A stretch of 64,000 nucleotides of DNA from a virus: positions 36,681 through 100,680 of the IMG/VR virus record IMGVR_UViG_3300022926_000003; one strand, 5' to 3'. The translations under genes were made by a program, and so were the position numbers. Below, piece by piece: positions 1 through 64,000 of the stretch. Positions within the stretch are counted from its first letter, which is position 1. Every line of letters begins with the position of its first letter. The notes under the pieces are model-generated. The model did no database searches, was not told the origin of the DNA, and worked only from the letters and a program-made list of their open reading frames with translations.

Positions 1-320
1 TGTTTAGAACTGATAAGCCTTCTGTTTTGTCAACTATACTTGCTAAATGGTTTGATGAGCGAGTGGAATATAAAGGTTATATGAAAAAAGCATATAAAGC
101 TGGTGATAAAGAAAAGGGTGCGTTTTGGCATCAACGTCAACACACAATGAAAATTTTGTTAAATAGCTTGTATGGTGCAACTGCTCTTGGTAGTTTTAGA
201 TACGGTAACGTAATCCTTAGTGAGGCAATCACTCTATCTGGTCAGCGTATTATTCAAGAAAGTGCTTTGTGTGCTAATAGACATATGAATAAAGTAATTA
301 GAGGAGAAGTAAAACTATGA
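1..320 (+). CDS. 43: DNA polymerase family B, upstream part of a split gene 43 (5' end outside window)
   Basis: The frame is open from base 3 and runs into the window edge, so the start is missing. Bases 147-176 encode MKILLNSLYG, the family B motif B (Kx3NSxYG) that contacts the incoming dNTP in the fingers. The reading frame then stops at 318-320, about 45 codons after motif B and before motif C. The catalytic YxDTDS motif lies in the next gene, whose ATG at 317 overlaps this stop as ATGA. The polymerase is therefore made as two chains, probably coupled in translation and assembled into one enzyme. Gene 43 is also split in some Aeromonas T4-like phages (known); a sequencing frameshift is the alternative here. 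Confidence 0.85.
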   Translation, partial: FRTDKPSVLSTILAKWFDERVEYKGYMKKAYKAGDKEKGAFWHQRQHTMKILLNSLYGATALGSFRYGNVILSEAITLSGQRIIQESALCANRHMNKVIRGEVKL

Positions 321-1243
321 TACACTTAGAAGAAACACCTTGGTGGATATGTGACGAAGGAGATAAAAATTTCTGTGCTTATGTAGACACAGACTCAAAT
401 TACTTTAACGCTGAACCCCTCTTACTACATCTCTACCCAGATTTTGAAAGTAAAACTGATGAAGAAAAAGACAACCTACTTGAACAAATCGCACTTAAGT
501 ATCAGGACATCATTACTTCTCATTATGATGAGTTGGCTAGGGACTGCTTCAATGTCGGTACACATCGACTTGAAATGAAAACAGAGTGCGTTATCCGTTC
601 TGCTTATTTTAGAGCAACTCGTAGATATGCTCAGTGGATAACTAAACAAGAGGGTATAGCTAAAGAATCACTAGATGTTAAAGGACTTGAGTTTAAAAAA
701 GCTAACTTTCCTCCTATATTTGGAGATTTCTTTAATGATATCTTAGAGCAAATTCTAAAAGGAGCAGATCAAAAACATATTGATAAGTTAATTTTAGATT
801 TTAGGAATCATGTTATGTCTAAAGATTTAGATATAGCTAAACTTGGCAATCCTACCTCTGTAAAAACACTAAATGAGTATGTAGTTCGTAAACCTAGAGC
901 AGGTGAGGTAATGACTGAACTTAAAAAAGGTGCCCCTGTTAATGTTAAGGCAGCAGTAAAGTATAATGATTTGCTTAACTTTTGGGGTATTAAAAACCAT
1001 AGCCGAATAGTACAGGGAGATAAAATCAAATGGGTCTATTTAAAAGATAATCCCTACAAAATTGAACAAATAGGCTTCTTAACCTTTGACATGCCAGATA
1101 AGTTTCGTATATTTCTTGAGGACTATGCTGATAGGAAAAAATCATTTGAAACTATACTACAATCTAAGTTGGAAGGGTTTTATAATGACCTAGGCTGGAC
1201 ATTAAATTTAAATCCAAACATAAATAAATTTTTTAGTTTCTAA
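317..1243 (+). CDS. 43: DNA polymerase family B, downstream part with motif C
   Basis: 308 aa. Residues 22-27 are YVDTDS, motif C of family B polymerases, with the two aspartates that bind catalytic metal. The rest corresponds to palm and thumb. The extreme C-terminus (NINKFFSF) resembles the short hydrophobic peptide by which T4 gp43 binds its sliding clamp, and the clamp gene follows directly (TAATGA, 1-base overlap). The ATG at 317 sits inside the stop of the upstream part, with GAGGAG about 10 bases before it, one of the few purine-rich sites in the window. It should work only together with the upstream chain. Confidence 0.87.
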   Translation: MIHLEETPWWICDEGDKNFCAYVDTDSNYFNAEPLLLHLYPDFESKTDEEKDNLLEQIALKYQDIITSHYDELARDCFNVGTHRLEMKTECVIRSAYFRATRRYAQWITKQEGIAKESLDVKGLEFKKANFPPIFGDFFNDILEQILKGADQKHIDKLILDFRNHVMSKDLDIAKLGNPTSVKTLNEYVVRKPRAGEVMTELKKGAPVNVKAAVKYNDLLNFWGIKNHSRIVQGDKIKWVYLKDNPYKIEQIGFLTFDMPDKFRIFLEDYADRKKSFETILQSKLEGFYNDLGWTLNLNPNINKFFSF

Positions 1244-1995
1244 TGATATCAAAAAATAGATTACAATCAGTTATCTCTAAGTATTATCTTGGAGGTAAAG
1301 TAGAATCCGTTAAATGGGAAATTGAAGGAGGTACTTTAACTATCGACTTTATGGCTCCTACTAAGGATATGATTGGTAGGGTAATTGCTTGGGAATTTCC
1401 TATCACAACTGAGGGCACATTAGCTATCTTTAACACAACTCAACTTAATAGGCTATTGAATGTACTATCAGGTGATTTGGTACTTGATGCTGAAAAAACC
1501 AAAGCAATACTTACTAAACTTAATATCCAAGACGCCAAATCTACTATTAACTACTCACTTGCTGATCCACTTATGATACCTAAAGTAGGTGAGGTAAATG
1601 AAGATGTTCAATGGCAAGCTAGAGCTAATTTTGATAATGAAGACTTCCAAACGTTTATTAGAGCAGCAGGAGCTATTCAAGGAAACGAGCTTGTTACAGT
1701 AAACCCCACACAAGATATTATCGGTAACTCAGTACTTCAATTTACATTTGGTGAACGTATGGATTTCTCAAATAAAGTAGAATTTCATGTTGCAGCTAAA
1801 TTTGAAGATAATGTTAGAGAAGATAATAAGATTCCCTTTAGTAGTGAAATGCTTAGAGAAATATTTAACGCTAACAAAACGTCAGATGAATGTCAAATGA
1901 GTTTTGTGGATGATGGCCTTCTTCGCCTTATCTTTAGATCCGAAGATGAGAATATAGACTCTATGTACTTTGTCGTACGAAAAGCAGATTATTAA
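1243..1995 (+). CDS. 45: DNA polymerase sliding clamp, gp45-like
   Basis: 250 aa, slightly longer than T4 gp45 (228 aa). The sequence has the alternating beta-strand pattern of a clamp subunit (for example LTIDFMAPTKDMIGR and VEFHVAAKFED). It should form a trimeric ring that tethers the polymerase, and in T4 gp45 also activates late transcription through gp55 and gp33. Its place directly after the polymerase, with the clamp loader downstream and a gp55-like gene at 58 kb, supports the call. The start ATG overlaps the polymerase stop codon and has no Shine-Dalgarno sequence. Confidence 0.85.
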   Translation: MISKNRLQSVISKYYLGGKVESVKWEIEGGTLTIDFMAPTKDMIGRVIAWEFPITTEGTLAIFNTTQLNRLLNVLSGDLVLDAEKTKAILTKLNIQDAKSTINYSLADPLMIPKVGEVNEDVQWQARANFDNEDFQTFIRAAGAIQGNELVTVNPTQDIIGNSVLQFTFGERMDFSNKVEFHVAAKFEDNVREDNKIPFSSEMLREIFNANKTSDECQMSFVDDGLLRLIFRSEDENIDSMYFVVRKADY

Positions 1996-2002
1996 TATTT
2001 AT
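1995..2002 (+). promoter_or_regulatory. class B (late-type) promoter element ATATTTAT
   Basis: ATATTTAT starts exactly 12 bases before the ATG at 2007. The same spacing recurs before many structural genes in this window (see findings). Confidence 0.5.
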
Positions 2003-2006
2003 TGAC

Positions 2007-2342
2007 ATGGAAAAAAAAGAAACAACGTATGGGGAAATGGCATTTGGAACCCCTACTTGGAAAATAGGTCCCATAGAAGGTTTTCTTAAAAGAAAGTTTC
2101 CTAATGAAGATAAAGACATAGATGCTTTCTTATATAATGAAGCCCCACAAACATACCCTGAAAGATCAGAGTATAATGGGTTTTATAAAGGGTGGGATTC
2201 AACTGAACCTAATCCTGTTAAATCTAGTGATCAAGAAGCAGAAGCTTATTTTATTAGGGATTATAATAGATTTAAAGAAGAAAAAAATCTAAATGAATGG
2301 ACAAAGCGCCAATGGCAGCGTCGCGCAGGAATTATCAAATAA
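2007..2342 (+). CDS. hypothetical protein
   Basis: 111 aa, not recognised. Charged and aromatic, with no signal peptide or membrane segment; the C-terminal third is Lys/Arg/Glu-rich (residues about 85-111). It lies between the clamp gene and hsp20 and has a class B element 12 bases before its ATG, so it may be expressed late rather than with the clamp. Confidence 0.6.
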   Translation: MEKKETTYGEMAFGTPTWKIGPIEGFLKRKFPNEDKDIDAFLYNEAPQTYPERSEYNGFYKGWDSTEPNPVKSSDQEAEAYFIRDYNRFKEEKNLNEWTKRQWQRRAGIIK

Positions 2343-2365
2343 TTTGGTAATTTCTTAAAAATTAT

Positions 2366-2424
2366 GTATATTTATTGGTGACTTTAGGGCACCAACCTAG
2401 TTATTATAATTATTAACCGTCACC
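2366..2424 (+). promoter_or_regulatory. promoter and structured 5' leader of hsp20
   Basis: GTATATTTATTGG (2366-2378) resembles both promoter classes of this phage. The following leader can fold: TTGGTG (2375-2380) pairs with CACCAA (2390-2395), or GGTGAC (2377-2382) with GTCACC (2419-2424). The two foldings exclude each other, and the start codon is at 2449. A heat- or growth-dependent switch is possible but is only an inference. Confidence 0.35.
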
Positions 2425-2448
2425 TTAGGGGACACAAAACAAAACAAA

Positions 2449-2889
2449 ATGACACACGTATTATTTAATGAAAATTATACTAGTCCACTTGATGTACTAG
2501 TTAGAAATTTTTTCGACTCACAAGGTACATTTGATAAGCCTAGTCGACCCACAGTAACACATCCTATTGATGTATTTGAAGATCAAAATGGCCTTACACT
2601 CGAAGTAGCTTGTACGGGTATTGATAAAAAAGATGTAAACATTAACATTGAAGGGGATGTTCTTAGACTTTCCTATGACAAAGGAAAACCCACCCCATCA
2701 ACCCAAACTGAAGAAAATGGAACCCGCTACTACCACTCAGGTATTAAAAAAAGTAACTTCAATTTAGGTTGGAAAATCTCCCGTAGGTTTAATCTAGCTA
2801 AAGCTAATGCTGAAATGGTAAATGGTTTGCTTGTAATTAGTATCCCGTTTGCACTTGAATCAAAACCAAAATCAATTACTATTAAGTAA
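2449..2889 (+). CDS. hsp20: small heat shock protein Hsp20
   Basis: 146 aa with an alpha-crystallin domain at about residues 38-146. DVFEDQNGLTLEVACTGIDK, then DVNINIEGDVLRLSYD and a C-terminal ENGLLVISIPF-like strand (here MVNGLLVISIPF) are characteristic. Hsp20 proteins are ATP-independent holdases that keep unfolded proteins soluble. T4-like cyanophages also carry hsp20 genes. Here it lies just upstream of groES and groEL, so phage particle proteins may be served by a phage-encoded chaperone set. Confidence 0.88.
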   Translation: MTHVLFNENYTSPLDVLVRNFFDSQGTFDKPSRPTVTHPIDVFEDQNGLTLEVACTGIDKKDVNINIEGDVLRLSYDKGKPTPSTQTEENGTRYYHSGIKKSNFNLGWKISRRFNLAKANAEMVNGLLVISIPFALESKPKSITIK

Positions 2890-2920
2890 TTTACTTTAGG
2901 GTTGGTGTCCTGAAGATCCT

Positions 2921-2931
2921 TTCGTATATTC
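2921..2931 (+). promoter_or_regulatory. promoter core TTCGTATATTC before the groES operon
   Basis: The core matches the class A promoters (TTCGTATATTC) and lies 25 bases before the ATG at 2956. No GTCAT pair is found at the standard distance, so it may work without the activator inferred for the other copies. Confidence 0.5.
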
Positions 2932-2955
2932 CCGCGTATTAGAAAAAACAAAGTT

Positions 2956-3210
2956 ATGAATTTTATTAAAGACCCACTCCTCGGTGAGTATTTCATCCAA
3001 GTTGATGATTACAACTATTCTGTTTACAAAACAATCATGCCAGATAGTGGTACACCTTATGATTCCTGTATAGGACATTGTAGTAGCCTCGAAGCAGCAC
3101 TTAATAAGGTTGTTGAAAATAAAATGAAACAAAGTTCTTATACTAGTATTAAGGATTATATTATTGAACTTAGAAATATTAAAAACGAATTTAAACAACA
3201 CTTTTTGTAA
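2956..3210 (+). CDS. hypothetical protein, first gene of the groES-groEL operon
   Basis: 84 aa, not recognised. Soluble, with a helical, lysine-rich C-terminal half (about 45-84). Its last base overlaps the groES start (TAATGG), which points to translational coupling with the chaperonin genes. Confidence 0.6.
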   Translation: MNFIKDPLLGEYFIQVDDYNYSVYKTIMPDSGTPYDSCIGHCSSLEAALNKVVENKMKQSSYTSIKDYIIELRNIKNEFKQHFL

Positions 3211-3497
3211 TGGTAAAAGCATTATTTAACGCGGTTATTATAAAACCGATCGAAGAAGAAGAAAGTGTCCATGGGAGCATTATTGTTCCTGATATGGGCA
3301 AAGAAAAAAACCTTAAAGGTGAAGTAGTATCTGTTGGTCCTGGTTACTATTCAGGTATGGGACACTTTATTGAGACTACTATAAAAGTAGGGGATATTGC
3401 ACTTCTTCCCCAAATGGGTCCTACTAAAGTAGACTATGAAGGGCAGGAATACTACATGATTGAAGAAAATAAAATTTTAGGAATTATTGAAAAATGA
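3210..3497 (+). CDS. groES: co-chaperonin GroES (Cpn10)
   Basis: 95 aa, the usual Cpn10 length. The segment at about residues 17-33 (ESVHGSIIVPDMGKEK) is the mobile loop; its hydrophobic tripeptide IIV binds GroEL. GEVVSVGPG (38-46) and the C-terminal beta strands VGDIALLP and YMIEENKILGII are typical. T4 supplies a diverged co-chaperonin (gp31) for folding of its capsid protein. This one looks like a true GroES and overlaps groEL by four bases (ATGA), so the pair is probably made together. Confidence 0.93.
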   Translation: MVKALFNAVIIKPIEEEESVHGSIIVPDMGKEKNLKGEVVSVGPGYYSGMGHFIETTIKVGDIALLPQMGPTKVDYEGQEYYMIEENKILGIIEK

Positions 3498-5119
3498 ATA
3501 AAACAACTATCGTAAACTACGGAGACGACTCCCGTAAAAAATTAATTAGTGGGGTTAATCAACTCGCAGATGCAGTCGTAACTACTTTGGGGCCAAATGG
3601 TCGTAATGTTGTTATCCAAAATGAACAAGGTGTTCCCCAAAGTACTAAGGATGGAGTAACTGTAGCTAAAGCTATTGAACTTGAGGATACTGTTGAAAAT
3701 ACGGGTGCTCAAATGGTTAAGCAGGCTGCTATTAAAACTGCTGAACAAGCAGGTGATGGTACTACCACTTCTACTTTGCTGGCCCGTGAAATTGTAAATG
3801 CAGGTATGCGCTACAGTGATAAGGGACATAACATTGTAGAGATTAAACGTGGTATTGATGTATGTGTTAAAGCCCATGTAGATTATCTTAGGGAGATATC
3901 TCAAGATATTTCTAGCGAAAAGCAACTCCGCCAGGTAGCTACTATCTCAGCTAATAATGATGAAGAGGTAGGTGAGTTGATTGCTACTGCTATGGAAAAA
4001 GTTGGACGTGATGGTGTAGTAACTATTGAAGAGTCACGTACAGGTGAAACCTACCTTGAAACAGTAGAGGGCCTACAATTTGATAGGGGCTATAAATCAC
4101 CTTATTTTGTTACTAACAATGACAATATGAGTTGTGTACTCAAGGATGCAGCTATTCTTTTTTATAACGGTAGAATTACTACTGTAAAAGATTTGCTCCC
4201 CCTCCTTGAAAATCTATCACAGCAAGCTAAATCACTTCTTATTGTTGCTGAAGATATTGATGGTGAAGCACTTGCTACACTTGTTGTTAATAAAATGAGA
4301 GGTATTTTGAACGTATGCTGTGTTAAAGCCCCTGATTTTGGTGATCGTCGTACTTTGCTTATGAATGATATGGCTACCCTTACAGGTGGTACTGTTGTTG
4401 ATAAAGACAAAGGTATGAAACTTGATAAGTTTGACCTAAATTGGTTAGGTGAGTGCCGTACAGTTACTGTCACTAAAGAATCAACTACTCTTGTTGATGG
4501 TGCAGGTACCGAAGAAGCTATTGAGGGGCTGTGTGCCCAACTTCAATCTCAAATTGAAAATTCTACTTCACCTTTTGAAACTGAAAAACTCCAAGAGCGT
4601 TTAGCTAAACTTACAGGTGGAGTAGCTGTTGTCCATGTAGGTGGGAACACTGAAACTGAAATGCGTGAACGTAAAGATAGAGTTGATGATGCTCTTCAAG
4701 CTACTAAAGCGGCTATTGAAGAAGGTATTGTACCTGGTGGGGGAGTAGCATTGCTTCGTTCTAGTGAAAACGTAACGTGTAAAACTACTAACGATGACCA
4801 AAAACTAGGATGTGCTATTATGAATGCAGCTCTGCGTAAACCCTTTAGACAAATCCTTATAAATGCTGGTATAGAAGATGCTCCCCGCATCGAATTTAGT
4901 ACTACATCAGCTGAAAATGCTAATATAGGTTACAATATTAAAACTGGTAAGTTTGATGATTTCCTTAAAAAAGGTATTATTGATCCTACCAAAGTTACGC
5001 GTTGTGCTCTCGAAAATGCAGCTTCAATTGCAGGTACTATTTTGTTAACAGAATGTACTGTAGTTAATAAACCTCAAGAAAATCAAGATGAGGTTGGAGC
5101 TATGTCTGGAATGTATTAA
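3494..5119 (+). CDS. groEL: chaperonin GroEL (Cpn60)
   Basis: 541 aa, essentially full length (E. coli GroEL has 548). Nucleotide-binding motifs are present: [10 protein letters not shown] (31-40, Asn where most have Lys), TKDGVTVAK (51-59) and DGTTT (88-92) with the ATPase aspartate. [12 protein letters not shown] lies at about 406. The C-terminus ends [10 protein letters not shown] and lacks the Gly-Gly-Met repeats that line the cavity of many bacterial GroELs. It should form the ATP-driven folding chamber with the GroES encoded just upstream. Phage-encoded GroEL is known but uncommon, mainly in large phages. Confidence 0.95.
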
Positions 5120-5128
5120 TTTTAGCCA

Positions 5129-5392
5129 ATGGCTGAATTTGAAACAGTAGAGCAAAAGCAACTAATCGCTAAAAGGGTACCACCGGGAGACCGGTGGTCC
5201 CTTACTAGTGATAGTAGTACTATTTATGAGTCACTTACAGACACATTAGAAGCATATTTTCAAAAAACTAAATTTAACAAAGCATTTTATTTAGATCCTA
5301 TTGGAAGTGCTTTGTATGCTGTAGATAGAGTAGAAGTAGAAATAGAACAGGAACCAATCAAAACATTTGATTTTTATGGAGATGGCTATTAA
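5129..5392 (+). CDS. hypothetical protein between groEL and the clamp loader
   Basis: 87 aa, not recognised; acidic and soluble. The first codons encode a strong RNA hairpin (5175-5201). Its end overlaps the start of the clamp-loader gene by 11 bases, so translation of the two may be linked. Confidence 0.6.
   Translation: MAEFETVEQKQLIAKRVPPGDRWSLTSDSSTIYESLTDTLEAYFQKTKFNKAFYLDPIGSALYAVDRVEVEIEQEPIKTFDFYGDGY
5175..5201 (+). other. stable RNA hairpin inside the coding region
   Basis: Bases 5175-5186 pair with 5191-5201: an 11-bp stem with one bulged T and a GAGA (GNRA-type) loop. It lies about 45 bases after the start of a short gene and may limit read-through from the groEL operon into the clamp loader or bind a protein. 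Function unknown. Confidence 0.5.
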
Positions 5393-6302
5393 TAATAGTT
5401 TATGGGTAGAAAAGTATCGGCCCAATGTACTTGAAAATTATGTAGGCAATGAGCATCTAAAAAATATTGTTAAACGATATTTAGAAGAGAACGATATACA
5501 AAATCTAATCTTCTATGGACCCGCTGGTACAGGAAAAACTACACTCGCCAAACTTTTGGTTAAGAATCTTGATTGTGAGCACCTTTATATTAATGCCAGC
5601 GATGAAAGAGGTATTGAAACAATTAGGGATAAAGTATCGGGGTTTGCTAGCACAATGTCGTTTAAACCACTTAAAGTGGTTATTCTGGATGAGGCTGATT
5701 TTCTTACTATCCAGGCACAAGCTTCTCTCCGCAATGTCATTGAAACGTTCTCTAAAAGTACAAGGTTTATATTAACTTGTAATTACGTAGAGCGTATTAT
5801 TGATCCTCTACAGTCACGTTGCCAAGTACTTAAAATTGTACCCCCAACTAAAGGTGCTGTTGCTGCACACCTTTTTAATATCTTATCTAAAGAGAATGTA
5901 CAACATAGCACTGACCATCTTAAAGATCTTGTAAACCAATATTACCCAGATGTACGTAAAATGCTTAACGTATGCCAAATGTCTACTAAAGATGGTGAGC
6001 TTGTATTAGATAAACAAACACTTGTATCATCCAATTATGTTGATAAAGTTATTGAATTATTGGTTAATCCAAATTCATTTAAACAAATTCGACAAGTAAT
6101 TGCAGATTCCAATGTAAATGATTTTGAAGCGCTATATAAAGCTTTATATGAGCGTATGGACGAATACACATCACGTCCTGCAGAAGCAATTATTATTATT
6201 GAAGAATATATGTACCATTCAAATTTCCGAATTGATAAGGAAATTAACATAATGGCATGTATTTCTAAACTACTTGAAATCTCTGGTAAAGTTGTTATAT
6301 AA
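5382..6302 (+). CDS. 44: clamp loader large subunit, gp44/RFC-like AAA+ ATPase
   Basis: 306 aa from the ATG at 5382; an ATG at 5376 and a TTG at 5367 are alternatives. WVEKYRP near the N-terminus, Walker A GPAGTGKTT (46-54), Walker B VVILDEAD (99-106) and the SRC motif LQSRC (143-147) with the arginine finger identify an RFC-type clamp loader. In T4 four gp44 and one gp62 open the gp45 ring and load it onto primed DNA. The partner gene (gp62-like) is at 6693. The start was chosen because homologues begin close to the WVEKYRP motif. Confidence 0.93.
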   Translation: MAINNSLWVEKYRPNVLENYVGNEHLKNIVKRYLEENDIQNLIFYGPAGTGKTTLAKLLVKNLDCEHLYINASDERGIETIRDKVSGFASTMSFKPLKVVILDEADFLTIQAQASLRNVIETFSKSTRFILTCNYVERIIDPLQSRCQVLKIVPPTKGAVAAHLFNILSKENVQHSTDHLKDLVNQYYPDVRKMLNVCQMSTKDGELVLDKQTLVSSNYVDKVIELLVNPNSFKQIRQVIADSNVNDFEALYKALYERMDEYTSRPAEAIIIIEEYMYHSNFRIDKEINIMACISKLLEISGKVVI

Positions 6303-6504
6303 AGACATATTTGAATTTGGAGAACGAATGTTTCTATTGTATCGTACCGCTAAGGTTACTGATAAAATAGATCCTAACATATTAAAACAATACTGGCATT
6401 GTGACACAGTGCTTAAAAAAGAAGAATTATATTATTTTTGCAACGAAATTAAAACAATAAACTATGAAGAAATCAGAAATGACAGCTCAACAACCACAAC
6501 TTGA
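6274..6504 (+). CDS. hypothetical protein in the clamp-loader operon
   Basis: Up to 76 aa from a TTG at 6274; the first ATG is at 6328 (58 aa), so the start is uncertain. Not recognised. It is rich in aromatic and charged residues (LLYRTAKVTDK) and ends in a Ser/Thr tail encoded in the overlap with the next gene. Its position between gp44 and gp62 suggests a replication accessory role, by inference only. Confidence 0.45.
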   Translation: MKSLVKLLYKDIFEFGERMFLLYRTAKVTDKIDPNILKQYWHCDTVLKKEELYYFCNEIKTINYEEIRNDSSTTTT

Positions 6505-6706
6505 TTTGAGCAAAACTACCTCAATCACTACTGAAAATGGGGACCAAATATTTAAGCAAGGATTTGTCTTGCGTAAAGTATCCCGTTTTATTACAGGTGG
6601 TGAGGATGCTGTCCTCCCCATTCCAGTATTTTATGATGGGGCCACAGGAAAAATTTACTCGGAAACTCTCCCATCTGAATTGAGAGACGAGTATGACACT
6701 TTTTGA
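6464..6706 (+). CDS. hypothetical protein
   Basis: 80 aa, not recognised. Overlaps both neighbours (41 bases upstream, 14 downstream), typical of tightly packed phage operons. The central part has a beta-rich pattern (GFVLRKVSRFITGG, AVLPIPVFYD). An ATG at 6479 is an alternative start. Confidence 0.55.
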   Translation: MKKSEMTAQQPQLDLSKTTSITTENGDQIFKQGFVLRKVSRFITGGEDAVLPIPVFYDGATGKIYSETLPSELRDEYDTF

Positions 6707-7103
6707 TTGGCTCAAAGAGTTAACAGGTAAGAAACGAGATTGGGACTCCTTCTCGGATAAAGAGAGGGAGTCCTTTAATCCTTATATGGTTAATCGTTTT
6801 TTATCTATGCACCAACCCTTTGTTGAGTTGGTAAATTATGTTCAAACCATACCTTACACTGATAAGAAAAAATACTATACAGTGTATTGTGGTTTACTCC
6901 CTAAACAAAATGTTTGGTTAAAATACATTAAATCAAGTATGAAACAACCCAATAAAAAATTAGTGGAAACAATTGCTTCCCTCTATGAAGTTTCTACCGC
7001 TCAAGCAGTAGATTGGATAAACATACTTGATAAAAAGTATATTAAGGAAGCACTACAACAACAGGGCTTACAAAAAGACGAAATTAAAGAATTATTTAAG
7101 TAA
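6693..7103 (+). CDS. 62: clamp loader small subunit, gp62-like
   Basis: 136 aa. The N-terminus MTLFDWLKELTGKK, the segment FNPYMVNRFLSMH (28-40) and the LPKQNVWLKYIK motif (68-79) follow the pattern of gp62 proteins of T4-like marine phages, which are much shorter than T4 gp62 (187 aa). It should be the single non-ATPase subunit of the loader with gp44. The final base overlaps the next start (TAATGG). Confidence 0.78.
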   Translation: MTLFDWLKELTGKKRDWDSFSDKERESFNPYMVNRFLSMHQPFVELVNYVQTIPYTDKKKYYTVYCGLLPKQNVWLKYIKSSMKQPNKKLVETIASLYEVSTAQAVDWINILDKKYIKEALQQQGLQKDEIKELFK

Positions 7104-7318
7104 TGGATAGCATAGTTACCTCAGTAATTAAACAATTTGAAACCCGTTCTAAAATGGGTGAACAAAAGTATGGAGTTAACATGGATCGAGGAGATCTACA
7201 ATTCCCCGAATGGGTCACTCATATGAAAGAAGAGTTAATGGATGCCATACTTTATTTAGAGAAATTAGAAAAAATATATGGCCAAGAAGCCCCAAATACT
7301 CAAGGAGATACAGAATAA
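7103..7318 (+). CDS. MazG-like small protein
   Basis: 71 aa. The pattern FETRSKMGEQKYG followed by HMKEELMDAILYLEKL has the EExxD-type metal-binding helix of MazG-like nucleotide pyrophosphohydrolases, but in a half-length form. It could hydrolyse (d)NTPs or be a remnant. The end overlaps the nuclease gene by 41 bases. Confidence 0.5.
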   Translation: MDSIVTSVIKQFETRSKMGEQKYGVNMDRGDLQFPEWVTHMKEELMDAILYLEKLEKIYGQEAPNTQGDTE

Positions 7319-8201
7319 AGAATTGCCTGAGGTAAATTATGCTTACCAAAAGACAATTTCTTATTCGCAAATGTCTATGTACAGGAGTTGCCCACACAAG
7401 TGGGCACTCCAGTACAAAGATGGACACTATCAAAATGAACAATCTATCCATTTTACTTTTGGTACGGCAATGCATGAAGTAATCCAAGATTGGCTTACTG
7501 TATTATATGAACAGTCAGGGGTAAAAGCAGATGCTATGAATTTAGAGGAGTTATTTCAAGAAAAATTTATAGGATTGTATAAAGAAGGATACAAACAAAA
7601 TAAAGACACCCATTATTCCTCCCCAGAAGAACTACGAGAGTTTTTTGAAGATGGTGTAGCAATACTTGACTTTCTTAAGAAAAAACGTAAACAATACTTT
7701 GGTAATCGTGGTTGGCATCTAGCAGGAATCGAGTTACCAATTGTAATGAACGTTGGTAGAAATTTAGTATACAAAGGTTTTATTGACCTCGTATTATACC
7801 ATGAACCCACAAACAAATTTTATGTATACGATATAAAAACGTCTACTAGGGGATGGAACGATACAGCTAAAAAAGACGAAAACAAGCAAATGCAGCTTGT
7901 GCTTTATAAGAAGTTCTTTAATGAACAATATGGTATCCCGCTTGAAAATATAGAAGTGGAATTCTTTATTGTGCGTAGAAAAATATGGGAAAATAGTGAT
8001 TACCCAATTCATAGAGTACAACAACATAGACCCGCTGCAGGTAGAAATAAACTTAAAAAAGCAGACCGTATATTAGATGAGTTTATTACTGAGTGTTTTT
8101 CTTCTGAAGGGAAACATTTAAACGTGGAGCACCCAAAAATTGTATCTAAATTATGTGAATGGTGTCCCTTTAATAATAATAAAGAGTTATGCAACAAATA
8201 A
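7278..8201 (+). CDS. PD-(D/E)XK nuclease, Cas4/RecB-like
   Basis: 307 aa. ISYSQMSMYRSCPHKW (27-42), FGTAMHEVIQDWL (61-73, His of the motif), GFIDLVLY (about 165) and FYVYDIKTS (about 181, the D-x-K core) form the RecB-family nuclease site. Cys38 and the C-terminal CEWCPFNNNKELC (three Cys) match the 4Fe-4S arrangement of Cas4 and AddB-type nucleases. Likely a ssDNA exonuclease acting in recombination-dependent replication. There is no cas1 or CRISPR array nearby, so no role in spacer acquisition is implied. Confidence 0.82.
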   Translation: MAKKPQILKEIQNKELPEVNYAYQKTISYSQMSMYRSCPHKWALQYKDGHYQNEQSIHFTFGTAMHEVIQDWLTVLYEQSGVKADAMNLEELFQEKFIGLYKEGYKQNKDTHYSSPEELREFFEDGVAILDFLKKKRKQYFGNRGWHLAGIELPIVMNVGRNLVYKGFIDLVLYHEPTNKFYVYDIKTSTRGWNDTAKKDENKQMQLVLYKKFFNEQYGIPLENIEVEFFIVRRKIWENSDYPIHRVQQHRPAAGRNKLKKADRILDEFITECFSSEGKHLNVEHPKIVSKLCEWCPFNNNKELCNK

Positions 8202-8818
8202 TTACTCAAGAGTCTAAAGAATTAGTTGAATTTATTTCAAATAATATGGAGAGTCATACTTTCCATCATCATTATCATATATTATACGATTTAAGAACTT
8301 TTTTAGGGAAAGATTCTATTAATTATGTTGAAATAGGATGTTTTGCTGGAGGGTCAGCATGTTTAATGACCTCCCACCCCTATCCTACCAATTGCTTATC
8401 TATTGATATAGGAAGCCCCATCCCCCCAGAAATAGCTAAAGCAAATGTAGCTAAATATAAAAAGGAACATAATACTTGGGAATACTTTAAAGGTAGTTCT
8501 CGTAATCTTTCTACTATTAATATTGTAAAAAATAAATTCCCTGTAATTGATCTTTTGTTTATTGATGGGGATCATAGTTATCAAGCTGTAATTGATGATT
8601 TTTATAACTATAAAGATTTAGTTCCTGTAGGAGGCTATATTATATTTGATGATTACTTAGATTTTAAACACTCCCCTGAAGTAAAACCAGCTGTAGATCA
8701 TATAGTAAAAGAGTTAGACCCCAATTATGAAATAATTGGAACTTTAAAAAATGAATTTAAAGCTAAACCTGCTTCTAAAGAGTTAAGCAACGAATTTATA
8801 ATTAAAGTTAAATATTAA
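8189..8818 (+). CDS. class I SAM-dependent methyltransferase (Methyltransf_24 type)
   Basis: 209 aa. YVEIGCFAGGSACL (46-59) is the SAM-binding motif I, and LLFIDGDHSYQAVIDDF (about 121-137) followed by GGYIIFDDY is typical of the Methyltransf_24 family often found in glycan loci. It overlaps the nuclease gene by 13 bases and opens the sugar-modification cluster, so the substrate is more likely a sugar than DNA (inference). Confidence 0.78.
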   Translation: MQQIITQESKELVEFISNNMESHTFHHHYHILYDLRTFLGKDSINYVEIGCFAGGSACLMTSHPYPTNCLSIDIGSPIPPEIAKANVAKYKKEHNTWEYFKGSSRNLSTINIVKNKFPVIDLLFIDGDHSYQAVIDDFYNYKDLVPVGGYIIFDDYLDFKHSPEVKPAVDHIVKELDPNYEIIGTLKNEFKAKPASKELSNEFIIKVKY

Positions 8819-8820
8819 AA

Positions 8821-9450
8821 ATGGCCAACGGGATATATAAAATTACTGAAGAGTTTGAAGCCAAACTCGCAGATTATACAGGAGCAAGGTATGCTATTAC
8901 GGTAGATAATGCTTCTAATGCTTTATTTTTAGCTTTAAAGTATGAAAATATAGAAGGAAAAGAAATTACTATTCCTTCTAGAACCTACCCATCAGTCCCT
9001 TGTGAAATTATTCATGCTGGGGGGAAAGTTAAATTTAAACCTGTAAAAGGAAAGACCATAAAAGGAGCATACCAATTAGAGGGCTCTAACGTATGGGATT
9101 CTGCTCTAAGATTTACAGCAGACATGTATTTACCTAACACACATATGTGTATTTCATTCACTGGACCTTATAAACATTTTAAGCTATCTAAAGGTGGTGC
9201 TATATTAACTGACTCACATGAGGCTTATTTATGGTTTAAAAGAGCTAGATATAGTGGAAGAAGAGAATGTTCATATCACGAAGATAACTTTGATATGTTA
9301 GGTTGGAACTTTTACATGATGCCGGAACTTGCAGCTAGGGGGTTGTTACTTATGGGACAATTCTATGAAATGGGTGGTGGTAAGAAACACAATGAAGATT
9401 TGGAACTACCTTATCCCGATTTAAGTAAATTTGAAATATATAAGAAATGA
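8821..9450 (+). CDS. short DegT/DnrJ/EryC1-like aminotransferase
   Basis: 209 aa against about 370-400 for the family. Fold-type I features remain: an N-terminal FEAKLADYTGARYAITVDNA segment (the cofactor phosphate loop), VWDSALRF (Asp93, where the family has DxAH) and SFTGPYKHFKLSKGGAILT (112-130), which contains the PLP-lysine region. The small domain is largely missing. It may make a 4-amino or 3-amino sugar on a nucleotide carrier for the acyltransferases downstream, or be a non-catalytic sugar binder. Fully intact frame, overlapping the next gene by 4 bases. Confidence 0.68.
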   Translation: MANGIYKITEEFEAKLADYTGARYAITVDNASNALFLALKYENIEGKEITIPSRTYPSVPCEIIHAGGKVKFKPVKGKTIKGAYQLEGSNVWDSALRFTADMYLPNTHMCISFTGPYKHFKLSKGGAILTDSHEAYLWFKRARYSGRRECSYHEDNFDMLGWNFYMMPELAARGLLLMGQFYEMGGGKKHNEDLELPYPDLSKFEIYKK

Positions 9451-9932
9451 TATCAAACAAATCAAAAATAGGTAAAAATGTAGAAATTCATCCCCTAGCA
9501 CTAATAGAAGATGGTGTAGAAATTGGTGATAACACTAAAATTGGTCCGTTTTGCATTGTGAGGACTGGTGCGAAGATTGGTAAGAATTGTTCATTTACTG
9601 CTTATTGTGAAATTAGAAATAACGTCGTAGTGGGTGATAGAACCTCTATGGGAAGCAGATGCACAATCTCAGCAAACGCTACTATTGGGAAAAATTGTGT
9701 AATTAAATATGGGTTTGTATTAACCGACACTCCAAACCTTGAAGAAAATTCAACAAAAATTGTAAAAGGTATAGGTAATTTTGTGCTAATTGGTGCAAAT
9801 GTAACCTTAATGCCTGATACATCAGTTGGAAATAATTCAATTATAGGTGCTAATTCCCAAGTAAGAAATGATATTCCTGCAGATGAAATTTGGTATGGGA
9901 TTCCCGCTAAAAAATATAAGGACAATAAATGA
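9447..9932 (+). CDS. hexapeptide-repeat (left-handed beta-helix) acyltransferase
   Basis: 161 aa made almost entirely of isoleucine-patch hexapeptides such as IGDNTKIGPFCIV and IGKNCSFTAYCEI, ending in the YGIPAKKYK signature of sugar O/N-acetyltransferases. Such enzymes are trimeric and use acetyl-CoA. Next to a DegT-like gene it probably acylates an amino sugar (WbpD/QdtC-type role). ATGA overlaps on both sides place it in one operon. Confidence 0.82.
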   Translation: MISNKSKIGKNVEIHPLALIEDGVEIGDNTKIGPFCIVRTGAKIGKNCSFTAYCEIRNNVVVGDRTSMGSRCTISANATIGKNCVIKYGFVLTDTPNLEENSTKIVKGIGNFVLIGANVTLMPDTSVGNNSIIGANSQVRNDIPADEIWYGIPAKKYKDNK

Positions 9933-10750
9933 TATTATCAATTTTACCTAATACTAAAGAAGGAATGATTACTTATTATGTAGGTGATAATCCTGAACAT
10001 GTAAAACATTTAAAAAATTGTAAATTATTTTGCAAACAAAAATTTGAAGGATTAAATAATGTAGTACAAGTTATTGTAAAAAATCCCCAACTAGAATTTT
10101 ATAGGTTATCCCATCAAGTAAAATACCCATACACTTTTGATAAAAAATCATATATTAAGGGTGATAATTGTTCTATAGACCCTACAGCTGTAATTGGTGA
10201 TGGTGTTGTAATTGGTGATAATGTAATTATTGGCCCTAATTCTGTAGTTTATTCTAAAACTGAAGTAGGAAATGGAACAAGGATAGATGCTAATTGCAGT
10301 ATTGGAACCGAAGGTATGATGTGGGTGTGGGATGGGGCTACTAAAGTTTTTTTAAGACAATTAGGTGGAGTTAAAATAGGAAACAACTGTATTATTGGTA
10401 GTAATACTTCAATAGTAAGAGGATCAGCAAATGAATACACAACCTTAAAAGACAATGTTAACTTAGCTCCTGGTTGCTGTATAGGTCATGGAACTAAAAT
10501 TGGAGAAAATGTACATTTTGCTAATAATGTTACTATAGGGGGTTCTGTTAAGATATCTAATAATTGTTTCTTAGGTTGTGCCACCATCATAAACCCTAGA
10601 ATAGAACTCCAATCAGATAATATAATATTAGGAGCAGGAAGTGTAGTAATTAAAAACATAAAAGATAGTGGAGTTTATATAGGAATTCCTGCTAAAAAGA
10701 AAAAAAACATTGAACCCAACCTTAAAGGAATTCCACTATGGAACTTATAA
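9929..10750 (+). CDS. LpxD-like hexapeptide acyltransferase
   Basis: 273 aa: an N-terminal globular domain (1-85) and a long left-handed beta-helix (about 86-255) with repeats such as IDPTAVIGDGVVIGDNVIIG, then a short tail. The domain order resembles LpxD-type N-acyltransferases. A wide insertion (about 125-150, MMWVWDGATKVFLRQLG) loops out of the helix. Likely the second N- or O-acylation step in the sugar pathway; a role in lipid A is unlikely without the rest of that pathway. Confidence 0.75.
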   Translation: MILSILPNTKEGMITYYVGDNPEHVKHLKNCKLFCKQKFEGLNNVVQVIVKNPQLEFYRLSHQVKYPYTFDKKSYIKGDNCSIDPTAVIGDGVVIGDNVIIGPNSVVYSKTEVGNGTRIDANCSIGTEGMMWVWDGATKVFLRQLGGVKIGNNCIIGSNTSIVRGSANEYTTLKDNVNLAPGCCIGHGTKIGENVHFANNVTIGGSVKISNNCFLGCATIINPRIELQSDNIILGAGSVVIKNIKDSGVYIGIPAKKKKNIEPNLKGIPLWNL

Positions 10751-11478
10751 ATAAAAAATATAGTAACCCTAAATTAGCAATAGTTGTAACTACTTATTAT
10801 AGACCTGATGGTAAAACATTTAGTTATATAAAAAATACCTTACAAAGTGTTTTTAACCAAACATATAAAAATTGGAAAATATACTTAATAGGAGATAATT
10901 ACAAAGACAAAGCAGAATTTGAACAAATAATTAAACTTTGCCCCCCAAATAAAACCCTACCCATTAACCTTCCAGTGGCTGTAGAAAGGAAAAGGTATCC
11001 TAAAGGAGGAGAGGATTTATGGCATAGTGGGGGTGCCCACGGTACCAACATAGGGATAGAATATGCTATAAACGAAGGTTATGATTATATCTGTAAATTA
11101 GACCACGATGATATTTATTTTCCTGATCATTTAGAAACCTTAGCTACAGCAATAGAAACTACTCAATCTCCATTTCTTTATACTAAATCCAAATACCTAA
11201 ATGGTGTTTTACCCCGCCAAAACCCCCCAGAACTTTATACTAATCTCCCCCCAACTCCTATTAATATAATTAATTCTAGTACTTGTATTAACTATAGAAT
11301 TATACCTTTAAGAAGAAGAGACCCTTTATATTTTTATGGAAGACGTGAACCTGGAGATATAAATTTTTATAATAGAGTTAACCCTTGGATGAAACAACAT
11401 GATTTAAAACCTGTATTTATCAATAAGTTAACTGTTGATCATTTTGAGGAGGGTTATACCCGAAACACATCTTTTTAA
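10738..11478 (+). CDS. glycosyltransferase family 2 (GT-A fold)
   Basis: 246 aa. KLAIVVTTYYRPDG starts the Rossmann-like GT-A fold, LQSVFNQTYKNWKIYLIGD is the usual GT2 second motif, and LDHDD (121-125) is the metal-binding DXD-type site. Overlaps the previous gene by 13 bases. It transfers a nucleotide-activated sugar, possibly the one made upstream; the acceptor is unknown. Confidence 0.82.
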   Translation: MELINKKYSNPKLAIVVTTYYRPDGKTFSYIKNTLQSVFNQTYKNWKIYLIGDNYKDKAEFEQIIKLCPPNKTLPINLPVAVERKRYPKGGEDLWHSGGAHGTNIGIEYAINEGYDYICKLDHDDIYFPDHLETLATAIETTQSPFLYTKSKYLNGVLPRQNPPELYTNLPPTPINIINSSTCINYRIIPLRRRDPLYFYGRREPGDINFYNRVNPWMKQHDLKPVFINKLTVDHFEEGYTRNTSF

Positions 11479-11486
11479 TTTCGCGA

Positions 11487-11494
11487 ATATTTAT
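11487..11494 (+). promoter_or_regulatory. class B (late-type) promoter element ATATTTAT
   Basis: Located 25 bases before the ATG at 11512, so the spacing differs from the usual 12. Confidence 0.35.
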
Positions 11495-11511
11495 ATCAAA
11501 ATATATTAGCT

Positions 11512-11694
11512 ATGAAAAAAGATTTAACATTAACAAGCGTAAAAATTCAAAGTGATTTATTTGAAGAATTTAAAGTAGCATGTGTTAGACATAAGTTTTC
11601 TTTTCAAAAACTTGCTGACCGTTGTGTTCATTTGTATCTTACTGATGAAGACTTTAAACGTCAAATCCACAATCACAATAGTTTAGATTTATAA
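11512..11694 (+). CDS. ribbon-helix-helix-like DNA-binding protein
   Basis: 60 aa. SVKIQSDLFEEFKVACVRH is a beta strand followed by a helix, and SFQKLADRCVHLYLTDEDF a second helix, the arrangement of CopG/Arc-type ribbon-helix-helix repressors. It stands alone between two glycosyltransferases with its own upstream AT-rich promoter-like region. A candidate regulator of the phage. Confidence 0.55.
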   Translation: MKKDLTLTSVKIQSDLFEEFKVACVRHKFSFQKLADRCVHLYLTDEDFKRQIHNHNSLDL

Positions 11695-11706
11695 TAAAAA
11701 AACAAA

Positions 11707-13158
11707 ATGGTTACGAAAATGAAAGGATATGTTCCCAAAGAGGAACGTAAAAAGATACTCCTAATGTGTGATGATATTAGGACTCATTCGGGAATAGGGA
11801 CTATAGCCAAAGAAATGGTGCTCCATACCTGCCATCACTATAATTGGGTAAATATAGGAGCAGCAATACAACACCCTGAAGAAGGAAAAATTATAGATTT
11901 AAGCCCTGAAACCAATAAAATAACAGGATTAGAAGACACCTCAGTAACTATATACCCTAGTAATGGGTATGGGAACCCCGATGCAGTGAGGTTCTTTATA
12001 AAAAGAGAGCAGCCTGATGCCATTTTTATATTTACTGACCCCAGATATTGGACTTGGTTGTTTCAAATGGAAAACGAAATTAGGCAAAATATTCCTATTA
12101 TTTATTTAAATATTTGGGACGACTTCCCAGCCCCAATGTATAATAAAGAATATTATGAATCATGTGATTTGTTAATGGGCATTTCAAAACAGACTGTTAA
12201 TATAAATAAATTAGTATTAGGAGATAAAGCTAAAAATAAAATTATTTCTTATGTTCCCCATGGGCTAAATCATAAAATATTTTTCCCTATCGACAAATCA
12301 CACGAAAAAGCCACTCAGCTTGAAGAGTTTAAAACTGAGCTTTTTAAAGGCAAAGAATATGATTTTGTTACCCTTTACAACTCTAGAAACATTAGGCGTA
12401 AACAGATACCAGATACTATTTGGGCCTATAAACAATTCGTTGATAAACTTACTCCCAAGCAAGCTGAGAAATGTCTTCTAATATTAAAAACCCAAAGGAT
12501 AGATCCTAATGGTACCAATTTACCTGCTGTTATTGAAACTTTGTGTGGGGATGATAAAAAGTATAACATTTTATTTGTAGAGGATAAATTGGATACTGAG
12601 CATATGAATTTTCTATATAATTGCTCTGATGTTCAGATCCAACTTACATCTAATGAAGGGTGGGGGTTAAGTTTAACCGAAGCTTTACTTGTAGGTAACC
12701 CTATAGTAGCTAATGTTACCGGGGGAATGCAAGACCAAATGAGATTTATAGATAATAAAGGAAAATGGTTTACCCCTAATGAGAAAATACCTTCAAACCA
12801 TAGAAAAACATATACCCAACATGGAGAATGGGCCTTTCCTATTTTCCCTTCAAGTATTTCAATCCAAGGTTCCCCTCCTACCCCTTATATTTTTGATGAT
12901 AGATGTGATTCTAGTGATGCCGCTAATAGATTATTTGAGGTATGGGAAATGGGGGCTAAAGAAAGAAAAATTAAAGGAGAAATAGGAAGAAAGTGGGCTC
13001 TAAGTGATGAAGCAGGATTCACTGCAGAAAAAATGTCCTACCGTATTATAGATAATATAGATACATTATTTAAAAATTGGAAGCCCCGAGAAAGGTATGA
13101 ACTAATCAAAATAGACACTAGAAAACCAAAAGTAACACCCCATAAATTAGAATATTAA
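11707..13158 (+). CDS. glycosyltransferase, GT-B fold (GT4 type)
   Basis: 483 aa. ILLMCDDIRTHSGIGTIAKEM (start about 17) is the N-terminal Rossmann domain, and NEGWGLSLTEALLVGNPIVA (about 316) carries the EX7E signature of the C-terminal GT4 domain. A retaining glycosyltransferase is expected. The final A of the stop overlaps the next start (TAATGA), and the next gene is of the same class. Confidence 0.85.
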   Translation: MVTKMKGYVPKEERKKILLMCDDIRTHSGIGTIAKEMVLHTCHHYNWVNIGAAIQHPEEGKIIDLSPETNKITGLEDTSVTIYPSNGYGNPDAVRFFIKREQPDAIFIFTDPRYWTWLFQMENEIRQNIPIIYLNIWDDFPAPMYNKEYYESCDLLMGISKQTVNINKLVLGDKAKNKIISYVPHGLNHKIFFPIDKSHEKATQLEEFKTELFKGKEYDFVTLYNSRNIRRKQIPDTIWAYKQFVDKLTPKQAEKCLLILKTQRIDPNGTNLPAVIETLCGDDKKYNILFVEDKLDTEHMNFLYNCSDVQIQLTSNEGWGLSLTEALLVGNPIVANVTGGMQDQMRFIDNKGKWFTPNEKIPSNHRKTYTQHGEWAFPIFPSSISIQGSPPTPYIFDDRCDSSDAANRLFEVWEMGAKERKIKGEIGRKWALSDEAGFTAEKMSYRIIDNIDTLFKNWKPRERYELIKIDTRKPKVTPHKLEY

Positions 13159-14438
13159 TGAAACCTTTATTTATAATAAGTTGCCCCATAGACACTTACT
13201 CAGGTTATGGAGCACGTTCTCGAGATTTAGTTAGAGCTATTATTGAGCTTGACAAATATAATGTAAAAGTTCTACCCCAAAGATGGGGGAGTTGCCCTTG
13301 GGGGTTTATAGAAAATAATTTAGAGGAATGGGGATTTATACAACCCCACCTTCTTCCTCCAGGTAATCAACTTCCTGCGAAACCCCAAGTGTGGGCTCAA
13401 ATTAGTGTACCTAATGAATTCCAACCTGTAGGGGAATATAATATTGGAATTACTGCCGGCATAGAAACCACCGTATGTGATCCCTCATGGATCCAGGGAT
13501 TAAATAGAATGGATTTAAATTTAGTATCTTCAAATCATTCCAAAAATACATTTGAAAACCTTAGATTTGAACATAAAGAAGGAGATACTCCTGTTGAAAT
13601 ATATATAGAAAAACCTATAGAAGTATTATTTGAAGGAGCGGATTTAACTAAATATTTTCCTTCAAAAGAAACTAATAAATTTGATTTAAAAGATATAAAA
13701 GATCAATTTGCTTACTTATTTGTAGGACATTGGATGCAAGGAGTTGTAGGAGAAGATAGGAAAAATGTAGGCCTAATGATAAAACTCTTCTACGAAACAT
13801 TCAAAAACCAGAAAAAAACACCTGCATTAATTTTAAAAACTAGTGGGGCGGGTGCATCTTATATGGATAGAGAAATGATCTTAGATAAAATAGATGAAAT
13901 TAAAAAAACAATAGAAGCAGACACTTTACCTAATATTTATTTACTTCATGGTGAACTTACTGATGAAGAGATGAATAATCTTTACAATCATAAAAAAGTT
14001 AAAGCTATGATATCTTTAACTAAAGGGGAAGGATTTGGTAGACCCTTATTAGAATTTAGTTTAACTAAAAAACCTATTATTACTACTAATTGGAGTGGCC
14101 ATATTGATTTTTTAGATAGTAAATTTACTACTTTGTTAGAAGGAAAGCTTACTAAAGTACATGATAGTGCATTAGTAAAAAACATTCTCCTTAAAGAAGG
14201 AAGTTGGTTCTCAGTAGAACCCTCTCAGGCAGTTTCCTATTTAAAAGATGTTTTTGATAACTATCCTAAATATAAAAAACAGGCATTACTCCAATACCAT
14301 AAAAGTAAAAACCATTTTAGTTATGGAAATATGAAACAAGCTTTAGAGGTAATAATGGAAGAACACTTACCTGATGTCCCTAATGAAATTAGTTTGAAAT
14401 TACCTAAACTTAAAAAATTAGAAAATGTTGAAAGATAA
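13158..14438 (+). CDS. glycosyltransferase, GT-B fold
   Basis: 426 aa. The start IISCPIDTYSGYGARSRDLV is an N-terminal GT-B glycine-rich loop, and TKGEGFGRPLLEFSLTKKPI (about 288) is the EX7E region. Only distantly similar to the gene before it, so the two are probably not a recent duplication. Same operon. Confidence 0.82.
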   Translation: MKPLFIISCPIDTYSGYGARSRDLVRAIIELDKYNVKVLPQRWGSCPWGFIENNLEEWGFIQPHLLPPGNQLPAKPQVWAQISVPNEFQPVGEYNIGITAGIETTVCDPSWIQGLNRMDLNLVSSNHSKNTFENLRFEHKEGDTPVEIYIEKPIEVLFEGADLTKYFPSKETNKFDLKDIKDQFAYLFVGHWMQGVVGEDRKNVGLMIKLFYETFKNQKKTPALILKTSGAGASYMDREMILDKIDEIKKTIEADTLPNIYLLHGELTDEEMNNLYNHKKVKAMISLTKGEGFGRPLLEFSLTKKPIITTNWSGHIDFLDSKFTTLLEGKLTKVHDSALVKNILLKEGSWFSVEPSQAVSYLKDVFDNYPKYKKQALLQYHKSKNHFSYGNMKQALEVIMEEHLPDVPNEISLKLPKLKKLENVER

Positions 14439-14856
14439 ATTAACAATATGTCCTCGTTGTGGAAGCGATGCTTGTTACGAACAAGAAATGGGGGCGGATT
14501 ACGTTATAAGTTTATGTTATGGGTGTGGATTTACAACTAATACTTTAATGCAATCTGGCAGTTCATTTCTTAGTGAGCAAATAGAAATACTTCCCGAGTT
14601 GTATAAGGATCTTATTTATGTAGATGATAAAGGTTTAAATTGGATGCCTTCTGCTACTAATAATCCTGAAAAAGGAATGGTGTATGCTGATGGTAAAAAT
14701 GTTAAAGAATGGAGATGGGCTGCTGTAAAAGCTCTTTCTGAAGATCAAAGTGAAAAAACTTATAAAATGGATATGCAAAATCTAAAACACTTTGCCGAAC
14801 ACGATTATATGGAAGCTCTTGATTATATTGGTATGTTTAAAGAAGAAAAAAAATGA
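14425..14856 (+). CDS. zinc-ribbon protein of unknown function
   Basis: 143 aa. CPRC (9-12) and CYGC (31-34) form a four-cysteine zinc ribbon at the N-terminus; the rest is soluble and unrecognised, with a helical C-terminus. Overlaps both neighbouring glycosyltransferase genes. It could bind nucleic acid or act as a structural adaptor. Confidence 0.6.
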   Translation: MLKDKLTICPRCGSDACYEQEMGADYVISLCYGCGFTTNTLMQSGSSFLSEQIEILPELYKDLIYVDDKGLNWMPSATNNPEKGMVYADGKNVKEWRWAAVKALSEDQSEKTYKMDMQNLKHFAEHDYMEALDYIGMFKEEKK

Positions 14857-15473
14857 AAATAAGTTACGGCCTTACAGTATGTAATGAAGATAAAGAAATA
14901 GATAATTTAATTTCTTATTTAATAGAAAAAATTGACAATGAAGATGAAATTGTAATAGTATATGATAAGAATCGGATTACTAATGAGACTATAGAAGTTC
15001 TTGAAAAGTATGAAGATGACATTGATTACTATCCTTTTGATTTTAAACAAAACTTTTTAGAAAATAAAAATTACCTCCAAACTAAATGTACTGGGGACTA
15101 CATATTTCAATTAGATGCTGATGAGATTCCTAGTGAGATTCTTCTAATTAACCTAAAAAATATCCTTAAAGAGAACCCTGTTGATTTATTAATTACCCCC
15201 AGAAAAAACATAGTAGAAGGTCTTACCCCCCAACACACTAAACAATGGGGATGGCAGGTATCACCTGAAGGATGGGTAAACTGGCCTGACCCTCAAAAAA
15301 GAATATATAAAAATTCCTCCAAAATTCAGTGGGAAGGACATCAAGTACATGGGATGGTTAAAGGTTATGAAACTTATGTTACTTTACCTATGGAAGAACA
15401 TTTTAGTATTATTCATAATAAAGAAATAGAACGACAAGTTTTTCAAAATAATAGATATGCACAAATAGGATGA
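14853..15473 (+). CDS. glycosyltransferase family 2
   Basis: 206 aa. ISYGLTVCNEDKEIDNLI is the GT2 N-terminus, FQLDADEIPSEILL (86-99) holds the DXD-type site. Shorter than usual (about 250-300 aa) but with no sign of frameshift. Starts in the stop of the previous gene (ATGA). Confidence 0.78.
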   Translation: MKISYGLTVCNEDKEIDNLISYLIEKIDNEDEIVIVYDKNRITNETIEVLEKYEDDIDYYPFDFKQNFLENKNYLQTKCTGDYIFQLDADEIPSEILLINLKNILKENPVDLLITPRKNIVEGLTPQHTKQWGWQVSPEGWVNWPDPQKRIYKNSSKIQWEGHQVHGMVKGYETYVTLPMEEHFSIIHNKEIERQVFQNNRYAQIG

Positions 15474-16210
15474 AAGTAGCTATTATTTTACATTTACACT
15501 ATCAAGATTTGTGGCCTTGGTTTAGAGTTAGGTTAAAATCTATTTTGCAAAATAATCCTAAAACTGATTTGTATGTTAGTGTAAACAATTTAAATACCCC
15601 CTATATAAAAGATATTAGTAAGTATAGTAAAGAAGTATTTTTAGTAGAAAATAAAGGGTTAGATGTAGCTCCTTTCTTACATGTTTGTGATCAAATTAAG
15701 TCAATTCCTTATAAATATTATATAAAGATCCATGGAAAAAAGTCTATTCATACCCCTAAGTTAGGAGAAATGTGGAGAACTCAATTAGTAGATAGCTTTT
15801 TACATAGTAATATGCAATATGTTACTGCTCTTTCTGAGCTTTCATCTAATACGGTCCCCTGTATGGTAGGTTCTGCTCCTTGGTTATTTAGTGAAACTTT
15901 AGATAACGTAAATTATCTAGATGCTCTTCCCTTTATAAAAAAAGCATTAAAACTCCTCAACACAGACTCTACTTTAGTATTTAAAGATAAAAGACTTGCC
16001 CCTCCTTTTTTTGCTGGGACTATGTTTTTAGTAAATGATCTCTATATGAAAAATCTTTATAATTTAATAGATATTCCTTCTCTCCTTCCTAAATTTGAAG
16101 AGGGATATGACCGCTATGGTAGTTTAGCCCATGGGTTCGAAAGGTTATTAGGTTACCTTACTACAACTTTATTTGAAGGTGAACTATATAGCATAAAAAT
16201 TACTTCTTAA
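15470..16210 (+). CDS. rhamnan synthesis RgpF-like protein
   Basis: 246 aa. VAIILHLHYQDLWPWF, ENKGLDVAPFL (60-70) and YIKIHGKKS (84-92) match the RgpF family, which takes part in rhamnose-glucose polysaccharide assembly. In a phage it may add side chains to a glycan on the virion or on the host surface. ATGA overlap with the previous gene. Confidence 0.72.
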   Translation: MKVAIILHLHYQDLWPWFRVRLKSILQNNPKTDLYVSVNNLNTPYIKDISKYSKEVFLVENKGLDVAPFLHVCDQIKSIPYKYYIKIHGKKSIHTPKLGEMWRTQLVDSFLHSNMQYVTALSELSSNTVPCMVGSAPWLFSETLDNVNYLDALPFIKKALKLLNTDSTLVFKDKRLAPPFFAGTMFLVNDLYMKNLYNLIDIPSLLPKFEEGYDRYGSLAHGFERLLGYLTTTLFEGELYSIKITS

Positions 16211-16227
16211 TAAAATAATTTTAAAAT

Positions 16228-17004
16228 ATGATTTCTGTAATTATTCCTACTTATAAAGAACCTGAAGTTTTAGATCTGTGTTTAAAATCTGCTATTGAAG
16301 GTCAAACTGAAAAGAATCAAATAATAGTAGTAGTAGATGGTTTTTATGATCTAAATAAAGAGATCCTTGAAAAGTATAAAAAACACATTGAAATCCTTAA
16401 CTTAGAAGAAAATGTGGGTCTTAGCAGGGCTACTAACTTAGGAGTTTTTAATGCTACATCAAACAAAATCCTTATAGTCAACGATGACAATGTATTCCCA
16501 GACCAATGGGATATAGCATTAATAGCAAGTTATTCTCCTGGATCTGTAGTTACTCCCAATCAAATTGAACCTATTCCTAGCATGTTCAAACAGATGCATA
16601 TTAAAAATTTAGGTAGGGATCCTAAAAAGTTTGATTTAAAGGCATTTTGGGAGTATGAAGAAAGTATTATAGAAGAAAGTAAAGTTGAAGAAACTGGGTG
16701 TACCTTACCTATTTTTATGAATAAATGGGATTATATGAAAATAGGGGGATGGGATGAATCTTATCCTGGTGCTTGGGTTGTTGATTGGGACTTTTTTCTT
16801 AAATGTGAGATAGCAGGATTAAGAATGTTAAGAACTTACGAGTGCCATTTTTATCACTTTGTTTCATATGGCACAGAAGCTACTTATGAAGAAAAAATTA
16901 ACAAACAGCAAAAAGAACAACTTTGCCACGAATATTTTAAGTACAAATGGGGGCAATGGGCTAAACACAACCCAGACAATAACTCTAAAATGTTAGATTT
17001 CTAA
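16228..17004 (+). CDS. glycosyltransferase family 2
   Basis: 258 aa. SVIIPTYKEPEVLDLCLKS starts the GT-A fold, LSRATNLGVFNAT is the conserved nucleotide-sugar loop, and IVNDDN (83-88) the metal site. WDESYPGAWVVDWDF near 190 is the usual acceptor-side motif. Last enzyme of this part of the cluster. Confidence 0.83.
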   Translation: MISVIIPTYKEPEVLDLCLKSAIEGQTEKNQIIVVVDGFYDLNKEILEKYKKHIEILNLEENVGLSRATNLGVFNATSNKILIVNDDNVFPDQWDIALIASYSPGSVVTPNQIEPIPSMFKQMHIKNLGRDPKKFDLKAFWEYEESIIEESKVEETGCTLPIFMNKWDYMKIGGWDESYPGAWVVDWDFFLKCEIAGLRMLRTYECHFYHFVSYGTEATYEEKINKQQKEQLCHEYFKYKWGQWAKHNPDNNSKMLDF

Positions 17005-17012
17005 ATATTTAT
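17005..17012 (+). promoter_or_regulatory. class B (late-type) promoter element ATATTTAT
   Basis: Starts exactly 12 bases before the ATG at 17017. Confidence 0.5.
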
Positions 17013-17016
17013 AACC

Positions 17017-17364
17017 ATGGATAAGGAAAATAAAAAACGTGAAATCCTTGCTGTGGAAATACTTTATGATGATAAAGAAGATTTAGATATACTAACTGAA
17101 TCTGAGGATTTCCACAAGCTATTATTTGATGAAGTTGTAAGTGGGATAGAAGAAGCATTAGAGACTAACTTTACTCAAGCTAAAATAATCCACATACCTA
17201 ATTTAGAATGTTCAGTAATAATATACAGACGTAATTTTAAAGCTGCTATTGAAGGAGTTATTAAGTTTTACGAGAAACAAGAAGATTATGATAAGTGTGC
17301 TAAATTGGTTAAGTTAAAACAAAAGGTTAATGGGGCAGAAAAAAGAAATAAAGGAAATACTTGA
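17017..17364 (+). CDS. hypothetical protein with UvrB/UvrC-like motif
   Basis: 115 aa. The C-terminal part (about 80-105, FYEKQEDYDKCAKLVKLKQK) resembles the small UVR motif, a helical hairpin for protein contacts. The same ending occurs in the genes at 19207 and 56331. The rest is unrecognised. Confidence 0.55.
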   Translation: MDKENKKREILAVEILYDDKEDLDILTESEDFHKLLFDEVVSGIEEALETNFTQAKIIHIPNLECSVIIYRRNFKAAIEGVIKFYEKQEDYDKCAKLVKLKQKVNGAEKRNKGNT

Positions 17365-17758
17365 ATCTATTTTAGGAACCACTGTTCACCTTACTAGTGA
17401 TAAGGCAGACACTGAAGCTAAAATAAAAAATGAGTTTATTCGTATAATAGGTTTATTTGAGGAAGCTTGGCAGCGTCAACATAAATTGTACGATGAATTT
17501 AAAATAGATATATCAACAATTGATGATATTTACTTTCAAGTTATAGAAAGTCTAGTCCATTTCTGCTTTGAACCTGTTGCTGCAGAAGCTATACTATTTT
17601 ATGTATACACAAGATTTGACGATAATAAACGAGTAGTACCCTTTTTAGATGATGAAGGTGTTGAATATATGTTTAATACTAAAGAAGAATTGTGGGAATA
17701 CTTAGTAGATCTAAAAATAAAAATAGATAAAAATGCCCAAGGCAAAACCCCTAAGTAA
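17330..17758 (+). CDS. hypothetical protein
   Basis: 142 aa, mostly helical and acidic, not recognised. Overlaps its neighbours by 35 and 26 bases. The middle (FFQVIESLVHFCFEPVAAEA-like, here about 62-85) is hydrophobic but too short for a clear membrane protein. Confidence 0.55.
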   Translation: MGQKKEIKEILESILGTTVHLTSDKADTEAKIKNEFIRIIGLFEEAWQRQHKLYDEFKIDISTIDDIYFQVIESLVHFCFEPVAAEAILFYVYTRFDDNKRVVPFLDDEGVEYMFNTKEELWEYLVDLKIKIDKNAQGKTPK

Positions 17759-18359
17759 ACAACAGATACAAGCAGCTATGAATAAGACTATGTCTAACCG
17801 TGCAGCCGCTCGTTACTTAGGTGTTTCCTACATTCACTACAAAAAATGGGCCAAAAATTATGAAGCCACTGAAGAAGGTTACCCAGACCTATTTGAACAA
17901 CATAAAAACCAAGCAGGTAAAGGTATACCCAAGTTTTTAAATGGTAGTGTAAAACAACCTGCTGTGTTAGACATTATAGAAGGTAGAGTTGATAGTTCCC
18001 ACTTTTCAGCTGCTAAAATTCGTGAGAGAATGATAGGGGAGGGTTATTTAGAGGATTGTTGTTCAAATTGTTCATTTAATGAACGCAGGGTGTTAGATTA
18101 CAAAGTTCCGTTAATAATGAACTTTAAAGACAATAATAAAAAAAATTATAAATTAGATAACGTAGAACTCCTTTGTTATAATTGTTACTTTTTAACAGTT
18201 GGGGACATATTTAGTGACAAACAAATCCAAACAATGGAGGAATATAAACCAGTTAATGAAGGTCAAGTAGATTGGGAAATTGATGATTATCACCTTCAAC
18301 GCCTAAAAGAACTAGGTTTAGAAGATAAAGATGAATTAGATTTGATATCAAGGATATGA
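17733..18359 (+). CDS. helix-turn-helix plus HNH-like zinc-finger protein
   Basis: 208 aa. Residues 18-42 (KTMSNRAAARYLGVSYIHYK) look like an HTH. Cys110-x2-Cys113 and Cys148-x2-Cys151 (LLCYNCYF) form a zinc cluster like that of HNH endonucleases with the LxCxxCH ending, but the final His is Tyr and no clear catalytic His is visible. It may be an inactive homing-endonuclease relative or a DNA-binding regulator. Confidence 0.55.
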   Translation: MPKAKPLSKQQIQAAMNKTMSNRAAARYLGVSYIHYKKWAKNYEATEEGYPDLFEQHKNQAGKGIPKFLNGSVKQPAVLDIIEGRVDSSHFSAAKIRERMIGEGYLEDCCSNCSFNERRVLDYKVPLIMNFKDNNKKNYKLDNVELLCYNCYFLTVGDIFSDKQIQTMEEYKPVNEGQVDWEIDDYHLQRLKELGLEDKDELDLISRI

Positions 18360-19063
18360 GCAAAGTAATAGAATGGTCAGGATATAAATGGTTAACCCAA
18401 GAAAGGTGGGGACAGGTACACAAGGATAAACCCTATTGTTGGTATGATCCTAGTGCAGTTCAAATTACATTAAAAAACTATTTAACTTTAAAAACCCAAT
18501 ACAACCCTAAGGAGTTTAAAGAATTAGGAATTAGACCTAAAGTAGGTGTAGGTTTGGTATCATGTGCTACTGAATTTGGTCCTGGCATATTTGAAATAAA
18601 AGCTAAATTACCATATGGTAAGAACTTATGGCCTGCTTTTTGGATGTGGAGTTGGGACAGTTGGCCCCCTGAAATTGATATATTTGAAGGTTATTCTCAT
18701 AAAAAACCAAATTATCATAGGTTTAATTGGAACAAACCTTGGGCTTGTAGGCATATAGATACAAATGTACACTACTCTGAAGAGGGTAAAAATAAAATGT
18801 GGGGACCTAAAAGTCATTTTATGGGCTTTAAAGATCCCACAAAACACTTCTTAAAGTACAAATTAAATTGGAGCTTAGACTCATTAAAGTTTTATTACAA
18901 TGACAGATTAGTCCGTGTAATAAGTGATCCAGTTGTAATGAAACAGGTAAATAATACTAAAATGAATGTTGTAATAAATAACCATGTTACACAGGATATG
19001 CCCTATTCAGAAATACCACTTAGTAACTTTACTATAAAATACTTTAAGTATGAAAAAGCGTAA
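18356..19063 (+). CDS. glycoside hydrolase family 16 (beta-glucanase type)
   Basis: 235 aa. EIDIFE (106-111) is the GH16 catalytic motif ExDxxE: Glu106 nucleophile, Glu111 acid/base. FEIKAKLPYGKNLWPAFWMW (79-98) is the family's conserved beta-sandwich strand. No signal peptide. GH16 enzymes cut beta-1,3/1,4-glucans such as laminarin, agars and carrageenans. In the phage it could be a virion depolymerase, a lysis aid or an enzyme acting on a capsule. It shares the operon with the glycosyltransferases (ATGA overlap upstream). Confidence 0.85.
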   Translation: MSKVIEWSGYKWLTQERWGQVHKDKPYCWYDPSAVQITLKNYLTLKTQYNPKEFKELGIRPKVGVGLVSCATEFGPGIFEIKAKLPYGKNLWPAFWMWSWDSWPPEIDIFEGYSHKKPNYHRFNWNKPWACRHIDTNVHYSEEGKNKMWGPKSHFMGFKDPTKHFLKYKLNWSLDSLKFYYNDRLVRVISDPVVMKQVNNTKMNVVINNHVTQDMPYSEIPLSNFTIKYFKYEKA

Positions 19064-19205
19064 GCATCAAAAATTAGTAGACGATTACGATGGACAAAAA
19101 CGTAAACATCTTGAAAAGCTTGCGACAAAAAGTTTGGAGAATGACGAAAAGATGCTTAAATTCAAGTCAAAACAAATAAAAGGAGATTACCTTGATCTAT
19201 TTTGA
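19050..19205 (+). CDS. small basic protein
   Basis: 51 aa, Lys-rich (begins MKKRKHQKLVDDYDGQKRK), predicted helical. Overlaps the GH16 end by 14 bases and stops 1 base before the next start. Unrecognised, possibly nucleic-acid binding. Confidence 0.5.
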   Translation: MKKRKHQKLVDDYDGQKRKHLEKLATKSLENDEKMLKFKSKQIKGDYLDLF

Positions 19206-19206
19206 T

Positions 19207-19518
19207 ATGCCGTACGTGAAACACATAAAGGTAGGAACGTATGAAGAATTCCTTAATATGGCTAAAACTAAAGATTTTATGCTTGCTAAAGGAATTGTAG
19301 AAAAGATACTAAATAATTTGGATACTAAGAAAAAACAAATTCCTGTGTTTGAAGTAGAAGTGGAGGAAGAAGGAGCTATTTATACATTATCAATGGAAAC
19401 AGATGAATTTATTGATATCTTAGGAACAAACTTAGCTCATTATGAGCGTGAAGAAGAATACGAAGATTGTATTAAAATAACTGAAGCAATAAACTATTTA
19501 AAATCAAAAAATGGCTAG
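19207..19518 (+). CDS. hypothetical protein with UvrB/UvrC-like C-terminus
   Basis: 103 aa from the ATG at 19207 (an upstream TTG at 19192 is in frame but overlaps the previous gene). The end, HYEREEEYEDCIKITEAINY, is the UVR-like hairpin also seen in the genes at 17017 and 56331. Confidence 0.55.
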   Translation: MPYVKHIKVGTYEEFLNMAKTKDFMLAKGIVEKILNNLDTKKKQIPVFEVEVEEEGAIYTLSMETDEFIDILGTNLAHYEREEEYEDCIKITEAINYLKSKNG

Positions 19519-19651
19519 GAAAATCAGCGCATTGGAAAATGCCCCCAGCACCAACAAAGTGAGCCGCCCTGGTGTTCACGCTAAAACAAAAACCAGCAAA
19601 AATAAAAATTCTAAAAACTATAAAAAAGCCTATAGAGGTCAAGGACGATGA
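19511..19651 (+). CDS. small basic protein with RPGVHAKTK motif
   Basis: 46 aa. The core KVSRPGVHAKTKTSKNK and the ending YKKAYRGQGR resemble a small, very basic protein found in Bacteroidota phages, of unknown function. Start overlaps the previous stop by 8 bases, and its stop overlaps the next ATG (ATGA). Confidence 0.6.
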   Translation: MARKISALENAPSTNKVSRPGVHAKTKTSKNKNSKNYKKAYRGQGR

Positions 19652-19827
19652 GCAAAAATAGCCCACACCAAAGGTTAGATGCGTTCCAAAAATGGGATCG
19701 TTTTATGGAACATGAGTCTCCTGCTTATAAGGAGCGCAAGAAGAAAAAACCCAAAAAACCAGGTTACCTCCCACCAGAAGAAGAGGACTTGGAAGATTAC
19801 TACAGTGGTAAGCGTGGTAAACGTTGA
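19648..19827 (+). CDS. small charged hypothetical protein
   Basis: 59 aa with a basic centre (YKERKKKKPKKPG) and an acidic segment followed by a basic tail (GKRGKR). ATGA overlap with the previous gene. Unrecognised. Confidence 0.55.
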   Translation: MSKNSPHQRLDAFQKWDRFMEHESPAYKERKKKKPKKPGYLPPEEEDLEDYYSGKRGKR

Positions 19828-20095
19828 CCCCCAAATAGTGACAGCTAAGCAGGCTATGGAGGCTATGTCTGATGAAGATTTAGCCTTTGTAGCGGCTTAT
19901 TACCCCATGATGCTTAATGGAATGTGTATGATGGTTACTTTAGAAGACCAATTAGAAAAGGAAGATAAAGAAGTCAGTCATAAAATCGTCATAGCAAAAC
20001 CGGGGAAGCCTAAAAATTTATTCTTATATTTATGGAATAAGTTTAAGCAATGGCGATTTTTCAAATTTGGGAAGACGGTAAATACCGAGAGGTAG
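19814..20095 (+). CDS. hypothetical protein, start uncertain
   Basis: About 93 aa from GTG 19814 or 79 aa from ATG 19856. A longer in-frame reading from 19679 would lie wholly over the preceding 59-aa gene in another frame and has an unnatural composition, so it was not used. The product has a hydrophobic middle (AFVAAYYPMMLNGMCMMVTL) that could be one membrane helix and a basic C-terminus. Confidence 0.4.
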   Translation: MVNVDPQIVTAKQAMEAMSDEDLAFVAAYYPMMLNGMCMMVTLEDQLEKEDKEVSHKIVIAKPGKPKNLFLYLWNKFKQWRFFKFGKTVNTER

Positions 20096-20478
20096 TACAA
20101 GATTCTTCACAATTTAAGTATAAACCTAAAGGACACAAGTTTGTGAATGTGCAACGCTTGACATATGAGCATGAACACGATTGGATGCCCCCTTCACTTA
20201 TAGTGATGGATGGTAAAAAATACATTATGCCTACTTGGACAGAGGTACATCCTGAAACCAAATTGAGTGACATTAAATGGGAACGTCCTGAGGTTAAGCC
20301 AAAAGAGCCAAATATGGTAGTTATGGAGTTTACTTCTAAGAGTAATCCTGATATTACCTATGAGGCACGTAAGGTGACTTTACCCACTGGAAAAATTACA
20401 TTTAGTTGTAACTGCCCAGGTGTTTGGAGATCGAAAACTAGAGAGTGTAAACATATTAAAGAACTAAAAAATGCGTAA
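20050..20478 (+). CDS. SWIM-type zinc-finger protein
   Basis: 142 aa. FSCNCPGVWRSKTRECKHIKEL (here cited as CxC at about 120 and CKH at about 134) is the CxCxnCxH pattern of SWIM zinc fingers, which bind DNA or proteins. The N-terminal 110 residues are beta-rich and unrecognised. Confidence 0.65.
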   Translation: MAIFQIWEDGKYREVVQDSSQFKYKPKGHKFVNVQRLTYEHEHDWMPPSLIVMDGKKYIMPTWTEVHPETKLSDIKWERPEVKPKEPNMVVMEFTSKSNPDITYEARKVTLPTGKITFSCNCPGVWRSKTRECKHIKELKNA

Positions 20479-20785
20479 TCACAACAATCGCCGCCGTAAG
20501 CGGAACTACCATGGTAGGATGGCTGAACTAGCCTATGCTATGATTACTGGAAATGCTGAAGCTGTTGCTAGGCATTATAAAGAGGCAGTACGTTATGGCG
20601 GAAAAATGGACCGCCGTGACTGCGAGGAGTTCATGAGGGAGTTCCGTGGTGAGATGGAGGACCGAGTCCCTAGCAAACAGCAGGTTGCTGTTGGTAAGGA
20701 AAAAGTCAAGCGGAACCGTGAGTTGCGTGAATTGGAAAGGCAGTTGGGTATTGAGCCTAAAAAAGGAAGAAGAAGGTCATCTTAA
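20471..20785 (+). CDS. basic hypothetical protein
   Basis: 104 aa, strongly basic at both ends (MRNHNNRRRKR; GRRRSS). The last codons TCA-TCT-TAA are part of the GTCAT operator of the next promoter, so promoter and coding end overlap. Possibly nucleic-acid binding. Confidence 0.55.
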   Translation: MRNHNNRRRKRNYHGRMAELAYAMITGNAEAVARHYKEAVRYGGKMDRRDCEEFMREFRGEMEDRVPSKQQVAVGKEKVKRNRELRELERQLGIEPKKGRRRSS

Positions 20786-20830
20786 AGTCATCCTAAAATG
20801 TGGAATTGCTGATCTTTCATCGTATATTTA
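20776..20830 (+). promoter_or_regulatory. class A promoter (copy 1)
   Basis: GTCAT at 20776 and 20787 (11-bp period); core TATATTT at 20823, 36 bp from the second GTCAT. The first GTCAT lies inside the end of the upstream gene. Confidence 0.7.
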
Positions 20831-20851
20831 ACGCGAAGAAAAAAAAGCAAC

Positions 20852-21187
20852 ATGAGTACTAATTACGTTTCAAAGTTCGATGAGTACAGAATGAGTACTA
20901 GCTATTACGCTTACGACGTTGAGCAATTTGATGAAGCTAAGCCGTTCATAGTTTGGAATCCTAATCATAAGACATACTTCTCGTTTACTCTACTTAATGA
21001 TATGATGTATGAAGTTCGAGAAGACTTCGTTGATGACGTTCATAAAGTTTATGTCTACAGATATGCTCGTTATATTAAGTCAATTAATGATTTTAAAAGT
21101 TATAAGCAACAAGTGCAAGTAGTAGATGAAAATCTTAAAGCAGAGATTTTAAATCTTAAGCGTTATTATTACAGAAAAATAAAATAA
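20852..21187 (+). CDS. hypothetical protein
   Basis: 111 aa, Tyr-rich, acidic N-terminal and basic C-terminal half, soluble. Unrecognised. Transcribed from class A promoter copy 1, with a 5' leader of roughly 20 bases. Confidence 0.6.
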   Translation: MSTNYVSKFDEYRMSTSYYAYDVEQFDEAKPFIVWNPNHKTYFSFTLLNDMMYEVREDFVDDVHKVYVYRYARYIKSINDFKSYKQQVQVVDENLKAEILNLKRYYYRKIK

Positions 21188-21188
21188 G

Positions 21189-21256
21189 GTCATCTTAAAG
21201 TCATCCCAAAATGTGGGATCCGAAAATCCGGTTCGTATATTCATGGGGTAAAGTTA
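21189..21256 (+). promoter_or_regulatory. class A promoter (copy 2)
   Basis: GTCAT at 21189 and 21200; core TATATTC at 21236 (36 bp). GGAT/ATCC inverted repeat before the core; conserved GGGGTAAAGTTA after it. Confidence 0.75.
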
Positions 21257-21266
21257 AGGCAGAGAA

Positions 21267-21362
21267 ATGACAGATCAGGTTTGGATTATTATTTATGGAG
21301 TTGTGTTTGGGGTTTGTATTCCTATCAATATTTACAATTACTTTAAGTACATTAAAAAATAA
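21267..21362 (+). CDS. small membrane peptide, paralogue of 21641
   Basis: 31 aa: MTDQ start, one hydrophobic helix (VWIIIYGVVFGVCIPI) and the ending YFKYIKK. The peptide at 21641 has the same start and end and an equivalent promoter, so promoter plus gene were duplicated. Confidence 0.5.
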   Translation: MTDQVWIIIYGVVFGVCIPINIYNYFKYIKK

Positions 21363-21369
21363 AATAAAA

Positions 21370-21567
21370 ATGAATGCATTTGTCTTCTATATCCTGAATT
21401 TTCTTGGGGCAGCATTTTTGCTTTTGCAATTAATACTCTTTATTTTAAACTTTATTGCAAACACGCACATCATCATTAGCGGAGACCCAGAGCCTGCTAA
21501 TTATTATATGCTTTTGTTTGGATTAGTTATCATTACCCTTATTATTATTCTTTATCTTGAAGAATAA
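21370..21567 (+). CDS. small membrane protein with two predicted helices
   Basis: 65 aa from the ATG at 21370; the frame is open upstream over the previous peptide but that part is not needed. Two hydrophobic segments (about 4-28 and 42-62) flank a short polar loop with GDPEP. Could be a holin-like or superinfection-type protein, but nothing specific is recognised. Confidence 0.5.
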   Translation: MNAFVFYILNFLGAAFLLLQLILFILNFIANTHIIISGDPEPANYYMLLFGLVIITLIIILYLEE

Positions 21568-21581
21568 AAAATTTCCCGCGA

Positions 21582-21630
21582 GGGATTTGGGGTTGTAAGA
21601 TCCCGTTCGTATATTCATGGGGTAAAGTTA
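21582..21630 (+). promoter_or_regulatory. class A-like promoter without GTCAT (copy 3)
   Basis: Core TATATTC at 21610 and the GGGGTAAAGTTA leader are identical to copy 2; GGGAT (21582-21586) and ATCCC (21600-21604) form the inverted repeat. No GTCAT pair at the expected place. Confidence 0.6.
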
Positions 21631-21640
21631 AGGCAGAGAA

Positions 21641-21730
21641 ATGACAGATTTTCAAATTTATTGTTGGAGTTTTTTGAGTTTATTGGTTATTTTTAATACT
21701 TACACTTACTTTAAGTACATTAAAAAATAA
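21641..21730 (+). CDS. small membrane peptide, paralogue of 21267
   Basis: 29 aa, one hydrophobic helix between MTDF and YFKYIKK. The last bases and the 5' leader are nearly identical to those of the peptide at 21267. Followed directly by tRNA-Leu. Confidence 0.45.
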   Translation: MTDFQIYCWSFLSLLVIFNTYTYFKYIKK

Positions 21731-21741
21731 AATAAAAATAT

Positions 21742-21826
21742 GGCGCTGTGGTGGAAGTGGTAGACACGACAGACTTAAAATCTGTTGGACCGTAGGTCCG
21801 TGGGGGTTCGAGTCCCCCCAGCGCTA
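21742..21826 (+). tRNA. tRNA-Leu(TAA)
   Basis: Acceptor GGCGCTG/CAGCGCT, anticodon loop CTTAAAA (anticodon TAA), long variable arm, T arm GGGGG-TTCGAGT-CCCCC. CCA not encoded. Confidence 0.93.
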
Positions 21827-21834
21827 CAAAATAT

Positions 21835-21908
21835 GCTCCCTTAGCTCAGCTGGATAGAGCAACAGCCTTCTAAGCTGTGGGTCACAGGTTCAAATCCTGT
21901 AGGGAGTA
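21835..21908 (+). tRNA. tRNA-Arg(TCT)
   Basis: Acceptor GCTCCCT/AGGGAGT, D stem GCTC/GAGC, loop CTTCTAA (anticodon TCT), T arm ACAGG-TTCAAAT-CCTGT. Reads AGA, the dominant Arg codon in the AT-rich genes. Confidence 0.93.
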
Positions 21909-21982
21909 CTAGGTTCTTTACTTATTGAAATAAATAGCATTCGCTGATGACGTCACTGCGTAATAAAATGACGCACCAATAT

Positions 21983-22056
21983 GGGAACGTAGCTCAATTG
22001 GTTAGAGCATCAAGCTTATATCTTGAAGGTCGCAGGTTCGATTCCTGCCGTTCCTA
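21983..22056 (+). tRNA. tRNA-Ile(TAT)
   Basis: Acceptor GGGAACG/CGTTCCT, D stem GCTC/GAGC, anticodon stem TCAAG/CTTGA with loop CTTATAT, so anticodon TAT. Reads AUA directly. Most bacteria instead use a CAU anticodon modified by TilS. Confidence 0.9.
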
Positions 22057-22057
22057 C

Positions 22058-22402
22058 AAATGAAGGAAACCCTACCGCGCTGATCACGCACGGGGGGGTA
22101 TGACTGAATGTGTTCCTATGATTAGGGGAATAAAGTACACATGTTAATAGGTAGCTCGACTTACAGCAAGCGCTGTAGGGGGTGAAAGCCCGGTGTGGGC
22201 CTATTAGGGTGTGGTTGTGTGATAGTGGAACTAAATTCTACTAAGCGATATTGTGAACTTCAATTGGGGTTAGCAGCCATGAAGTGAAATGATTAATGGG
22301 ATGCGGGTTTAACACTCCTCTTGTGCCATTATGATTTACCAATACAACCGCCTGCTTGTCGCGCTTAAGAGCCTGAATAACTCTTTACCCATTCCTTCAT
22401 TT
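22058..22402 (+). ncRNA. candidate structured RNA 1 between tRNA-Ile and tRNA-Lys
   Basis: No coding frame is credible here. The ends are perfectly complementary over 11 bp: 22058-22068 with 22392-22402. Inside are nested helices: a closing pair TAATAGG (from about 22145)/CCTATTA (from about 22200) around TACAGC-AAGC-GCTGTA and GGGT-GAAA-GCCC hairpins, AGTGGAA/TTCTACT, ACTTCA/TGAAGT, TAATGG/CCATTA and AAGAG/CTCTT. It starts 2 bases after tRNA-Ile and ends 3 before tRNA-Lys, so it is probably processed from the tRNA transcript. No T arm, so not a tmRNA; family not recognised. Confidence 0.75.
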
Positions 22403-22405
22403 ATT

Positions 22406-22479
22406 GATCCCGTAGCTCAGTTGGTTAGAGCATCTCACTTTTAATGAGAGGGTCCTGGGTTCGAGTCCCAGCGGGATCA
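22406..22479 (+). tRNA. tRNA-Lys(TTT)
   Basis: Acceptor GATCCCG/CGGGATC, D stem GCTC/GAGC, anticodon stem TCTCA/TGAGA with loop CTTTTAA (TTT), T arm CTGGG-TTCGAGT-CCCAG. Confidence 0.95.
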
Positions 22480-22499
22480 CAGCGTGTGAGGCGAATGTA

Positions 22500-22574
22500 G
22501 CCACTATAGCTCAGCGGTAGAGCAATGCTCTTGTAAAGCATCGGTCGTTGGTTCAATTCCGACTAGTGGCTCCA
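22500..22574 (+). tRNA. tRNA-Thr(TGT)
   Basis: Acceptor GCCACTA/TAGTGGC, anticodon stem ATGCT/AGCAT with loop CTTGTAA (TGT), T arm GTTGG-TTCAATT-CCGAC; CCA is present in the DNA, unlike the other tRNAs here. Confidence 0.93.
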
Positions 22575-22822
22575 ATTTCCCCCCTGCCAGGGGGAGAGGG
22601 GTAAAAGTGCGAACGGATATGGCAGTATTCTAGTAGTCGATGTCTCTGGGTTCGATTCCCAGTTGGCCTGATACTTGGGGTCAGAGAGGGGAACAGACAT
22701 CACCCCATAATAACCCTTGGTCTAATATGGGAGACTAGGTTTTCTATAACCCAGAATATAGAATCTCAGTGGTCCGACGAGATACCAGACGGACAAGTCC
22801 TCAGCGCTGGCTGGGGCAATAT
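22575..22822 (+). ncRNA. candidate structured RNA 2 between tRNA-Thr and tRNA-Cys
   Basis: Non-coding stretch of about 250 bases. CCCCTGCCAG (22581-22590) can pair with CTGGCTGGGG (22807-22816) with one mismatch, closing the region, although a local hairpin CCCCCT/AGGGGG competes. CTGGG-TTCGATT-CCCAG (22646-22662) is a perfect tRNA T arm followed by TTGGCCT, yet no matching acceptor 5' strand, D arm or anticodon arm is seen. GTCCG/CGGAC forms a further hairpin near 22773. Either a tRNA-like structured RNA or a decayed tRNA. Confidence 0.5.
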
Positions 22823-22892
22823 GGTTAGGTGTCCGATTAGAAGGTATAGGATCGCAAATCCTATTACGGTGGTGCAATTCCACCCCTAACCT
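22823..22892 (+). tRNA. tRNA-Cys(GCA)
   Basis: Acceptor GGTTAGG/CCTAACC with T as discriminator (typical for Cys), anticodon stem TAGGA/TCCTA, loop TCGCAAA (GCA), T stem GGTGG/CCACC. The D stem is weak (two pairs), and the gene is short at 70 bases. Confidence 0.8.
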
Positions 22893-22895
22893 CAA

Positions 22896-22903
22896 ATATT
22901 TAT
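22896..22903 (+). promoter_or_regulatory. class B (late-type) promoter element ATATTTAT
   Basis: Starts 13 bases before the ATG at 22909, just after tRNA-Cys. Confidence 0.45.
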
Positions 22904-22908
22904 TACAA

Positions 22909-23124
22909 ATGAAACATTTAAGTTACTTATTGGGGTTGTTTATTGCCCTTGGATTGTCAAGTTGTTCTCCTTATTATTATAATAGCAGAACCCAATCTGC
23001 TGTTTTTACTAATGATGGAAAATTTTCTCATATGAGGTATAGTGGAAGAGGTAATTCCTACAACAATGGAATTCGTACTAGATATGCTAGGGTCCCCCGT
23101 AAGCAATGTCAAAGGGATTGGTAA
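22909..23124 (+). CDS. small lipoprotein
   Basis: 71 aa. Signal peptide MKHLSYLLGLFIALGLSSC with lipobox LSSC (16-19); the mature part is Tyr/Arg/Asn-rich and basic. One of three phage lipoproteins in the window. Could be an outer-membrane spanin or a superinfection-exclusion protein; neither can be chosen from sequence. Its stop overlaps the next ATG. Confidence 0.65.
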   Translation: MKHLSYLLGLFIALGLSSCSPYYYNSRTQSAVFTNDGKFSHMRYSGRGNSYNNGIRTRYARVPRKQCQRDW

Positions 23125-23330
23125 TGAAAGTAGGAGATATTATAAATTTTTTTCTATTTGGCGAGGAGGTCCAAGGAGAGGTTCTTAACATTAATACCAA
23201 AGATAAAACAGTTAGATTACTACATGAAGGGTATAATTACCCCGAAGTACAAACATTTAGAAAACTACCAAAAAAGAAATCAGACGTACCACCATGGTAC
23301 ATTTTAACAAACCAAAATACAAAACGATGA
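23124..23330 (+). CDS. hypothetical protein
   Basis: 68 aa from the ATG overlapping the previous stop (TAATGA). GDIINFFLFGEEVQGEVLNI and KTVRLLHEGYNYPEVQTF suggest a small SH3-like beta barrel. The end overlaps the next lipoprotein start (ATGA), linking it to the two lipoproteins. Confidence 0.55.
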   Translation: MKVGDIINFFLFGEEVQGEVLNINTKDKTVRLLHEGYNYPEVQTFRKLPKKKSDVPPWYILTNQNTKR

Positions 23331-23551
23331 AACAACTATTTTTTATTGGAGCAATTGTTGCTCTTGCCTCTTGTGGAGGAACCGAAGACGAAAACTGTGT
23401 AACCCCTATGGCTGATAGCTGTGCAACTGACAGCCTACAGTGGGACACTACAGGTGTAGAAATGCCTTTTAATACAGACTCAATCGAGACTGTAGGTGAA
23501 TTGCTTGATAGCCTTGCAGCTGTTGAGCCTACAGCTAAAATGACCCACTAA
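23327..23551 (+). CDS. small lipoprotein
   Basis: 74 aa. MKQLFFIGAIVALASC is a signal peptide with lipobox LASC (residues 13-16), followed by an acidic, Thr/Asp-rich mature region with further cysteines at 24 and 32. The start at 23327 was chosen because the upstream in-frame ATG would bury the signal peptide. Confidence 0.65.
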   Translation: MKQLFFIGAIVALASCGGTEDENCVTPMADSCATDSLQWDTTGVEMPFNTDSIETVGELLDSLAAVEPTAKMTH

Positions 23552-23560
23552 GGGTTATTT

Positions 23561-23640
23561 GCCTAAGTGGTGGAATTGGTATACACGCTAGTCTTAGGAA
23601 CTAGTGCTTCGGCGTGTGGGTTCGAGTCCCACCTTAGGTA
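23561..23640 (+). tRNA. tRNA-Leu(TAG)
   Basis: Acceptor GCCTAAG/CTTAGGT, anticodon stem CTAGT/ACTAG with loop CTTAGGA (TAG), variable arm with a CTTCGG loop, T arm GTGGG-TTCGAGT-CCCAC. Confidence 0.93.
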
Positions 23641-23659
23641 CAACTAAATAAGTTATAAA

Positions 23660-23872
23660 ATGAAAATGTTCGAACAAGTCCGAGTCCCAGACTCACGTAA
23701 GGGTAATGATTATATTGTTACTGCTGAAATTAACCAAGTAGCCTACGATGATAGGGAAGGTCCTTACTACTTTGTACAAAAAGCAGAGTCTGGTAAAGGT
23801 CGTAGGATTAAAAAAGCCGATTTTAAAAGAGGTAAATTCTATCACCATTCTGAGGTTATGACATTGACATGA
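23660..23872 (+). CDS. hypothetical protein
   Basis: 70 aa, basic, beta-rich (DYIVTAEINQVAYDDREG; YYFVQKAESGKGRRIKKADF), unrecognised. Ends in the start of the glycosyltransferase-like gene (ATGA). Confidence 0.5.
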   Translation: MKMFEQVRVPDSRKGNDYIVTAEINQVAYDDREGPYYFVQKAESGKGRRIKKADFKRGKFYHHSEVMTLT

Positions 23873-24807
23873 GTCCTTGTATATTAGTTACTTCCCATAT
23901 AAACAATAGTGAGAAAATAAAAATTGCTCACAAACTTGTAGATTTTTTACAAGATAAAAAGTTACCCGTAATATTTGCGGGTAACTTCCCCATTCCTATA
24001 GAAATACAACAAAAGGTAGATTATACTTTAAATATTAAAGAAAATCCTAGACCTAATAGGTATGCTGTATTTTGGGAGCTTGTAGATCCTAAAATAGAGT
24101 GGGGAGAAAATCTTTATGCGGAATTTGTAGAATGGGATTATGGCTATGCTCATCTTCACCAAATACTTAAAGCAATTAAGTTGTGTCAAAGTTTAGGATA
24201 TGATTATGTTTATCATCTAAACTATGATATAGAATTAAGTGAAGAAAACTTTTATAAATTTATTAACAGAGGGGAAAAAGGAGATCCTTTATTTTTTCCT
24301 TGGGGAGAAGGGGAGGATTATAATTTTGCAACTAATATATTTGCTCTTCCCTGTAACACATATGTAAATTCTATAGAGCCTGTGCTTAATTTGTATAAAG
24401 AGGGAACAGTCAATGATCCTAACCTTAAAGAGGGTTGGTTCTGTGAATCTTTTTTTAAATGGGCAATTGAGAAGTACTCAAACCAAAAATTCCCACACAC
24501 ACAAGATATCCCCTTTTCAGGAGTATATAAAAGTTTTAATGGAAAATATACTTTAGGGCAATCTTTAGTAAACATATATTTTTATTCTGAAAAAAACTCA
24601 TATTTGATTTGGCCTAAAGAGGGAACTTTCCCAGATCCATGTAGTTTGGAACATGAAGATGGAAGTATACACCCTCTTAAACCCACCCCTGTATCTTATA
24701 TTTTTATTTTAAATAGTAATAAAGAAGGGAATTATTATTATAAAGAAGATTTAGTATTTACTAATAATATTGAATTTAGGAGAACTAACTGTATTGTTAA
24801 AAAATAA
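23869..24807 (+). CDS. putative glycosyltransferase (GT-A like)
   Basis: 312 aa. ILVTSHINNSEKIKIAHKLV opens like a Rossmann-type fold, and YVYHLNYDIELSEENFYKF (about 111-129) has an acidic site in the position of the DXD motif. EGWFCESFFKWAIEK resembles an acceptor-domain helix. Weakly supported by sequence, but the next gene is a clear GT2 and the two overlap by one base (TAATGA). Confidence 0.55.
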   Translation: MSPCILVTSHINNSEKIKIAHKLVDFLQDKKLPVIFAGNFPIPIEIQQKVDYTLNIKENPRPNRYAVFWELVDPKIEWGENLYAEFVEWDYGYAHLHQILKAIKLCQSLGYDYVYHLNYDIELSEENFYKFINRGEKGDPLFFPWGEGEDYNFATNIFALPCNTYVNSIEPVLNLYKEGTVNDPNLKEGWFCESFFKWAIEKYSNQKFPHTQDIPFSGVYKSFNGKYTLGQSLVNIYFYSEKNSYLIWPKEGTFPDPCSLEHEDGSIHPLKPTPVSYIFILNSNKEGNYYYKEDLVFTNNIEFRRTNCIVKK

Positions 24808-25946
24808 TGAAATTTACTATATATAGTGGGTTCTATAATAATATAGAATACTTAAATCAAGTTTGGGAAGGTATAAAAAACCAAACCTACACTAATTGGG
24901 AATGGATCATATCAGATGATTTTAGTGAAGATTCCTCTATAGAAAAAACCCTAATAGATTTCACCTCACTCCACCCTCAGATAAAATACATTAAACCTAG
25001 ATGGAAAAGAGAATTTTACTTTAACCCCCCTGTCGAGATTTCTACAGGAGACATTATGCTAGTACAGGATGTTGATGATTTCCCCCATCCTAAATTATTA
25101 GAAGTTTATAAGTATAATTTTGATAAATTCCCCAAAGTAGAAATGATATCTTGTTCTTCTATAATGAAAAAGAATCATATTAAAGGGAAAATTGAGTGGT
25201 ATAGAGATAACCATTATAAGGGGGTCTATAACCTAGAGGAAGGAAAAAAAATGTGGAGAAGTTTAGGAGATGCTAGAGCTTATAGAATAAAAACCCGTTC
25301 CACAGAAGAATTTGCTAAAGAAGGAGAATTTAAACATAGTTTTGCAGAAGATCTTGTTAAGGGGTATATTACGGAAACTAAAGGAAAACTCTTATTCCTC
25401 CCTAGAGTATTACATACTTACTCCCAAGAATCTAACACATCAGTATCCCATAAAGTAAGACCTAGTGAAGAACTACAAATTATGGTTGAAGAAAATAGTA
25501 GGTTTATAGAAAAACGTAATTCTAAAATAAACTTAGAAGAATTAGATTCTATTGAACATTACTATGATGAATGTTATGATGTGTGGGTGGGTATGTTATT
25601 ATCTGATCATTATAATTATCCCCAAAATTTTAAATTTGATATCCACAATTCTCAATTAAATCCCCGTTCTAGAAATAGAATTAGGGAGCTGTTTTTTGAT
25701 TATGGTATAGAGTATTTCAAGTTTAGGGAAGATGCAGATTATGCTTTTTTTAAAGTAAATACACAAGAAGATCTTGAATACACCAAACAAAATATAGAAT
25801 TTTACTTAAAAAATAATAAAAAAGTAACTATTTGCTGTGGGGTAGATAAATTAAAAGATAAATTATGTTCCACAATAGGATACCTTCATTGGTGGCATGA
25901 ATGGGGAGGAAATCGAAATCTTGTTTTTAATCATCAATTTTCATAA
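24807..25946 (+). CDS. glycosyltransferase family 2
   Basis: 379 aa. FTIYSGFYNNIEYLNQVWEG and QTYTNWEWIISDDFSED are the GT2 N-terminal motifs, and MLVQDVDDFPHPKLLEVY (about 88-105) is the metal site. The C-terminal 120 residues are an extra domain not recognised. Second sugar locus, separated from the first by the tRNA region. Confidence 0.8.
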   Translation: MKFTIYSGFYNNIEYLNQVWEGIKNQTYTNWEWIISDDFSEDSSIEKTLIDFTSLHPQIKYIKPRWKREFYFNPPVEISTGDIMLVQDVDDFPHPKLLEVYKYNFDKFPKVEMISCSSIMKKNHIKGKIEWYRDNHYKGVYNLEEGKKMWRSLGDARAYRIKTRSTEEFAKEGEFKHSFAEDLVKGYITETKGKLLFLPRVLHTYSQESNTSVSHKVRPSEELQIMVEENSRFIEKRNSKINLEELDSIEHYYDECYDVWVGMLLSDHYNYPQNFKFDIHNSQLNPRSRNRIRELFFDYGIEYFKFREDADYAFFKVNTQEDLEYTKQNIEFYLKNNKKVTICCGVDKLKDKLCSTIGYLHWWHEWGGNRNLVFNHQFS

Positions 25947-25993
25947 TCCCGTCATATGAAAATGTGGTTTTTGCCGGGAACTTTCGTATCTTT
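25940..25993 (+). promoter_or_regulatory. class A promoter (copy 4)
   Basis: TTCAT (25940) and GTCAT (25951) at 11-bp period; core TATCTTT at 25987, 36 bp from the second box. The ATG at 26001 lies 14 bases from the core, so the mRNA would be almost leaderless. Confidence 0.65.
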
Positions 25994-26000
25994 ATGGTGC

Positions 26001-26135
26001 ATGAAAAAGCGGAAAAACATAAACGCTAGTGTACCTGAGGGTAAATATTTCCGCCAACCCTCTAATAAGGTACATACTGACAAAAGTAAATATACCCGTA
26101 AAACAAAACATAAAAATGAAAATGACAGTCTCTGA
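26001..26135 (+). CDS. small basic protein
   Basis: 44 aa, Lys/Asn-rich (KVHTDKSKYTRKTKHKN), similar in style to the small basic protein at 19511. Small proteins of this type occur in Bacteroidota and their phages; function unknown. Overlaps the next start by 20 bases. Confidence 0.5.
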   Translation: MKKRKNINASVPEGKYFRQPSNKVHTDKSKYTRKTKHKNENDSL

Positions 26136-26346
26136 TTGTTACGCAAACGCACGTGAAGCACTAGCACGTGGTGATGAAGACAAAGCACGTGATCTAGCTG
26201 ACTTCGGTATCATGAAAGTAGCAGATGCCCGTGCTGAAGGTGCTAAATTTGACGACACCATTGATGACGTACGAATTGCCCTATGGCTCGAACGTTTCTG
26301 GTATTTTTTAGAAAACAATAATCTGATGCTCGATGGAGAGGAATAA
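26116..26346 (+). CDS. small helical protein
   Basis: 76 aa from the ATG at 26116. Alpha-helical with a repeat-like helix pair (YANAREALARGDEDKARDLA), reminiscent of a single TPR unit. Unrecognised. Overlaps the next gene by 14 bases. Confidence 0.55.
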   Translation: MKMTVSDCYANAREALARGDEDKARDLADFGIMKVADARAEGAKFDDTIDDVRIALWLERFWYFLENNNLMLDGEE

Positions 26347-26533
26347 GATCTATAAGGAAGCACAATACATCCTTAACCAACTCAATGAAATTGACCGCAA
26401 ACACTTCTCTGAAGTTACTGAGGAAGTATTTACCCACCTCCAGCATATAAGGTTTATAGCAGAAGAAATCCAACGTAAATCCCAGAATTATGTACATCGA
26501 CCTGAGGCGCCAGGAGAACGAGATCGACCTTAA
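26333..26533 (+). CDS. hypothetical helical protein
   Basis: 66 aa, mostly helix with a charged C-terminus ending PEAPGERDRP, which is encoded in the overlap with the next gene. Unrecognised. Confidence 0.45.
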   Translation: MERNKIYKEAQYILNQLNEIDRKHFSEVTEEVFTHLQHIRFIAEEIQRKSQNYVHRPEAPGERDRP

Positions 26534-26732
26534 AATAGCAGAAGAACGCAAACGCCCATTTTATGTAATAGATGAGTATGCAAGGGTGTTTGCCGGATTG
26601 AGGAGAGGGTATCCATATTTTAGTGAAGATATAAATGAAGCAAAACCAATTTACAACAATGAACAGTTTGGAGCTATCCGAAGAGGAAGCACTTACGGTA
26701 TCGAAAGAGTTTCGGCCCAAGATCTATTGTGA
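26490..26732 (+). CDS. hypothetical protein
   Basis: 80 aa, charged N-terminal helix followed by an aromatic middle (YARVFAGLRRGYPYFSED). Unrecognised; overlaps both neighbours. Confidence 0.45.
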   Translation: MYIDLRRQENEIDLKIAEERKRPFYVIDEYARVFAGLRRGYPYFSEDINEAKPIYNNEQFGAIRRGSTYGIERVSAQDLL

Positions 26733-27186
26733 TATGGATGGAGTGCTTACTGACTTTGATAAGCAGTTTAGCGAAATTCACCCTTGGGGTCCCAAAAAGT
26801 TTACTGAAAAAAACGGTAAAGATGAGTTTTGGGAACTTATTGATGGTAGAGGAGTAGGTTTTTGGGTAGGAATGGATTGGATGGAAGATGGTAAGGAACT
26901 ATTTAAATTTATTACTGAAAACTTCTACGTTGAGTTGCTTTCCTCCCCTTCAAGAGCAGAACACTCACGGTTAGGTAAGCGGTTGTGGGTTAGAAACCAC
27001 AAGTTAGGAGTTAAGTTGAATTTGGCTTATTCCCATAACAAGCAAAAGTATGCTGCTCCTTCTCACATTTTGATTGATGATCGAAAAGATAACATTGAGC
27101 AGTGGGAATCTAAAGGAGGAATTGGTATATTACACACATCCGCAAAAGAAACAATTGAATGTCTGAAAAAAAAGGTAACACTGTAA
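26659..27186 (+). CDS. HAD-superfamily phosphatase (5'-nucleotidase type)
   Basis: About 175 aa. IYCDMDGVLTDF is HAD motif I with nucleophile Asp and acid Asp; LSSPSR is the motif II region and HILIDDRKDNIEQWESKGG motif IV with its two acidic residues. NT5C-like nucleotidases dephosphorylate deoxynucleotides, and T4-like phages use such enzymes in nucleotide metabolism. The ATG at 26659 was chosen (26635 is also possible); the ATG at 26734 would remove the catalytic Asp. It overlaps the previous gene by 74 bases. Confidence 0.75.
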   Translation: MNSLELSEEEALTVSKEFRPKIYCDMDGVLTDFDKQFSEIHPWGPKKFTEKNGKDEFWELIDGRGVGFWVGMDWMEDGKELFKFITENFYVELLSSPSRAEHSRLGKRLWVRNHKLGVKLNLAYSHNKQKYAAPSHILIDDRKDNIEQWESKGGIGILHTSAKETIECLKKKVTL

Positions 27187-27491
27187 AACTTAAGTTTCCA
27201 TTCCCTGAACACCTGTGTTGTGAGGTGTTTTCACCTGGTTTAGATAGGTGGCACCGAGTTACACCAAATGAGTTTAGAAGTTTTGTAGGCAAGCGTAGAA
27301 TCCTACATTTGGAAGGTGATATTAAGGATAATGAAAATGTTACAAGCACATACAAAGATTACGATGGACCTGTTTATATGTATGGAACGAATAAAGTCAT
27401 AAATTCGTCAAATGTAGAAGTTGGAAAATTAGCCTTTGTTGATGATATTGACCCACGTGAATTTAAAAAAAGAAGAGGAAATGCACTTTGA
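27159..27491 (+). CDS. hypothetical protein
   Basis: 110 aa, beta-rich, soluble, unrecognised (FPEHLCCEVFSPGLDRWHRV; GPVYMYGTNKVI). Overlaps the HAD gene by 28 bases. Confidence 0.55.
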   Translation: MSEKKGNTVKLKFPFPEHLCCEVFSPGLDRWHRVTPNEFRSFVGKRRILHLEGDIKDNENVTSTYKDYDGPVYMYGTNKVINSSNVEVGKLAFVDDIDPREFKKRRGNAL

Positions 27492-27657
27492 TCCTAAAAA
27501 TGACGCTCTTCGTGAGCAAATTAAAAAAGAAGGTATTAACCCCGAAATGATCGATGACTCGTATGGAGATGAGTTTGAAGATTTTGTTGATATTATTTCC
27601 GAAAGGGAACTTAACGACAATTGGGATGAATATGGAGATGATTCCTACGAGTATTAA
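27481..27657 (+). CDS. small acidic protein
   Basis: 58 aa from the ATG at 27481. Strongly acidic C-terminus (Asp/Glu/Tyr). Acidic small phage proteins can mimic DNA, but nothing specific supports that here. Confidence 0.5.
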   Translation: MHFDPKNDALREQIKKEGINPEMIDDSYGDEFEDFVDIISERELNDNWDEYGDDSYEY

Positions 27658-27706
27658 TTAAGCAAGCTTTTAATTACCCACCCCCCTCCCCTAATCCATA
27701 TATACA

Positions 27707-27883
27707 ATGGGCATACTAGAATATATCTTACTTGGTGTTTGCTTTGGATTCCTAATGGAACACTTTGGTAAACTTATGGATCTAAGCTTTAACTTCTGGG
27801 AACGTTTGGTATTGTGGGTATTTTGGCCCATTATAGGGATATTTGTAGTATACCACTTTATTAAAGAGTTATTTAGTAAATAA
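27707..27883 (+). CDS. small membrane protein
   Basis: 58 aa with two hydrophobic helices (about 2-17 and 30-50) separated by a polar turn. Unrecognised. Followed by the terminator at 27911. Confidence 0.5.
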   Translation: MGILEYILLGVCFGFLMEHFGKLMDLSFNFWERLVLWVFWPIIGIFVVYHFIKELFSK

Positions 27884-27910
27884 CTTGGTTAAGTTTAATA
27901 AAATATAACT

Positions 27911-27937
27911 AGGAGACCTTGACGGGTCTCCTTTTTT
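27911..27937 (+). terminator. intrinsic terminator
   Basis: AGGAGACC (27911-27918) pairs with GGTCTCCT (27925-27932), six-base loop, then a run of T. The clearest terminator in the window; it separates the small-gene region from the fibre genes. Confidence 0.9.
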
Positions 27938-27942
27938 AGTAT

Positions 27943-27950
27943 ATATTTAT
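27943..27950 (+). promoter_or_regulatory. class B (late-type) promoter element ATATTTAT
   Basis: Six bases after the terminator T-run and 26 bases before the ATG at 27969; likely drives the fibre cluster late. Confidence 0.5.
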
Positions 27951-27968
27951 AAATAAATAAAAGTAAAA

Positions 27969-28244
27969 ATGAGTGAATTAACAAAATACTTGGTGGTTTC
28001 TAGTGAAAATCCCCAAGTAAAAACCCATAATAAAGATGAGATGGCAACTTACATAGTGGCCAATCATAGTGAAGTTACGCAGGAGCAGGCTACTACTATA
28101 GTTAATGATAATGGACTTTGGAATGATAAAAGGTTAATACCTATTGTTAGAGAAGGGCTTAAAGTATCTTCCCCCACCTTAAATGACCAGGGGATTGAGA
28201 ATCTTTTAGACGCTATAGTGGGGTTTTGGAAAGAAAATAATTAA
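27969..28244 (+). CDS. hypothetical protein upstream of fibre genes
   Basis: 91 aa, soluble, helical, unrecognised. First gene of the late fibre cluster. Not related by sequence to the MSHH-type partner proteins further on, but of similar size. Confidence 0.55.
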   Translation: MSELTKYLVVSSENPQVKTHNKDEMATYIVANHSEVTQEQATTIVNDNGLWNDKRLIPIVREGLKVSSPTLNDQGIENLLDAIVGFWKENN

Positions 28245-28255
28245 AAAATAAACAA

Positions 28256-29389
28256 ATGTGGAATATGCCAACAAATCCTCCTGAGCCTTGGCCTCAGTAT
28301 GTAAAGAGGAAAGAGAATATAGGAGTACCTATAATGGAAGTACGTAAAAGGTATCTTGAAGAACAATTATTATTTGAGAATTACGTAAGTACTTTACAAA
28401 CCTTAAATGTTTCATCCCCCAGTGCGGGAGGAGGGGGTCCCCTTCCTTCCTCAACCCCTGGACCTGGACCCGGACCTGGACCTGGACCTGGACCTGGGGG
28501 TAAATATCAATTTGTTGAGGGTGGTAGCAAGACTTACTATTGGGTTAACTTTACATCTACAACTGATAGATTAGGTGATCCCCTTCTTACGGATATTAAA
28601 GCAGGGGTATTAAATGAAACTACTACATTCTTTAATGCACCTGAGTATCCTGGGTATACACCTCAGATTGGATTCCCATTATTTTCTGATGATGTAGATG
28701 GAACGACTGTATTTAAGTTGGGTAGAAGAGATGGAGCTGGTGATTGGATAGGTGGACCTGATTTTAATGGTTATTGGTATATACTCCCCACTGATTTAGA
28801 TTATAAAGATTGGGATTATGAAGATTTTAGACCCTTCACAGGTACTAGTTATTATCGTCCTTATGTCTACGTTGATGGTGACAACTTCTTCAATCCAAAC
28901 GAAATGATAGGGTCTTCACAATTAGATCAGGTTGGGACTGAAACTTGGCAGAGTGCACATATATTTATAACAACTAAAAATCTAACCCCATCTAGTGAAT
29001 TTTTTGGTGTAGATTGGGCAAAGGTTATAAGGGGAGATCTTGATTTGAGAACTCTCCAAGTAGTTTTAGCTCCGGGTTCTAGTTTGAGTCCTAATTTTGA
29101 GACAGCCAATTGGCAAGTCACCTCCGCCGACGTCTTCACGTTAAGTAGTAACCCTAGCCTCGTTGATGTATTGGAGTATAGAGATCAAGCTGGTGGTAAT
29201 AACTTTTTAATGGCTTGGGATCCTGGCAGTGGTGGTTGGTTATTATTTGATTTGAACTCCTTTAGCGGTGTTGTAGGACCTTCTACTTATGATGATGTAT
29301 GGAAAGGAATAGACCCAGGAACAGGGGAATGGGTTTCGGGTGAAGTTGTTAGCATAGGAAAACTTCTTAATGTAGTTCCAATACCTTAA
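28256..29389 (+). CDS. fibre/adhesin-like virion protein, anchor module copy 1
   Basis: 377 aa. The N-terminal anchor (1-55: PEPWPQYVKRK, PIMEVRKRYLEEQLLFENYV) is shared with the genes at 29415, 32241 and 35063. It is followed by a Pro-Gly repeat linker (about 67-81) encoded by a CCTGGA hexanucleotide repeat, then about 290 residues of Tyr/Trp/Asp-rich beta structure with no match to the other three. A conserved attachment end with a variable outer part is the pattern of tail fibres and receptor-binding proteins (inference). Confidence 0.65.
   Translation: MWNMPTNPPEPWPQYVKRKENIGVPIMEVRKRYLEEQLLFENYVSTLQTLNVSSPSAGGGGPLPSSTPGPGPGPGPGPGPGGKYQFVEGGSKTYYWVNFTSTTDRLGDPLLTDIKAGVLNETTTFFNAPEYPGYTPQIGFPLFSDDVDGTTVFKLGRRDGAGDWIGGPDFNGYWYILPTDLDYKDWDYEDFRPFTGTSYYRPYVYVDGDNFFNPNEMIGSSQLDQVGTETWQSAHIFITTKNLTPSSEFFGVDWAKVIRGDLDLRTLQVVLAPGSSLSPNFETANWQVTSADVFTLSSNPSLVDVLEYRDQAGGNNFLMAWDPGSGGWLLFDLNSFSGVVGPSTYDDVWKGIDPGTGEWVSGEVVSIGKLLNVVPIP
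28457..28498 (+). repeat. hexanucleotide tandem repeat (CCTGGA)7
   Basis: Seven six-base units with two substitutions, encoding alternating Pro-Gly. Length changes would stay in frame and lengthen or shorten the linker. Confidence 0.85.
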
Positions 29390-29414
29390 TTAAAAAAATT
29401 AAAAAAATAAATAA

Positions 29415-31925
29415 ATGTGGAAACCAATATACCAACCTGAGCCCTGGCCTCAGTTCTTAAAAAGAAAAGATATAAAAGGACTTCCCATCATGGAAGCCAG
29501 AAAAAAATATATGGAGGAGCAACTCCTATTTGAAAACTATTATAGCAATCTACAAACCCTAAATACTATAAATACTGTATCTCCTAGTGTAGCATCTGCT
29601 GCTGCTGCAGCAGGTGGAGGTGGAGGTGGAGGTCCTAAAAAGAGTATAGGCCCTAGTGGAGCAAGAGGTGGAGGACCCTTACCTCTATTTTTTGATGGGG
29701 TATATGATCTAGGAGCCTCTTCCGTCCTCACCAAGCTTATAGATATGAGGGATCCTACATTGTATATGGAAATATACCCCTCACAAAGTATTTATGAATG
29801 GAAGTATCCTTATGCGGAGGTAGGCACTAACCACGATTATATGTGGAATCCTGGTTGGAATGAGAGTACCATGACTGCTGTTCCTTCTTATAGCTCTAGT
29901 AGGTTCCCAACTATAGATTTATGGGGATCTAATGGTATGCCCAACTGGAGTTCGGGATCTCTTGATTTACTCACTACCATGTATAAAGATGCTAGTGGTG
30001 GGCCAGGTAAATACTACACAGAGTATATGTATGATGGTGTCCCCTCTTACATGGATAGCTTTAGGAACAACTCAGTGGATTCTGTAAGAAAATACTATGC
30101 AGGAATGCCTAGTACTTTAGAAAATCCTATAAGGATTGATTGGGGGGATGGGAATGTAAATGACTATCCTGCAGGTACATATACAAGGGAGTTGGGACCT
30201 TGGCAAATTGAACAAGTATCAGATACCTCCAGTGTATGGACTGCTGAAGCGGCCTCTAGTAACGTTTACAATCAAACCCCTCTGGATCATTGGTACGATT
30301 TAGAGCACTTGGTGCCCGAAGAGTGGATCCCCCATATCCCTGACCCTGTATATACACCTAGGTCTTATTCTTCAGATAATAGATATTCAAGGTTCGCTAT
30401 GGAACCCGCAATTACCTCAAGTAATGGTAATTTCCCTTGGGGGAGTCCTTGGAATAACTGGTGGGATTGGACCAATACTAATACTAATATTAAAGTGTAT
30501 GGAGATCCTAATCCTGCAAGTAACCCTAATTCATATAACCCAGCTTATGGTGGGTTGAGAAGAATAAATTATCTTGATATATCAAACCGCACTTCATTCA
30601 GCTCGTTGTTTTGGTATACGTTAGGAGTTGATATAACTCCCCTTAATATAGCTGCTTGGGATACTAGCAACATAACAAGTATGTATCGAATGTTCTATAA
30701 CTCTAGATTTACATTAGGTAAAGGCATTAAGGAAAATAATTTGTCTAATTGGGATACTTCAAATGTAACCAATTTTGATAGTATGTTTCGAGCGCAAAGC
30801 ACTGAACCTGATACCTCCCAACCTGAAATAGGAGGGTGGGATGTTAGTAGTGGTACCAATTTTAGCGGTATGTTCCTGGTCAATGGCGGTGCCCGTTGGT
30901 TTAACACTAATCATAACGCGGATTTAAGCAATTGGAATATGGGTAATGCCCAAAACATATCTATGATGTTTTATTATAATGGGGCTTTTCAACACAACAC
31001 AAACTTTAATAATTGGAACATAAGTGGTTCAACAGGTTATTACGTATTTGTGGGCACTTCATTTAACCAAGCTTTAACTAATTGGGTTCCGGGTTCAGGA
31101 ACAAATTGGGAAAGGTGGTGTGGTGATTCTTCTATATCTCATACTAATTATTGGGCTACACTTAGGGCATGGGCTAGTAGTTCTGCGGTTGATGTAGATA
31201 CTCATAGCTCTTATTACCCCACCAATATTGGTAAGTTATATACACGTACTTACACTAAGAGAACTTCAGCGGAAATTTCAGAAGGATTGGGAGCACCTGA
31301 TGGGATCCCTTCATCGTACCCAGCAATCCTTTCTCAAGGTACTCAACACTTTCCCCAAGATACAGAGGCTATAAATTATAAAGATTTCCAAGCTTGGTTC
31401 GGTAATAATGTCCGTGGTACGGGTATAACTCTCATTAGTGGAAGTATAAATCACCAAGCATATGAAACTTTGCTAGATAAAGGATGGATTATGGGAAACC
31501 ACGATATATTAGATACAGGTTCTATTGCCTCAAACCGGTTAACCCAACTACCCATAAAAGTATTAGTAAGTGGAAGCCAGTATATTATGTCTTCTTCTTA
31601 TTGGACACCTATAAGTGAAATTCAACCTTATGACTTATATGATCCTCTATATACTCCTACTCTAACATATAGATTTGATCAAAGTGACCCAAGTAATACT
31701 GGTCATCCCTTAAAACTTTCAGAAACACTAGATGGTACTCATGGAGGTGGAGTTGAGTACACCACAGACGTTACAACTGTAGGTACCCCAGGTACTTCAG
31801 GTTCATATACAGATGTTATAGTATCTAACTTGAATGGATTTGAGGTGGAACATAAGCCTAAGTTGTATGCTTATTGTGAAAACCACTCAGGCATGAGTGA
31901 ATTCTATTTAGAAGCTTATATTTAA
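29415..31925 (+). CDS. fibre/adhesin-like protein with BspA-type repeats and cupredoxin-like end, module copy 2
   Basis: 836 aa. Anchor (1-55), Ala/Gly linker with seven Gly (about 64-78), a PKD-like IRIDWGDG motif (about 239), then DUF285/BspA-type repeats (about 392-570) such as NLSNWDTSNVTNFDSMF. The C-terminal 95 residues hold HPLKLSE and YCENHSGM, spaced like the His and Cys-x2-His-x2-Met ligands of type 1 copper proteins. Likely a late, trimeric or extended virion adhesin; followed by a small partner gene. Confidence 0.7.
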   Translation: MWKPIYQPEPWPQFLKRKDIKGLPIMEARKKYMEEQLLFENYYSNLQTLNTINTVSPSVASAAAAAGGGGGGGPKKSIGPSGARGGGPLPLFFDGVYDLGASSVLTKLIDMRDPTLYMEIYPSQSIYEWKYPYAEVGTNHDYMWNPGWNESTMTAVPSYSSSRFPTIDLWGSNGMPNWSSGSLDLLTTMYKDASGGPGKYYTEYMYDGVPSYMDSFRNNSVDSVRKYYAGMPSTLENPIRIDWGDGNVNDYPAGTYTRELGPWQIEQVSDTSSVWTAEAASSNVYNQTPLDHWYDLEHLVPEEWIPHIPDPVYTPRSYSSDNRYSRFAMEPAITSSNGNFPWGSPWNNWWDWTNTNTNIKVYGDPNPASNPNSYNPAYGGLRRINYLDISNRTSFSSLFWYTLGVDITPLNIAAWDTSNITSMYRMFYNSRFTLGKGIKENNLSNWDTSNVTNFDSMFRAQSTEPDTSQPEIGGWDVSSGTNFSGMFLVNGGARWFNTNHNADLSNWNMGNAQNISMMFYYNGAFQHNTNFNNWNISGSTGYYVFVGTSFNQALTNWVPGSGTNWERWCGDSSISHTNYWATLRAWASSSAVDVDTHSSYYPTNIGKLYTRTYTKRTSAEISEGLGAPDGIPSSYPAILSQGTQHFPQDTEAINYKDFQAWFGNNVRGTGITLISGSINHQAYETLLDKGWIMGNHDILDTGSIASNRLTQLPIKVLVSGSQYIMSSSYWTPISEIQPYDLYDPLYTPTLTYRFDQSDPSNTGHPLKLSETLDGTHGGGVEYTTDVTTVGTPGTSGSYTDVIVSNLNGFEVEHKPKLYAYCENHSGMSEFYLEAYI

Positions 31926-31939
31926 TAAAATAAAATAAA

Positions 31940-32227
31940 ATGTCACATCATCATATAGAAAAAAACGAAGATACCTATTATTTAACTCACAATAATTCTA
32001 ACATATTCCACTATGGATATTCAGAAATTGGGGATAGTATTGATTCAGGCCAACCTTATATGGAAAGATTTTCTACTAAAGAAGAATTAAAAAATCGAGT
32101 AGAAGAGCTAGGTCAAGTTTGGAAAGATCCTCTCCTTCCTCCTATGTTGGAAATAGAAGAATTACAAGAATTAGGGACATGGTCTGATGGAAATAGAACT
32201 ATTAGTATAAATGATATCCTAATCTAA
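31940..32227 (+). CDS. small partner protein of the fibre module (copy 1)
   Basis: 95 aa, starts MSHHHIEKNED. Homologous to the genes at 34756 and 36781, each directly after a fibre gene. Conserved TKEELKNRVEELGQVWKDP. Position suggests an assembly chaperone or a small subunit of the fibre, as in many phages (inference). Confidence 0.6.
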   Translation: MSHHHIEKNEDTYYLTHNNSNIFHYGYSEIGDSIDSGQPYMERFSTKEELKNRVEELGQVWKDPLLPPMLEIEELQELGTWSDGNRTISINDILI

Positions 32228-32240
32228 AAAATACAAAATT

Positions 32241-34736
32241 ATGTGGAAACCAATCCAACCCCCAGGAGAATGGCTAGTATTTCTCCAAAGAAAAGATATA
32301 AAGGGTCTCCCTATTATGGAAGCCAGGAAAAGGTACATGCAGGAGCAGTTGCTTTTTGAGAATTACTATAGTAATCTACAAACCCTAAATACTATAAATA
32401 CTGTATCTCCTAGTGTAGCATCTGCTGCTGCTGCAGCAGGTGGAGGTGGAGGTGGAGGTGGGGGTCCTAAAAGGAGTATAGGCCCTAGTGGAGCAAGAGG
32501 TGGAGGAGCCTTATCTCTATTCCTTGAAATGGATATCCACCCAACAGAAATGTATTGGGATCGTGCACTAGGGCTTAGCTACAGTAACCCCCCCTCTAAT
32601 TATACCCCAGGTCTTGAAAGTGAATTACCCCAACCATTCACAATAAATAAATGGACATTTAGTGATGACCCAGCATGGTCAACAAACGCATGGACTAGCG
32701 CTTACTATCAAAATAATTTTGATCAAACCCCCCTACCCCAACCTGATACATGGGTAAATGGATTACCTTATGGGGATGATTTTGACCTTCAAACTCAAAA
32801 ATTAAAAAACTTTGTATTTAACACAGATGATAATTATCTTAGTGTAGTAAGCGGTTCTATACGTTCAGGATATGATGATTATGCTACCGAAGCTTATTCT
32901 TCAAAACTTCGAGAGCTTAAATTACCTATTACTTGGGATTTAGAAGAACCTATAAGAGTTGATTGGGGAGATGGAAACATAAACAATTACTCAGGCCCCC
33001 AGGGTTACCCACAAGTAAATAACGGTCACTTTTATACTACTACTCGTTATTCTATACCTTACTCAAGTACTGATAGCTCATCAAGATGGAGTGTAGAATC
33101 TGGTTCTGCCTATGTTAATGATAAAGTATGGAATCACGCATATGATATAGAACATTTAGTACCTGAAAGTTGGGTTCCTTTTATTCCTGAGCCTGATACT
33201 TATTATCCTCGTCCTGAGTATTCTAGAAATACTTATTATAGATACGCCCAAGAAACTCCTATTACTTCAAGTAATGGATTATTTCCATGGGGAACACGTT
33301 TTAATGATTGGTATAACTGGACACCTGTAACACAATCTGTTAAAATATATGGAAATCCTTTAGCGGGTGGTAACATTTGGAGTTTTTATAATGGAAAAAT
33401 AAGGAGACTCCATTATTTAGACATTTCCAAGTTTACATCATTTCGTAGCTTATTTAGAGATGCACAGTTAATAGATTTAACCCCTCTTAATATGAGTACT
33501 TGGGACACAAGTCATATAACAAATATGAGTGAGATGTTTAGAGGGAGTTTTTTGTTGGGGAAAGATATCAAGCAAAATGATTTGGGCAACTGGGATACAA
33601 GTAATGTAACCAATATGTCTACTATGTTTGGTAATTATAGTGGAGGTATGATAGGTGATCCTGGTGATATAGGTAAGTGGGACGTAAGTAATGTAACCAC
33701 TATGTATCAAATGTTTATGACCACAATATATGCATTCCAGAATACTGGACATTTTCTTTCCTCAGACTTAAGTAATTGGGATCTGAGTAGTGTAACCACT
33801 ACAACTCTTATGTTTTTTAATAATAGTGCTTTTCAACATAATACACAGTTTAATAACTGGGATGTAAGTAATATAAGCAGTATGGGTTATATGTTTGGTG
33901 GGTCAGGTTTTAAGGAAAGACTTACCAACTGGAATTTAAAGGATGGAGTAAATATGCAGAGCATATTTAACCATGTAGCTATGTCCCATACTGATTTCTT
34001 TGAAACTCTTAAAGCGTGGGCCTCAGGTTCAGCATCTAATGTGAATATGTCAGATGCAAGTAGTGGTTATAAAATAAGTTTGGGTGCTACTCCCTCATTA
34101 TCCCTAGATAAAAGAAATAATGGGAATGGAAATACTGTTCCTTATGACACTCCCATATATTGGAACGATACTGACTTCATAAATCTTGCAGATTTCCGTA
34201 AATGGTTTGCCAATTATTCTAATAGCACAGGTGTAACCCTTATTAGTGGAAGCTCAAACCACCAGGCGTATGAAACTTTATTAAGTAGAGGATGGTCAAT
34301 GCCTGGAAACATAGATATATTAGAAACTGGTTCTATAGCTGCTAATAGAATAACACAAGTACCCATACAAGTAACTGTAAGTGGAAGTCAATTTGTAATG
34401 TCATCGAGTGTTTTCCTCCCCATATCAGAAATTCAACCTTATGATAATTACGATCCTCTATATACTCCTACCCTAACATACAGGTTTGATCAGAGTGATG
34501 CTAGTAATACGGGTCACCCACTAAAATTCTCAGAAACACTAGATGGTACCCATGGAGGTGGAGTTGAGTACACCACAGACGTTACAACTGTAGGTACCCC
34601 AGGTACTTCAGGTTCATATACAGATGTTATAGTATCTAACTTGAATGGATTTGAGGTAGAGTACAAACCCAAACTATACACCTATTGTGAAAACCACTCA
34701 GGCATGAGTGAATTCTATTTAGAAGCTTATGTTTAA
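32241..34736 (+). CDS. fibre/adhesin-like protein with BspA-type repeats and cupredoxin-like end, module copy 3
   Basis: 831 aa, same order as the protein at 29415: anchor, Gly9 linker, IRVDWGDG (about 234), BspA/DUF285 repeats (about 390-583, for example GNWDTSNVTNMSTMF), and the C-terminal domain with GHPLKFSE and YCENHSGM. Outer parts are diverged while the anchor and the last 280 bases are almost identical in DNA to copy 2, which indicates recent duplication or gene conversion. Confidence 0.7.
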   Translation: MWKPIQPPGEWLVFLQRKDIKGLPIMEARKRYMQEQLLFENYYSNLQTLNTINTVSPSVASAAAAAGGGGGGGGGPKRSIGPSGARGGGALSLFLEMDIHPTEMYWDRALGLSYSNPPSNYTPGLESELPQPFTINKWTFSDDPAWSTNAWTSAYYQNNFDQTPLPQPDTWVNGLPYGDDFDLQTQKLKNFVFNTDDNYLSVVSGSIRSGYDDYATEAYSSKLRELKLPITWDLEEPIRVDWGDGNINNYSGPQGYPQVNNGHFYTTTRYSIPYSSTDSSSRWSVESGSAYVNDKVWNHAYDIEHLVPESWVPFIPEPDTYYPRPEYSRNTYYRYAQETPITSSNGLFPWGTRFNDWYNWTPVTQSVKIYGNPLAGGNIWSFYNGKIRRLHYLDISKFTSFRSLFRDAQLIDLTPLNMSTWDTSHITNMSEMFRGSFLLGKDIKQNDLGNWDTSNVTNMSTMFGNYSGGMIGDPGDIGKWDVSNVTTMYQMFMTTIYAFQNTGHFLSSDLSNWDLSSVTTTTLMFFNNSAFQHNTQFNNWDVSNISSMGYMFGGSGFKERLTNWNLKDGVNMQSIFNHVAMSHTDFFETLKAWASGSASNVNMSDASSGYKISLGATPSLSLDKRNNGNGNTVPYDTPIYWNDTDFINLADFRKWFANYSNSTGVTLISGSSNHQAYETLLSRGWSMPGNIDILETGSIAANRITQVPIQVTVSGSQFVMSSSVFLPISEIQPYDNYDPLYTPTLTYRFDQSDASNTGHPLKFSETLDGTHGGGVEYTTDVTTVGTPGTSGSYTDVIVSNLNGFEVEYKPKLYTYCENHSGMSEFYLEAYV

Positions 34737-34755
34737 TAAAATAAAATAAAATAAA

Positions 34756-35049
34756 ATGTCACATCATCATATAGAAAAAAACGAAGACGTATATTATGTA
34801 GCATATAACAATGCAGGTATTGTACACTATGGGTATTCTGATTTAGATCATAAGTTTATTACAGGCCAACCAAACTTAGAAACATTTACTACACCAGAAG
34901 AATTAAAAAACCGAGTAGAAGAATTAGGAAAAGAGTGGAAGGATCCTAGAGTTCTCTCCCCTGTAATAGATATGTTTATGGAGGATGAAACCGCAGAATG
35001 GGTAGATCCCAAGGGGGTAACATGGACTATAAATGATATCCTAATCTAA
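34756..35049 (+). CDS. small partner protein of the fibre module (copy 2)
   Basis: 97 aa, MSHHHIEKNED start, TPEELKNRVEELGKEWKDP core. The upstream spacer and the first 40 bases are identical in DNA to the copy at 31940. Confidence 0.6.
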   Translation: MSHHHIEKNEDVYYVAYNNAGIVHYGYSDLDHKFITGQPNLETFTTPEELKNRVEELGKEWKDPRVLSPVIDMFMEDETAEWVDPKGVTWTINDILI

Positions 35050-35062
35050 AAAATACAAAATT

Positions 35063-36757
35063 ATGTGGAAACCAATATACCAACCTGAGCCCTGGCCTCA
35101 GTTCTTAAAAAGAAAAGATATAAAGGGTCTCCCTATTATGGAAGCCAGGAAAAGATACATGCAGGAGCAGTTGCTTTTTGAAAACTATTATAGCAATTTA
35201 AATACCCTAAATACTGTAAATACTATATCTCCTAGTGTAGCATCTGCTGCCTCAGCAGGTGGAGGTGGAGGTCCTAAAAAGAGTATAGGCCCTAGTGGAG
35301 CAAGAGGTGGGGGCTCCTCCGGCGAACTCGTAACTTATTCCCTTGCAATAAGAACTGGTTATTTTGCTACCCAAGAGGCTCTAGACCATTATAATAATAA
35401 TGAAGCTAACCCTAATTATGATTATAATAGCGGTCAGATTGTCACAAGCTTTCTTTCATCAGGGTCCGAAACACAGGATTGGTGGGCTATTCCCGTAAGA
35501 GGGGGGGTGGCTATCCCAAGAACCCCAGAAAATGGTTGGTCTGCATCAACAGGAACCTCGTGGAAGGTTACGGTTTCTCCCGCAATCCTACCTGAAACAA
35601 GACAGGCGCTAGATGATTATCTTGGGGGTCCTCTAGCTGACCAAGAAATTACTATAGATTGGGGTGATGGTGGCCCAGTTGAGAAAATAAATATGGGTAC
35701 TTATAATTTTAGAAGATTTAATAGTTCTCCAACATATTATTCTCTCCAAGATGACCCAGATTCATTTTATTATTATCTTTTTGGTTCAGACTCCCTCCCC
35801 CTTTGGATATTCCATGATTATAGTGGGGTGCCTTTAGGGGAATATACAATAACTATAAAAGGGACAAAAGAAATGTTAAACATTCTAAGCCCAATTCCTT
35901 TTACCCAAGACAGCCATATTCAAAATATCTTCCGCCGTTCGAAAAGTCAAATATTAAATGCGAGTACTGGGGCACGTTATTACGTACCCCCGGTATATCC
36001 TTTAGGACCTGTTGTTAGCTTAGATGGGTGGGATGAACCATCAACGATAGCGAATATATTACCAGCAGTTCAGCAAGGAAGTGTAACAGGAAAACCATCA
36101 GCTCGCCTTAATAAAAGTTGGGTAGATTATTTAAAAAATACAGATAAAAGCCAAATCACTGGTTTGCGAAATGTACTTAATTTTGCCTGGGGTTTAGAGG
36201 ACTTTTATAACCAAAATAATATTGATGCTTCGGACTGGTGTGGGCCTAGTGTAAATGATCTGCAGAATTGTTTCTTACAGGCTGATCATTTACCCGCAGG
36301 AATAGAAAATTGGGATACTAGTAATGTATATAGTATGTCCCAGATGTTCTTTTATTATAATGTTTTTGGTAATTTTGAAGATGATGGTTCAGACTTTTTT
36401 ACTAACCCTAGTGAATATGCTACTAGAGCAGCAGGTATAGTTAATTGGGATACAACAAATGTTAGGATCCTCTATAAAGCTTTCAATTATCACCCAATTA
36501 TAGATGTTTCTTTAGCCAATTGGAATTTACCTAATCTGGAAAATGCCAGTCAAATGTTCCGTAATGCTACTGGAATGAGTGATGCTAATTTAGAGTTAAC
36601 TTTAAAAGGTTGGGCAGATAACCCCAACACAGCTGACAATGTTAATGCTTCAAGTTTTGCAACCTCCAGAACATATTCTGTGGGTAGTGATATGGATTTA
36701 GCAATCCAAGTACTCACAGCTAAAGGTTGGACTATCTCAGGTATAACAATAGTATAA
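35063..36757 (+). CDS. fibre/adhesin-like protein, module copy 4
   Basis: 564 aa. Anchor nearly identical in DNA to copy 2, Gly5 linker, a PKD-like ITIDWGDGG (about 195), BspA-type repeats (about 405-510, IENWDTSNVYSMSQMF) and an ending LTAKGWTISGITIV that is common in DUF285 proteins. The cupredoxin-like C-terminal domain of copies 2 and 3 is absent. Confidence 0.66.
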   Translation: MWKPIYQPEPWPQFLKRKDIKGLPIMEARKRYMQEQLLFENYYSNLNTLNTVNTISPSVASAASAGGGGGPKKSIGPSGARGGGSSGELVTYSLAIRTGYFATQEALDHYNNNEANPNYDYNSGQIVTSFLSSGSETQDWWAIPVRGGVAIPRTPENGWSASTGTSWKVTVSPAILPETRQALDDYLGGPLADQEITIDWGDGGPVEKINMGTYNFRRFNSSPTYYSLQDDPDSFYYYLFGSDSLPLWIFHDYSGVPLGEYTITIKGTKEMLNILSPIPFTQDSHIQNIFRRSKSQILNASTGARYYVPPVYPLGPVVSLDGWDEPSTIANILPAVQQGSVTGKPSARLNKSWVDYLKNTDKSQITGLRNVLNFAWGLEDFYNQNNIDASDWCGPSVNDLQNCFLQADHLPAGIENWDTSNVYSMSQMFFYYNVFGNFEDDGSDFFTNPSEYATRAAGIVNWDTTNVRILYKAFNYHPIIDVSLANWNLPNLENASQMFRNATGMSDANLELTLKGWADNPNTADNVNASSFATSRTYSVGSDMDLAIQVLTAKGWTISGITIV

Positions 36758-36780
36758 AAAAACAATAAAATAATATTAAA

Positions 36781-37032
36781 ATGTCACATCATACAAGAGA
36801 AACAGACGGATTTTTTATAGCATGGGGGAATGGAGAAACCGACCCCAATACTAATACCCCCCAACACGTACATTATGGTCCCTATACAGCTGGGAGTGAG
36901 GTACATACCGGTCAACCCCAATTTGAGTTCTTTGATACAGAAGAAGAACTACGGGTAAAAGTAGAATCCCTTGGTAAAGTTTATGTAGGGGAGGAAGAGT
37001 TTGGGATAGAAAATCCCCCTCCTTTACCATAG
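36781..37032 (+). CDS. small partner protein of the fibre module (copy 3)
   Basis: 83 aa, starts MSHHTRETDG, diverged from the other two but keeps the TEEELRVKVESLGKVYV core. Last gene of the fibre cluster. Confidence 0.55.
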   Translation: MSHHTRETDGFFIAWGNGETDPNTNTPQHVHYGPYTAGSEVHTGQPQFEFFDTEEELRVKVESLGKVYVGEEEFGIENPPPLP

Positions 37033-37048
37033 TAATATAAAAGTCTTA

Positions 37049-37116
37049 GTCATATTAACGTCATGCGAAAATGGGGATCCTCGGATCCCCTTTCGTATAT
37101 TCATGGGGTAAGGTTA
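37049..37116 (+). promoter_or_regulatory. class A promoter (copy 5)
   Basis: GTCAT at 37049 and 37060; inverted repeat GGGGATCC/GGATCCCC (37073-37090); core TATATTC at 37096 (36 bp); GGGGTAAGGTTA leader. The clearest copy. Confidence 0.8.
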
Positions 37117-37134
37117 AAGCGAAAGAAAAAACAA

Positions 37135-37515
37135 ATGAACATGATTCAAGCAGTTAAAAACGCCCAAGAGCAACTTACCCAGCGGTTGGAAGCAGGTAAC
37201 CCCCAGGAAGCACATATCCAGTTTGAACGTCCACGTGGTGGAGGTTTGGATGGTGAGAAGTTCACGTTGATTTTGAACACTCGCAAGTATGGAAATTGCA
37301 TTCTGAGTGATTGGAACCAGTATGTTGCAAATGTTGAGTTGATGAGGAATGGTAAGGGAATGGTTGCCACAACGTATTTCTTTGGGACCAAGATTACCAA
37401 AACGCTCTATTTTGAGGATCTCAAGTGTGTAAAGGTTACCTATGTGGATGAGTGGGTACCTGAGAACATGAAGGAAAAAGAAACTGAAGTTGAAACCGAA
37501 AACCTGCCGTTCTAA
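37135..37515 (+). CDS. hypothetical protein
   Basis: 126 aa from ATG 37135 (or 37141). The frame is open through the promoter, but that part would encode the promoter repeat and was left out. Helical N-terminus, beta-rich middle (KFTLILNTRKYGNCILSDW), acidic tail. Unrecognised. Confidence 0.6.
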   Translation: MNMIQAVKNAQEQLTQRLEAGNPQEAHIQFERPRGGGLDGEKFTLILNTRKYGNCILSDWNQYVANVELMRNGKGMVATTYFFGTKITKTLYFEDLKCVKVTYVDEWVPENMKEKETEVETENLPF

Positions 37516-37718
37516 TGGATAAGTTAATGTTTAATTTGATTTGTGAGGTTGATATTGACCAAACTGTGGAAATGCTCCGTGAGTTACGTGAGTTAAGTGA
37601 AATGAGTGAGAGTGAACGTGAAATCTACGGATTGATCGAGGGTGATGAGTTGATTGGTTTGATGCCTACTGAGGCATTCGTACAATCAAAGGAGGAAATT
37701 TTAAGTGTTTTGAACTAA
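37515..37718 (+). CDS. hypothetical helical protein
   Basis: 67 aa, acidic, Glu/Arg-rich helices. Couples to both neighbours by TAATG overlaps. Unrecognised. Confidence 0.5.
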   Translation: MDKLMFNLICEVDIDQTVEMLRELRELSEMSESEREIYGLIEGDELIGLMPTEAFVQSKEEILSVLN

Positions 37719-38200
37719 TGAAAAGAGTATTATATTTGCATGGCTTGGAAAGCAAGCCCGGAGGTTCTAAGGTTAAGTACCTCAACGATCGTTTTATGTG
37801 TTATGCTCCTGCTATGGATTATGATAACAATGAGTTGTTTGAGGAAATGATTGACTTGTGTGCTGCTGAGGAGTTTGATTTGATTATTGGCTCTAGTATG
37901 GGTGGATATTTTGCCCACCAGTTGGCAACTCATTTTGAGGATACTGAAGTTATGTTGTTTAACCCAGCTATTCATTCTCGTAGTTTTGAACCTTATGGTG
38001 TTACGAATGGTGAATTTAGTGTTAGTGGCCATGTAGTGCTTGGGTTGGAGGATGATGTTATCAACCCTACAGAAACGTATAACATGGTTGCTTCTGATGG
38101 TTTTTATGATGGTTTGAGTGTGATTCCTGTTGAGAAAATGGGACACAGAACCCCACTTGATGTTTTTGTTGATATTATGGAACGTTTCGTGGAGGATTGA
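37718..38200 (+). CDS. alpha/beta hydrolase, YqiA/YcfP esterase-like
   Basis: 160 aa. VLYLHGLESKPGGSK (4-18), GSSMGG (58-63, nucleophile Ser60), LGLEDDVINP (Asp112 or 113) and MGHRTP (His143) form the catalytic triad of the UPF0227/YqiA family of small esterases. The substrate is unknown; it could remove acyl groups from host sugars or lipids. Early/middle expression from class A promoter copy 5 is expected. Confidence 0.78.
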   Translation: MKRVLYLHGLESKPGGSKVKYLNDRFMCYAPAMDYDNNELFEEMIDLCAAEEFDLIIGSSMGGYFAHQLATHFEDTEVMLFNPAIHSRSFEPYGVTNGEFSVSGHVVLGLEDDVINPTETYNMVASDGFYDGLSVIPVEKMGHRTPLDVFVDIMERFVED

Positions 38201-38207
38201 TATTTAT
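38200..38207 (+). promoter_or_regulatory. class B (late-type) promoter element ATATTTAT
   Basis: Exactly 12 bases before the ATG at 38212, overlapping the stop codon of the esterase gene. Confidence 0.55.
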
Positions 38208-38211
38208 TAGC

Positions 38212-38778
38212 ATGATTAAGCTAATAGATTTACTCCTGGAGAGAGACTACCCTAAAGGAGAGTATGTTCCTTTAAGTGGGGAGGAGCTTGAACAGGCAAA
38301 AGGAGAGCTATTTGATTTAGTACAAACTGCTTATGCTCCAATTGGGGGACATTTAAAGATTAATTCCCCTAATGATATTATGGCTCCTGATATAAGTTTT
38401 TGGAGAGCCGCTGATATCGATGATGATCCTGAGTTAGATGTTACTTACTTTGGTAAGAATACATCTTTTGGTGTTAAGCACACTGGAATGGGTCACGATG
38501 GTAAGAAACCTCATATTAAGCACGTTTTAACTAGAAAAACTAGTGAGTTAAAATCCCCTGGTAACTATGTTGAGGTAAGTGGTGATGCTTATAGAGTATT
38601 TCACGAGAGAGGTGGGGTACCTGTAATTGATGATGAGGAGAAAGTAAGGGCAATATTAGGTAATAAAGATATTACTTGGTATGGAGCCCACCCCCAAAAT
38701 AAAAAACCTGGCAACGGGTGGTACTCACGTAAGATTGGGGGGAAAGAGGTGTTAAAAACAATGATCGGAAATATTTAA
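38212..38778 (+). CDS. putative packaged head protein with N-terminal leader (GNAT-like body)
   Basis: 188 aa from ATG 38212 (an upstream ATT/ATG-like extension is not needed). The start MIKLIDLLLER contains a Leu-x-Glu site after nine residues, like the capsid-targeting leaders cleaved by the T4 prohead protease. The body, with GGHLKINSPND, FGVKHTGMGHDGKK and GWYSRKIGG, resembles a family of phage proteins with acetyltransferase-like pattern. It may be a protein injected with the DNA (inference). Confidence 0.55.
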   Translation: MIKLIDLLLERDYPKGEYVPLSGEELEQAKGELFDLVQTAYAPIGGHLKINSPNDIMAPDISFWRAADIDDDPELDVTYFGKNTSFGVKHTGMGHDGKKPHIKHVLTRKTSELKSPGNYVEVSGDAYRVFHERGGVPVIDDEEKVRAILGNKDITWYGAHPQNKKPGNGWYSRKIGGKEVLKTMIGNI

Positions 38779-38780
38779 CA

Positions 38781-38788
38781 ATATTTAT
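38781..38788 (+). promoter_or_regulatory. class B (late-type) promoter element ATATTTAT
   Basis: Starts 21 bases before the ATG at 38802. Confidence 0.45.
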
Positions 38789-38801
38789 AAACAAAAATAA
38801 C

Positions 38802-40373
38802 ATGAGCTTTAGCTGGAATAAATGGAGGCAATACATAATTGAAGAAGCCTCAGTTAATGAAGAAGTAGACGGAGTAGGAGAGATTATCCCCTTCTTTCAC
38901 GATGCTATGAAAATGAATATTATCAGAGATGTTGACTACCAAAGGGCAGTTGAAGCTGGTGGTGAGAGTGAGGACCTAGATGCTTTTGAGAGTACTCAGG
39001 AATTTCAACAAATTGGTAAAAATATTATCGATGCGGCTGTCAGTACTTTAGAAAAAAAGGGAATGGAAACCCATTATCTACACCAAAAATTTGGTCAAGG
39101 AGCTAGTAACCCAATTGAAGGTGCTGATATTTCTAACGCTGTAGGTATTCTCAAGAAAGGGGGAACAAAAATAAACCCTGAAGCAGACGAGATTGCCCCA
39201 GATGATCTAGATGCCGCTGCAGATTACTTTGATAACCTAGAGGAGGATAAGTTTGACAAACCAGGTTGGGACCTTAAAGCCATTATGGACTCGTTTAAAG
39301 AGGATTTTGAAGAAGCCACTAGGGATACAGATGATATTCCATACGCTCAATCAAGAGTAGTAGATGCTTATAAAGATGTATTTGCTAAATCACACCCCCA
39401 ATTAGCAGGGGCGATTGATGCTTACTTAGATGATAGAGATAGAACAGAGAGAAGAAGTATGTTCCAAAACGTAGCTGATGATCCTGAAGTAGTAGGTAGA
39501 GATATGATGAGAGAGTTTAGGGATGATGGTGGTGAAGAGGATTTTGGTGGGGACCCCCAAGATTTTGGTAACGATCTCGAGTCAAGGTTCCAGTTTATTG
39601 CTCCTAGGTTAGCAAGACATCCTGGTAAGAAGAAGCAACTTAAGCCTCTTTTCCTACAAATGACAGACGCTATGGAAGAGGATGATAAAGTAGCATTTGA
39701 TGATGCTTTTGTACCAGCTATGCAAATAATGGGGTATGGGGATATGTTAGAAGAAGTGAATGATCAAACAATTGATGAAGCAATAAATGAAATGGCTTTG
39801 GATAGAGCTATGGAAATAGCCAATAAGTTAGATACTATGCAAAATGATCTCGAAGCAACACTTAGTGATGATGAAATAGATACTCTTAGTGATGCTATTA
39901 TATTACTTAGGCAAAAAAAAAGCCTAGATGAGAAAGTAGGGGTAAGTAGTGATCCTCTCTTAAAAGCCATTGAGGCCGAGTTAGCTAAAATTTTAACTGA
40001 TGAGGAGATAAATATTCTTACTACCCTTGCTAAGGAGCAAATGAATGAGTCCCCTATGGGAGCGGGTACTGGTATCAAACTTGCAACCCAGTATTTGCTT
40101 AGAAGGGTATTGGGTCCTATTATTTTAGGTCCTTTAGTTAAGAAAATATTTGATAAAATGGTTACTAAGTTCCCTGCTAAAAAGGAACTAATAATGAAAA
40201 TGGAACCTATAGTACAAGGGGCAATTGCTGCTGGTAAGATAGGTAGTATAATTGAATTAAATAAATTTATAAGAGAAAACAGTGAAGAACTATCTGAAAT
40301 GTTAGTTTCTATGAGCTCTGAAATGGCTACAATGCTTAAAGATACAGTTAAGGGCTTAGTTAAAAGAAAATAA
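38802..40373 (+). CDS. large putative packaged head protein with N-terminal leader
   Basis: 523 aa. The start MSFSWNKWRQYIIEEAS has an Ile-x-Glu site at about residues 12-14, like the leader of the array at 48-52 kb. The body is long, acidic and helical; residues about 420-460 (LATQYLLRRVLGPIILGPLV) are amphipathic or membrane-active. No enzymatic motif seen. Late expression is expected. Confidence 0.55.
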   Translation: MSFSWNKWRQYIIEEASVNEEVDGVGEIIPFFHDAMKMNIIRDVDYQRAVEAGGESEDLDAFESTQEFQQIGKNIIDAAVSTLEKKGMETHYLHQKFGQGASNPIEGADISNAVGILKKGGTKINPEADEIAPDDLDAAADYFDNLEEDKFDKPGWDLKAIMDSFKEDFEEATRDTDDIPYAQSRVVDAYKDVFAKSHPQLAGAIDAYLDDRDRTERRSMFQNVADDPEVVGRDMMREFRDDGGEEDFGGDPQDFGNDLESRFQFIAPRLARHPGKKKQLKPLFLQMTDAMEEDDKVAFDDAFVPAMQIMGYGDMLEEVNDQTIDEAINEMALDRAMEIANKLDTMQNDLEATLSDDEIDTLSDAIILLRQKKSLDEKVGVSSDPLLKAIEAELAKILTDEEINILTTLAKEQMNESPMGAGTGIKLATQYLLRRVLGPIILGPLVKKIFDKMVTKFPAKKELIMKMEPIVQGAIAAGKIGSIIELNKFIRENSEELSEMLVSMSSEMATMLKDTVKGLVKRK

Positions 40374-40386
40374 GGGGGGTTCTCGC

Positions 40387-40440
40387 GTCATATTGACGTC
40401 ATGCGAAAATGGGGAGCTCCGGCTCCCCTTTCGTATATTC
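40387..40440 (+). promoter_or_regulatory. class A promoter (copy 6)
   Basis: GTCAT at 40387 and 40398; inverted repeat GGGGAGC/GCTCCCC (40411-40428); core TATATTC at 40434 (36 bp). The first usable ATG (40446) is 12 bases from the core. Confidence 0.8.
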
Positions 40441-40445
40441 ATGGC

Positions 40446-40649
40446 ATGATGAAAGTTACGATCAAGAAAGCAGAAACGTTTAGGGCCTACGGCCGCTGTT
40501 ACGTGCCCGTTAACGCTCTGAGCGTTGTGTTTAACAAGCGTGGACTGGTTAAGCAGTTCGACAAGACCGAAATGGTGGTTCACCCCACCAAAGGTAATCT
40601 TTACCCACTGACTGAGGGTATTAGTGAGTACATTAAAATCGTTGATTAA
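40446..40649 (+). CDS. hypothetical protein
   Basis: 67 aa from ATG 40446 or 40449. Basic, beta-rich, unrecognised (MMKVTIKKAETFRAYGRCYV). The start is only 12 bases downstream of the promoter core, so the mRNA is probably leaderless. Confidence 0.55.
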   Translation: MMKVTIKKAETFRAYGRCYVPVNALSVVFNKRGLVKQFDKTEMVVHPTKGNLYPLTEGISEYIKIVD

Positions 40650-40855
40650 TGGTTTATTTTGAGAAAATGGGGAGAGGGGTCCACCAGGTCCCTGGCTATA
40701 TAGCTGCTAAAAAAATTGTCTCAATCCGACAATGCCCCGTAAATGAAGATATAACAGACATTTACATGGCGGATGGTAACCATATATCGGTACCAGGGAA
40801 ATTAGAAAAAGTAGCAAACTATATTTTTGATGAAGGATCACACCATATATTTTAA
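40649..40855 (+). CDS. hypothetical protein
   Basis: 68 aa, beta-rich, unrecognised. TAATGG overlap with the gene before. Confidence 0.5.
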   Translation: MVYFEKMGRGVHQVPGYIAAKKIVSIRQCPVNEDITDIYMADGNHISVPGKLEKVANYIFDEGSHHIF

Positions 40856-40857
40856 TT

Positions 40858-41007
40858 ATGTTTAAAGATATTAATGAACTAAATGACGCCCTATATGGGT
40901 TATTGGAAAAAGGATTTGTTGAGATAGCTGGGATTAATGAAGATGGGGAATTAACTTACCGTCTAACTAAAAAAGGAAGAGATTTCGCTGAAAATTACGA
41001 AGGATAA
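40858..41007 (+). CDS. small winged-helix-like protein
   Basis: 49 aa. ALYGLLEKGFVEIAGINEDG then LTYRLTKKGRDFAENY has the helix/wing ending of small winged-helix proteins (…LTxKGRxxA). Possible transcription regulator or remnant. Confidence 0.45.
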   Translation: MFKDINELNDALYGLLEKGFVEIAGINEDGELTYRLTKKGRDFAENYEG

Positions 41008-41078
41008 TGGGATATATTATTATTGCAGGAATTATGGCTGTTGCTGTATTTTTTGAACTTTTTATTGTTGAAAAGTAA
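41007..41078 (+). CDS. tiny membrane peptide
   Basis: 23 aa, one hydrophobic helix. TAATGG coupled at both ends, so probably translated. Confidence 0.35.
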   Translation: MGYIIIAGIMAVAVFFELFIVEK

Positions 41079-41356
41079 TGGGTGGATTTGGAGTAGGAGT
41101 GGCACTTTGTGCCCTCCTCACACTTGTTAATGTGGGGTTTATTTGGTATTCTAAACAAATGCCTGGGCCTACCTCAGTTAGCGTAATTCAACTAGGAATG
41201 TTTGTTAAATTCGTTCTTGGTGTAGGAGTTTCGACTCTTGTGATTAAATTCATGCCTGTAAACGTTATTATATTTGCTATAACCGTGGGTCTCTATGTGT
41301 GTATAGCATTTCCTGTAATGGCTTTTTTCATGGTTAAAAACGATATTTCAAAATGA
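41078..41356 (+). CDS. membrane protein
   Basis: 92 aa with three predicted helices (about 3-24, 38-58, 62-85). Unrecognised; holin-like size and topology, but no lysis gene lies beside it. Confidence 0.5.
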   Translation: MGGFGVGVALCALLTLVNVGFIWYSKQMPGPTSVSVIQLGMFVKFVLGVGVSTLVIKFMPVNVIIFAITVGLYVCIAFPVMAFFMVKNDISK

Positions 41357-41613
41357 GTAGAGGACGTCCATCACTTGAAGAGCCTAAAGCTCGTACTAAG
41401 TATACACAAGAATTCACGGATAGTGAGGGGAATATTTCCACTTGGTACTTTGATTTTGATAAGTATGTTGGTGGGCTTTATAAAGTAGAGGTAGAGGAAG
41501 TAGAGATAGAAATTAAAGATGAGGACCTACCACTCACACAACGTAAGTTCCTCAACCCAGCAAACGGGAAAATGGTTGGGTATGGTAGAGCTAAACAACT
41601 TAAATTGATATAA
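41353..41613 (+). CDS. hypothetical protein
   Basis: 86 aa, charged, with an acidic strand (VEVEEVEIEIKDED) in the middle. ATGA overlap with the membrane protein gene. Unrecognised. Confidence 0.5.
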   Translation: MSRGRPSLEEPKARTKYTQEFTDSEGNISTWYFDFDKYVGGLYKVEVEEVEIEIKDEDLPLTQRKFLNPANGKMVGYGRAKQLKLI

Positions 41614-41614
41614 A

Positions 41615-41707
41615 ATGGGTAGGAGATACACAGATAGTGCTAAGTTTGTGGGTTTAGGACTTATAGGAGTACTAATAACAATACTATGCACAATATTTCT
41701 AAATTAA
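41615..41707 (+). CDS. tiny membrane peptide
   Basis: 30 aa, basic start MGRRYTD and one hydrophobic helix. Overlaps the next gene by 22 bases. Confidence 0.35.
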   Translation: MGRRYTDSAKFVGLGLIGVLITILCTIFLN

Positions 41708-42036
41708 TACAAGGAACTTTATTGTTCCTATTAGGTCAAACATTAGTTTGGTACCAGATAAACGGACAATTTATTAGTGATTGGATTAAGGAACGTCCCT
41801 TAGTTATGTCTTTAATGGGCGTTCCTATATCTTTTGTCTATATTTATGCCACACAGTATTTGGTGGAGGCATTCGACGGGGAAATGTGGCCCCAACGACT
41901 AATAGGATTCGCAATGGGTATGATAGCGTTTGCTTTTCTTACCTGGTTACATTTAAACCAAGGTATAACACTTAAAACAGGTATTACTTTAATTTTAGCT
42001 ATTGCAATTGTATTAATTCAAATACTATGGAAATAA
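41686..42036 (+). CDS. membrane protein, three to four helices
   Basis: 116 aa with hydrophobic segments at about 8-22, 40-60, 71-90 and 96-114. Unrecognised. Another small membrane gene in a run of four, which may modify the host envelope. Confidence 0.5.
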   Translation: MHNISKLIQGTLLFLLGQTLVWYQINGQFISDWIKERPLVMSLMGVPISFVYIYATQYLVEAFDGEMWPQRLIGFAMGMIAFAFLTWLHLNQGITLKTGITLILAIAIVLIQILWK

Positions 42037-42065
42037 AGGAATGACTACAGTAAAACCAAATTATC

Positions 42066-42233
42066 ATGTACGTAAATCCAACCTGGGAGCTAAAATTATT
42101 AGGAGAAGAAGGTACAGGCGTGTTAGTAGAAACACCAGAGGGTGAGCAATTAACTTTAGAAACAAAACAATTAGAAAATTACGCTAGAGTAGGTAATAAG
42201 CTAATTCCTAAAAATAAAATAAACTGGCTTTGA
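42066..42233 (+). CDS. small beta-rich hypothetical protein
   Basis: 55 aa, with a SH3-like pattern (GTGVLVETPEGEQLTLETKQL). An Arg-rich 34-aa frame at 42041-42145 overlaps it in another frame and cannot be excluded. Confidence 0.45.
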   Translation: MYVNPTWELKLLGEEGTGVLVETPEGEQLTLETKQLENYARVGNKLIPKNKINWL

Positions 42234-42299
42234 GTCATATTAAAGTCATACGAAAATGAGGATCTTCGGATCCCCTTTCGTATATTCATGGGGTAAAGC
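42234..42299 (+). promoter_or_regulatory. class A promoter (copy 7)
   Basis: GTCAT at 42234 and 42245; GGATC-TTCG-GATCC inverted repeat (42260-42273); core TATATTC at 42281 (36 bp). Confidence 0.8.
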
Positions 42300-42312
42300 A
42301 AAAAAGAAACAC

Positions 42313-42552
42313 ATGACTATTTTTGATGTATTCGCAGGGTTGTTTGCCATTGTTTGTATTGCAAGTACAATTGCCTCGTTTTTTATGGGTATTTTTCTTG
42401 TAGTTACTTATTATGACCTTGATAGGGCAATTGTTAAGTTTTTCGACCCTGAGTACTATGATCGGAGGACTCATGAGTTGCTTTATGGAGATGAGAGTTA
42501 TGAGGAGTACAAGCGGATGATGGATGCCGCCCGCAAGTTTAAAAATCAGTAA
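42313..42552 (+). CDS. membrane-anchored hypothetical protein
   Basis: 79 aa from ATG 42313. One hydrophobic N-terminal segment (about 2-36, long enough for one or two helices) and an acidic, aromatic cytoplasmic tail. Unrecognised. Confidence 0.55.
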   Translation: MTIFDVFAGLFAIVCIASTIASFFMGIFLVVTYYDLDRAIVKFFDPEYYDRRTHELLYGDESYEEYKRMMDAARKFKNQ

Positions 42553-42573
42553 TCTAAATAAGTTTTAATAATT

Positions 42574-42990
42574 ATGGCAACACGAGCAAGCATAGCCATC
42601 ACTAATATGATGGACGAACCAGTAGCATGTATTTACCACCACTATGATGGTAACCCAGATTGTTTGGGAGTAATCATTAAGGAGTTCCTTGAAGGTGGTA
42701 AGTTTGTTAATGGACTAAAAGCAGGAGCAGAGTTGGGTACCCAGTTTAATGGTATTGAGGACTTTGCAACACAACTTATTGTGCACCTTAAAGGTGATGC
42801 TCCAGGTATGGTTTACCTAGAAACACCATCAAATTTTGGTGAGTTGGGTGAGGATTGGTTATATAGAGTATGCGCTCATAGTGAGGGTGCTACACTTGAG
42901 TGTTTAGCTAATCACCCAATGATGGATTTTGAAAACGACTGGGAAGAGCTCAGTGAAGTATTGGAACGGGAAGCACTTAAAAACAAGTAA
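42574..42990 (+). CDS. conserved hypothetical protein of the MATRASI type
   Basis: 138 aa. The start MATRASIAI and the segment IYHHYDGNPDCLGVIIKEFL are typical of a family seen in phages and bacteria with no known function. It looks like a compact alpha/beta domain with conserved His-His and Asp. No enzyme motif can be named. Confidence 0.6.
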   Translation: MATRASIAITNMMDEPVACIYHHYDGNPDCLGVIIKEFLEGGKFVNGLKAGAELGTQFNGIEDFATQLIVHLKGDAPGMVYLETPSNFGELGEDWLYRVCAHSEGATLECLANHPMMDFENDWEELSEVLEREALKNK

Positions 42991-42991
42991 T

Positions 42992-43102
42992 ATGCACGAG
43001 AATATTTATTTTATTGTAAACGCCCTTTATTTTGTGGGTGTGGTTGCAGCAGGTGGATTTGCCCTGTATTGTTTAGTTGATTATATATGTAAATTGTTTT
43101 AA
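42992..43102 (+). CDS. tiny membrane peptide
   Basis: 36 aa, one long hydrophobic helix (YFVGVVAAGGFALYCLV). Unrecognised. Confidence 0.35.
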   Translation: MHENIYFIVNALYFVGVVAAGGFALYCLVDYICKLF

Positions 43103-43103
43103 T

Positions 43104-43424
43104 ATGGATAACCAACAAGGTCCTCTTGATAAGTTCCTACAGGAAAACTCAATAATGTATAAAGGAGTTGATGGAAATACCTTCAACACCCAGTTAGATG
43201 AGTACTATATTGATAGGGAGGGGTATTCAGTACAAGCTATGGACCCTAATTTAGGATGTGCTGCTTGCCAAACTAATAACCCACCTGATTGGTGTTTTAA
43301 TCCTAGTGATCCTTGTTATGATTCATCAATACCCATTGATGGAGACATTCATATACTAATATTTGCAGGTGTAATACTTGCAGCACTTACTCTAAGATCT
43401 CGCGTCATGTTGACGTCATCTTAA
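43104..43424 (+). CDS. hypothetical protein with C-terminal membrane helix
   Basis: 106 aa from ATG 43104. The N-terminus GPLDKFLQENSI resembles LDQFLVENDI in the gene at 43908. Five cysteines (CAAC, WCF, PCY) suggest disulphides or a metal site. One helix near the C-terminus (IHILIFAGVILAALTL); the last residues are encoded by the next promoter's GTCAT repeats. Confidence 0.5.
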   Translation: MDNQQGPLDKFLQENSIMYKGVDGNTFNTQLDEYYIDREGYSVQAMDPNLGCAACQTNNPPDWCFNPSDPCYDSSIPIDGDIHILIFAGVILAALTLRSRVMLTSS

Positions 43425-43471
43425 ATTTTGGGATTGCAGAGAACCCTTCGTATATTCATGGAGTAAGGTTG
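43404..43471 (+). promoter_or_regulatory. class A promoter (copy 8)
   Basis: GTCAT at 43404 and 43415; imperfect inverted repeat GGGATT/GAACCC; core TATATTC at 43451 (36 bp). Both GTCAT boxes lie in the coding end of the upstream gene. Confidence 0.78.
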
Positions 43472-43509
43472 CAGCAGCAGCGAGAACAAAAAAACAAAAC
43501 CCAAACAAC

Positions 43510-43836
43510 ATGAGTAAGTTTCAGAACCTGATCAATAAGACCCAAGAGGCATGTGATAACCTCGGTATCAATGTTACTAACATTGAGGTGTTCCGGGATA
43601 GTGAGAACGGTCGTTATTACCTGAGTGGTGATTACGTGTTGCCTAGTGCATTTGGTGGTGTTGTGAGTCGTAGCAAGACAACTCGTGTTGAGGAGTTGTT
43701 CCGCATGAACGAGCAGAATGCGTTTGAGATGTTCATGATGGGATTCAGTGAGAATCGAGTTGCTTATTGCAACGCGAGTGATGAGGAAATCCTCGAGTTT
43801 GGAATGTGCCACCCAGATACCTACCCGGTGGCGTAA
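43510..43836 (+). CDS. hypothetical protein
   Basis: 108 aa, acidic, soluble, unrecognised. Higher GC and host-like codon choice (CTG, GTG, CGT) compared with late genes. Confidence 0.55.
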   Translation: MSKFQNLINKTQEACDNLGINVTNIEVFRDSENGRYYLSGDYVLPSAFGGVVSRSKTTRVEELFRMNEQNAFEMFMMGFSENRVAYCNASDEEILEFGMCHPDTYPVA

Positions 43837-43900
43837 TCTTAAAGTCATTTGAAGGATTGGAAGGTCTGATCCTGGTTCGTATATTCATGGAGTAAAGTTA
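43833..43900 (+). promoter_or_regulatory. class A promoter (copy 9)
   Basis: GTAAT (43833, containing the stop of the gene before) and GTCAT (43844); GGAT/ATCC inverted repeat; core TATATTC at 43880 (36 bp). Confidence 0.75.
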
Positions 43901-43907
43901 CAGCGAC

Positions 43908-44417
43908 ATGCAAAACAACAACAACACCCCCCAAGTCCTGACCACTGAAGCAGGCCAACAGATCCTGGATCAGTTCCTGGTTGAGAACGACATCCCCTGT
44001 ACTGCGGATTGCATCATTGAAGAGTTGAACACTGACACCTGTAATATCGGTCTCTTCAATGCAAACAGCATTTCAATCCTGCCTGGATATGAGGGGGAGA
44101 TGATTGAGGGGAGAGGAGGTGTTACTTTCATTGATGAGAATAGCAACCGGCTCTACGTTCGGATGTCTTACTTTGGAAGTGAGGAGTTGGTTGGTTTTAC
44201 GAAGTATGCCTCTCAGGAGGAATATGGAAGCGCTTCGTTTCGGGTCTCGAGGTATGTGGCTGGATTGAGTGGTGGAGAGGATGTGGTTTTTCAGCTTGGT
44301 TTGAATATTGCCTCGATGGTTGAGTTTGGTACTGGAGGTGTTAATGATGAGGTTCAACAATCCCAAGACCTCATAGATCAAATTGAGAGGGAATTCCAGG
44401 AACGGCTCGGTGAGTAA
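43908..44417 (+). CDS. hypothetical protein
   Basis: 169 aa, acidic and Gly-rich, soluble. The start (QQILDQFLVENDIPC) resembles that of the gene at 43104. Unrecognised. Confidence 0.55.
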   Translation: MQNNNNTPQVLTTEAGQQILDQFLVENDIPCTADCIIEELNTDTCNIGLFNANSISILPGYEGEMIEGRGGVTFIDENSNRLYVRMSYFGSEELVGFTKYASQEEYGSASFRVSRYVAGLSGGEDVVFQLGLNIASMVEFGTGGVNDEVQQSQDLIDQIEREFQERLGE

Positions 44418-44482
44418 TATTGACGTCATCTAAAAATTTGTGGGATCCAGAATCCTTTCGTATATTCACGGAGTAAAGTTAC
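44414..44482 (+). promoter_or_regulatory. class A promoter (copy 10)
   Basis: GTAAT (44414, over the stop of the gene before) and GTCAT (44425); GGAT/ATCC inverted repeat; core TATATTC at 44461 (36 bp). Confidence 0.75.
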
Positions 44483-44488
44483 AGCGAC

Positions 44489-44746
44489 ATGACAAAAACG
44501 CAGAAAAAACAAGAAGTGACTCGGATGTTCCACGAGTTTATTGACAGCAAAGGATTCATTGCTCATGATGAGGGACACGGTTATTGGTATGTTCATCCTA
44601 AGAACAACGGTTTCAGCACTACGATGTTCCAAGTGACTCGGAAGTTTGAAGTAGATACTTTTGGGTGTGAGAGTGAGCATGTTTTGGAGTTTGCCGACAT
44701 TTTGAAGGAAAAGCTCAATGAGTATATGGCAACGGTTAATCTTTAA
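44489..44746 (+). CDS. hypothetical protein
   Basis: 85 aa, alpha/beta pattern (HEGHGYWYVHPKNNGF-like centre around 30-45), unrecognised. Behind class A promoter copy 10. Confidence 0.55.
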   Translation: MTKTQKKQEVTRMFHEFIDSKGFIAHDEGHGYWYVHPKNNGFSTTMFQVTRKFEVDTFGCESEHVLEFADILKEKLNEYMATVNL

Positions 44747-44757
44747 TTAGAGTAATC

Positions 44758-45324
44758 ATGGAGAAAGTCACACACAAAACCCAAACGTTGGTTGGTAAGG
44801 GCCTGAGAGCTAGGTGGGCAGAGCGGGAGATGATTTTGGATAATAAGTTCCAAGACTCCCATAAGATTGCAGTGAGTCAAAGCAACTTGGCCACAAGAGA
44901 GGACAATGATTGCGTAGTTAGAGCGTTTATGGCTGTACTAGATGTTAGTTATGATGTTGCTCATGGGTGGGTGAAGAAGCATATGAATCGAAAATTTAAG
45001 CGCGGTACTTACACTGCTATTAATATTGTGAATGTGTTGGGTAAGGTGAAAAATGGTTATAAGCTGAGTGCTTATGGATGTCATCCTGATAAGAAGTGGA
45101 TTATGGGACCTAGAGGATTCAAAACGATCACTAACCCACGTTACAAGAACAAGAAAGTTGGTTACACGTTGAAGTCATTTATGGAAACACATCCTAAAGG
45201 ACGGTTTTTTGTGATTGTAGAAAGGCACGCAGTTGCAGTTGTTGATGGTGTGTTATATGGAAATACTCAGGAAAAGTATTGGGGGTTGTACCGCCGAGTG
45301 AATTGGGTTGTTGAGTGTAAATAA
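44758..45324 (+). CDS. putative papain-like cysteine peptidase
   Basis: 188 aa. REDNDCVVRAFMAVLDVSYD (about 47-66) has a helix-capping NDC as in papain-fold nucleophiles, and FFVIVERHAVAVVDGVLYGN (about 152-171) carries a His in the classic HAVAVVDG context. The body between is basic and may bind nucleic acid. A protease that acts on host proteins early in infection is possible. Family match is by pattern only. Confidence 0.5.
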   Translation: MEKVTHKTQTLVGKGLRARWAEREMILDNKFQDSHKIAVSQSNLATREDNDCVVRAFMAVLDVSYDVAHGWVKKHMNRKFKRGTYTAINIVNVLGKVKNGYKLSAYGCHPDKKWIMGPRGFKTITNPRYKNKKVGYTLKSFMETHPKGRFFVIVERHAVAVVDGVLYGNTQEKYWGLYRRVNWVVECK

Positions 45325-45339
45325 GAAAATAGAGAGAGA

Positions 45340-45477
45340 ATGATTTGGCACGTTTTGATAGTAATGCTTGCAAGTGTTTATTTTGGTTTTAAACTACTTG
45401 CGTTTACATTTAAGCTGATTGTTAAGGCATGGATGTGGTTGTTTGGTAAAATTTTAGGAATTGAAAACCCTTATTAA
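45340..45477 (+). CDS. small membrane protein
   Basis: 45 aa with two hydrophobic segments (about 3-20 and 24-38). Unrecognised. Confidence 0.45.
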   Translation: MIWHVLIVMLASVYFGFKLLAFTFKLIVKAWMWLFGKILGIENPY

Positions 45478-45536
45478 AATGATTTTTATTATATTGTATC
45501 ATCTGATTGTACGTTAATTTAAAAAACAAGTAAAAA

Positions 45537-45713
45537 ATGGATAGAAATAGAATTGAAAACCAGATTAAGTACATCGAGCAGGTAGTTGCCGAATTGGATA
45601 GTGCTTACGATAATAGAGAAGATGACTTCCTGCTCCATAGTTTGTTTGGACAAGCACTTGGTGCACTGAAGGGAGTACACGATACACTTGAAAATATTGT
45701 TGAAAATGCCTAA
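45537..45713 (+). CDS. small helical protein
   Basis: 58 aa, acidic, all-helical, unrecognised; stop is one base before the next ATG. Confidence 0.5.
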   Translation: MDRNRIENQIKYIEQVVAELDSAYDNREDDFLLHSLFGQALGALKGVHDTLENIVENA

Positions 45714-45714
45714 T

Positions 45715-45903
45715 ATGAGCTATTGCAGGTTTGAGAACACCTATAAAGATCTCATTGATTGTTTGGAGAACATTCACGTTGGTGCTAGTAATGAAATTGA
45801 TGAAATGTACCGACAGAAAATGATTCAACTATTTACTGAAGTTGCTGAGGGTTGGGATGGTGATATTGTGAGTTATGCTGAAAGCCAAAATTTGCCAATA
45901 TGA
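45715..45903 (+). CDS. conserved small phage protein (MSYCRF type)
   Basis: 62 aa from ATG 45715. The start MSYCRFENTYKDLIDCLEN is a recurring pattern in small proteins of phages and bacteria, with two conserved Cys; function unknown. ATGA overlap with the next gene. Confidence 0.6.
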   Translation: MSYCRFENTYKDLIDCLENIHVGASNEIDEMYRQKMIQLFTEVAEGWDGDIVSYAESQNLPI

Positions 45904-46175
45904 ATAAATTTAATATTGAAGAAGTCAAGGCGATGGGTCTTGAGGAACAGATCGTTGAGTTGGAAAAGCAAATCCAACGTGTTAAGGATACTAGGGAGCG
46001 AAACGCTGCTAATATTAGACGCTTGGAGGAAGTGAATGAAAACTGTAGCCAACAGCTGGAAATCCTCCTCGAACTGAAATGGAACCGTAAATTCCAACAG
46101 CGGCTGGATGAGTGGATGGGTGATATGAATGAGATGGGTGATCCAGATAATGAATGGACGGATAAAATCAAATGA
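45900..46175 (+). CDS. coiled-coil protein
   Basis: 91 aa; residues about 14-70 form a continuous coiled coil (LEEQIVELEKQIQRVKDT). Probably dimeric. ATGA overlap with the previous gene. Confidence 0.5.
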   Translation: MNKFNIEEVKAMGLEEQIVELEKQIQRVKDTRERNAANIRRLEEVNENCSQQLEILLELKWNRKFQQRLDEWMGDMNEMGDPDNEWTDKIK

Positions 46176-46237
46176 ATAGATCAATAAAATCTATAATATG
46201 GGAATACTGGATATTACCATGGAGCAATATAATTTAA
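46172..46237 (+). CDS. possible 21-residue peptide
   Basis: Starts in the stop of the coiled-coil gene (ATGA); hydrophobic and Trp-rich. Very short, so weakly supported. Confidence 0.25.
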   Translation: MNRSIKSIIWEYWILPWSNII

Positions 46238-46250
46238 AATCAAATCAAAA

Positions 46251-46508
46251 ATGAATATAACAATGGAACAAGATACTATCTACATGTCGCTGTATGATTA
46301 CCTCGGTAGAGCAGCTGGACAACAATTGGGAGCGGAGGTAAGTAAAGCCGCCGTGGAGAAAAAAATTGAATTTAAACAACGGTTTATCTCCAATCCTGCG
46401 TATCATGGGAACGTTCATCTGTATCCTATGGAGTTCTTGGAGGAATATTTCAAGGGTGACATGTCAAGGGTAAAGGGTGACACAAGGGTGAGTGAGGATG
46501 TTGGGTGA
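46251..46508 (+). CDS. hypothetical protein
   Basis: 85 aa, soluble, unrecognised. An internal ATG at 46263 is an alternative start. Confidence 0.5.
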   Translation: MNITMEQDTIYMSLYDYLGRAAGQQLGAEVSKAAVEKKIEFKQRFISNPAYHGNVHLYPMEFLEEYFKGDMSRVKGDTRVSEDVG

Positions 46509-46536
46509 ATAAGGGTTATGTGTGGTATGTGACAGA

Positions 46537-46590
46537 CCGGGGGAGTGTTATCTAACACGGAGTGTTTTGATGTAAAACCCCCTCCCCCGG
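46537..46590 (+). other. GC-rich nested hairpin
   Basis: CCGGGGGAG (46537-46545) pairs with CTCCCCCGG (46582-46590), with GTGTTA-TC-TAACAC (46545-46558) inside. In an otherwise empty 197-base gap. No T-run follows at once, so it is a weak terminator candidate or a structural RNA element. Confidence 0.45.
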
Positions 46591-46630
46591 GGCCCCAACC
46601 TAAATAAATCGAAGGATATATCTTTTTTTC

Positions 46631-46698
46631 GTCATTTCAAAGTCATACGAAAATTTGGGGGTCCGGACCCCATTTCGTATATTCATGGGGTAAAGTTA
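46631..46698 (+). promoter_or_regulatory. class A promoter (copy 11)
   Basis: GTCAT at 46631 and 46642; perfect palindrome GGGGTCC/GGACCCC (46658-46671); core TATATTC at 46678 (36 bp). Confidence 0.8.
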
Positions 46699-46705
46699 CA
46701 GCGAC

Positions 46706-46966
46706 ATGGAAAACAACGTTCAATCCCCCATCACGATTAAGGAAGCAGCATTCAATTACCACAAAGGTGATTTTAAAGCATTTGAAATGTGGATTGAAAC
46801 CCATAAGCGTGATCATGGTCGTTTTACCCAACTTGATGCTGTAATGCTGAAGTGGGAAGTTGAGCAGTGCATCATGAGGGAAAACGCAGTTATGCTTAAT
46901 GCACTGGATTTCCAGCTGGATGGAAAGATCGACAAGTACGAGACCTTCGAGATGGCGTCATCTTGA
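46706..46966 (+). CDS. hypothetical protein
   Basis: 86 aa, helical, soluble, unrecognised. Its last codons (GCG-TCA-TCT-TGA) contain the first GTCAT box of the next promoter. Confidence 0.55.
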   Translation: MENNVQSPITIKEAAFNYHKGDFKAFEMWIETHKRDHGRFTQLDAVMLKWEVEQCIMRENAVMLNALDFQLDGKIDKYETFEMASS

Positions 46967-47024
46967 GGTCATGCGAGGATGTGGATTTGCGGATAACCGT
47001 TCGTATATTCATGGAGTAAGGTTA
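46957..47024 (+). promoter_or_regulatory. class A promoter (copy 12)
   Basis: GTCAT at 46957 and 46968; core TATATTC at 47004 (36 bp); small CGG-ATAA-CCG hairpin before the core; GGAGTAAGGTTA leader. Confidence 0.78.
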
Positions 47025-47070
47025 CGGCCGAAACGAGAAAAGTAAAAAAACCCAAAAACCCAAACCCAAA

Positions 47071-47811
47071 ATGGCAATTAAAGTCACCACCACCAAGATG
47101 AATAGCCTGAATTTCGAGGCTAACCTGTTCAATCCGTTGAAGACGGGTCGGAAGGTCGATGAGTTTTTCAGCGGAGACAATGGTCTCATGCCTGGAACTA
47201 ATGTTGTTATTACCGGTGATCCCGGTGTTGGAAAAACCACCGTGTTGCTTGATGTGCTCGGTGATCTGAATAAGGCAGGCAAGAAGTGTCTGTTCATTTC
47301 AGGTGAGATGAACGCAATCGACATGGTCGGTTACGTGAAGCGTTTCCCCAAGTTCGGTGATTTGCCGATCCTGTTTATGGGTGATTACGCTGATGAGTGT
47401 CCGATGCAGGTGCTCGAGACGGTCCTCGAAGACGGTTATGATTGTGTGTTGATTGACAGCCTTCAGGAGGTTGCAGTTGCGGTTCAGGATAAGTTCGGTG
47501 GCACGTTTAAGGGTGCGACAACGAAGATCCTCAACCTGCTTGAGGAGCATAACCTTGGTCGTAATAAGGGTAAGGTGAATACGTGTTTCATGATGATCAA
47601 TCAGGTCACTAAGAGTGGTTCGTTTGCTGGTTCAAACCGGATCAAGCACATGGCCACTGCCATGGGTCACTTGAAGCATGATAGCGAAACCGGTGGTCGG
47701 TATTTGTACTTTAGCAAGAACCGTCGTGGTGGTAACATGAACAAGTTGTTCTTTAACCTCAACCTCCACAACCGTGTGAATTACCTCTATGAAGCTCCAA
47801 TGAATGGATAA
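47071..47811 (+). CDS. RadA/Sms-like RecA-fold ATPase
   Basis: 246 aa. GDPGVGKTT (49-57) Walker A, LFISGEM (74-80), CVLIDSLQ (125-132) Walker B and a C-terminal YFSKNRRG resembling the KNRFG motif of RadA. The zinc finger and Lon-like domains of bacterial RadA are missing. Likely acts in recombination or branch migration on phage DNA; a DnaB-like role is less likely because no N-terminal helicase domain exists. Its GC and codon use (GTG, CTC, CGT) are the most host-like in the window. Confidence 0.75.
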   Translation: MAIKVTTTKMNSLNFEANLFNPLKTGRKVDEFFSGDNGLMPGTNVVITGDPGVGKTTVLLDVLGDLNKAGKKCLFISGEMNAIDMVGYVKRFPKFGDLPILFMGDYADECPMQVLETVLEDGYDCVLIDSLQEVAVAVQDKFGGTFKGATTKILNLLEEHNLGRNKGKVNTCFMMINQVTKSGSFAGSNRIKHMATAMGHLKHDSETGGRYLYFSKNRRGGNMNKLFFNLNLHNRVNYLYEAPMNG

Positions 47812-48098
47812 AAAAGTTTGGGTGATGACCTTTGTGGTGAGGGTTATCAATGGGTGGGTGCCCGGCTATGGCCGGGTGCCCTACCCGGGCGGGCGTACGC
47901 CGTACGTACCGGCCATGTACCCCACCGGCGCTGATGTCCATCGACGGGCCATATACCGGTATAGTAGTGTAGGGTGATTTTTAGAGCGTAAATAGCTATA
48001 GGCCCAGGGCAAAAGTATATACAAATATCTCATACCTCTCCACCATGACCCCATCATGACCCGCACCATTTCCTTTGGATACCTTCACTCCCTTTATT
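47812..48098 (+). other. non-coding region, GC-rich structured first half
   Basis: No credible gene in about 290 bases. Between 47855 and 47960 the GC content rises sharply with dense inverted repeats: CCCGGC-TATG-GCCGGG (47861-47876), GTACGCCGTACGTAC-type repeats and ATACCGGTAT. The second half is ordinary sequence. Possibly a terminator/structural RNA of the RadA operon or a small RNA gene. Confidence 0.5.
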
Positions 48099-48106
48099 AT
48101 ATTTAT
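48099..48106 (+). promoter_or_regulatory. class B (late-type) promoter element ATATTTAT
   Basis: Exactly 12 bases before the ATG at 48111; would drive the internal-protein array. Confidence 0.6.
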
Positions 48107-48110
48107 CATC

Positions 48111-48251
48111 ATGAAGCATTTGCAAGAAGCTAAAATGAATTATTTTCAGCATTGGTGGTGCGCAACAACATGTGGTGTAGCACTTTTAATTCACGCTTGG
48201 CTTCCAAACGTATTAGAAAATTACACATCAAACAGAATTTGTAAAAAATGA
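48111..48251 (+). CDS. small membrane protein, DUF6356-like
   Basis: 46 aa: MKHLQEAKMNYFQHWWCATTC then a hydrophobic stretch with HAWLP. The HxxEAxMxYFxHW start and the HAxxP ending resemble small single-helix proteins of the DUF6356 type, common in aquatic bacteria and phages; function unknown. Its stop overlaps the next ATG (ATGA). Confidence 0.5.
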   Translation: MKHLQEAKMNYFQHWWCATTCGVALLIHAWLPNVLENYTSNRICKK

Positions 48252-48835
48252 AAGAATTACAAAGATTTAGACAATTCCTCGCAGAAGATAGAGGAGAATT
48301 TGGTCAAGAGTCACTCGATAAGCTCTTCGATACCGTTGAAGCTATGGGTGAAGGCCCAGTACAGCAAAAAGCAATGGACATGATGGAGGATGGTGCTTTC
48401 TTCCCAGAAGAAGGAACATCCCCCGCAGTTAACCAAACTCAAGAGGCCGTTGAGGAGCTCAACGCCGTTAGAAACAGTACAGATGATGAGGAAGAAATAG
48501 AAGAAGCACAATTGGACCTTGATGCTATAATCCTCATTAAAAACGCCGTTAAGAAAACAGGACCAGTTTCTTACGGGGAAATGGGGCAATCATATAACTA
48601 CTACGTTAAAGGAGATGATTTGTTTACCCAAACCAGAGAAACATTTGAAGTACCAACCAACGAAGGTGAAGAGGTAAACGAGCAAGAATTAGACATTGAG
48701 AACCCAGGCAACCCTCTTTACGATTTAAATAACGATGAGGAAGCCGTTAAATACCTTAATGATCTTATAGACAAATATGGAGAAACAGTAGTCCAACTTT
48801 GGATTACTAGCGGTAACTATCCCCAAAGTTATTAA
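48248..48835 (+). CDS. leader-tagged packaged protein 1
   Basis: 195 aa. The start MKELQRFRQFLAE is the leader shared by six consecutive genes and ends in Leu-Ala-Glu, the (L/I)-x-Glu site cut by T4-type prohead proteases. The body is very acidic and helical, with NYYVKGDDLFTQT-type strands at 115-128, unrecognised. As with T4 internal proteins (leader MKTYQEFIAE) it is probably packaged in the head and injected with DNA. Confidence 0.68.
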   Translation: MKELQRFRQFLAEDRGEFGQESLDKLFDTVEAMGEGPVQQKAMDMMEDGAFFPEEGTSPAVNQTQEAVEELNAVRNSTDDEEEIEEAQLDLDAIILIKNAVKKTGPVSYGEMGQSYNYYVKGDDLFTQTRETFEVPTNEGEEVNEQELDIENPGNPLYDLNNDEEAVKYLNDLIDKYGETVVQLWITSGNYPQSY

Positions 48836-48839
48836 TAAA

Positions 48840-49274
48840 ATGAAAGAATTACACACATTCAGAAAATTCCTCGCAGAAGGACAAATCAACGAAAACCTTG
48901 CAGGAATGAAAGCAGGTAAGTTTAATGAGGATGACAGATACAAAACCCTATACGTATTTTCACCTTCTAAAATTGAGGATATAACATACGGTGAAGAAGA
49001 TTTAGACAATGAAGTTGATATCCCTTCAGGTAAGTACCACGCTATACTTTGGCACAATTCAGATTTAGAAGTTTATACCGCTAACAGTGAGGAAGAATTA
49101 GTGAAGGAATTAGAAGAAGATTTCTTTAACGAAGGTGCATTTGGAGATTTTGAGGGATTGAAAGCAGCCGCTAACGATTCAGAACCAGATGGTGATTCCA
49201 ACCACGGAATGGCTTTGTTTGTTGATGGTAAATTAGTAGCAGGCCCTCAAGGTGGGGTAGAAGTATACAAATAA
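48840..49274 (+). CDS. leader-tagged packaged protein 2
   Basis: 144 aa. Leader MKELHTFRKFLAE, predicted cut after Glu13. The mature part is acidic with an alpha/beta pattern (DRYKTLYVFSPSKIEDI, GKYHAILWHNSDLEV), unrelated to its neighbours beyond the leader. Five bases separate it from the previous gene. Confidence 0.68.
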   Translation: MKELHTFRKFLAEGQINENLAGMKAGKFNEDDRYKTLYVFSPSKIEDITYGEEDLDNEVDIPSGKYHAILWHNSDLEVYTANSEEELVKELEEDFFNEGAFGDFEGLKAAANDSEPDGDSNHGMALFVDGKLVAGPQGGVEVYK

Positions 49275-49281
49275 TAATAAA

Positions 49282-49581
49282 ATGAAAGAATTAAACGCCT
49301 TTAGAAAGTTTCTAGCCGAAAACATTGCTCCGGACCAAACCATTTATAGCGTCAAATACCAAGACGAAAGGGAGGGATTAGAGGCAACTCTTTACGTTGC
49401 AGCAGACAGCAATGAGGAGGCAGAAACAATGGCCGACCAGTATATGAAAGACAAATATGTAGACTCATATGAGTACTACAACTCAATGGAGTTAAGCGTT
49501 CCATTTGAAAAGTTAGACCCCGAAGAACAAGAATTATTTAAAGGCAACATTGCCGATTTTGGAATAGACAACTACGCATAA
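49282..49581 (+). CDS. leader-tagged packaged protein 3
   Basis: 99 aa. Leader MKELNAFRKFLAE; the mature 86 residues form a small alpha/beta domain (YSVKYQDEREGLEATLYVAA) rich in acidic and Tyr residues. Confidence 0.66.
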   Translation: MKELNAFRKFLAENIAPDQTIYSVKYQDEREGLEATLYVAADSNEEAETMADQYMKDKYVDSYEYYNSMELSVPFEKLDPEEQELFKGNIADFGIDNYA

Positions 49582-49587
49582 AACACC

Positions 49588-49947
49588 ATGAAAGAATTAA
49601 ATACATTTAAACGGTTTCTCGCAGAAGAACAAATCAACGAAGAAATAGCAACCAACGAAAAAGATATAGAGATTATCGCAGATTTAGATGCTTGGAAGTC
49701 ACATAGGTATCTATTAGATAGAGGGAATAAAGAGGAGATTATGGTAAAATATAAGGACAAAATTGAGAAACTATCCCCAAATACACCCGAAGAAAAATAT
49801 GAATTACTCGTCAATACAGTCGGATATCATAACAGTGATGAAGCTAAGAAGGAGTTTGAACGAATAACTAACGAATATTATAATCATCCATTGGTTCAGT
49901 ATAAAGACATTTTGTGGAAAAGGGACAAATGGTATAGTGGGGGTTAA
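49588..49947 (+). CDS. leader-tagged packaged protein 4
   Basis: 119 aa. Leader MKELNTFKRFLAE followed by EQINEEIA, which is also close to the start of protein 2 (GQINENLA). Helical, charged body ending in KWYSGG. Confidence 0.66.
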   Translation: MKELNTFKRFLAEEQINEEIATNEKDIEIIADLDAWKSHRYLLDRGNKEEIMVKYKDKIEKLSPNTPEEKYELLVNTVGYHNSDEAKKEFERITNEYYNHPLVQYKDILWKRDKWYSGG

Positions 49948-49971
49948 ATAAAGCTTGAAAAATAAAACAAC

Positions 49972-50472
49972 ATGAAAGAACTAAAAGCATTTAGAAAGTT
50001 CCTTAATGAATCCCCAGCGTTTACTAGGAATAGATCAGTTGCTAGGGAATCAATTCAAGAATTTTTTGGGCCTTTTAAAAAAAACTCTAAAAAACAAGAA
50101 CTCCTATCTATAGCAAAAAACCTAAGCCACTCAATGAATGGGGCAGGTGCTAATAAAGAAACATGGCGTGAACTTACAGATACTATAAAACATAATATAT
50201 GGATGGTCACCCCCACTCCCTTTAATGTAACAAAAATGGTATTAGATGATTGGGAGGTAGCTTTAAAAAAAGACACTAAAAGGAAACAAAGAGGGAAAAC
50301 CCCTAATGACCCTATTACAGTAGGTTTAATAGCTGCAGGTAACGCCCGTATTGTAGAAGAAGTTATAAAAAAAGCCGTTGAAGAAATGGGTGGTTTAGTT
50401 TCATATGAAGAAAATAATAAAACCTATACTTATGAAATTAAAAATGGGAATTTATTTACATATATAAAATAA
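49972..50472 (+). CDS. leader-tagged packaged protein 5
   Basis: 166 aa. Leader MKELKAFRKFLNE (Leu-Asn-Glu). Unlike the others the body is basic and Lys-rich. The C-terminal strand pair (GGLVSYEENNKTYTYEIKNG, LFTYIK) resembles the end of protein 1's central region (VSYGEMGQSYNYYVKGDDLF), which suggests a common small domain. Confidence 0.66.
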   Translation: MKELKAFRKFLNESPAFTRNRSVARESIQEFFGPFKKNSKKQELLSIAKNLSHSMNGAGANKETWRELTDTIKHNIWMVTPTPFNVTKMVLDDWEVALKKDTKRKQRGKTPNDPITVGLIAAGNARIVEEVIKKAVEEMGGLVSYEENNKTYTYEIKNGNLFTYIK

Positions 50473-50488
50473 GAACATATAAAACAAC

Positions 50489-52138
50489 ATGAAAGAGTTA
50501 AATAACTTTAGAAAATTTTTATCCGAGAATACTACTATGCCCGATTTCACCATCATGGGTGAAACATTTAACTTCTCCGATATATGTCCCAGCGCTCATA
50601 AATTGGTCCAAAACCAAGCTATTGTCCACCAGGGATTCAGCAGAACCGCCCCTACCGTATTGAACTTCGCTATAAAACACCGTAATTTCTTCAATTTAGA
50701 GCGCAAAGCACTGGGTTCTATGGGAATCACAGTTGATGAATATAATGACGATGTAACACGGTTATACACCGAAATCCTCAACATTGCCGACAAATTAGGC
50801 GTGCGTAAAAAAGCCAAAGAATACATGGACATGCACATGGCTAAAATCAAGGATGCCGGCTTTAAAGCTAGTGAACCCGGTGGTAGCTCCGATCGTAATT
50901 TTGAGGAAGGGTACTACGATCCAACCGATAAGGAACTTGATTATGCCGACGAGATTGAATACGAACAGGATTGGAGAGACGAACAAGATGCTCTCTTTGG
51001 TAAGATAAGGGAGGTACGTAGTAGGTTAGAGAGTGAGGTGGAAGGATATACGGATCTACATGAGAATGATGTCGTTTTAGGAGCCTTCTTGGGAGAATCA
51101 AACGCTGAGAGAAACCCATTGCGTGGTATTAAAAATATGTTCCAAGCTATTATTCCCCTTAAACTTGATACTAGCACATTAGGTTCTTTAGGCTATGCTA
51201 AAGCTACTGGTATTAAAGGAGATTGGAATGCTATCCAATTTTTTACCGAATATCCTGGCAAGTATGAGAAATATAAGGATCTTTTAAGTCAAGCAAATAA
51301 GTTTGGGGTTAATATTAATCCTAGCACTAACGTTCTTGATGCTTATAATGCAATTTCTGCTGCTGCTAATGAGTATGATTTAAAAGAGGGGCCACTTGAT
51401 GAAAAGCAAAAATATGCCGATGATCAACTCAAGTTTAAAGAGGGTGATACTGTTTACTTTAAAAATGCTAAAGGGGGTGAAAAACTCCCTATGACTATTA
51501 CGGGCCCCGGTAAATTTATGAAATCTAATAGATTAGATGCGGGTGGTAAAGAAGTAGTATTCCCTGTTAAAGGTGGCCCCGGTGGTAAAGGAATGTATGC
51601 TGCGGATGACTTGGTTAAAAAAAATTTAGAAGAAGGACCAATCCAAACTTTTACCCAAGGGCTTGATACATATACTAAATATCCTCACGTTTTTGTCTTT
51701 AAAGTACGTACTATGAGTACGGATAAGCAAGGTGGTAAGTTTGTACATGATTCTCGTTATGAAATTGAAGAAGATATGACTTTTAATGAAGCGGTAAAAC
51801 AAGCCGAATATTTTATTAGTTTACCCGAAACCATTGGAGTCAATGTAAACCTCTATTATACTACAGGCAATACCGAAGGACGATTAGGAGGCCAAGTTGA
51901 AGTATTAAGATGGACACACGATGCTTGGTATAAAAAGGCTAAATCCGAGTACATCCAAAATGCAGAAAAAAATAAAAACGAGGATATTGAAGCCGAACGT
52001 ATCATTGCTATTCGTAGATGGTTAAATTCTTCTAGTATAGGTCGTCAACCTCAAAACGTAGATAATCAGGAAGAGTCATGGTCTACTGCTGTTAGTAGTA
52101 TGAAGCAAAAAGTTGCAGATATTTTAGCCACCAAATGA
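50489..52138 (+). CDS. leader-tagged packaged protein 6 (large)
   Basis: 549 aa, by far the largest of the series. Leader MKELNNFRKFLSE (Leu-Ser-Glu). Helical N-terminal part (20-250), a KOW/SH3-like segment FKEGDTVYFKNAKGGEKLPM (about 312) and a C-terminal domain with long strands. No enzyme motif is recognised. Its size is similar to T4 Alt, also packaged with a cleaved leader, but no ADP-ribosyltransferase motif can be seen. Confidence 0.64.
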   Translation: MKELNNFRKFLSENTTMPDFTIMGETFNFSDICPSAHKLVQNQAIVHQGFSRTAPTVLNFAIKHRNFFNLERKALGSMGITVDEYNDDVTRLYTEILNIADKLGVRKKAKEYMDMHMAKIKDAGFKASEPGGSSDRNFEEGYYDPTDKELDYADEIEYEQDWRDEQDALFGKIREVRSRLESEVEGYTDLHENDVVLGAFLGESNAERNPLRGIKNMFQAIIPLKLDTSTLGSLGYAKATGIKGDWNAIQFFTEYPGKYEKYKDLLSQANKFGVNINPSTNVLDAYNAISAAANEYDLKEGPLDEKQKYADDQLKFKEGDTVYFKNAKGGEKLPMTITGPGKFMKSNRLDAGGKEVVFPVKGGPGGKGMYAADDLVKKNLEEGPIQTFTQGLDTYTKYPHVFVFKVRTMSTDKQGGKFVHDSRYEIEEDMTFNEAVKQAEYFISLPETIGVNVNLYYTTGNTEGRLGGQVEVLRWTHDAWYKKAKSEYIQNAEKNKNEDIEAERIIAIRRWLNSSSIGRQPQNVDNQEESWSTAVSSMKQKVADILATK

Positions 52139-52221
52139 AACAAATTTGTAACTACCTAAAAACACTAGGAGATCATATGATGGAAGCATTAGTCCATAGT
52201 GGGGGTCAAACCGGATTCTAA
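52135..52221 (+). CDS. possible 28-residue peptide
   Basis: ATGA overlap with the previous stop; ends two bases before the lipoprotein gene. Short, so only weakly supported. Confidence 0.3.
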   Translation: MKQICNYLKTLGDHMMEALVHSGGQTGF

Positions 52222-52223
52222 AA

Positions 52224-52592
52224 ATGAAAAAACTCACCCTAATAATCCCAGCCCTCCTCCTTATGGGGTGTTCTGTCCAAAAGGAAATTGAATGTTGTGA
52301 AGGGGAAGAAAACCGCCAGTGTGACGAGTTTTACCCATTTGAAAATTGTCCTAATCCTGCTGAAGGGTATTGGTATCGTGGGTATAAAAAACACGTTAAT
52401 AGGAATTATACTCCTAATATTTGGTACCCTAACACACAAACAGTTTATTATGTTCCTGTTGAAAATTGGACGGCTCCTCCCGTAAATAACGGTCCTACAT
52501 TGTCTAATACCCCACGTCCCGAGCAGTTAGGCCAATACCGCGAAAGATCTCCAAAGCCGCAAAATAACAATACTAGAACTACTAGAGATTGA
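52224..52592 (+). CDS. lipoprotein
   Basis: 122 aa. MKKLTLIIPALLLMGC is a signal peptide with lipobox LMGC (13-16). The mature part has several Cys (ECC, QC, NC) and an Asn/Pro/Tyr-rich tail. Third lipoprotein in the window. It sits among late genes, so an outer-membrane lysis function (spanin-like) is possible. Confidence 0.62.
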   Translation: MKKLTLIIPALLLMGCSVQKEIECCEGEENRQCDEFYPFENCPNPAEGYWYRGYKKHVNRNYTPNIWYPNTQTVYYVPVENWTAPPVNNGPTLSNTPRPEQLGQYRERSPKPQNNNTRTTRD

Positions 52593-53257
52593 AGCTATAC
52601 GAGGTATATACGGAGATACTAAGTGAGGTTGGTGAGGGAACTGCCAAACCGTTCCCTCTAAGTTCTAAACCTACCGTTACTATCGAGCTTAGCCGTTTAG
52701 CTAACATTGGTAAAAAACACCCTGGTGATGATAATAAACCGTGGACAGCCGATTTATCGTTTTTTTATAATTTTGAAAATGATAAGGGCTATAAATATAA
52801 AGTAAACTTTATGGGGTGGGTTAAAGTTAGTGATGAGTACTACAGTCGAGGTCTAAGAAGGGCACTTGGAGGAGAAAAAAATGCTGGTCCAAAAGAAGTA
52901 ACATTTGATAGTTCTTATAATGTATCATTTGATGTAGAGTTTGGACAAGAAGAAGAAACCAATTTCCAAGAACAATATAGAGTATTAGCTACTGTAGTAC
53001 AATGTGTTCGTGATTTTATTGAACAAGCAGATAAAACCCCTATTCCTGTTAAGCAACTTGATATAGTACCAAAAGCTGGTGAAGGTGAAGAAAAGGGAAT
53101 GGATAACCGACGTGGTAGATTTTACTTAGCTTACATACAAAAACAAGTAAAAACTTTACCTGGTGATTGGTCTGTAACTAAAATGTATGGTGAGGGGGGT
53201 GTATCCATTAAACGAGGAAAATGGAGAGGAGGGGGAGTAATAGATGTAGATAATTAA
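52589..53257 (+). CDS. putative late protein with leader-like N-terminus
   Basis: 222 aa from a TTG that overlaps the stop of the lipoprotein (TTGA). The start MKLYEVYTEILSE ends in Leu-Ser-Glu and may be a diverged capsid-targeting leader. The body is beta-rich (WTADLSFFYNFENDKGYKYK) and basic at its end. Unrecognised. Confidence 0.5.
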   Translation: MKLYEVYTEILSEVGEGTAKPFPLSSKPTVTIELSRLANIGKKHPGDDNKPWTADLSFFYNFENDKGYKYKVNFMGWVKVSDEYYSRGLRRALGGEKNAGPKEVTFDSSYNVSFDVEFGQEEETNFQEQYRVLATVVQCVRDFIEQADKTPIPVKQLDIVPKAGEGEEKGMDNRRGRFYLAYIQKQVKTLPGDWSVTKMYGEGGVSIKRGKWRGGGVIDVDN

Positions 53258-53264
53258 TATTTAT
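53257..53264 (+). promoter_or_regulatory. class B (late-type) promoter element ATATTTAT
   Basis: Exactly 12 bases before the ATG at 53269, overlapping the stop codon of the gene before. Confidence 0.58.
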
Positions 53265-53268
53265 TAGT

Positions 53269-53643
53269 ATGCCTACAAGAGAAGAACTACGAAGCTATAC
53301 TACTCACTCTAGTGATTTTTCATCTGCTGCTACTTTTACTTTAGTAAATAATGCTACTACAACAGCTTATTTTGCTATGGAAGGGGCTAGATATTTTAAT
53401 GGTGAAACTTACGTTCATAAAGATATTTTTAATTCTGCTTCACTAGGTAGTTTATCTAATTGTACTGTGGTAAGGGGAGTTTCAAATGCAGGTTTTATAG
53501 TTAACCCAAATTCCACAGCTACATTTACTTTTACCCCAACATCTACAATAAATAAAGATTTAGTTTTATTTTCTGCTCCTAATGTAAAGGTTATAAGTGG
53601 ATCTATAGAAACTTTTTATGGGGTAGATCTTACGATTTCGTAA
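53269..53643 (+). CDS. putative small structural protein
   Basis: 124 aa, Ser/Thr/Asn/Ala-rich, all-beta (ATFTLVNNATTTAYFAM; TATFTFTPTSTINKDLVLFS), typical of virion decoration or tail-tip proteins; not assigned. Converges with the minus-strand gene, with 14 bases of 3' overlap. Confidence 0.5.
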   Translation: MPTREELRSYTTHSSDFSSAATFTLVNNATTTAYFAMEGARYFNGETYVHKDIFNSASLGSLSNCTVVRGVSNAGFIVNPNSTATFTFTPTSTINKDLVLFSAPNVKVISGSIETFYGVDLTIS

Positions 53644-54298
53644 TCAACTTATCTAACCCTTTTAAAATCGCAGCTTCCATCTCAGGGGTGATAAGATCTT
53701 GGTTCTCATTAATTTCACCTTCTTCAACATCTTTCTTAGAAAAGTATGCATCTTTACCTGCGTAGAGTACCATTATAACTCTAATAGCTATTAAATACCA
53801 AACAGCTTCCCCCGCTATGTTTAACCATTCAGGATCAGGTAAATTAATCCCTCCCCCAGTATTTACATTCCCAACAAAAGGTATATCTTTGCTAACATCC
53901 GTAGCCCTTCTAACTTCTCTTCTAACTATATCCCATAGCTCAGCGGCTAAACCTAACCCAATAAAAGTATTGCTAACTAAATATTTTCTAAGGAAGTCTC
54001 TCTTTTTTTCAGTATCCATAGTTGAATTTAGAACTTTGAGTACTGTTCCTATAGCTTTTTTTCCTTTAGTAGCGACTGCTTTTCTATTTTTAGGATCGGA
54101 TAATTCTTCTTTAGCTTTTTTAAGTGCTTCACTATCTTTTAATTTTTGTAAAGCAGCGGCACCTGCATCATTAGCAACATTTATAAGTTCCTTTGCCCCA
54201 TCCTTAATGTCTTTTCCTGTGTTTTTAAGAGCAGCTTTATAACTTTGAGAGTCTTCAGCTTCTAGTAATGCCTCTAACAATAATTGTTCTAAATTCAT
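53630..54298 (-). CDS. putative packaged protein with leader, minus strand
   Basis: 222 aa, the only gene on the minus strand in the window. The start MNLEQLLLEALLEAEDS has two Leu-x-Glu sites. The body is Ala/Lys-rich helical (about 30-85), then amphipathic and hydrophobic segments (FIGLGLAAELWDIV; AVWYLIAIRVIMVLYAG). The class B element lies 12 bases before its ATG in its own orientation. Confidence 0.6.
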   Translation of the reverse strand: MNLEQLLLEALLEAEDSQSYKAALKNTGKDIKDGAKELINVANDAGAAALQKLKDSEALKKAKEELSDPKNRKAVATKGKKAIGTVLKVLNSTMDTEKKRDFLRKYLVSNTFIGLGLAAELWDIVRREVRRATDVSKDIPFVGNVNTGGGINLPDPEWLNIAGEAVWYLIAIRVIMVLYAGKDAYFSKKDVEEGEINENQDLITPEMEAAILKGLDKLITKS

Positions 54299-54302
54299 AC
54301 CA

Positions 54303-54310
54303 ATAAATAT
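54303..54310 (-). promoter_or_regulatory. class B (late-type) promoter element on the minus strand
   Basis: ATATTTAT read on the minus strand starts exactly 12 bases before the ATG at 54298. This orientation match is strong evidence that the element serves the gene downstream of it. Confidence 0.62.
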
Positions 54311-54315
54311 CGTAC

Positions 54316-54380
54316 GTCATATAAAAGTCATCTTTCCTTTGCAATAAAATTTGGCGGCGCCGGATCCCTTTCGTATCTTC
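54316..54380 (+). promoter_or_regulatory. class A promoter (copy 13, boxes one turn further upstream)
   Basis: GTCAT at 54316 and 54327; core TATCTTC at 54374, 47 bp away, i.e. 36 plus 11. GGCGCCGGATCC-type GC-rich segment before the core. Confidence 0.65.
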
Positions 54381-54424
54381 CGGGCATCGAGAAAAACGCG
54401 AAAAAACAAATTAATTTTTTAAAC

Positions 54425-55258
54425 ATGGAAGATTTGATGACCACCTACGAAGAGAACATGGAGTTCTTGAGCCAAGAGCAAATTCGCAAAAATTGCCCTA
54501 CAGCATTTACCGAGAAACCCAGCAAGGAGGTTTCAGCACATTACACTCACATCCCCACTTTCCGAGTGATTGAAGATATGGAAAAACTTGGATGGGGTGT
54601 TGTTAGTGCCCAACAAGTTAATGCTCGTAAGTCCCATACCAAGGGTACTCAAAAGCATATGATTACTTTCCGCAACACAGATATTGTTGTTGAAGGTAAT
54701 GATGGTGATACGGTTTATCCCCAAATCATCCTTACGAATTCTCACGATGGTAAAAATTCGTTTACCTTCCAAGCAGGTATGTATCGCTTGGTTTGCTCTA
54801 ATGGTTTGGTTATTGCCGACCAAGAGTTTGGTCGAATGAAAATTCGCCACATGGGTTATGATTTTGAAACCCTCCGTGAAACCATGACCGAAATGGTTGA
54901 GCAGTTGCCCTTGACTGTTGAGAGCATGAATAAGTTCAAGCAAACCAAACTTACTAATGAGCAAAAGTACGATCTTGCTCGTAAGGCGCTTGCGACTCGA
55001 TTTAAAGTCCAAGAAGGACAAAAAATCGAAGATGTTTACAAGATTGATCTTGATGCGATCTTGGCCCCAGTCCGTAAAGAGGATGCGGGTGATGACCTTT
55101 GGAACGTGTTTAATGTCGTTCAAGAAAAGGTTATTGAAGGTGACTTTGAGTATGTGAGTGGTGTTAAGCTCCGCAAAGCTCGCCGAATCAAGAACTTCAA
55201 GCAGGACTTGAAGGTTAACCAAGAACTTTACGACGTTGCAAAGGAGTTTGCAGCGTAA
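54425..55258 (+). CDS. DUF932 family protein
   Basis: 277 aa. FTFQAGMYRLVCSNGLVIAD (about 113-132) contains the RLVCSNGLV hallmark of DUF932, found in phages and plasmids and of unknown function. Host-like codon use and a class A promoter point to early or middle expression. The family is sometimes abundant in phage transcriptomes and has been suggested to act in DNA processing, but this is not established. Confidence 0.78.
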   Translation: MEDLMTTYEENMEFLSQEQIRKNCPTAFTEKPSKEVSAHYTHIPTFRVIEDMEKLGWGVVSAQQVNARKSHTKGTQKHMITFRNTDIVVEGNDGDTVYPQIILTNSHDGKNSFTFQAGMYRLVCSNGLVIADQEFGRMKIRHMGYDFETLRETMTEMVEQLPLTVESMNKFKQTKLTNEQKYDLARKALATRFKVQEGQKIEDVYKIDLDAILAPVRKEDAGDDLWNVFNVVQEKVIEGDFEYVSGVKLRKARRIKNFKQDLKVNQELYDVAKEFAA

Positions 55259-55277
55259 GCCATGTTGTTTGTGTGAA

Positions 55278-55298
55278 GGGGGAGGAATTGCCTCCCCC
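55278..55298 (+). terminator. possible terminator hairpin
   Basis: GGGGGAGG-AATTG-CCTCCCCC, a perfect 8-bp stem just after the DUF932 gene. The T-rich stretch begins only about 12 bases later, so termination efficiency is uncertain. Confidence 0.5.
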
Positions 55299-55344
55299 GG
55301 ATCACAAAATTTTGAATTTAAAAAAATTTTTGTATATTTAGAAA

Positions 55345-55509
55345 ATGATAGAAAGAAGCATGACTGTTGAAATGATTCTTGAGCAAGCCGAAATTTACGG
55401 TTTGAGGTCCGAAGTTAGGTCTACCGCAATGGCCTTTATTAAAGACAATCCCCATCTTGGTATGGGATCCGCTTACACACAAGCGGCTTATGAATGGGAT
55501 ATCCTTTAA
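55345..55509 (+). CDS. small hypothetical protein
   Basis: 54 aa, helical, soluble, unrecognised. Preceded by TTTTTGTATATTTAG (about 55329-55342), close to the Bacteroidota promoter pattern, 14 bases before the ATG. Confidence 0.5.
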   Translation: MIERSMTVEMILEQAEIYGLRSEVRSTAMAFIKDNPHLGMGSAYTQAAYEWDIL

Positions 55510-55535
55510 TTTTTTAACCTTTTAATTTTTTTATT

Positions 55536-55754
55536 ATGGAATTTATTCCTTATTTTATTGCAGCTGCTTTTGCTGCTACGTTCGCTGTTATGTTTAACCT
55601 CTACAATCGTGTTCGCGATCTTGAAGAAGCGATTGATGATGTCGATGACTCATTTGACGAAGTAGATAGGGATCTTGAACGTGACTTTGGGAGTCTCTAT
55701 AGTGATCTCGCTCGAGATTTGGAGCAAATTAAATCCGAAATTGCTGCCCGTTAA
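55536..55754 (+). CDS. membrane-anchored coiled-coil protein
   Basis: 72 aa: one N-terminal membrane helix (4-22) followed by an acidic coiled coil (25-68). Similar in plan to the gene at 57776. Probably an inner-membrane protein with the coil in the cytoplasm or periplasm; an i-spanin-like role is possible but unproven. Confidence 0.55.
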
Positions 55755-55766
55755 GGGTAGCAATTC

Positions 55767-55851
55767 GGTGAGATGGCAGAGTGGTCGATTGCGCTTGTCT
55801 TGAAAACAAGTTTACGGAAACGTAACGGGGGTTCGAATCCCTCTCTCACCG
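55767..55851 (+). tRNA. tRNA-Ser(TGA)
   Basis: Acceptor GGTGAGA/TCTCACC with G discriminator, anticodon stem CTTGT/ACAAG with loop CTTGAAA (TGA), long variable arm TTTACGGAAACGTAA, T arm with TTCGAAT. The RNase H-like gene starts two bases after it. Confidence 0.94.
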
Positions 55852-55852
55852 C

Positions 55853-56302
55853 ATGAATTTTAGAACAGTAAATGGGAAAAAAGTTAGTCCCATTATCCAT
55901 ACAAGGAATATAGTAAAAAACGAACCTCACGTTGAAATTCATATTGGAAGTGATTCCCAAAGAGTAGGATCAGAAATTATATACGTTACAGCAATAGCTT
56001 ATCGTTACCCATTTAGAGGAGTTCATTACATTTATTGGAAAGAAGTATTTCCTCCTATTAAAGATGATTGGTCCCGTTTGTGGTTAGAAACAGAACGTAC
56101 TATGCAAGTAGTACAACCATTATCTAAAGAATTCCCAGGCCTTAGATTTGAAATTGATATGGATTACAATGAGGATGAATATTACATGAGTAACAGATTA
56201 GTTTCAGCTGCTAGGGGATGGGCATCATCACATGGTTATAAAGTTAATATTAAACCTAACAAACAAATCGCCACGAGAGCGGCAGATTATCATTGTAAAT
56301 AA
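55853..56302 (+). CDS. RNase H-like protein (DUF458/YkuK type)
   Basis: 149 aa. [20 protein letters not shown] (27-46) matches the start of DUF458 proteins, with the first acidic residue Asp34. Further acidic residues at 102/104 (EIDMDYN) and 145 (RAADYH) could complete an RNase H metal site. Starts immediately after tRNA-Ser, so it is probably co-transcribed and separated by tRNA processing. Confidence 0.7.
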
Positions 56303-56310
56303 ACTATAAC

Positions 56311-56318
56311 ATATTTAT
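56311..56318 (+). promoter_or_regulatory. class B (late-type) promoter element ATATTTAT
   Basis: Starts 20 bases before the TTG at 56331. Confidence 0.42.
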
Positions 56319-56330
56319 AAACAAAATATT

Positions 56331-56780
56331 TTGGATATAGATAAGATATTTGGTTCATTTGATTCATCTTCTAACAGTTGGGGTTGGAATGAGAGGAGTT
56401 ACAATTATTATAATCCTCGTGCACTTCCTAAAATAGATGAAAATCATCCTAAATACTTTATTAGGATGTTTTGGAAAATTATTAATAATTATCTTTTCTA
56501 TAACAAACAATTAATTGATTTTTTTGGTGCCGCCGATCCTTCCATTTCAATACAAGAAATTGAATATGCTGGGGAAAGGATGTTATATGCTAGGGCATAT
56601 GGGTTTGTTGAAAAAATTGATGTAGAGGATGATTATCATCAAAAGATATTAAGAGAAGAGGATTATAAAAAATTAACTAAAGCATACAAAATGTCAATTA
56701 AGTTTTATGAAAATGAAGAAGAATATGAAAAGTGTGCTTTCCTTAAAAAGCAACTTGATTTCGTAAAATCCTCATCGTAA
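56331..56780 (+). CDS. hypothetical protein with UvrB/UvrC-like C-terminus
   Basis: 149 aa from a TTG. The ending FYENEEEYEKCAFLKKQLDF is the UVR-like helical hairpin also seen at 17017 and 19207. Middle part helical, aromatic. Unrecognised. T4-like phages often keep small proteins of this sort near gp55. Confidence 0.5.
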   Translation: MDIDKIFGSFDSSSNSWGWNERSYNYYNPRALPKIDENHPKYFIRMFWKIINNYLFYNKQLIDFFGAADPSISIQEIEYAGERMLYARAYGFVEKIDVEDDYHQKILREEDYKKLTKAYKMSIKFYENEEEYEKCAFLKKQLDFVKSSS

Positions 56781-56805
56781 CTTCCAGTTTTAAATCAAAA
56801 AAAAA

Positions 56806-57006
56806 ATGTATTTTAGAGATCACATTCAAAATAAATTAGAAGCGGGACAATCACGCTTAAAACAATTAAAATTTTGGGTTAATAGAGGGCAAGGAGATAT
56901 AGCTGAGATGCTTAAGTCTATAGAAGAATGCCATGATTTACTTGAAGATATCAAGTCCATAGTAGATCGTGAACCTCGTACCCCTAACGAATATAACAAA
57001 GTTTAA
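56806..57006 (+). CDS. small helical protein
   Basis: 66 aa, two or three helices with coiled-coil potential, unrecognised. Confidence 0.5.
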   Translation: MYFRDHIQNKLEAGQSRLKQLKFWVNRGQGDIAEMLKSIEECHDLLEDIKSIVDREPRTPNEYNKV

Positions 57007-57008
57007 TT

Positions 57009-57779
57009 ATGCTTACAGCTGAACAGATCCAATCCAATTGGGATGAATTCTGCGAGAATATTGAAACTTATATTTCATCACCTCGCAGAGAAAAACTTCT
57101 TGAGTTTTACGAGAAATATGAGGACCGCATTATGATGATGCCTGCTGCTCATAAAAAAGAATACCACAATGCCTTCCCAGGTGGTTATGTTGAACACGTA
57201 AATCGAGTTGTTCGTTGTGCTATTAAACAACAGGGATTATGGGCTGATGAAGGGGCAGACATGTCTACTTTTACCGAGGAAGAACTTGTATTTTCCGCTA
57301 TTAATCATGATTTGGGGAAAATGGGAGATGAAGAGAACGAATCATACATCCCCCAGACTGATAAGTGGAGACGAGAAAAATTAGGGGAAGATTATATGTT
57401 TAATAAAGCCGTCCCATTTGCTTCAGTCCCAGATCGTGGTTTGTTTTTACTCCAATCCCATGGGATTCGATATAGCTTTAATGAAATGGTTGCTATTCAA
57501 ACACATGATGGTTTGTATGATGAGGGCAACAAAAAATACCTATTCTCATTCCAACCAGAACAAAAGCCACGTACTTCTCTCCCATTTATTCTACACCAAG
57601 CAGATCTGATGGCTGCCCGTATTGAATTTGAACGTGAGTGGTTACCTAAGTTTAAAAATCCCGTGCCTACCCAGGAAAGTAATTTTACATTACAGAAAGA
57701 AGTCAAAAAATCAACAAAAGATAAAGCACTTTCTCAGCTTAAAAATGAGAATTTAAAAAATATCTTTGATAAATTATGA
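57009..57779 (+). CDS. HD-domain phosphohydrolase
   Basis: 256 aa. The four HD-domain signatures are present: GGYVEHVNRV (His63), AINHDLGKMG (His100-Asp101), QTHDG (about 163) and HQADLMAARIE (about 198, Asp). HD enzymes hydrolyse nucleotides or cyclic nucleotides. In the phage it may recycle dNTPs or remove an alarm nucleotide; the sequence does not tell which. Upstream of gp55 in one operon; ATGA overlap with the next gene. Confidence 0.78.
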   Translation: MLTAEQIQSNWDEFCENIETYISSPRREKLLEFYEKYEDRIMMMPAAHKKEYHNAFPGGYVEHVNRVVRCAIKQQGLWADEGADMSTFTEEELVFSAINHDLGKMGDEENESYIPQTDKWRREKLGEDYMFNKAVPFASVPDRGLFLLQSHGIRYSFNEMVAIQTHDGLYDEGNKKYLFSFQPEQKPRTSLPFILHQADLMAARIEFEREWLPKFKNPVPTQESNFTLQKEVKKSTKDKALSQLKNENLKNIFDKL

Positions 57780-58057
57780 TAGAAACTATCGTCATCAGTA
57801 TATTAGGGGTTTTGGTTGTGATCTTAGGATTCACAACCTTTAACCTCTTACGTAAAAATGAAAAACAAGAAGATATACTAGCAGGGTATATAACTTACTT
57901 GGATCAATTAAGTCGAATAATAGAAATCTCTGATGAAAAGCTCAAAAAAATAGATGAACGTGGCATCTTTAAAAGCGATGACGAGATTGGCTTCATGTAT
58001 GAACAAATTAAAGAACTTCAGAGAATTCTATCCCAATTTAGGATGGATAAATTATGA
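57776..58057 (+). CDS. membrane-anchored coiled-coil protein
   Basis: 93 aa, one N-terminal helix (TIVISILGVLVVILGFTTFN) and a helical C-terminal part. Same plan as the protein at 55536. ATGA overlaps on both sides. Confidence 0.55.
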   Translation: MIETIVISILGVLVVILGFTTFNLLRKNEKQEDILAGYITYLDQLSRIIEISDEKLKKIDERGIFKSDDEIGFMYEQIKELQRILSQFRMDKL

Positions 58058-58770
58058 GTGAAGTAAGAAAAAGAAAAAAGAAAACAAAAAATCAATATTT
58101 TACCCAAGCAACCGAAGATGCTATAGTAAAGTATAACAATACAATTGACCCGGAAGAGCGTAGTAGGATCTATCGAGATGAGATCCACTACGCTTTTTTT
58201 AAGCTAACCGAGAATATAATTCATACCTTTAAATTTTACTACACAGAAGTAAATGAGATAGAACATTTACAACATGAAGTAATTACATTTCTCCTTAGTA
58301 AAATTCATCTATTCAACCCAGAACGTGGGGCTAAAGCATTCTCATACTTTGGGACTATTGCTAAGCGATATTTAATTATAGAAAATACTAAAAACTATAA
58401 AAAACGAGTAGATAAAGCTCCTGTTGAAGAACTCTATCATAATGATAAATATTCATATGATTTAGATTATAACCCAACAGAAAAAGATGATCTTTCTGAT
58501 TTTTTAGATATCTATATTGAATATTGTACTAAAAATATTTATAAATTATTTCCTAAAGAAAAAGACGCTAAAGTAGCAGATGCTATATTAGAAGTTTTTA
58601 GAAAAAGAGAAGGGTTAAATATTTTTAATAAAAAAGCTATTTACCTTTATGTTAGGGAAATAGTAGAGGTTAAAACCCCTCACATTACTCGTATTGCAGA
58701 CCAACTAAGTAATATATTTAAAGACAACTATATTTTCTATTTAGAAAATGGGTATGTAGACTTTGATTAA
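58054..58770 (+). CDS. 55: late sigma factor, gp55-like
   Basis: 238 aa (T4 gp55 has 185). The segment at about 69-112 (IEHLQHEVITFLLSKIHLFN, then GAKAFSYFGTIAKRYLIIE) is a reduced sigma region 2, which binds core RNA polymerase and the -10-like element. Regions 3 and 4 are absent as in T4 gp55. It should direct RNA polymerase to late promoters with the sliding clamp as enhancer-bound activator. The class B element ATATTTAT is the obvious target. It sits directly before the baseplate genes. Confidence 0.8.
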   Translation: MSEVRKRKKKTKNQYFTQATEDAIVKYNNTIDPEERSRIYRDEIHYAFFKLTENIIHTFKFYYTEVNEIEHLQHEVITFLLSKIHLFNPERGAKAFSYFGTIAKRYLIIENTKNYKKRVDKAPVEELYHNDKYSYDLDYNPTEKDDLSDFLDIYIEYCTKNIYKLFPKEKDAKVADAILEVFRKREGLNIFNKKAIYLYVREIVEVKTPHITRIADQLSNIFKDNYIFYLENGYVDFD

Positions 58771-58775
58771 TATTT

Positions 58776-58783
58776 ATATTTAT
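58776..58783 (+). promoter_or_regulatory. class B (late-type) promoter element, double
   Basis: ATATTTAT at 58776, exactly 12 bases before the ATG at 58788; a second copy overlaps at 58770. It would drive the baseplate operon. Confidence 0.62.
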
Positions 58784-58787
58784 TGTC

Positions 58788-59126
58788 ATGGGACAATTAG
58801 ATAAAGATATATTTGGAGGTAAAAAATTTTCTGATCTTCTTGAAGAAATTTACAATAATCAAAAGAAAAAAGAAGAACAAATTTCTACTCTTATTTCTGA
58901 GCTAAAACCTCTTATTCAGGATATTGGGGATGCTACCTTGGTAGTTCCTTTACTTAAGGAATATCTCGAAATATCTGTTAAAAATGATGAGCAGCTTATA
59001 AAAATGGCAAATATTGTCCAAAAAGCAGTTCAAAATGATGTTGATGATGACAATTTTGGCATGACAGACGCTGAAAAAGAGCAGTTATTAGGTGAAATAA
59101 AGAAATTTGGCAAGGATAAAAAATAA
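58788..59126 (+). CDS. hypothetical virion-associated protein
   Basis: 112 aa, helical and acidic, with MTDAEKEQLLGEIKKFGKDK at the end. First gene of the baseplate operon, overlapping the next by one base (TAATG). Not recognised; T4-like marine phages often have a small gene here. Confidence 0.5.
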   Translation: MGQLDKDIFGGKKFSDLLEEIYNNQKKKEEQISTLISELKPLIQDIGDATLVVPLLKEYLEISVKNDEQLIKMANIVQKAVQNDVDDDNFGMTDAEKEQLLGEIKKFGKDKK

Positions 59127-60349
59127 TGCCCCAACAACAATATGGCATATCAGCACTTGTTAGGGGTAACGAAAATTCCTCATTAACTCCTCCTAAAACA
59201 GGGACTAATATAGTTTCTGTGAGGGTGAAGGATATTATACTAGATAGTAACCATCCTGAGTTTAAAACTTATGGGGAGTGGAATGGTGTAGGTACTATTT
59301 TTTTTGATAGTGTTAAATTTCCATTTGCTACTGAGGTGGTAAATGTAGCTTCTCCTCTTTTTCCTAATCAAAAATTTTTCCCATTAATTAATGAATTAGT
59401 GTCCATAGTATTTTTAGCATCCCCCAATAGTCAAGAGGATACTAATTTAACCGAAGCCTATTATTTTCCCCCTATAAATTTATGGAATAGTCAACATCAT
59501 AATGCTCTCCCAGACCCTACTCAATCTCCTAATAGTAATTCCCAACAAGATTATGAAAAATCTTCGGAAGGTATACCACAAGATATAAGAAGGGTTAATG
59601 ATAATTCTACGGAAATTGACTTAGGAGAAGGATTTAATGAAAAAATTAATACTTACCCTTTACAGTTTTATATCGGGGATCATATTCTAGAAGGAAGGTG
59701 GGGTAATTCTATTAGATTAGGAAGTACATTAAAAAACTCCTCAAATAAATGGTCATCAGTAGGTGAAAATGGAGATCCTATTATTATAATTAGAAATGGT
59801 CAACCTCAAGATTTAACTCAAGATAGTTGGATTCCAATATCTGAAGATGTTAACAAAGATCAATCCTCAGCTTATTTTACGCAAGGACAAAAAATTCCTT
59901 TAGAAACTTCAAGTGAAACTTATAATAGTTACAGACAGGCTCCTACTAAAGTTAGCGAATATACAGCAAACCAAATCCTTTTCAATTCAGGGAGAATTGT
60001 TTTAAATTCTAAAACAGATAGTATATTATTATCTTCTAATAACTCTATTAGTTTAAATTCTCCTTCTTCTATTAATATTGATTCTAAAGAATTTATAATA
60101 GCTACTAATAAAATTTATTTAGGAAATAAAGATGCTACTGAGCCCCTTTTAAAGGGGGATATTACTATAACTCAGTTAGTATCTATGATAGATGCTTTAG
60201 TTCAATTTTTTACAGCTTATGGAGGAGAACCCCCTAATGCTAAACTAGCATCAACCCCCTTAGCTTCAGCTAATGTAGTACCTACTTTGAATTCTGTAAA
60301 AGCGAGTTTGCAGAGCAGAGCTAAATCTAAAAATAATTTTACAACATAA
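59126..60349 (+). CDS. baseplate hub/spike protein, gp5/VgrG-like
   Basis: 407 aa. The N-terminal part is an OB-fold-like barrel (VRVKDIILDSNHPEFKTYG); residues about 290-345 carry short repeated strands (IVLNSKTDSILLSSNNSISL, then SPSSINIDSKEFIIAT) as in the triple beta-helix of gp5 and VgrG spikes. No lysozyme domain, unlike T4 gp5. It would sit at the centre of the baseplate and pierce the host envelope. Confidence 0.68.
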   Translation: MPQQQYGISALVRGNENSSLTPPKTGTNIVSVRVKDIILDSNHPEFKTYGEWNGVGTIFFDSVKFPFATEVVNVASPLFPNQKFFPLINELVSIVFLASPNSQEDTNLTEAYYFPPINLWNSQHHNALPDPTQSPNSNSQQDYEKSSEGIPQDIRRVNDNSTEIDLGEGFNEKINTYPLQFYIGDHILEGRWGNSIRLGSTLKNSSNKWSSVGENGDPIIIIRNGQPQDLTQDSWIPISEDVNKDQSSAYFTQGQKIPLETSSETYNSYRQAPTKVSEYTANQILFNSGRIVLNSKTDSILLSSNNSISLNSPSSINIDSKEFIIATNKIYLGNKDATEPLLKGDITITQLVSMIDALVQFFTAYGGEPPNAKLASTPLASANVVPTLNSVKASLQSRAKSKNNFTT

Positions 60350-61227
60350 TGGCTAGTATTTGTACTCCTACAAATGATAATCAGCAGATATTGTCCTTGC
60401 TGCCTCCTCTCCCTAGTATACAGAGATTGGTAACTCTTATTATGCAAAAAATAGCAGAAATTAAAAACAAGTATACTAGTAAAATTACTAACCTTACAAG
60501 TGATTTAGAAGTATGTCCTCCTCCCCAACAATTAGAAAAAATTATAAACACTAGAAACAATATTGTAACCTTATTATCAAGGGTATATGCAACTGTGGAT
60601 AGAATAGGGAGTTCTATATCGGGGGCAAGTACTCTAGTTAATGTAGTATTAGCAGTTATTAAAGCAACATCTACAGTGGCAACAAGTGTTGCTATCGGTA
60701 GTATGTTTGTTCCCCTCCCCATACCAGGTGTAGTATCCTCAGGGATATCAGCAGGCCAAAATGCAGTGGAAAAAGGTAAATTTAAGGGAAATGGTGCCCC
60801 AAAATTAATTCCTATACAAGATGGTTTAATATCTGCCAATATAGCCATACAATTATTTGCTAATGCTTTAAAAGATTTTATATGTCAATTAGAAAAATTA
60901 GACTTCTCTTTATTAGAGTGTATTGAGGGGAGTGATGAGCCTTCTTTAAAAAATAAAATTGAACCTTTAGACCCTAAAGTTGTAGAATTTGTAGAAGAGG
61001 TTATACAAGCAAATGAATCTAGCTTATTAGAAACTACTTATAGAGGATTTACATTTGAAATTGAGGAAATCCCCTTTAATTCAAGAATAAACAGAAAAAG
61101 AGCTAATGCTTTAAACAAAAGTGGAATTGCTCTTTTAAGCTCAGAATTATCCTTCACTCAAGAACCTTCAGTATTAATAGAAGAATTAAAATTTGTAATA
61201 GATAGAGATAATTTAAGGGCAGATTAA
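60349..61227 (+). CDS. putative baseplate/tail structural protein
   Basis: 292 aa. Helical N-terminal part, then an Ala/Gly/Val-rich hydrophobic middle (about 85-140, VVLAVIKATSTVATSVAIGS) and a polar C-terminus. Not recognised; the context between gp5-like and gp25-like genes makes a tail role likely. Confidence 0.55.
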   Translation: MASICTPTNDNQQILSLLPPLPSIQRLVTLIMQKIAEIKNKYTSKITNLTSDLEVCPPPQQLEKIINTRNNIVTLLSRVYATVDRIGSSISGASTLVNVVLAVIKATSTVATSVAIGSMFVPLPIPGVVSSGISAGQNAVEKGKFKGNGAPKLIPIQDGLISANIAIQLFANALKDFICQLEKLDFSLLECIEGSDEPSLKNKIEPLDPKVVEFVEEVIQANESSLLETTYRGFTFEIEEIPFNSRINRKRANALNKSGIALLSSELSFTQEPSVLIEELKFVIDRDNLRAD

Positions 61228-61231
61228 TTAA

Positions 61232-61239
61232 ATATTTAT
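61232..61239 (+). promoter_or_regulatory. class B (late-type) promoter element ATATTTAT
   Basis: Starts 13 bases before the ATG at 61245. Confidence 0.5.
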
Positions 61240-61244
61240 AAATA

Positions 61245-61574
61245 ATGAAACAAAACGCGTTAAAATCATTAATAAAACAAGCAGTTAAGGAAGCAATACA
61301 AGAAGAATTAAAAGATATTTTACTTGAGGCAGTCAAATCCCCTAAACAAACAGTTGTAGAAAATATTCAACCCCAAAAGGTTGTTGATGGTCCTTCAATG
61401 AGCTCAAAGGAAAAAAGAGCAGCATACCAAAATATATTAGGAGATATGCGAACTCAATTTACTTCTCAAAATGTACCCAAACCTTTTAATCCCCAAGGAG
61501 GGGTACCTGGGGGGGACTTACCTGCAGGAGAAGTTAACATGGATCAAATAATGGGGTTAATGAATAGTAAATAA
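61245..61574 (+). CDS. hypothetical virion protein
   Basis: 109 aa. Helical N-terminus (ALKSLIKQAVKEAIQEELKD) followed by a Pro/Gly-rich low-complexity part. TAATGG overlap with the gp25-like gene. Not recognised. Confidence 0.5.
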   Translation: MKQNALKSLIKQAVKEAIQEELKDILLEAVKSPKQTVVENIQPQKVVDGPSMSSKEKRAAYQNILGDMRTQFTSQNVPKPFNPQGGVPGGDLPAGEVNMDQIMGLMNSK

Positions 61575-61996
61575 TGGCTATAAAGCAAACCAACATATTC
61601 CCTTTAGATAAACAACCTAGGAAGGCTGTTGGGGTTGCTTACCCTTTCTCAGCATTTGCTGTATCAGGTTCATCTACTCCTTTTAAAGTTAATTATACTA
61701 CAAAAGACCAAATAAATTCTAACTTAGCAGTATTTTTTTATACTAGCCCTGGAGAAAGACCTTTAAACCCAGACTATGGTGGGGGTTTAAAAAATATTTT
61801 ATTTGATCAATTAACAGACAACACCTACGAAACTGTTAAGCAGATTGTAAAAGCTTCTTTATTTACACACTTTCCTGAGGTTGATTTGAAGAAACTAGAA
61901 GTATTTGGAGACCCCGATGGGTTAACATTAAAAGTTATTATGTCTTACGCGGTTTTTAATGAAAATGATACTCTTGAACTAAATTTTAGTGCTTAA
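61574..61996 (+). CDS. 25: baseplate wedge subunit, gp25-like
   Basis: 140 aa. YTSPGERPLNPDYGGGLKN (about 54-72) is the signature of gp25 proteins, the universal sheath-initiating subunit of contractile tails. The Glu-Arg-Pro core is intact. Followed immediately by the gp6-like gene (TAATGG). Confidence 0.9.
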   Translation: MAIKQTNIFPLDKQPRKAVGVAYPFSAFAVSGSSTPFKVNYTTKDQINSNLAVFFYTSPGERPLNPDYGGGLKNILFDQLTDNTYETVKQIVKASLFTHFPEVDLKKLEVFGDPDGLTLKVIMSYAVFNENDTLELNFSA

Positions 61997-63876
61997 TGGC
62001 TAACACAAATAAAGATATAAAATATATAAACAGAGATTTTGATACTCTTAGAAGGGGGTTAATAGAATTTTCTAAAACCTATTTTCCCAACACTTATAAT
62101 GATTTTAGTGCTAATTCTCCAGGATCAATGTTTATTGAAATGGCTTCTTATGTAGGAGATGTACTGTCCTTTTATATTGATAACCAAGTTCAAGAAACAT
62201 TTTTACAATACGCCCGTCAAGAACCTAACTTGTATGATTTAGCATATATGATGGGTTATAAACCTAAAGCAACAGGTGTAGCCACAGTAGATGTTGATTT
62301 TTATCAACAAATCCCTGCTAGACTAACAAATGGTACCTACCAACCAGATTGGAGGTATGCTCTTAAAATAAAAGAAAATGCTGTAGTTTCTTCTACTTTA
62401 GGGAATAGTACTAAATTTTTAGTACAAGATTCTATTGATTTTACGGTGTCATCTTCAATGGATCCCACAGAAATTACTGTGTATACGGTTGATGGTGCAA
62501 ACGCTGAAAGGTTTTTGTTAAAAAAATCTAGAAAAGCTATATCCGCTACTATTAATACTACAACTTTCTCTTTCACAGGAGATGCTCAAAGATTTTCCAC
62601 AGTAACTATTAACGGAGCCAATATCGTAGGAGTATTAGACATTACAGATAGTGATGGTAATAAGTGGACTGAAGTACCCTATTTAGCTCAAGAAACAGTA
62701 TTTGAAACGTTAAAAAATGTTCAAAATGAAGGAGATAAATTTGGGCCTAATCCAAATCTATCACTTGATAATAGTGAAGTACCATATTTACTCAAATTGA
62801 AAAAAGTACCTAGAAGGTATGTTACTCGCTTTAAATCTAAAACCCAACTAGATATACAATTTGGAGCAGGAACCCAAAATGATTCGGATGCTGTGTTTGT
62901 GCCTAATCCTACAAATGTAGGTATAGGATTGCCCTATGGTAAAGACAAGTTACAAACAGCTTTTAATCCTACTAATTTTTTATATACTAAAACTTACGGT
63001 ATAGCCCCAAAAAATACTACACTAACTGTTAGATATTTAGTAGGAGGGGGAGTATCTTCTAATGTAGAATCTAATGTATTAAACAGTGTAACGGGAGATA
63101 TACAATTTCAACAAGCAGATTTAGATAATACTAATAACCTAGCACAAGACATATTTAACTCATTCTTTGCAACCAACCCTGGAGGGGCAAGTGGGGGTGA
63201 TGATGGAGATAACATTGAAGAACTAAGAAATAATTCATTAGGTACTTTTGGGGGGCAACTACGAACAGTAACTCAAGAAGATTATTTAATAAGAGCACTA
63301 AGCTTACCCCCAGAATATGGTACTATTGCTAAAGCTTATATAGAACCTACAAAGCTTAGTTCTTTATCTCCTGGGGAGAGTATAAAAACTTTAAATTTAT
63401 ATATAGCAGCTTATAATGGGGAAGGCCAGTTAACAACTGCTACTGATGCTTTAAAACAAAATCTTACTACTTATTTGTCTCAGTATAGAAGTGCTAACGA
63501 TTCTATAAAATTATCAGATGCTTATATTGTTAATATAGGGGTTGATTTTGATATTATTACATACCCTAATTATAATAGTAATGAGGTAATTTCAAAATGT
63601 ATAACACAACTAAAATCCTATTTTAATATAAAAAATATACAAATAAACCAACCTATCCTTCTTAAAGAATTATTTATTTTATTAGATCAGGTAGAAGGAG
63701 TACAAACAGTTGGTAATATTAATATATCAAACAAAACAGGGGGCAATTATTCCCAATATGGATATGACATACCAGGAGCTACATTAAATAATGTTATTTA
63801 TCCCTCAGTAGATCCTTCTATTTTCGAAGTTAAATTTCCTAATTCTGATATAAGAGGCAGAGTAACAACATTCTAA
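61996..63876 (+). CDS. 6: baseplate wedge subunit, gp6-like
   Basis: 626 aa (T4 gp6 has 660). The N-terminus INRDFDTLRRGLIEFSKTYF and SPGSMFIEMASYVGDVLSFY are typical of gp6/baseplate J-like proteins; the C-terminal half (LRTVTQEDYLIRALSLPPEY) is also of this family. It forms the inner ring of baseplate wedges. Gene order gp25-gp6 is conserved in contractile-tailed phages. Confidence 0.9.
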   Translation: MANTNKDIKYINRDFDTLRRGLIEFSKTYFPNTYNDFSANSPGSMFIEMASYVGDVLSFYIDNQVQETFLQYARQEPNLYDLAYMMGYKPKATGVATVDVDFYQQIPARLTNGTYQPDWRYALKIKENAVVSSTLGNSTKFLVQDSIDFTVSSSMDPTEITVYTVDGANAERFLLKKSRKAISATINTTTFSFTGDAQRFSTVTINGANIVGVLDITDSDGNKWTEVPYLAQETVFETLKNVQNEGDKFGPNPNLSLDNSEVPYLLKLKKVPRRYVTRFKSKTQLDIQFGAGTQNDSDAVFVPNPTNVGIGLPYGKDKLQTAFNPTNFLYTKTYGIAPKNTTLTVRYLVGGGVSSNVESNVLNSVTGDIQFQQADLDNTNNLAQDIFNSFFATNPGGASGGDDGDNIEELRNNSLGTFGGQLRTVTQEDYLIRALSLPPEYGTIAKAYIEPTKLSSLSPGESIKTLNLYIAAYNGEGQLTTATDALKQNLTTYLSQYRSANDSIKLSDAYIVNIGVDFDIITYPNYNSNEVISKCITQLKSYFNIKNIQINQPILLKELFILLDQVEGVQTVGNINISNKTGGNYSQYGYDIPGATLNNVIYPSVDPSIFEVKFPNSDIRGRVTTF

Positions 63877-63877
63877 T

Positions 63878-64000
63878 ATGGCTGTATATAAATTATTCCC
63901 TACTAAAGACACTACTATATATTCTAAATATCCTGTTAAAAACACAGGATTAGATTCTATTATAGAAACTAGTACAGATGTGAATGGCGAATTAAGTAGA
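63878..64000 (+). CDS. tail/baseplate structural protein, N-terminal fragment
   Basis: 41 codons before the window ends. The start KLFPTKDTTIYSKYP and KNTGLDSIIE resemble the DNRLRE-like start of structural proteins that follow gp6 in T4-like marine phages. The rest is outside the window. Confidence 0.6.
   Translation, partial: MAVYKLFPTKDTTIYSKYPVKNTGLDSIIETSTDVNGELSR

Follow-up and report, generated by a model that had tools for sequence, protein, structure and literature searches.

A cassette of tandem adhesin-type genes with a common anchor, exchangeable outer parts and marks of recombination between copies in an uncultivated virus

To our knowledge, work on adhesin swapping has mostly been carried out on phages of enterobacteria. 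Among the described systems, the tail-spike clusters of the Ackermannviridae encode the proteins TSP1-4, in which conserved N-terminal domains are combined with variable C-terminal parts (PMC11414711), and in T-even phages adhesins are swapped at conserved motifs (Tetart, Desplats and Krisch 1998, as cited in PMC11414711). T4-type phages furthermore harbour PeSL promoter/stem-loop cassettes for which a role as mediators of gene shuffling was reported (Arbiol 2010 and Comeau 2014, as given in PMC4503421). Proteins built from DUF285/PARCEL repeats have been described as well (PMC2996958) and were also reported in Vibrio phage pir03 (PMC7765460).

The locus presented here lies in a window of 64,000 nucleotides (the whole stretch of DNA that was analysed, i. 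e., bases 36681-100680 of the 100,680-bp virus record IMGVR_UViG_3300022926_000003). According to the list of open reading frames (ORFs), seven plus-strand genes between 28256 and 37032 follow each other in the order A1, A2-B2, A3-B3, A4-B4, with the row of four adhesin-type A genes spanning ~9 kb (Table 1). Like the Ackermannviridae tail spikes, these are clustered receptor-binding-type proteins with conserved 5' ends and variable C-terminal parts; unlike them, the A proteins have no recognisable known anchor family, carry DUF285 repeats where the spikes are enzymatic, and are followed by a partner gene in three copies. Recombination between copies was observed in the Ackermannviridae, whereas for the A genes we infer it from the sequence. 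With T-even swapping the locus would share recombination at conserved stretches that flank variable outer parts; it differs in having four tandem genes per genome and an N-terminal anchor as the conserved stretch. The N-terminal part is conserved and the C-terminal part exchangeable, and the locus thus belongs to a known kind, the modular receptor-binding proteins with conserved attachment ends. The combination of an undescribed anchor, DUF285 outer parts, a partner and a repeat-bordered cassette is new.

Table 1. Features of the adhesin cassette and of the dispersed repeat (window coordinates).
Feature	Position	Strand	Remarks and basis
Whole adhesin cassette	27875-37048	+	Present in window; missing from close relatives G004 and L054
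Terminator-like hairpin AGGAGACCTTGACGGGTCTCCT, then T-run	27911-27932	+	Left edge of cassette
TATTTATAAATA, T4-late-promoter-like motif	27944-27955	+	13 nt upstream of P0, the first cassette gene
P0, 91-aa protein	27969-28244	+	First cassette gene; ORF
A1: anchor, Gly/Pro linker, outer part	28256-29389	+	Without partner gene; ORF
A2: anchor, DUF285 repeats, C-terminal domain as in cyanophage fibre-type proteins	29415-31925	+	
B2: small MSHH partner	31940-32227	+	ORF, homology
A3: layout like A2, anchor mosaic	32241-34736	+	ORF, synonymous-site analysis
B3: small MSHH partner	34756-35049	+	ORF, homology
A4: anchor, DUF285 repeats, without C-terminal fibre domain	35063-36757	+	ORF, Pfam
B4: small MSHH partner	36781-37032	+	ORF, homology
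Dispersed promoter/hairpin-like repeat copy	37049-37126	+	Right edge of cassette
87-nt exact match, A2 anchor vs A3	29547-29633 = 32373-32459	+	
107-nt exact match, A2 3' end vs A3	31740-31846 = 34551-34657	+	
Repeat copies in window	2901, 20776, 21189, 21585, 25950, 37049, 40387, 42234, 43403, 43832, 44414, 46630, 46956, 54316		

The original prediction had claimed a common anchor in four proteins and an MSHH-type gene behind three of them, and both claims were borne out, the anchor being N-terminal. Over ~70 residues, A1, A3, and A4 are 67-90 % identical to A2, the anchor itself (consensus MWKPIYQPEPWPQFLKRKDIKGLPIMEARKRYMEEQLLFENYYSNLQTLNT) comprising ~50 residues that are followed by a Ser/Ala- and Gly-rich linker; B2, B3, and B4 are homologous, with B3 and B4 being 37-57 % identical to B2. 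The claimed "almost complete" DNA identity, however, was too strong a wording: only 88 % is reached in anchor plus linker (A2/A3 and also A2/A4) and likewise in the last 300 nt of A2 versus A3, and A1 does not share in this at the DNA level. The common C-terminal stretch holds for A2 and A3 only and is missing from A4. The longest exact runs between copies are 107, 87, and 62 nt. Not even 25 nt in a row are shared exactly by A1 and one of the other copies, and the synonymous sites of A1 are saturated, which marks it, judged by sequence, as an old relative of A2-A4 instead of a recent copy. The B genes fall short of near-identity (B2/B3: 57 % amino acid identity, dS ~1).

A3 diverges over its first 24 codons, so that even the anchor is a mosaic. 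In an alignment of the A2, A3, and A4 anchors, the agreeing pair switches blockwise (A3/A4, A2/A4, A3/A4, A2/A4, A2/A3, and so on), the 53 informative sites falling into 8 runs, a number as low as was obtained in 0 of 20,000 shuffles. This mosaic is of the kind that gene conversion or crossing over would leave. The array layout and these recombination marks are solid. Recombination between copies, as originally proposed, is thus supported by the mosaic anchors and by the synonymous-site contrast described below; module variants were not seen among three assemblies of the window's own population, which differ by one base. Two of these assemblies are L005, identical over 20 kb, and L006, identical over 20 kb except for one T lost from a T run at window position ~33387. 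The loss breaks the A3 frame at codon ~383, with sequencing error, decay, and switching being indistinguishable. A diversity-generating retroelement was dropped as a candidate, in agreement with the original prediction, as no RVT_1 match was found in four (possibly incomplete) records.

Between viruses, the modules are not invariant. G004 (IMGVR_UViG_3300034418_012737), which aligns over 31 kb of the window with a mean identity of 90 % and up to 97 % in the blocks flanking the site, has an empty site, where 96 bases separate the counterparts of 27874 and 37126 as compared to 9251 (27875-37125) in the window. The same empty site was found in L054 (IMGVR_UViG_3300021335_002050; 85-91 % identical). 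The more distant but syntenic L007 (IMGVR_UViG_3300022178_005428) bears one A+B module at the place of the array and a second, a B-A pair, 4 kb further on. In G004, the counterpart of window ~40 kb holds an anchor gene with a protease-like gene behind it, and that of window ~54 kb a fibre-anchor-fibre group. Given the empty sites in G004 and L054 and the single local module in L007, the viruses differ strongly in the number and place of their modules, in line with the original prediction.

The right edge of the array lies at an intergenic repeat of ~78 nt, one copy of which starts 16 nt past B4. It consists of GTCATnTTAAAGTCAT, a hairpin in some copies, and then TTCGTATATTCATGG, with two GTCAT boxes and a CGTATATT core, and occurs in 14 copies in the window and also in relatives. 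Read as an ORF start, the repeat gives "MRKWGS..LSYIHG", which is probably untranslated. The left flank in G004 and L054 passes into the right-edge repeat with hardly any sequence in between, and a repeat copy lies downstream of each variable block that contains anchor genes (in the window, two in G004, and the two L007 modules), the second G004 block with two more genes between fibres and repeat. In the comparison of window and G004, breakpoints were found in 9 of the 13 repeat-bearing gene gaps as compared to 10 of the 54 others (P = 8e-4). Given how frequent the repeats are, some of them would be expected to coincide with borders anyway. No repeat marks the left border of the array, which lies directly before the terminator-like hairpin. 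Within the repeat, the hairpin is strong in the copies at 37049 and 40387 and in those at L007 5782 and 11385, and absent from others; the strongest hairpins belong to the two L007 copies behind adhesin modules, and no fold common to all copies was predicted. As with PeSL, a dispersed intergenic repeat with a promoter-like core, and in some copies a hairpin, is enriched at gene-shuffling breakpoints. Unlike PeSL, the repeat is unrelated in sequence as far as tested, lacks a hairpin in many copies, and also adjoins adhesin cassettes. It hence resembles PeSL in position, PeSL membership is not claimed, and its promoter role is putative. The gain and loss of whole cassettes beside this repeat appears to be a larger-scale process that the original prediction had missed. 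In addition, the gene MSTNYVSKFDEYRMS... (20852-21187; reverse complement 15728-16063 in L041) is flanked by other repeat copies in G004 than in the window, as though it had been relocated between repeats.

At the other end of the cassette, TATTTATAAATA occurs three times in the 100,680 bp as compared to 0.10 expected copies; its promoter role is unsure, since the copy at 61233-61244 abuts a start codon. P0 had no Pfam match and no confident PHROG match, and the A1 outer part matched neither Pfam nor PHROG.

Profile searches of viral contigs for the anchor yielded 17 loci, some of them from the same population. The outer parts behind it vary, comprising DUF285, a carboxypeptidase-regulatory-like domain with a score below the cut-off, several unassigned domains, or a short tail only; the short-tailed anchor genes are free-standing and lie directly upstream of fibre-type genes. 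The anchor tree is poorly resolved, with A2-A4 grouping together and L018 and L007_b nearby. In cellular genomes 31 pattern matches were obtained, none of which was confirmed, phage records gave no match, and neither Pfam nor PHROG (including Ackermannviridae TSP/Gp10-like domains) contained a matching known anchor domain. That one anchor is joined to many outer parts across contigs, that cassettes are present or absent as wholes, and that the A2/A3 C-terminal domain is 64 % identical to a cyanophage protein would all fit a recent import of outer parts from other viruses via the conserved ends, with no exchange among copies of the same genome. This is possible, though on balance unlikely, because the partners of the anchor blocks alternate among A2, A3, and A4 inside a single genome. 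This points towards exchange among these copies, even if their ancestors could have sat in different genomes.

The repeats of A2-A4 are of the DUF285/BspA-like type, 26 residues long, and DUF285 (PF03382) scored 70.9, 108.9, and 56.7 bits in A2, A3, and A4, respectively, against a curated cut-off of 25; A1 had no Pfam match to it. Both L007 A proteins carry it as well (443 and 48.8 bits). The 26-residue repeats with their W...F core in A2-A4 and in both L007 adhesins agree with the known DUF285/PARCEL proteins, from which the A proteins differ in that their repeats are attached to a viral anchor plus Gly-rich linker and that their genes stand in tandem with those of small partners. The C-terminal ~90 residues of A2 and A3 form a domain that is common to cyanophage fibre-type proteins and matched by tail-fibre PHROGs; in Synechococcus phage S-B68, the gene with the same domain lies close behind an annotated tail fibre. 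Within these C-termini (31659-31900 and 34470-34711), a GHP ... YC.NHSGM pattern was noted that is also present in Synechococcus phages S-B68 and S-H38; its His, Cys, His, and Met recall a type-1 copper site, and a PDB sequence search gave chance-level matches only. The predicted structure of A3 was poor (mean pLDDT 39.7), making its fold search meaningless. DUF285 is best known from cell-surface proteins (PMC2996958), and the bulk of DUF285 proteins are such proteins of bacteria; the A proteins might accordingly be other secreted or surface-modifying proteins produced within the infected host rather than adhesins. We consider this improbable, given that the N-terminus has no signal-peptide-like features by inspection and that the anchor was found in viral contigs only, where it stands beside tail genes (in L039, the genes for tail sheath, tail tube, and baseplate hub come after it), in addition to the tail-fibre PHROG matches.

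The B proteins of the window measure 83-97 aa and showed no significant Pfam or PHROG match, known families of tail-fibre assembly chaperones included. For B2, a strand-strand-strand-helix core was predicted (pLDDT ~80 in the core only), for which the closest structural matches, all of them weak, come from the Synechococcus phages S-CAM8 and S-SKS1 and are small proteins. A search with the B profile recovers this S-SKS1 protein as well (28 bits); its gene is located among virion genes, between a capsid assembly protein and the prohead protease. As a guess, B may be an accessory or assembly factor of the adhesin.

As protein conservation alone could hold the ends alike, synonymous sites were compared. 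Between A2 and A3, dS is 0.3-0.5 at the ends (anchor codons 25-92: 0.32; last 101 codons: 0.47) and reaches ~2 or saturation over the middle and codons 1-24, which agrees with the originally noted difference of the middle parts. The contrast in synonymous differences to the middle is pronounced both for the anchor (Fisher, P = 1e-9) and for the C-terminus (P = 2e-8). For orthologous neighbour genes of window and L007, dS amounts to 1.0-1.5; the paralogous anchors are hence closer to each other than the window/L007 orthologues, and the adhesin middles further apart. Tandem duplication followed by divergence, with the ends remaining alike through purifying selection alone and no recombination between copies, would agree with anchor and C-terminus being the most conserved parts also at the protein level (pN 0.03-0.04). 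It is nonetheless quite improbable, as selection on the protein does not restrain synonymous sites and the anchors are blockwise mosaics; it could be rescued only if the ends were strongly selected at the DNA or RNA level. Finally, that the tandem copies were made or merged by misassembly of a variable locus is hardly credible: all sequences are metagenome assemblies with exact repeats of up to 107 nt, and one assembly differs by 1 nt inside A3, but three records agree in their order across 20 kb and differ by no more than one base, all frames are open, and a module of this kind also occurs in L007, a different virus.

Baseplate wedge genes at 61.6-63.9 kb support a contractile-tailed virus, whose host, read from gene content, is probably a member of the Bacteroidota. 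PHROG naming of the structural-looking genes near 2.4 kb of G000 found nothing. The virus also carries a full-length GroEL-type chaperonin gene (3494-5119; phrog_5725, E = 6e-162), blocks of glycosyltransferase-like and acyltransferase-like genes (8189-16210 and 23869-25946) that are partly different in G004, and, at 48248-52138, a series of genes starting with MKEL..F(R/K)(K/Q)FL, a second tandem paralogue family with a common N-terminus that is variable in G004, too.

We regard it as likely that the A genes encode modular tail adhesins with a common anchor, subject to cassette gain and loss and to conversion of their ends between copies. A T4-type tailed virus would thus possess a cassette of four adhesin-type tail proteins, each docked to the virion by the ~50-residue N-terminal anchor and the Gly-rich linker and each displaying a different outer part, namely DUF285/BspA-type in three and an unassigned domain in A1. 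Two of the three DUF285-type proteins would add the cyanophage-fibre-type C-terminal domain, and the small partner genes of three A proteins may provide accessory or assembly factors. Change would occur at two levels. Whole cassettes may be acquired, lost, or exchanged for others, their right border lying at the promoter/hairpin-like repeat, and homologous recombination or gene conversion among the tandem copies would keep the anchors and the A2/A3 C-termini alike, while the outer parts diverge or get swapped. An adhesin function and a virion location of the A proteins are well motivated by the arguments above; receptor binding, a function of the partners, and use of the repeats as actual recombination sites are putative. 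A more far-reaching version would see the array as a store of adhesins kept within the genome, their outer parts being of leucine-rich type, in which segmental gene conversion makes chimeras during infection and cassettes also move between viruses at promoter/terminator-like repeats; this appears doubtful, but, if true, it would represent a phage counterpart of antigenic-variation archives.

Summed up, in uncultivated viruses an anchor family that is absent from the searched genome and phage collections joins many outer parts, and its profile can serve in the search for adhesins among viral proteins without a name. The array looks like one that may let the virus change what it sticks to, and offers a concrete locus for measuring the rate of adhesin change in nature.

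What the first reader, a model, noticed from the sequence alone, without database searches (positions are those of the whole stretch)
48248..52138. Array of six proteins sharing a 13-residue leader with a prohead-protease site
Six consecutive genes begin with MKEL-x-x-F-(R/K)-x-F-L-(A/N/S)-E and then diverge completely. The T4 internal proteins IPI-III and Alt carry the leader MKTYQEFIAE, which targets them into the prohead and is cut by gp21 after (L/I)-x-E (known). The array therefore probably encodes a set of effectors packaged with the genome and injected at infection, with the leader serving as a transferable tag.
Basis: partly seen in the sequence, partly recalled or inferred. Interest (0 to 1): 0.86.

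Follow-up and report, generated by a model that had tools for sequence, protein, structure and literature searches.

The report
Tagged head-cargo gene array, marine phage
A T4-like virus, probably of marine Flavobacteria, carries six neighbouring genes whose proteins share one short front tag that very likely sends them into the virus head during assembly and is then cut off, and relatives swap different cargo behind this tag.

Summary
A degenerate DNA pattern recovers the leader from about 44 other IMG/VR stretches, almost always at an ORF start, on unrelated bodies. A second, commoner leader type (MDNFDL[KR]KYLAE) shares arrays with it. Supporting a prohead-targeting propeptide: contigs with the leader encode gp21-type protease and gp23; gp21's own N-terminus carries [LI]xE; proteins encoded just upstream of gp21 contain the same F-x-x-F-L-x-E motif; nearly identical bodies occur under either leader; fused cargo keeps internal leaders; a close relative exchanged cargo but kept leaders. 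The window's record is a fragment without gp21/gp23, and nothing here shows packaging, cleavage or injection. Five of six bodies are acidic, unlike T4 IPs, and none has a known domain, so 'effectors' is only plausible (one tagged relative is zeta-toxin-like). Verdict: new variant of a known kind, the T4 capsid-targeting-sequence system.

The parts
48100..48107 (+). TATTTATC, one mismatch from the late-type promoter element TATTTATA
   Evidence: In the window TATTTATA lies 3-17 nt before + strand gene starts in 7 of 11 cases (0.7 expected); same element before late genes of phage immuto. Weak for this single site; leader genes as a set are not enriched.
48112..48251 (+). 46-aa ORF (MKHLQEAKMNYFQHWWCATTCGVALLIHAWLPNVLENYTSNRICKK) overlapping the first leader gene by ATGA; probably the first gene of the operon
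   Evidence: Read directly from sequence; coding status inferred from the overlap.
48248..48835 (+). Leader gene 1, 195 aa; body pI 4.05
   Evidence: 84% identical body in L020
48248..48286 (+). Leader 1 MKELQRFRQFLAE, predicted cut after Glu13
48533..48628 (+). Part of protein 1 that resembles part of protein 5 (45% over 33 residues)
48840..49274 (+). Leader gene 2, 144 aa; body pI 4.16; body replaced by an unrelated one in the close relative L020
48840..48878 (+). Leader 2 MKELHTFRKFLAE
48879..48893 (+). GQINE: possible second cleavage site I-x-E following leader 2
   Evidence: Second [LI]xE within 9 residues in 37 of 78 nonredundant leaders, 5.4 expected
49282..49581 (+). Leader gene 3, 99 aa; body pI 4.05
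   Evidence: 95% in L020
49282..49320 (+). Leader 3 MKELNAFRKFLAE
49588..49947 (+). Leader gene 4, 119 aa; body pI 5.11; absent from the L020 array
49588..49626 (+). Leader 4 MKELNTFKRFLAE
49627..49641 (+). EQINE: possible second I-x-E site after leader 4
49972..50472 (+). Leader gene 5, 166 aa; the only basic body (pI 9.6), the most IP-like
   Evidence: 98% in L020
49972..50010 (+). Leader 5 MKELKAFRKFLNE
50362..50460 (+). Part of protein 5 that resembles part of protein 1
50489..52138 (+). Leader gene 6, 549 aa; body pI 5.3; relatives of 694 aa (L020) and 495 aa (L050)
   Evidence: AF2 model unusable (pLDDT 35)
50489..50527 (+). Leader 6 MKELNNFRKFLSE

Best explanation
The 13-residue leader is a capsid-targeting propeptide of the T4 kind. 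Its helix-like hydrophobic face (L4, F7, F10, L11) binds the prohead core, so that whatever is fused behind it is enclosed when the gp23 shell forms around the core. The phage's gp21-type serine protease then cuts after the final Glu ([LI]-x-E), in some proteins also at a second [LI]-x-E a few residues on, which frees the body inside the head. The six genes are a late operon of exchangeable cargo. Relatives swap bodies under the same leader, leaders before the same body, and fuse bodies with a leader kept inside as a probable cut site. Freed bodies most likely travel with the DNA into the next host cell; some are probably takeover or counter-defence proteins, others may only help build or fill the head. 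Shown by sequence: shared leader, its spread, its association with gp21/gp23 phages, motif copies in proteins encoded beside gp21, exchange of leaders and cargo. Inferred: targeting, cleavage, packaging, late expression, injection, effector role.
For: Leader conserved at residue but not codon level. Pattern scan: leader in about 44 further contig stretches, nearly all at ORF starts, bodies unrelated; second leader type near the start in 88 of 90 ORFs. Pooled set: 195 bodies in 91 clusters, 64 singletons, 10 clusters with both leader types; bodies up to 93% identical from the residue after the leader Glu under different leaders. 14 of 43 leader contigs (many short fragments) encode Peptidase_S77 and 12 encode Gp23. 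gp21 N-termini carry [LI]xE near residue 18-20 in nearly all of 13. Proteins encoded just upstream of gp21 have 9 [FYW]xx[FYW][LIV]xE sites against 0.7 expected, one inside MKELNTFKKFLNE. Second [LI]xE after the leader 37/78 against 5.4 expected. Internal leaders in fused cargo. In sister contigs arrays lie a few genes upstream of terminase, portal and gp21 on the same strand. In cultured Flavobacterium phage immuto two type-B leader genes lie directly before terminase, one behind a late-type promoter. T4 control: the same approach finds IPII and IPIII. T4 facts: residues 4 and 7 target, 8 and 10 process, cut after L/I-x-E (PMC9026906).
Against: The 100,680-base record has no gp20-gp23, so the protease is not seen in this phage. 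Leader length and sequence differ from T4 MKTYQEFIAE; the likeness is a spacing motif ([FY]-x-x-F-[LI]-x-E), not demonstrable homology. Bodies are mostly acidic (median pI about 4.3 across the set), unlike T4 IPs. No window body has an assigned function. The window's array is not next to the head genes; it lies about 10 kb before baseplate genes gp25 and gp6. Half of the gp21-adjacent proteins lack the motif. Counts are not independent samples (shared ancestry), so P values are rough.
Confidence: 0.78

Rival explanations
1. The tagged proteins are mainly prohead core or scaffold helpers (like gp22, gp67, gp68): they are targeted and cut, but serve head assembly and are not effectors for the next host.
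For: Bodies strongly acidic (median pI about 4.3; five of six in the window), like core proteins; the same motif lies in gp21-adjacent proteins.
Against: Core components should be conserved; these bodies are among the most variable genes seen, 64 of 91 clusters are singletons and cargo is exchanged between close strains. One tagged body is a zeta-toxin-like kinase.
Confidence: 0.22
2. The leader targets another virion part (baseplate hub, neck or tail) and the [LI]-x-E end is incidental.
For: In the window the array lies nearer to baseplate than to head genes; other N-terminal classes (MKxxxLKxxIKEAVKEAI) occur directly before gp25.
Against: Motif copies in proteins encoded next to gp21, [LI]xE in gp21 itself, excess of second [LI]xE sites; arrays upstream of terminase, portal and gp21 in sister phages.
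Confidence: 0.06
3. A tandem gene family: six paralogues whose N-terminus is constrained (for example for translation initiation) while the rest diverged; no tag function.
For: Tandem order, one strand, same start context; proteins 1 and 5 share a stretch.
Against: Codons differ while residues are kept, which speaks against an RNA-level role; the same body occurs under type A and type B leaders with the switch at the leader Glu; the leader occurs inside fused proteins.
Confidence: 0.06
4. A host-membrane or secretion targeting helix of proteins made early in infection.
For: Leaders are amphipathic with a basic face (hydrophobic moment 0.44-0.58).
Against: Type B leader, which shares cargo with type A, is not amphipathic by the same measure (0.14); strict terminal Glu (invariant in 76 and 92 sequences); late-type promoters before some leader genes.
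Confidence: 0.04

Closest known systems
T4 capsid targeting sequence (CTS) of internal proteins IPI, IPII, IPIII and Alt, cut by gp21
   Same: Short N-terminal leader on unrelated bodies; hydrophobic positions 4 and 7; terminal aromatic-x-x-F-[LI]-x-E; T4-like phage with S77 protease in relatives; bodies variable between close strains.
   Different: 13 not 10 residues (one extra helical turn); six genes in one array; two exchangeable leader types in the clade; second cleavage-like site; internal leaders in fused cargo; bodies mostly acidic and unrelated to IPs; T4 exact leader only in IPII and IPIII.
Flavobacterium phage vB_FspM_immuto (NC_055915)
   Same: Closest cultured relative: gp23 of a leader-bearing contig 59%, window gp6 46% identical; four type-B leader proteins, gp21-type protease annotated.
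   Different: Only type-B leaders, in three places; bodies not shared with the window; leader proteins annotated as hypothetical (one as adenosyltransferase).
Head ejection proteins of giant phage SPN3US, cut by protease gp245
   Same: N-terminal propeptides removed by a prohead protease at a T4-like motif; many head cargo proteins (PMC7411985).
   Different: Propeptides of about 110-130 residues in the best-described cases, not a short common tag.
Polyvalent proteins (Iyer et al. 2017)
   Same: Injected multidomain phage proteins of variable make-up, some processed before packaging (PMC5512222).
   Different: Recognised by known enzymatic domains in large fusions; here small bodies without known domains behind a cleavable tag.

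Membership tests
CTS-tagged head proteins (T4 kind) | Short N-terminal leader with key hydrophobic residues at 4 and 7, ending in [LI]-x-E | tested here: met
   L4, F7 and L-x-E in all six; terminal Glu invariant in 76 tagged proteins
CTS-tagged head proteins (T4 kind) | Same leader on otherwise unrelated bodies | tested here: met
CTS-tagged head proteins (T4 kind) | gp21-type (S77) protease in the same phage | tested here: inconclusive
   None in the window's 100,680-base fragment, which also lacks gp20-gp23; present in 14 of 43 leader contigs
CTS-tagged head proteins (T4 kind) | Leader motif related to sites in the prohead core or protease | tested here: met
   in relatives only
CTS-tagged head proteins (T4 kind) | Leader removed by the protease; mature protein in the virion | not testable with these tools
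   needs virion proteomics
CTS-tagged head proteins (T4 kind) | Protein enters the host with DNA | not testable with these tools
   needs infection experiments
T4 internal protein families (IPI, IPII, IPIII, Alt) as homologues | Bodies homologous to an IP or Alt | tested here: not met
   No convincing Pfam or PHROG hit for any of the six; 76 tagged proteins gave no IP or ART family
T4 internal protein families (IPI, IPII, IPIII, Alt) as homologues | Small basic bodies (typical of IPs, not strictly defining) | tested here: not met
   Only protein 5 is basic (pI 9.6); the others are acidic
Polyvalent proteins | Known effector domains fused in one large protein | tested here: not met
   fused cargo with internal leaders exists in relatives but without known domains

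The most novel reading that the evidence does not exclude
Flavobacterial T4-like phages run a modular head-cargo system. Two interchangeable targeting tags, tandem protease sites and polyprotein fusions with internal tags let them load and rotate a changing set of proteins, part of them toxin-like or counter-defence, into the virion; it is among the most variable parts of these genomes and serves the arms race with the host.
Probability: 0.5. Interest if true: 0.78.

Novelty: new variant of a known kind. Interest (0 to 1): 0.64.

Why it matters
If right, a simple N-terminal signature identifies virion-packaged cargo genes of a widespread but little-studied group of marine phages. At least 91 body clusters can be listed from sequence alone, nearly all of unknown function, and a cultured phage (immuto) exists in which this can be tested by virion proteomics. 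It would extend the T4 capsid-targeting principle beyond enterobacterial phages and show how cargo is exchanged (tag swapping, polyproteins), and it would offer a second set of short tags for loading proteins into phage heads.

Tried and rejected
Peptidase_S77 in the window's own record: none; the record is a fragment. Looking for its head genes through gp6 relatives: contigs near-identical to the window phage end before the head genes. Relatives of the window's bodies in IMG/VR: only the same phage and one close strain in the direct searches; protein 6 not in cultured phages. AlphaFold of protein 6: pLDDT 35, discarded. AlphaFold of a cargo family found under both leaders: pLDDT 69, no PDB or BFVD match at E below 0.001; leaderless homologues of that body exist in a jumbo phage and a cyanophage. 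Bacterial genomes: one hit, a probable phage contig in a Flavobacteriales MAG. Late promoter as general support for leader genes: 7 of 88 against 16% background, so no support overall, probably because most leader genes lie inside operons. My memory that T4 gp68 starts with the CTS was wrong. Microcystis phage Mel-JY01: a loose type-B-style pattern gave one hit, not recognised as a leader gene.
Full report
What is there. Six consecutive genes at 48248-52138 encode proteins of 195, 144, 99, 119, 166 and 549 residues that all start MKEL-x-x-F-[RK]-x-F-L-[ANS]-E. By residue frequencies about 5e-8 such N-termini are expected in the whole record. Leader residues are kept while codons vary, so selection acts on the peptide. 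A 46-codon ORF (48112-48251) overlaps the first gene by ATGA, and TATTTATC lies 4 nt before it. TATTTATA is a promoter-like element of this phage (7 of 11 copies just before + strand genes, 0.7 expected) and stands before late genes of the cultured relative immuto. The single site before the array is weak evidence.

Which virus. The window is 36681-100680 of a 100,680-base virus record. Its gene content (clamp and clamp-loader-like proteins, GroEL/GroES, gp25- and gp6-like baseplate proteins) is that of a T4-like phage; gene names read from translations are inference except where a search is cited. The gp6-like protein is 46% identical to that of Flavobacterium phage immuto. The record has no gp20-gp23; it and two longer records of the same phage (109,773 and 109,695 bases) lack S77. 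So the protease of this phage is inferred from relatives.

How widespread. A degenerate DNA form of the leader, scanned over IMG/VR, matched 48 stretches; about 44 are true leader genes at an ORF start and a few are chance matches. Of 43 such contigs, many of them short fragments, 14 encode Peptidase_S77 and 12 encode Gp23. Reading these contigs showed a second leader type, M-[DE]-N-F-[DN]-L-[KR]-K-[YF]-L-[AV]-E, often in the same array. Phage immuto has four type-B leader genes, two directly before terminase.

Why it is a tag. The pooled 195 bodies fall into 91 clusters, 64 of them singletons, and ten clusters contain both leader types. In the clearest pair (L043:7041 and L114:10967) the bodies are 93% identical from the first residue after the leader Glu, while the leaders are MKELYRFRQFLAE and MDNFDLKKYLAE. 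One cargo family also exists without leader in a jumbo phage and a cyanophage. In L020, a relative with 91-98% DNA identity in the longer shared stretches, gene 2 has another body behind nearly the same leader, gene 4 is missing and an extra 84-residue leader gene is present. In seven tagged proteins a leader or its end (LAEGKLLKE) recurs inside, between parts that are separate genes elsewhere, or a type-A leader sits inside a type-B protein.

Why it is a prohead tag with a protease site. T4 gp21 cuts after [LI]-x-E; in the T4 CTS residues 4 and 7 direct targeting and 8 and 10 processing (PMC9026906). The new leader has hydrophobic residues at 4 and 7, and its end F-x-x-F-[LI]-x-E matches the spacing of Y-x-x-F-I-A-E in T4. 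As a positive control, the T4 record searched with the corresponding pattern returned IPII, IPIII and gene 61.1. In the leader clade gp21 carries [LI]-x-E near residue 18-20 in nearly all of 13 sequences. Proteins encoded just upstream of gp21, where T4 has core proteins gp67 and gp68, carry the aromatic-x-x-aromatic-[LIV]-x-E motif in about half the cases, nine sites against 0.7 expected. One of them contains MKELNTFKKFLNE. A second [LI]-x-E follows within nine residues in 37 of 78 nonredundant leaders against 5.4 expected; in the window this holds for genes 2 and 4. These counts come from related sequences, so the P values are only a guide. In sister contigs the arrays lie a few genes upstream of terminase, portal and gp21 on the same strand.

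What the cargo does. Unknown. None of the six bodies hits Pfam or PHROGs convincingly, and 76 tagged proteins gave almost nothing. Of 92 more, one is a zeta-toxin-like kinase (E 5.5e-15). Bodies are mostly acidic (median pI about 4.3; phage background 5.8), protein 5 excepted (pI 9.6), whereas T4 IPs are basic. This leaves room for a core or scaffold role. High turnover, as with T-even IPs (PMC3012670), favours an arms-race role for part of the set. Injection is inferred only by analogy.

Comparison and novelty. The principle (short CTS, variable bodies, gp21 cut) is known from T4, and its use as an evolutionary vehicle for cargo has been proposed (PMC9026906). In the papers searched I found no report of such leaders in Bacteroidota phages, of arrays of six, of two exchangeable leader types, of tandem sites or of internal leaders; many papers are not held, so this is not proof of absence. 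I file it as a new variant of a known kind; it is not a member of the IP protein families, since the bodies are unrelated.

Noticed in passing
window 37048-47032 (copies at 37048, 40386, 42233, 43403, 43832, 44413, 46630, 46956): Eight copies of a 77-nt intergenic repeat, most standing before a small gene, with a GC-rich inverted repeat in several copies (GGGGATCCTCGGATCCCC) and a nearly invariant TTCGTATATTCATGG; probably a promoter or regulatory element.
   Followed up: no
window 38802-40373: 523-aa protein starting MSFSWNKWRQYIIEEASVNEE, leader-like (W-x-x-Y-I-x-E), behind an exact TATTTATA element; may be another head-targeted protein.
   Followed up: partly
L341 367-531 (T4 gene 61.1): T4 gp61.1 (54 aa, hypothetical) begins MKTFKEFIKE, a CTS-like leader; its NISIGTTSGAVVNKGP resembles gp23 NIAAGQTSGAVTQIGP next to the gp23 cleavage site.
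   Followed up: no
L119 13675-14139, L117 25061-25456: Another N-terminal class in immuto, MKKQILSEQF[RK]RMQ[KF]LAGIITES, resembles the C-terminus of its scaffold protein (EQVSRWQKLAGIIK); possibly a further prohead tag that copies the scaffold.
   Followed up: no
window 61245-61574; L118 32525-32944: N-terminal class MKxxxLKxxIKEAVKEAIQEELKDILLEA in the gene before gp25, conserved in immuto and G002, and similar starts on other proteins.
   Followed up: no
L243 8743-9561: Type-B leader fused to a zeta-toxin-like kinase domain, the only tagged body with a clear enzymatic family.
   Followed up: partly
G000:C1 1-1974: Very long low-complexity reading frames on both strands at the left end of the record (VPEEPEVP... 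repeats), probably a collagen-like tail protein or a repeat region.
   Followed up: no
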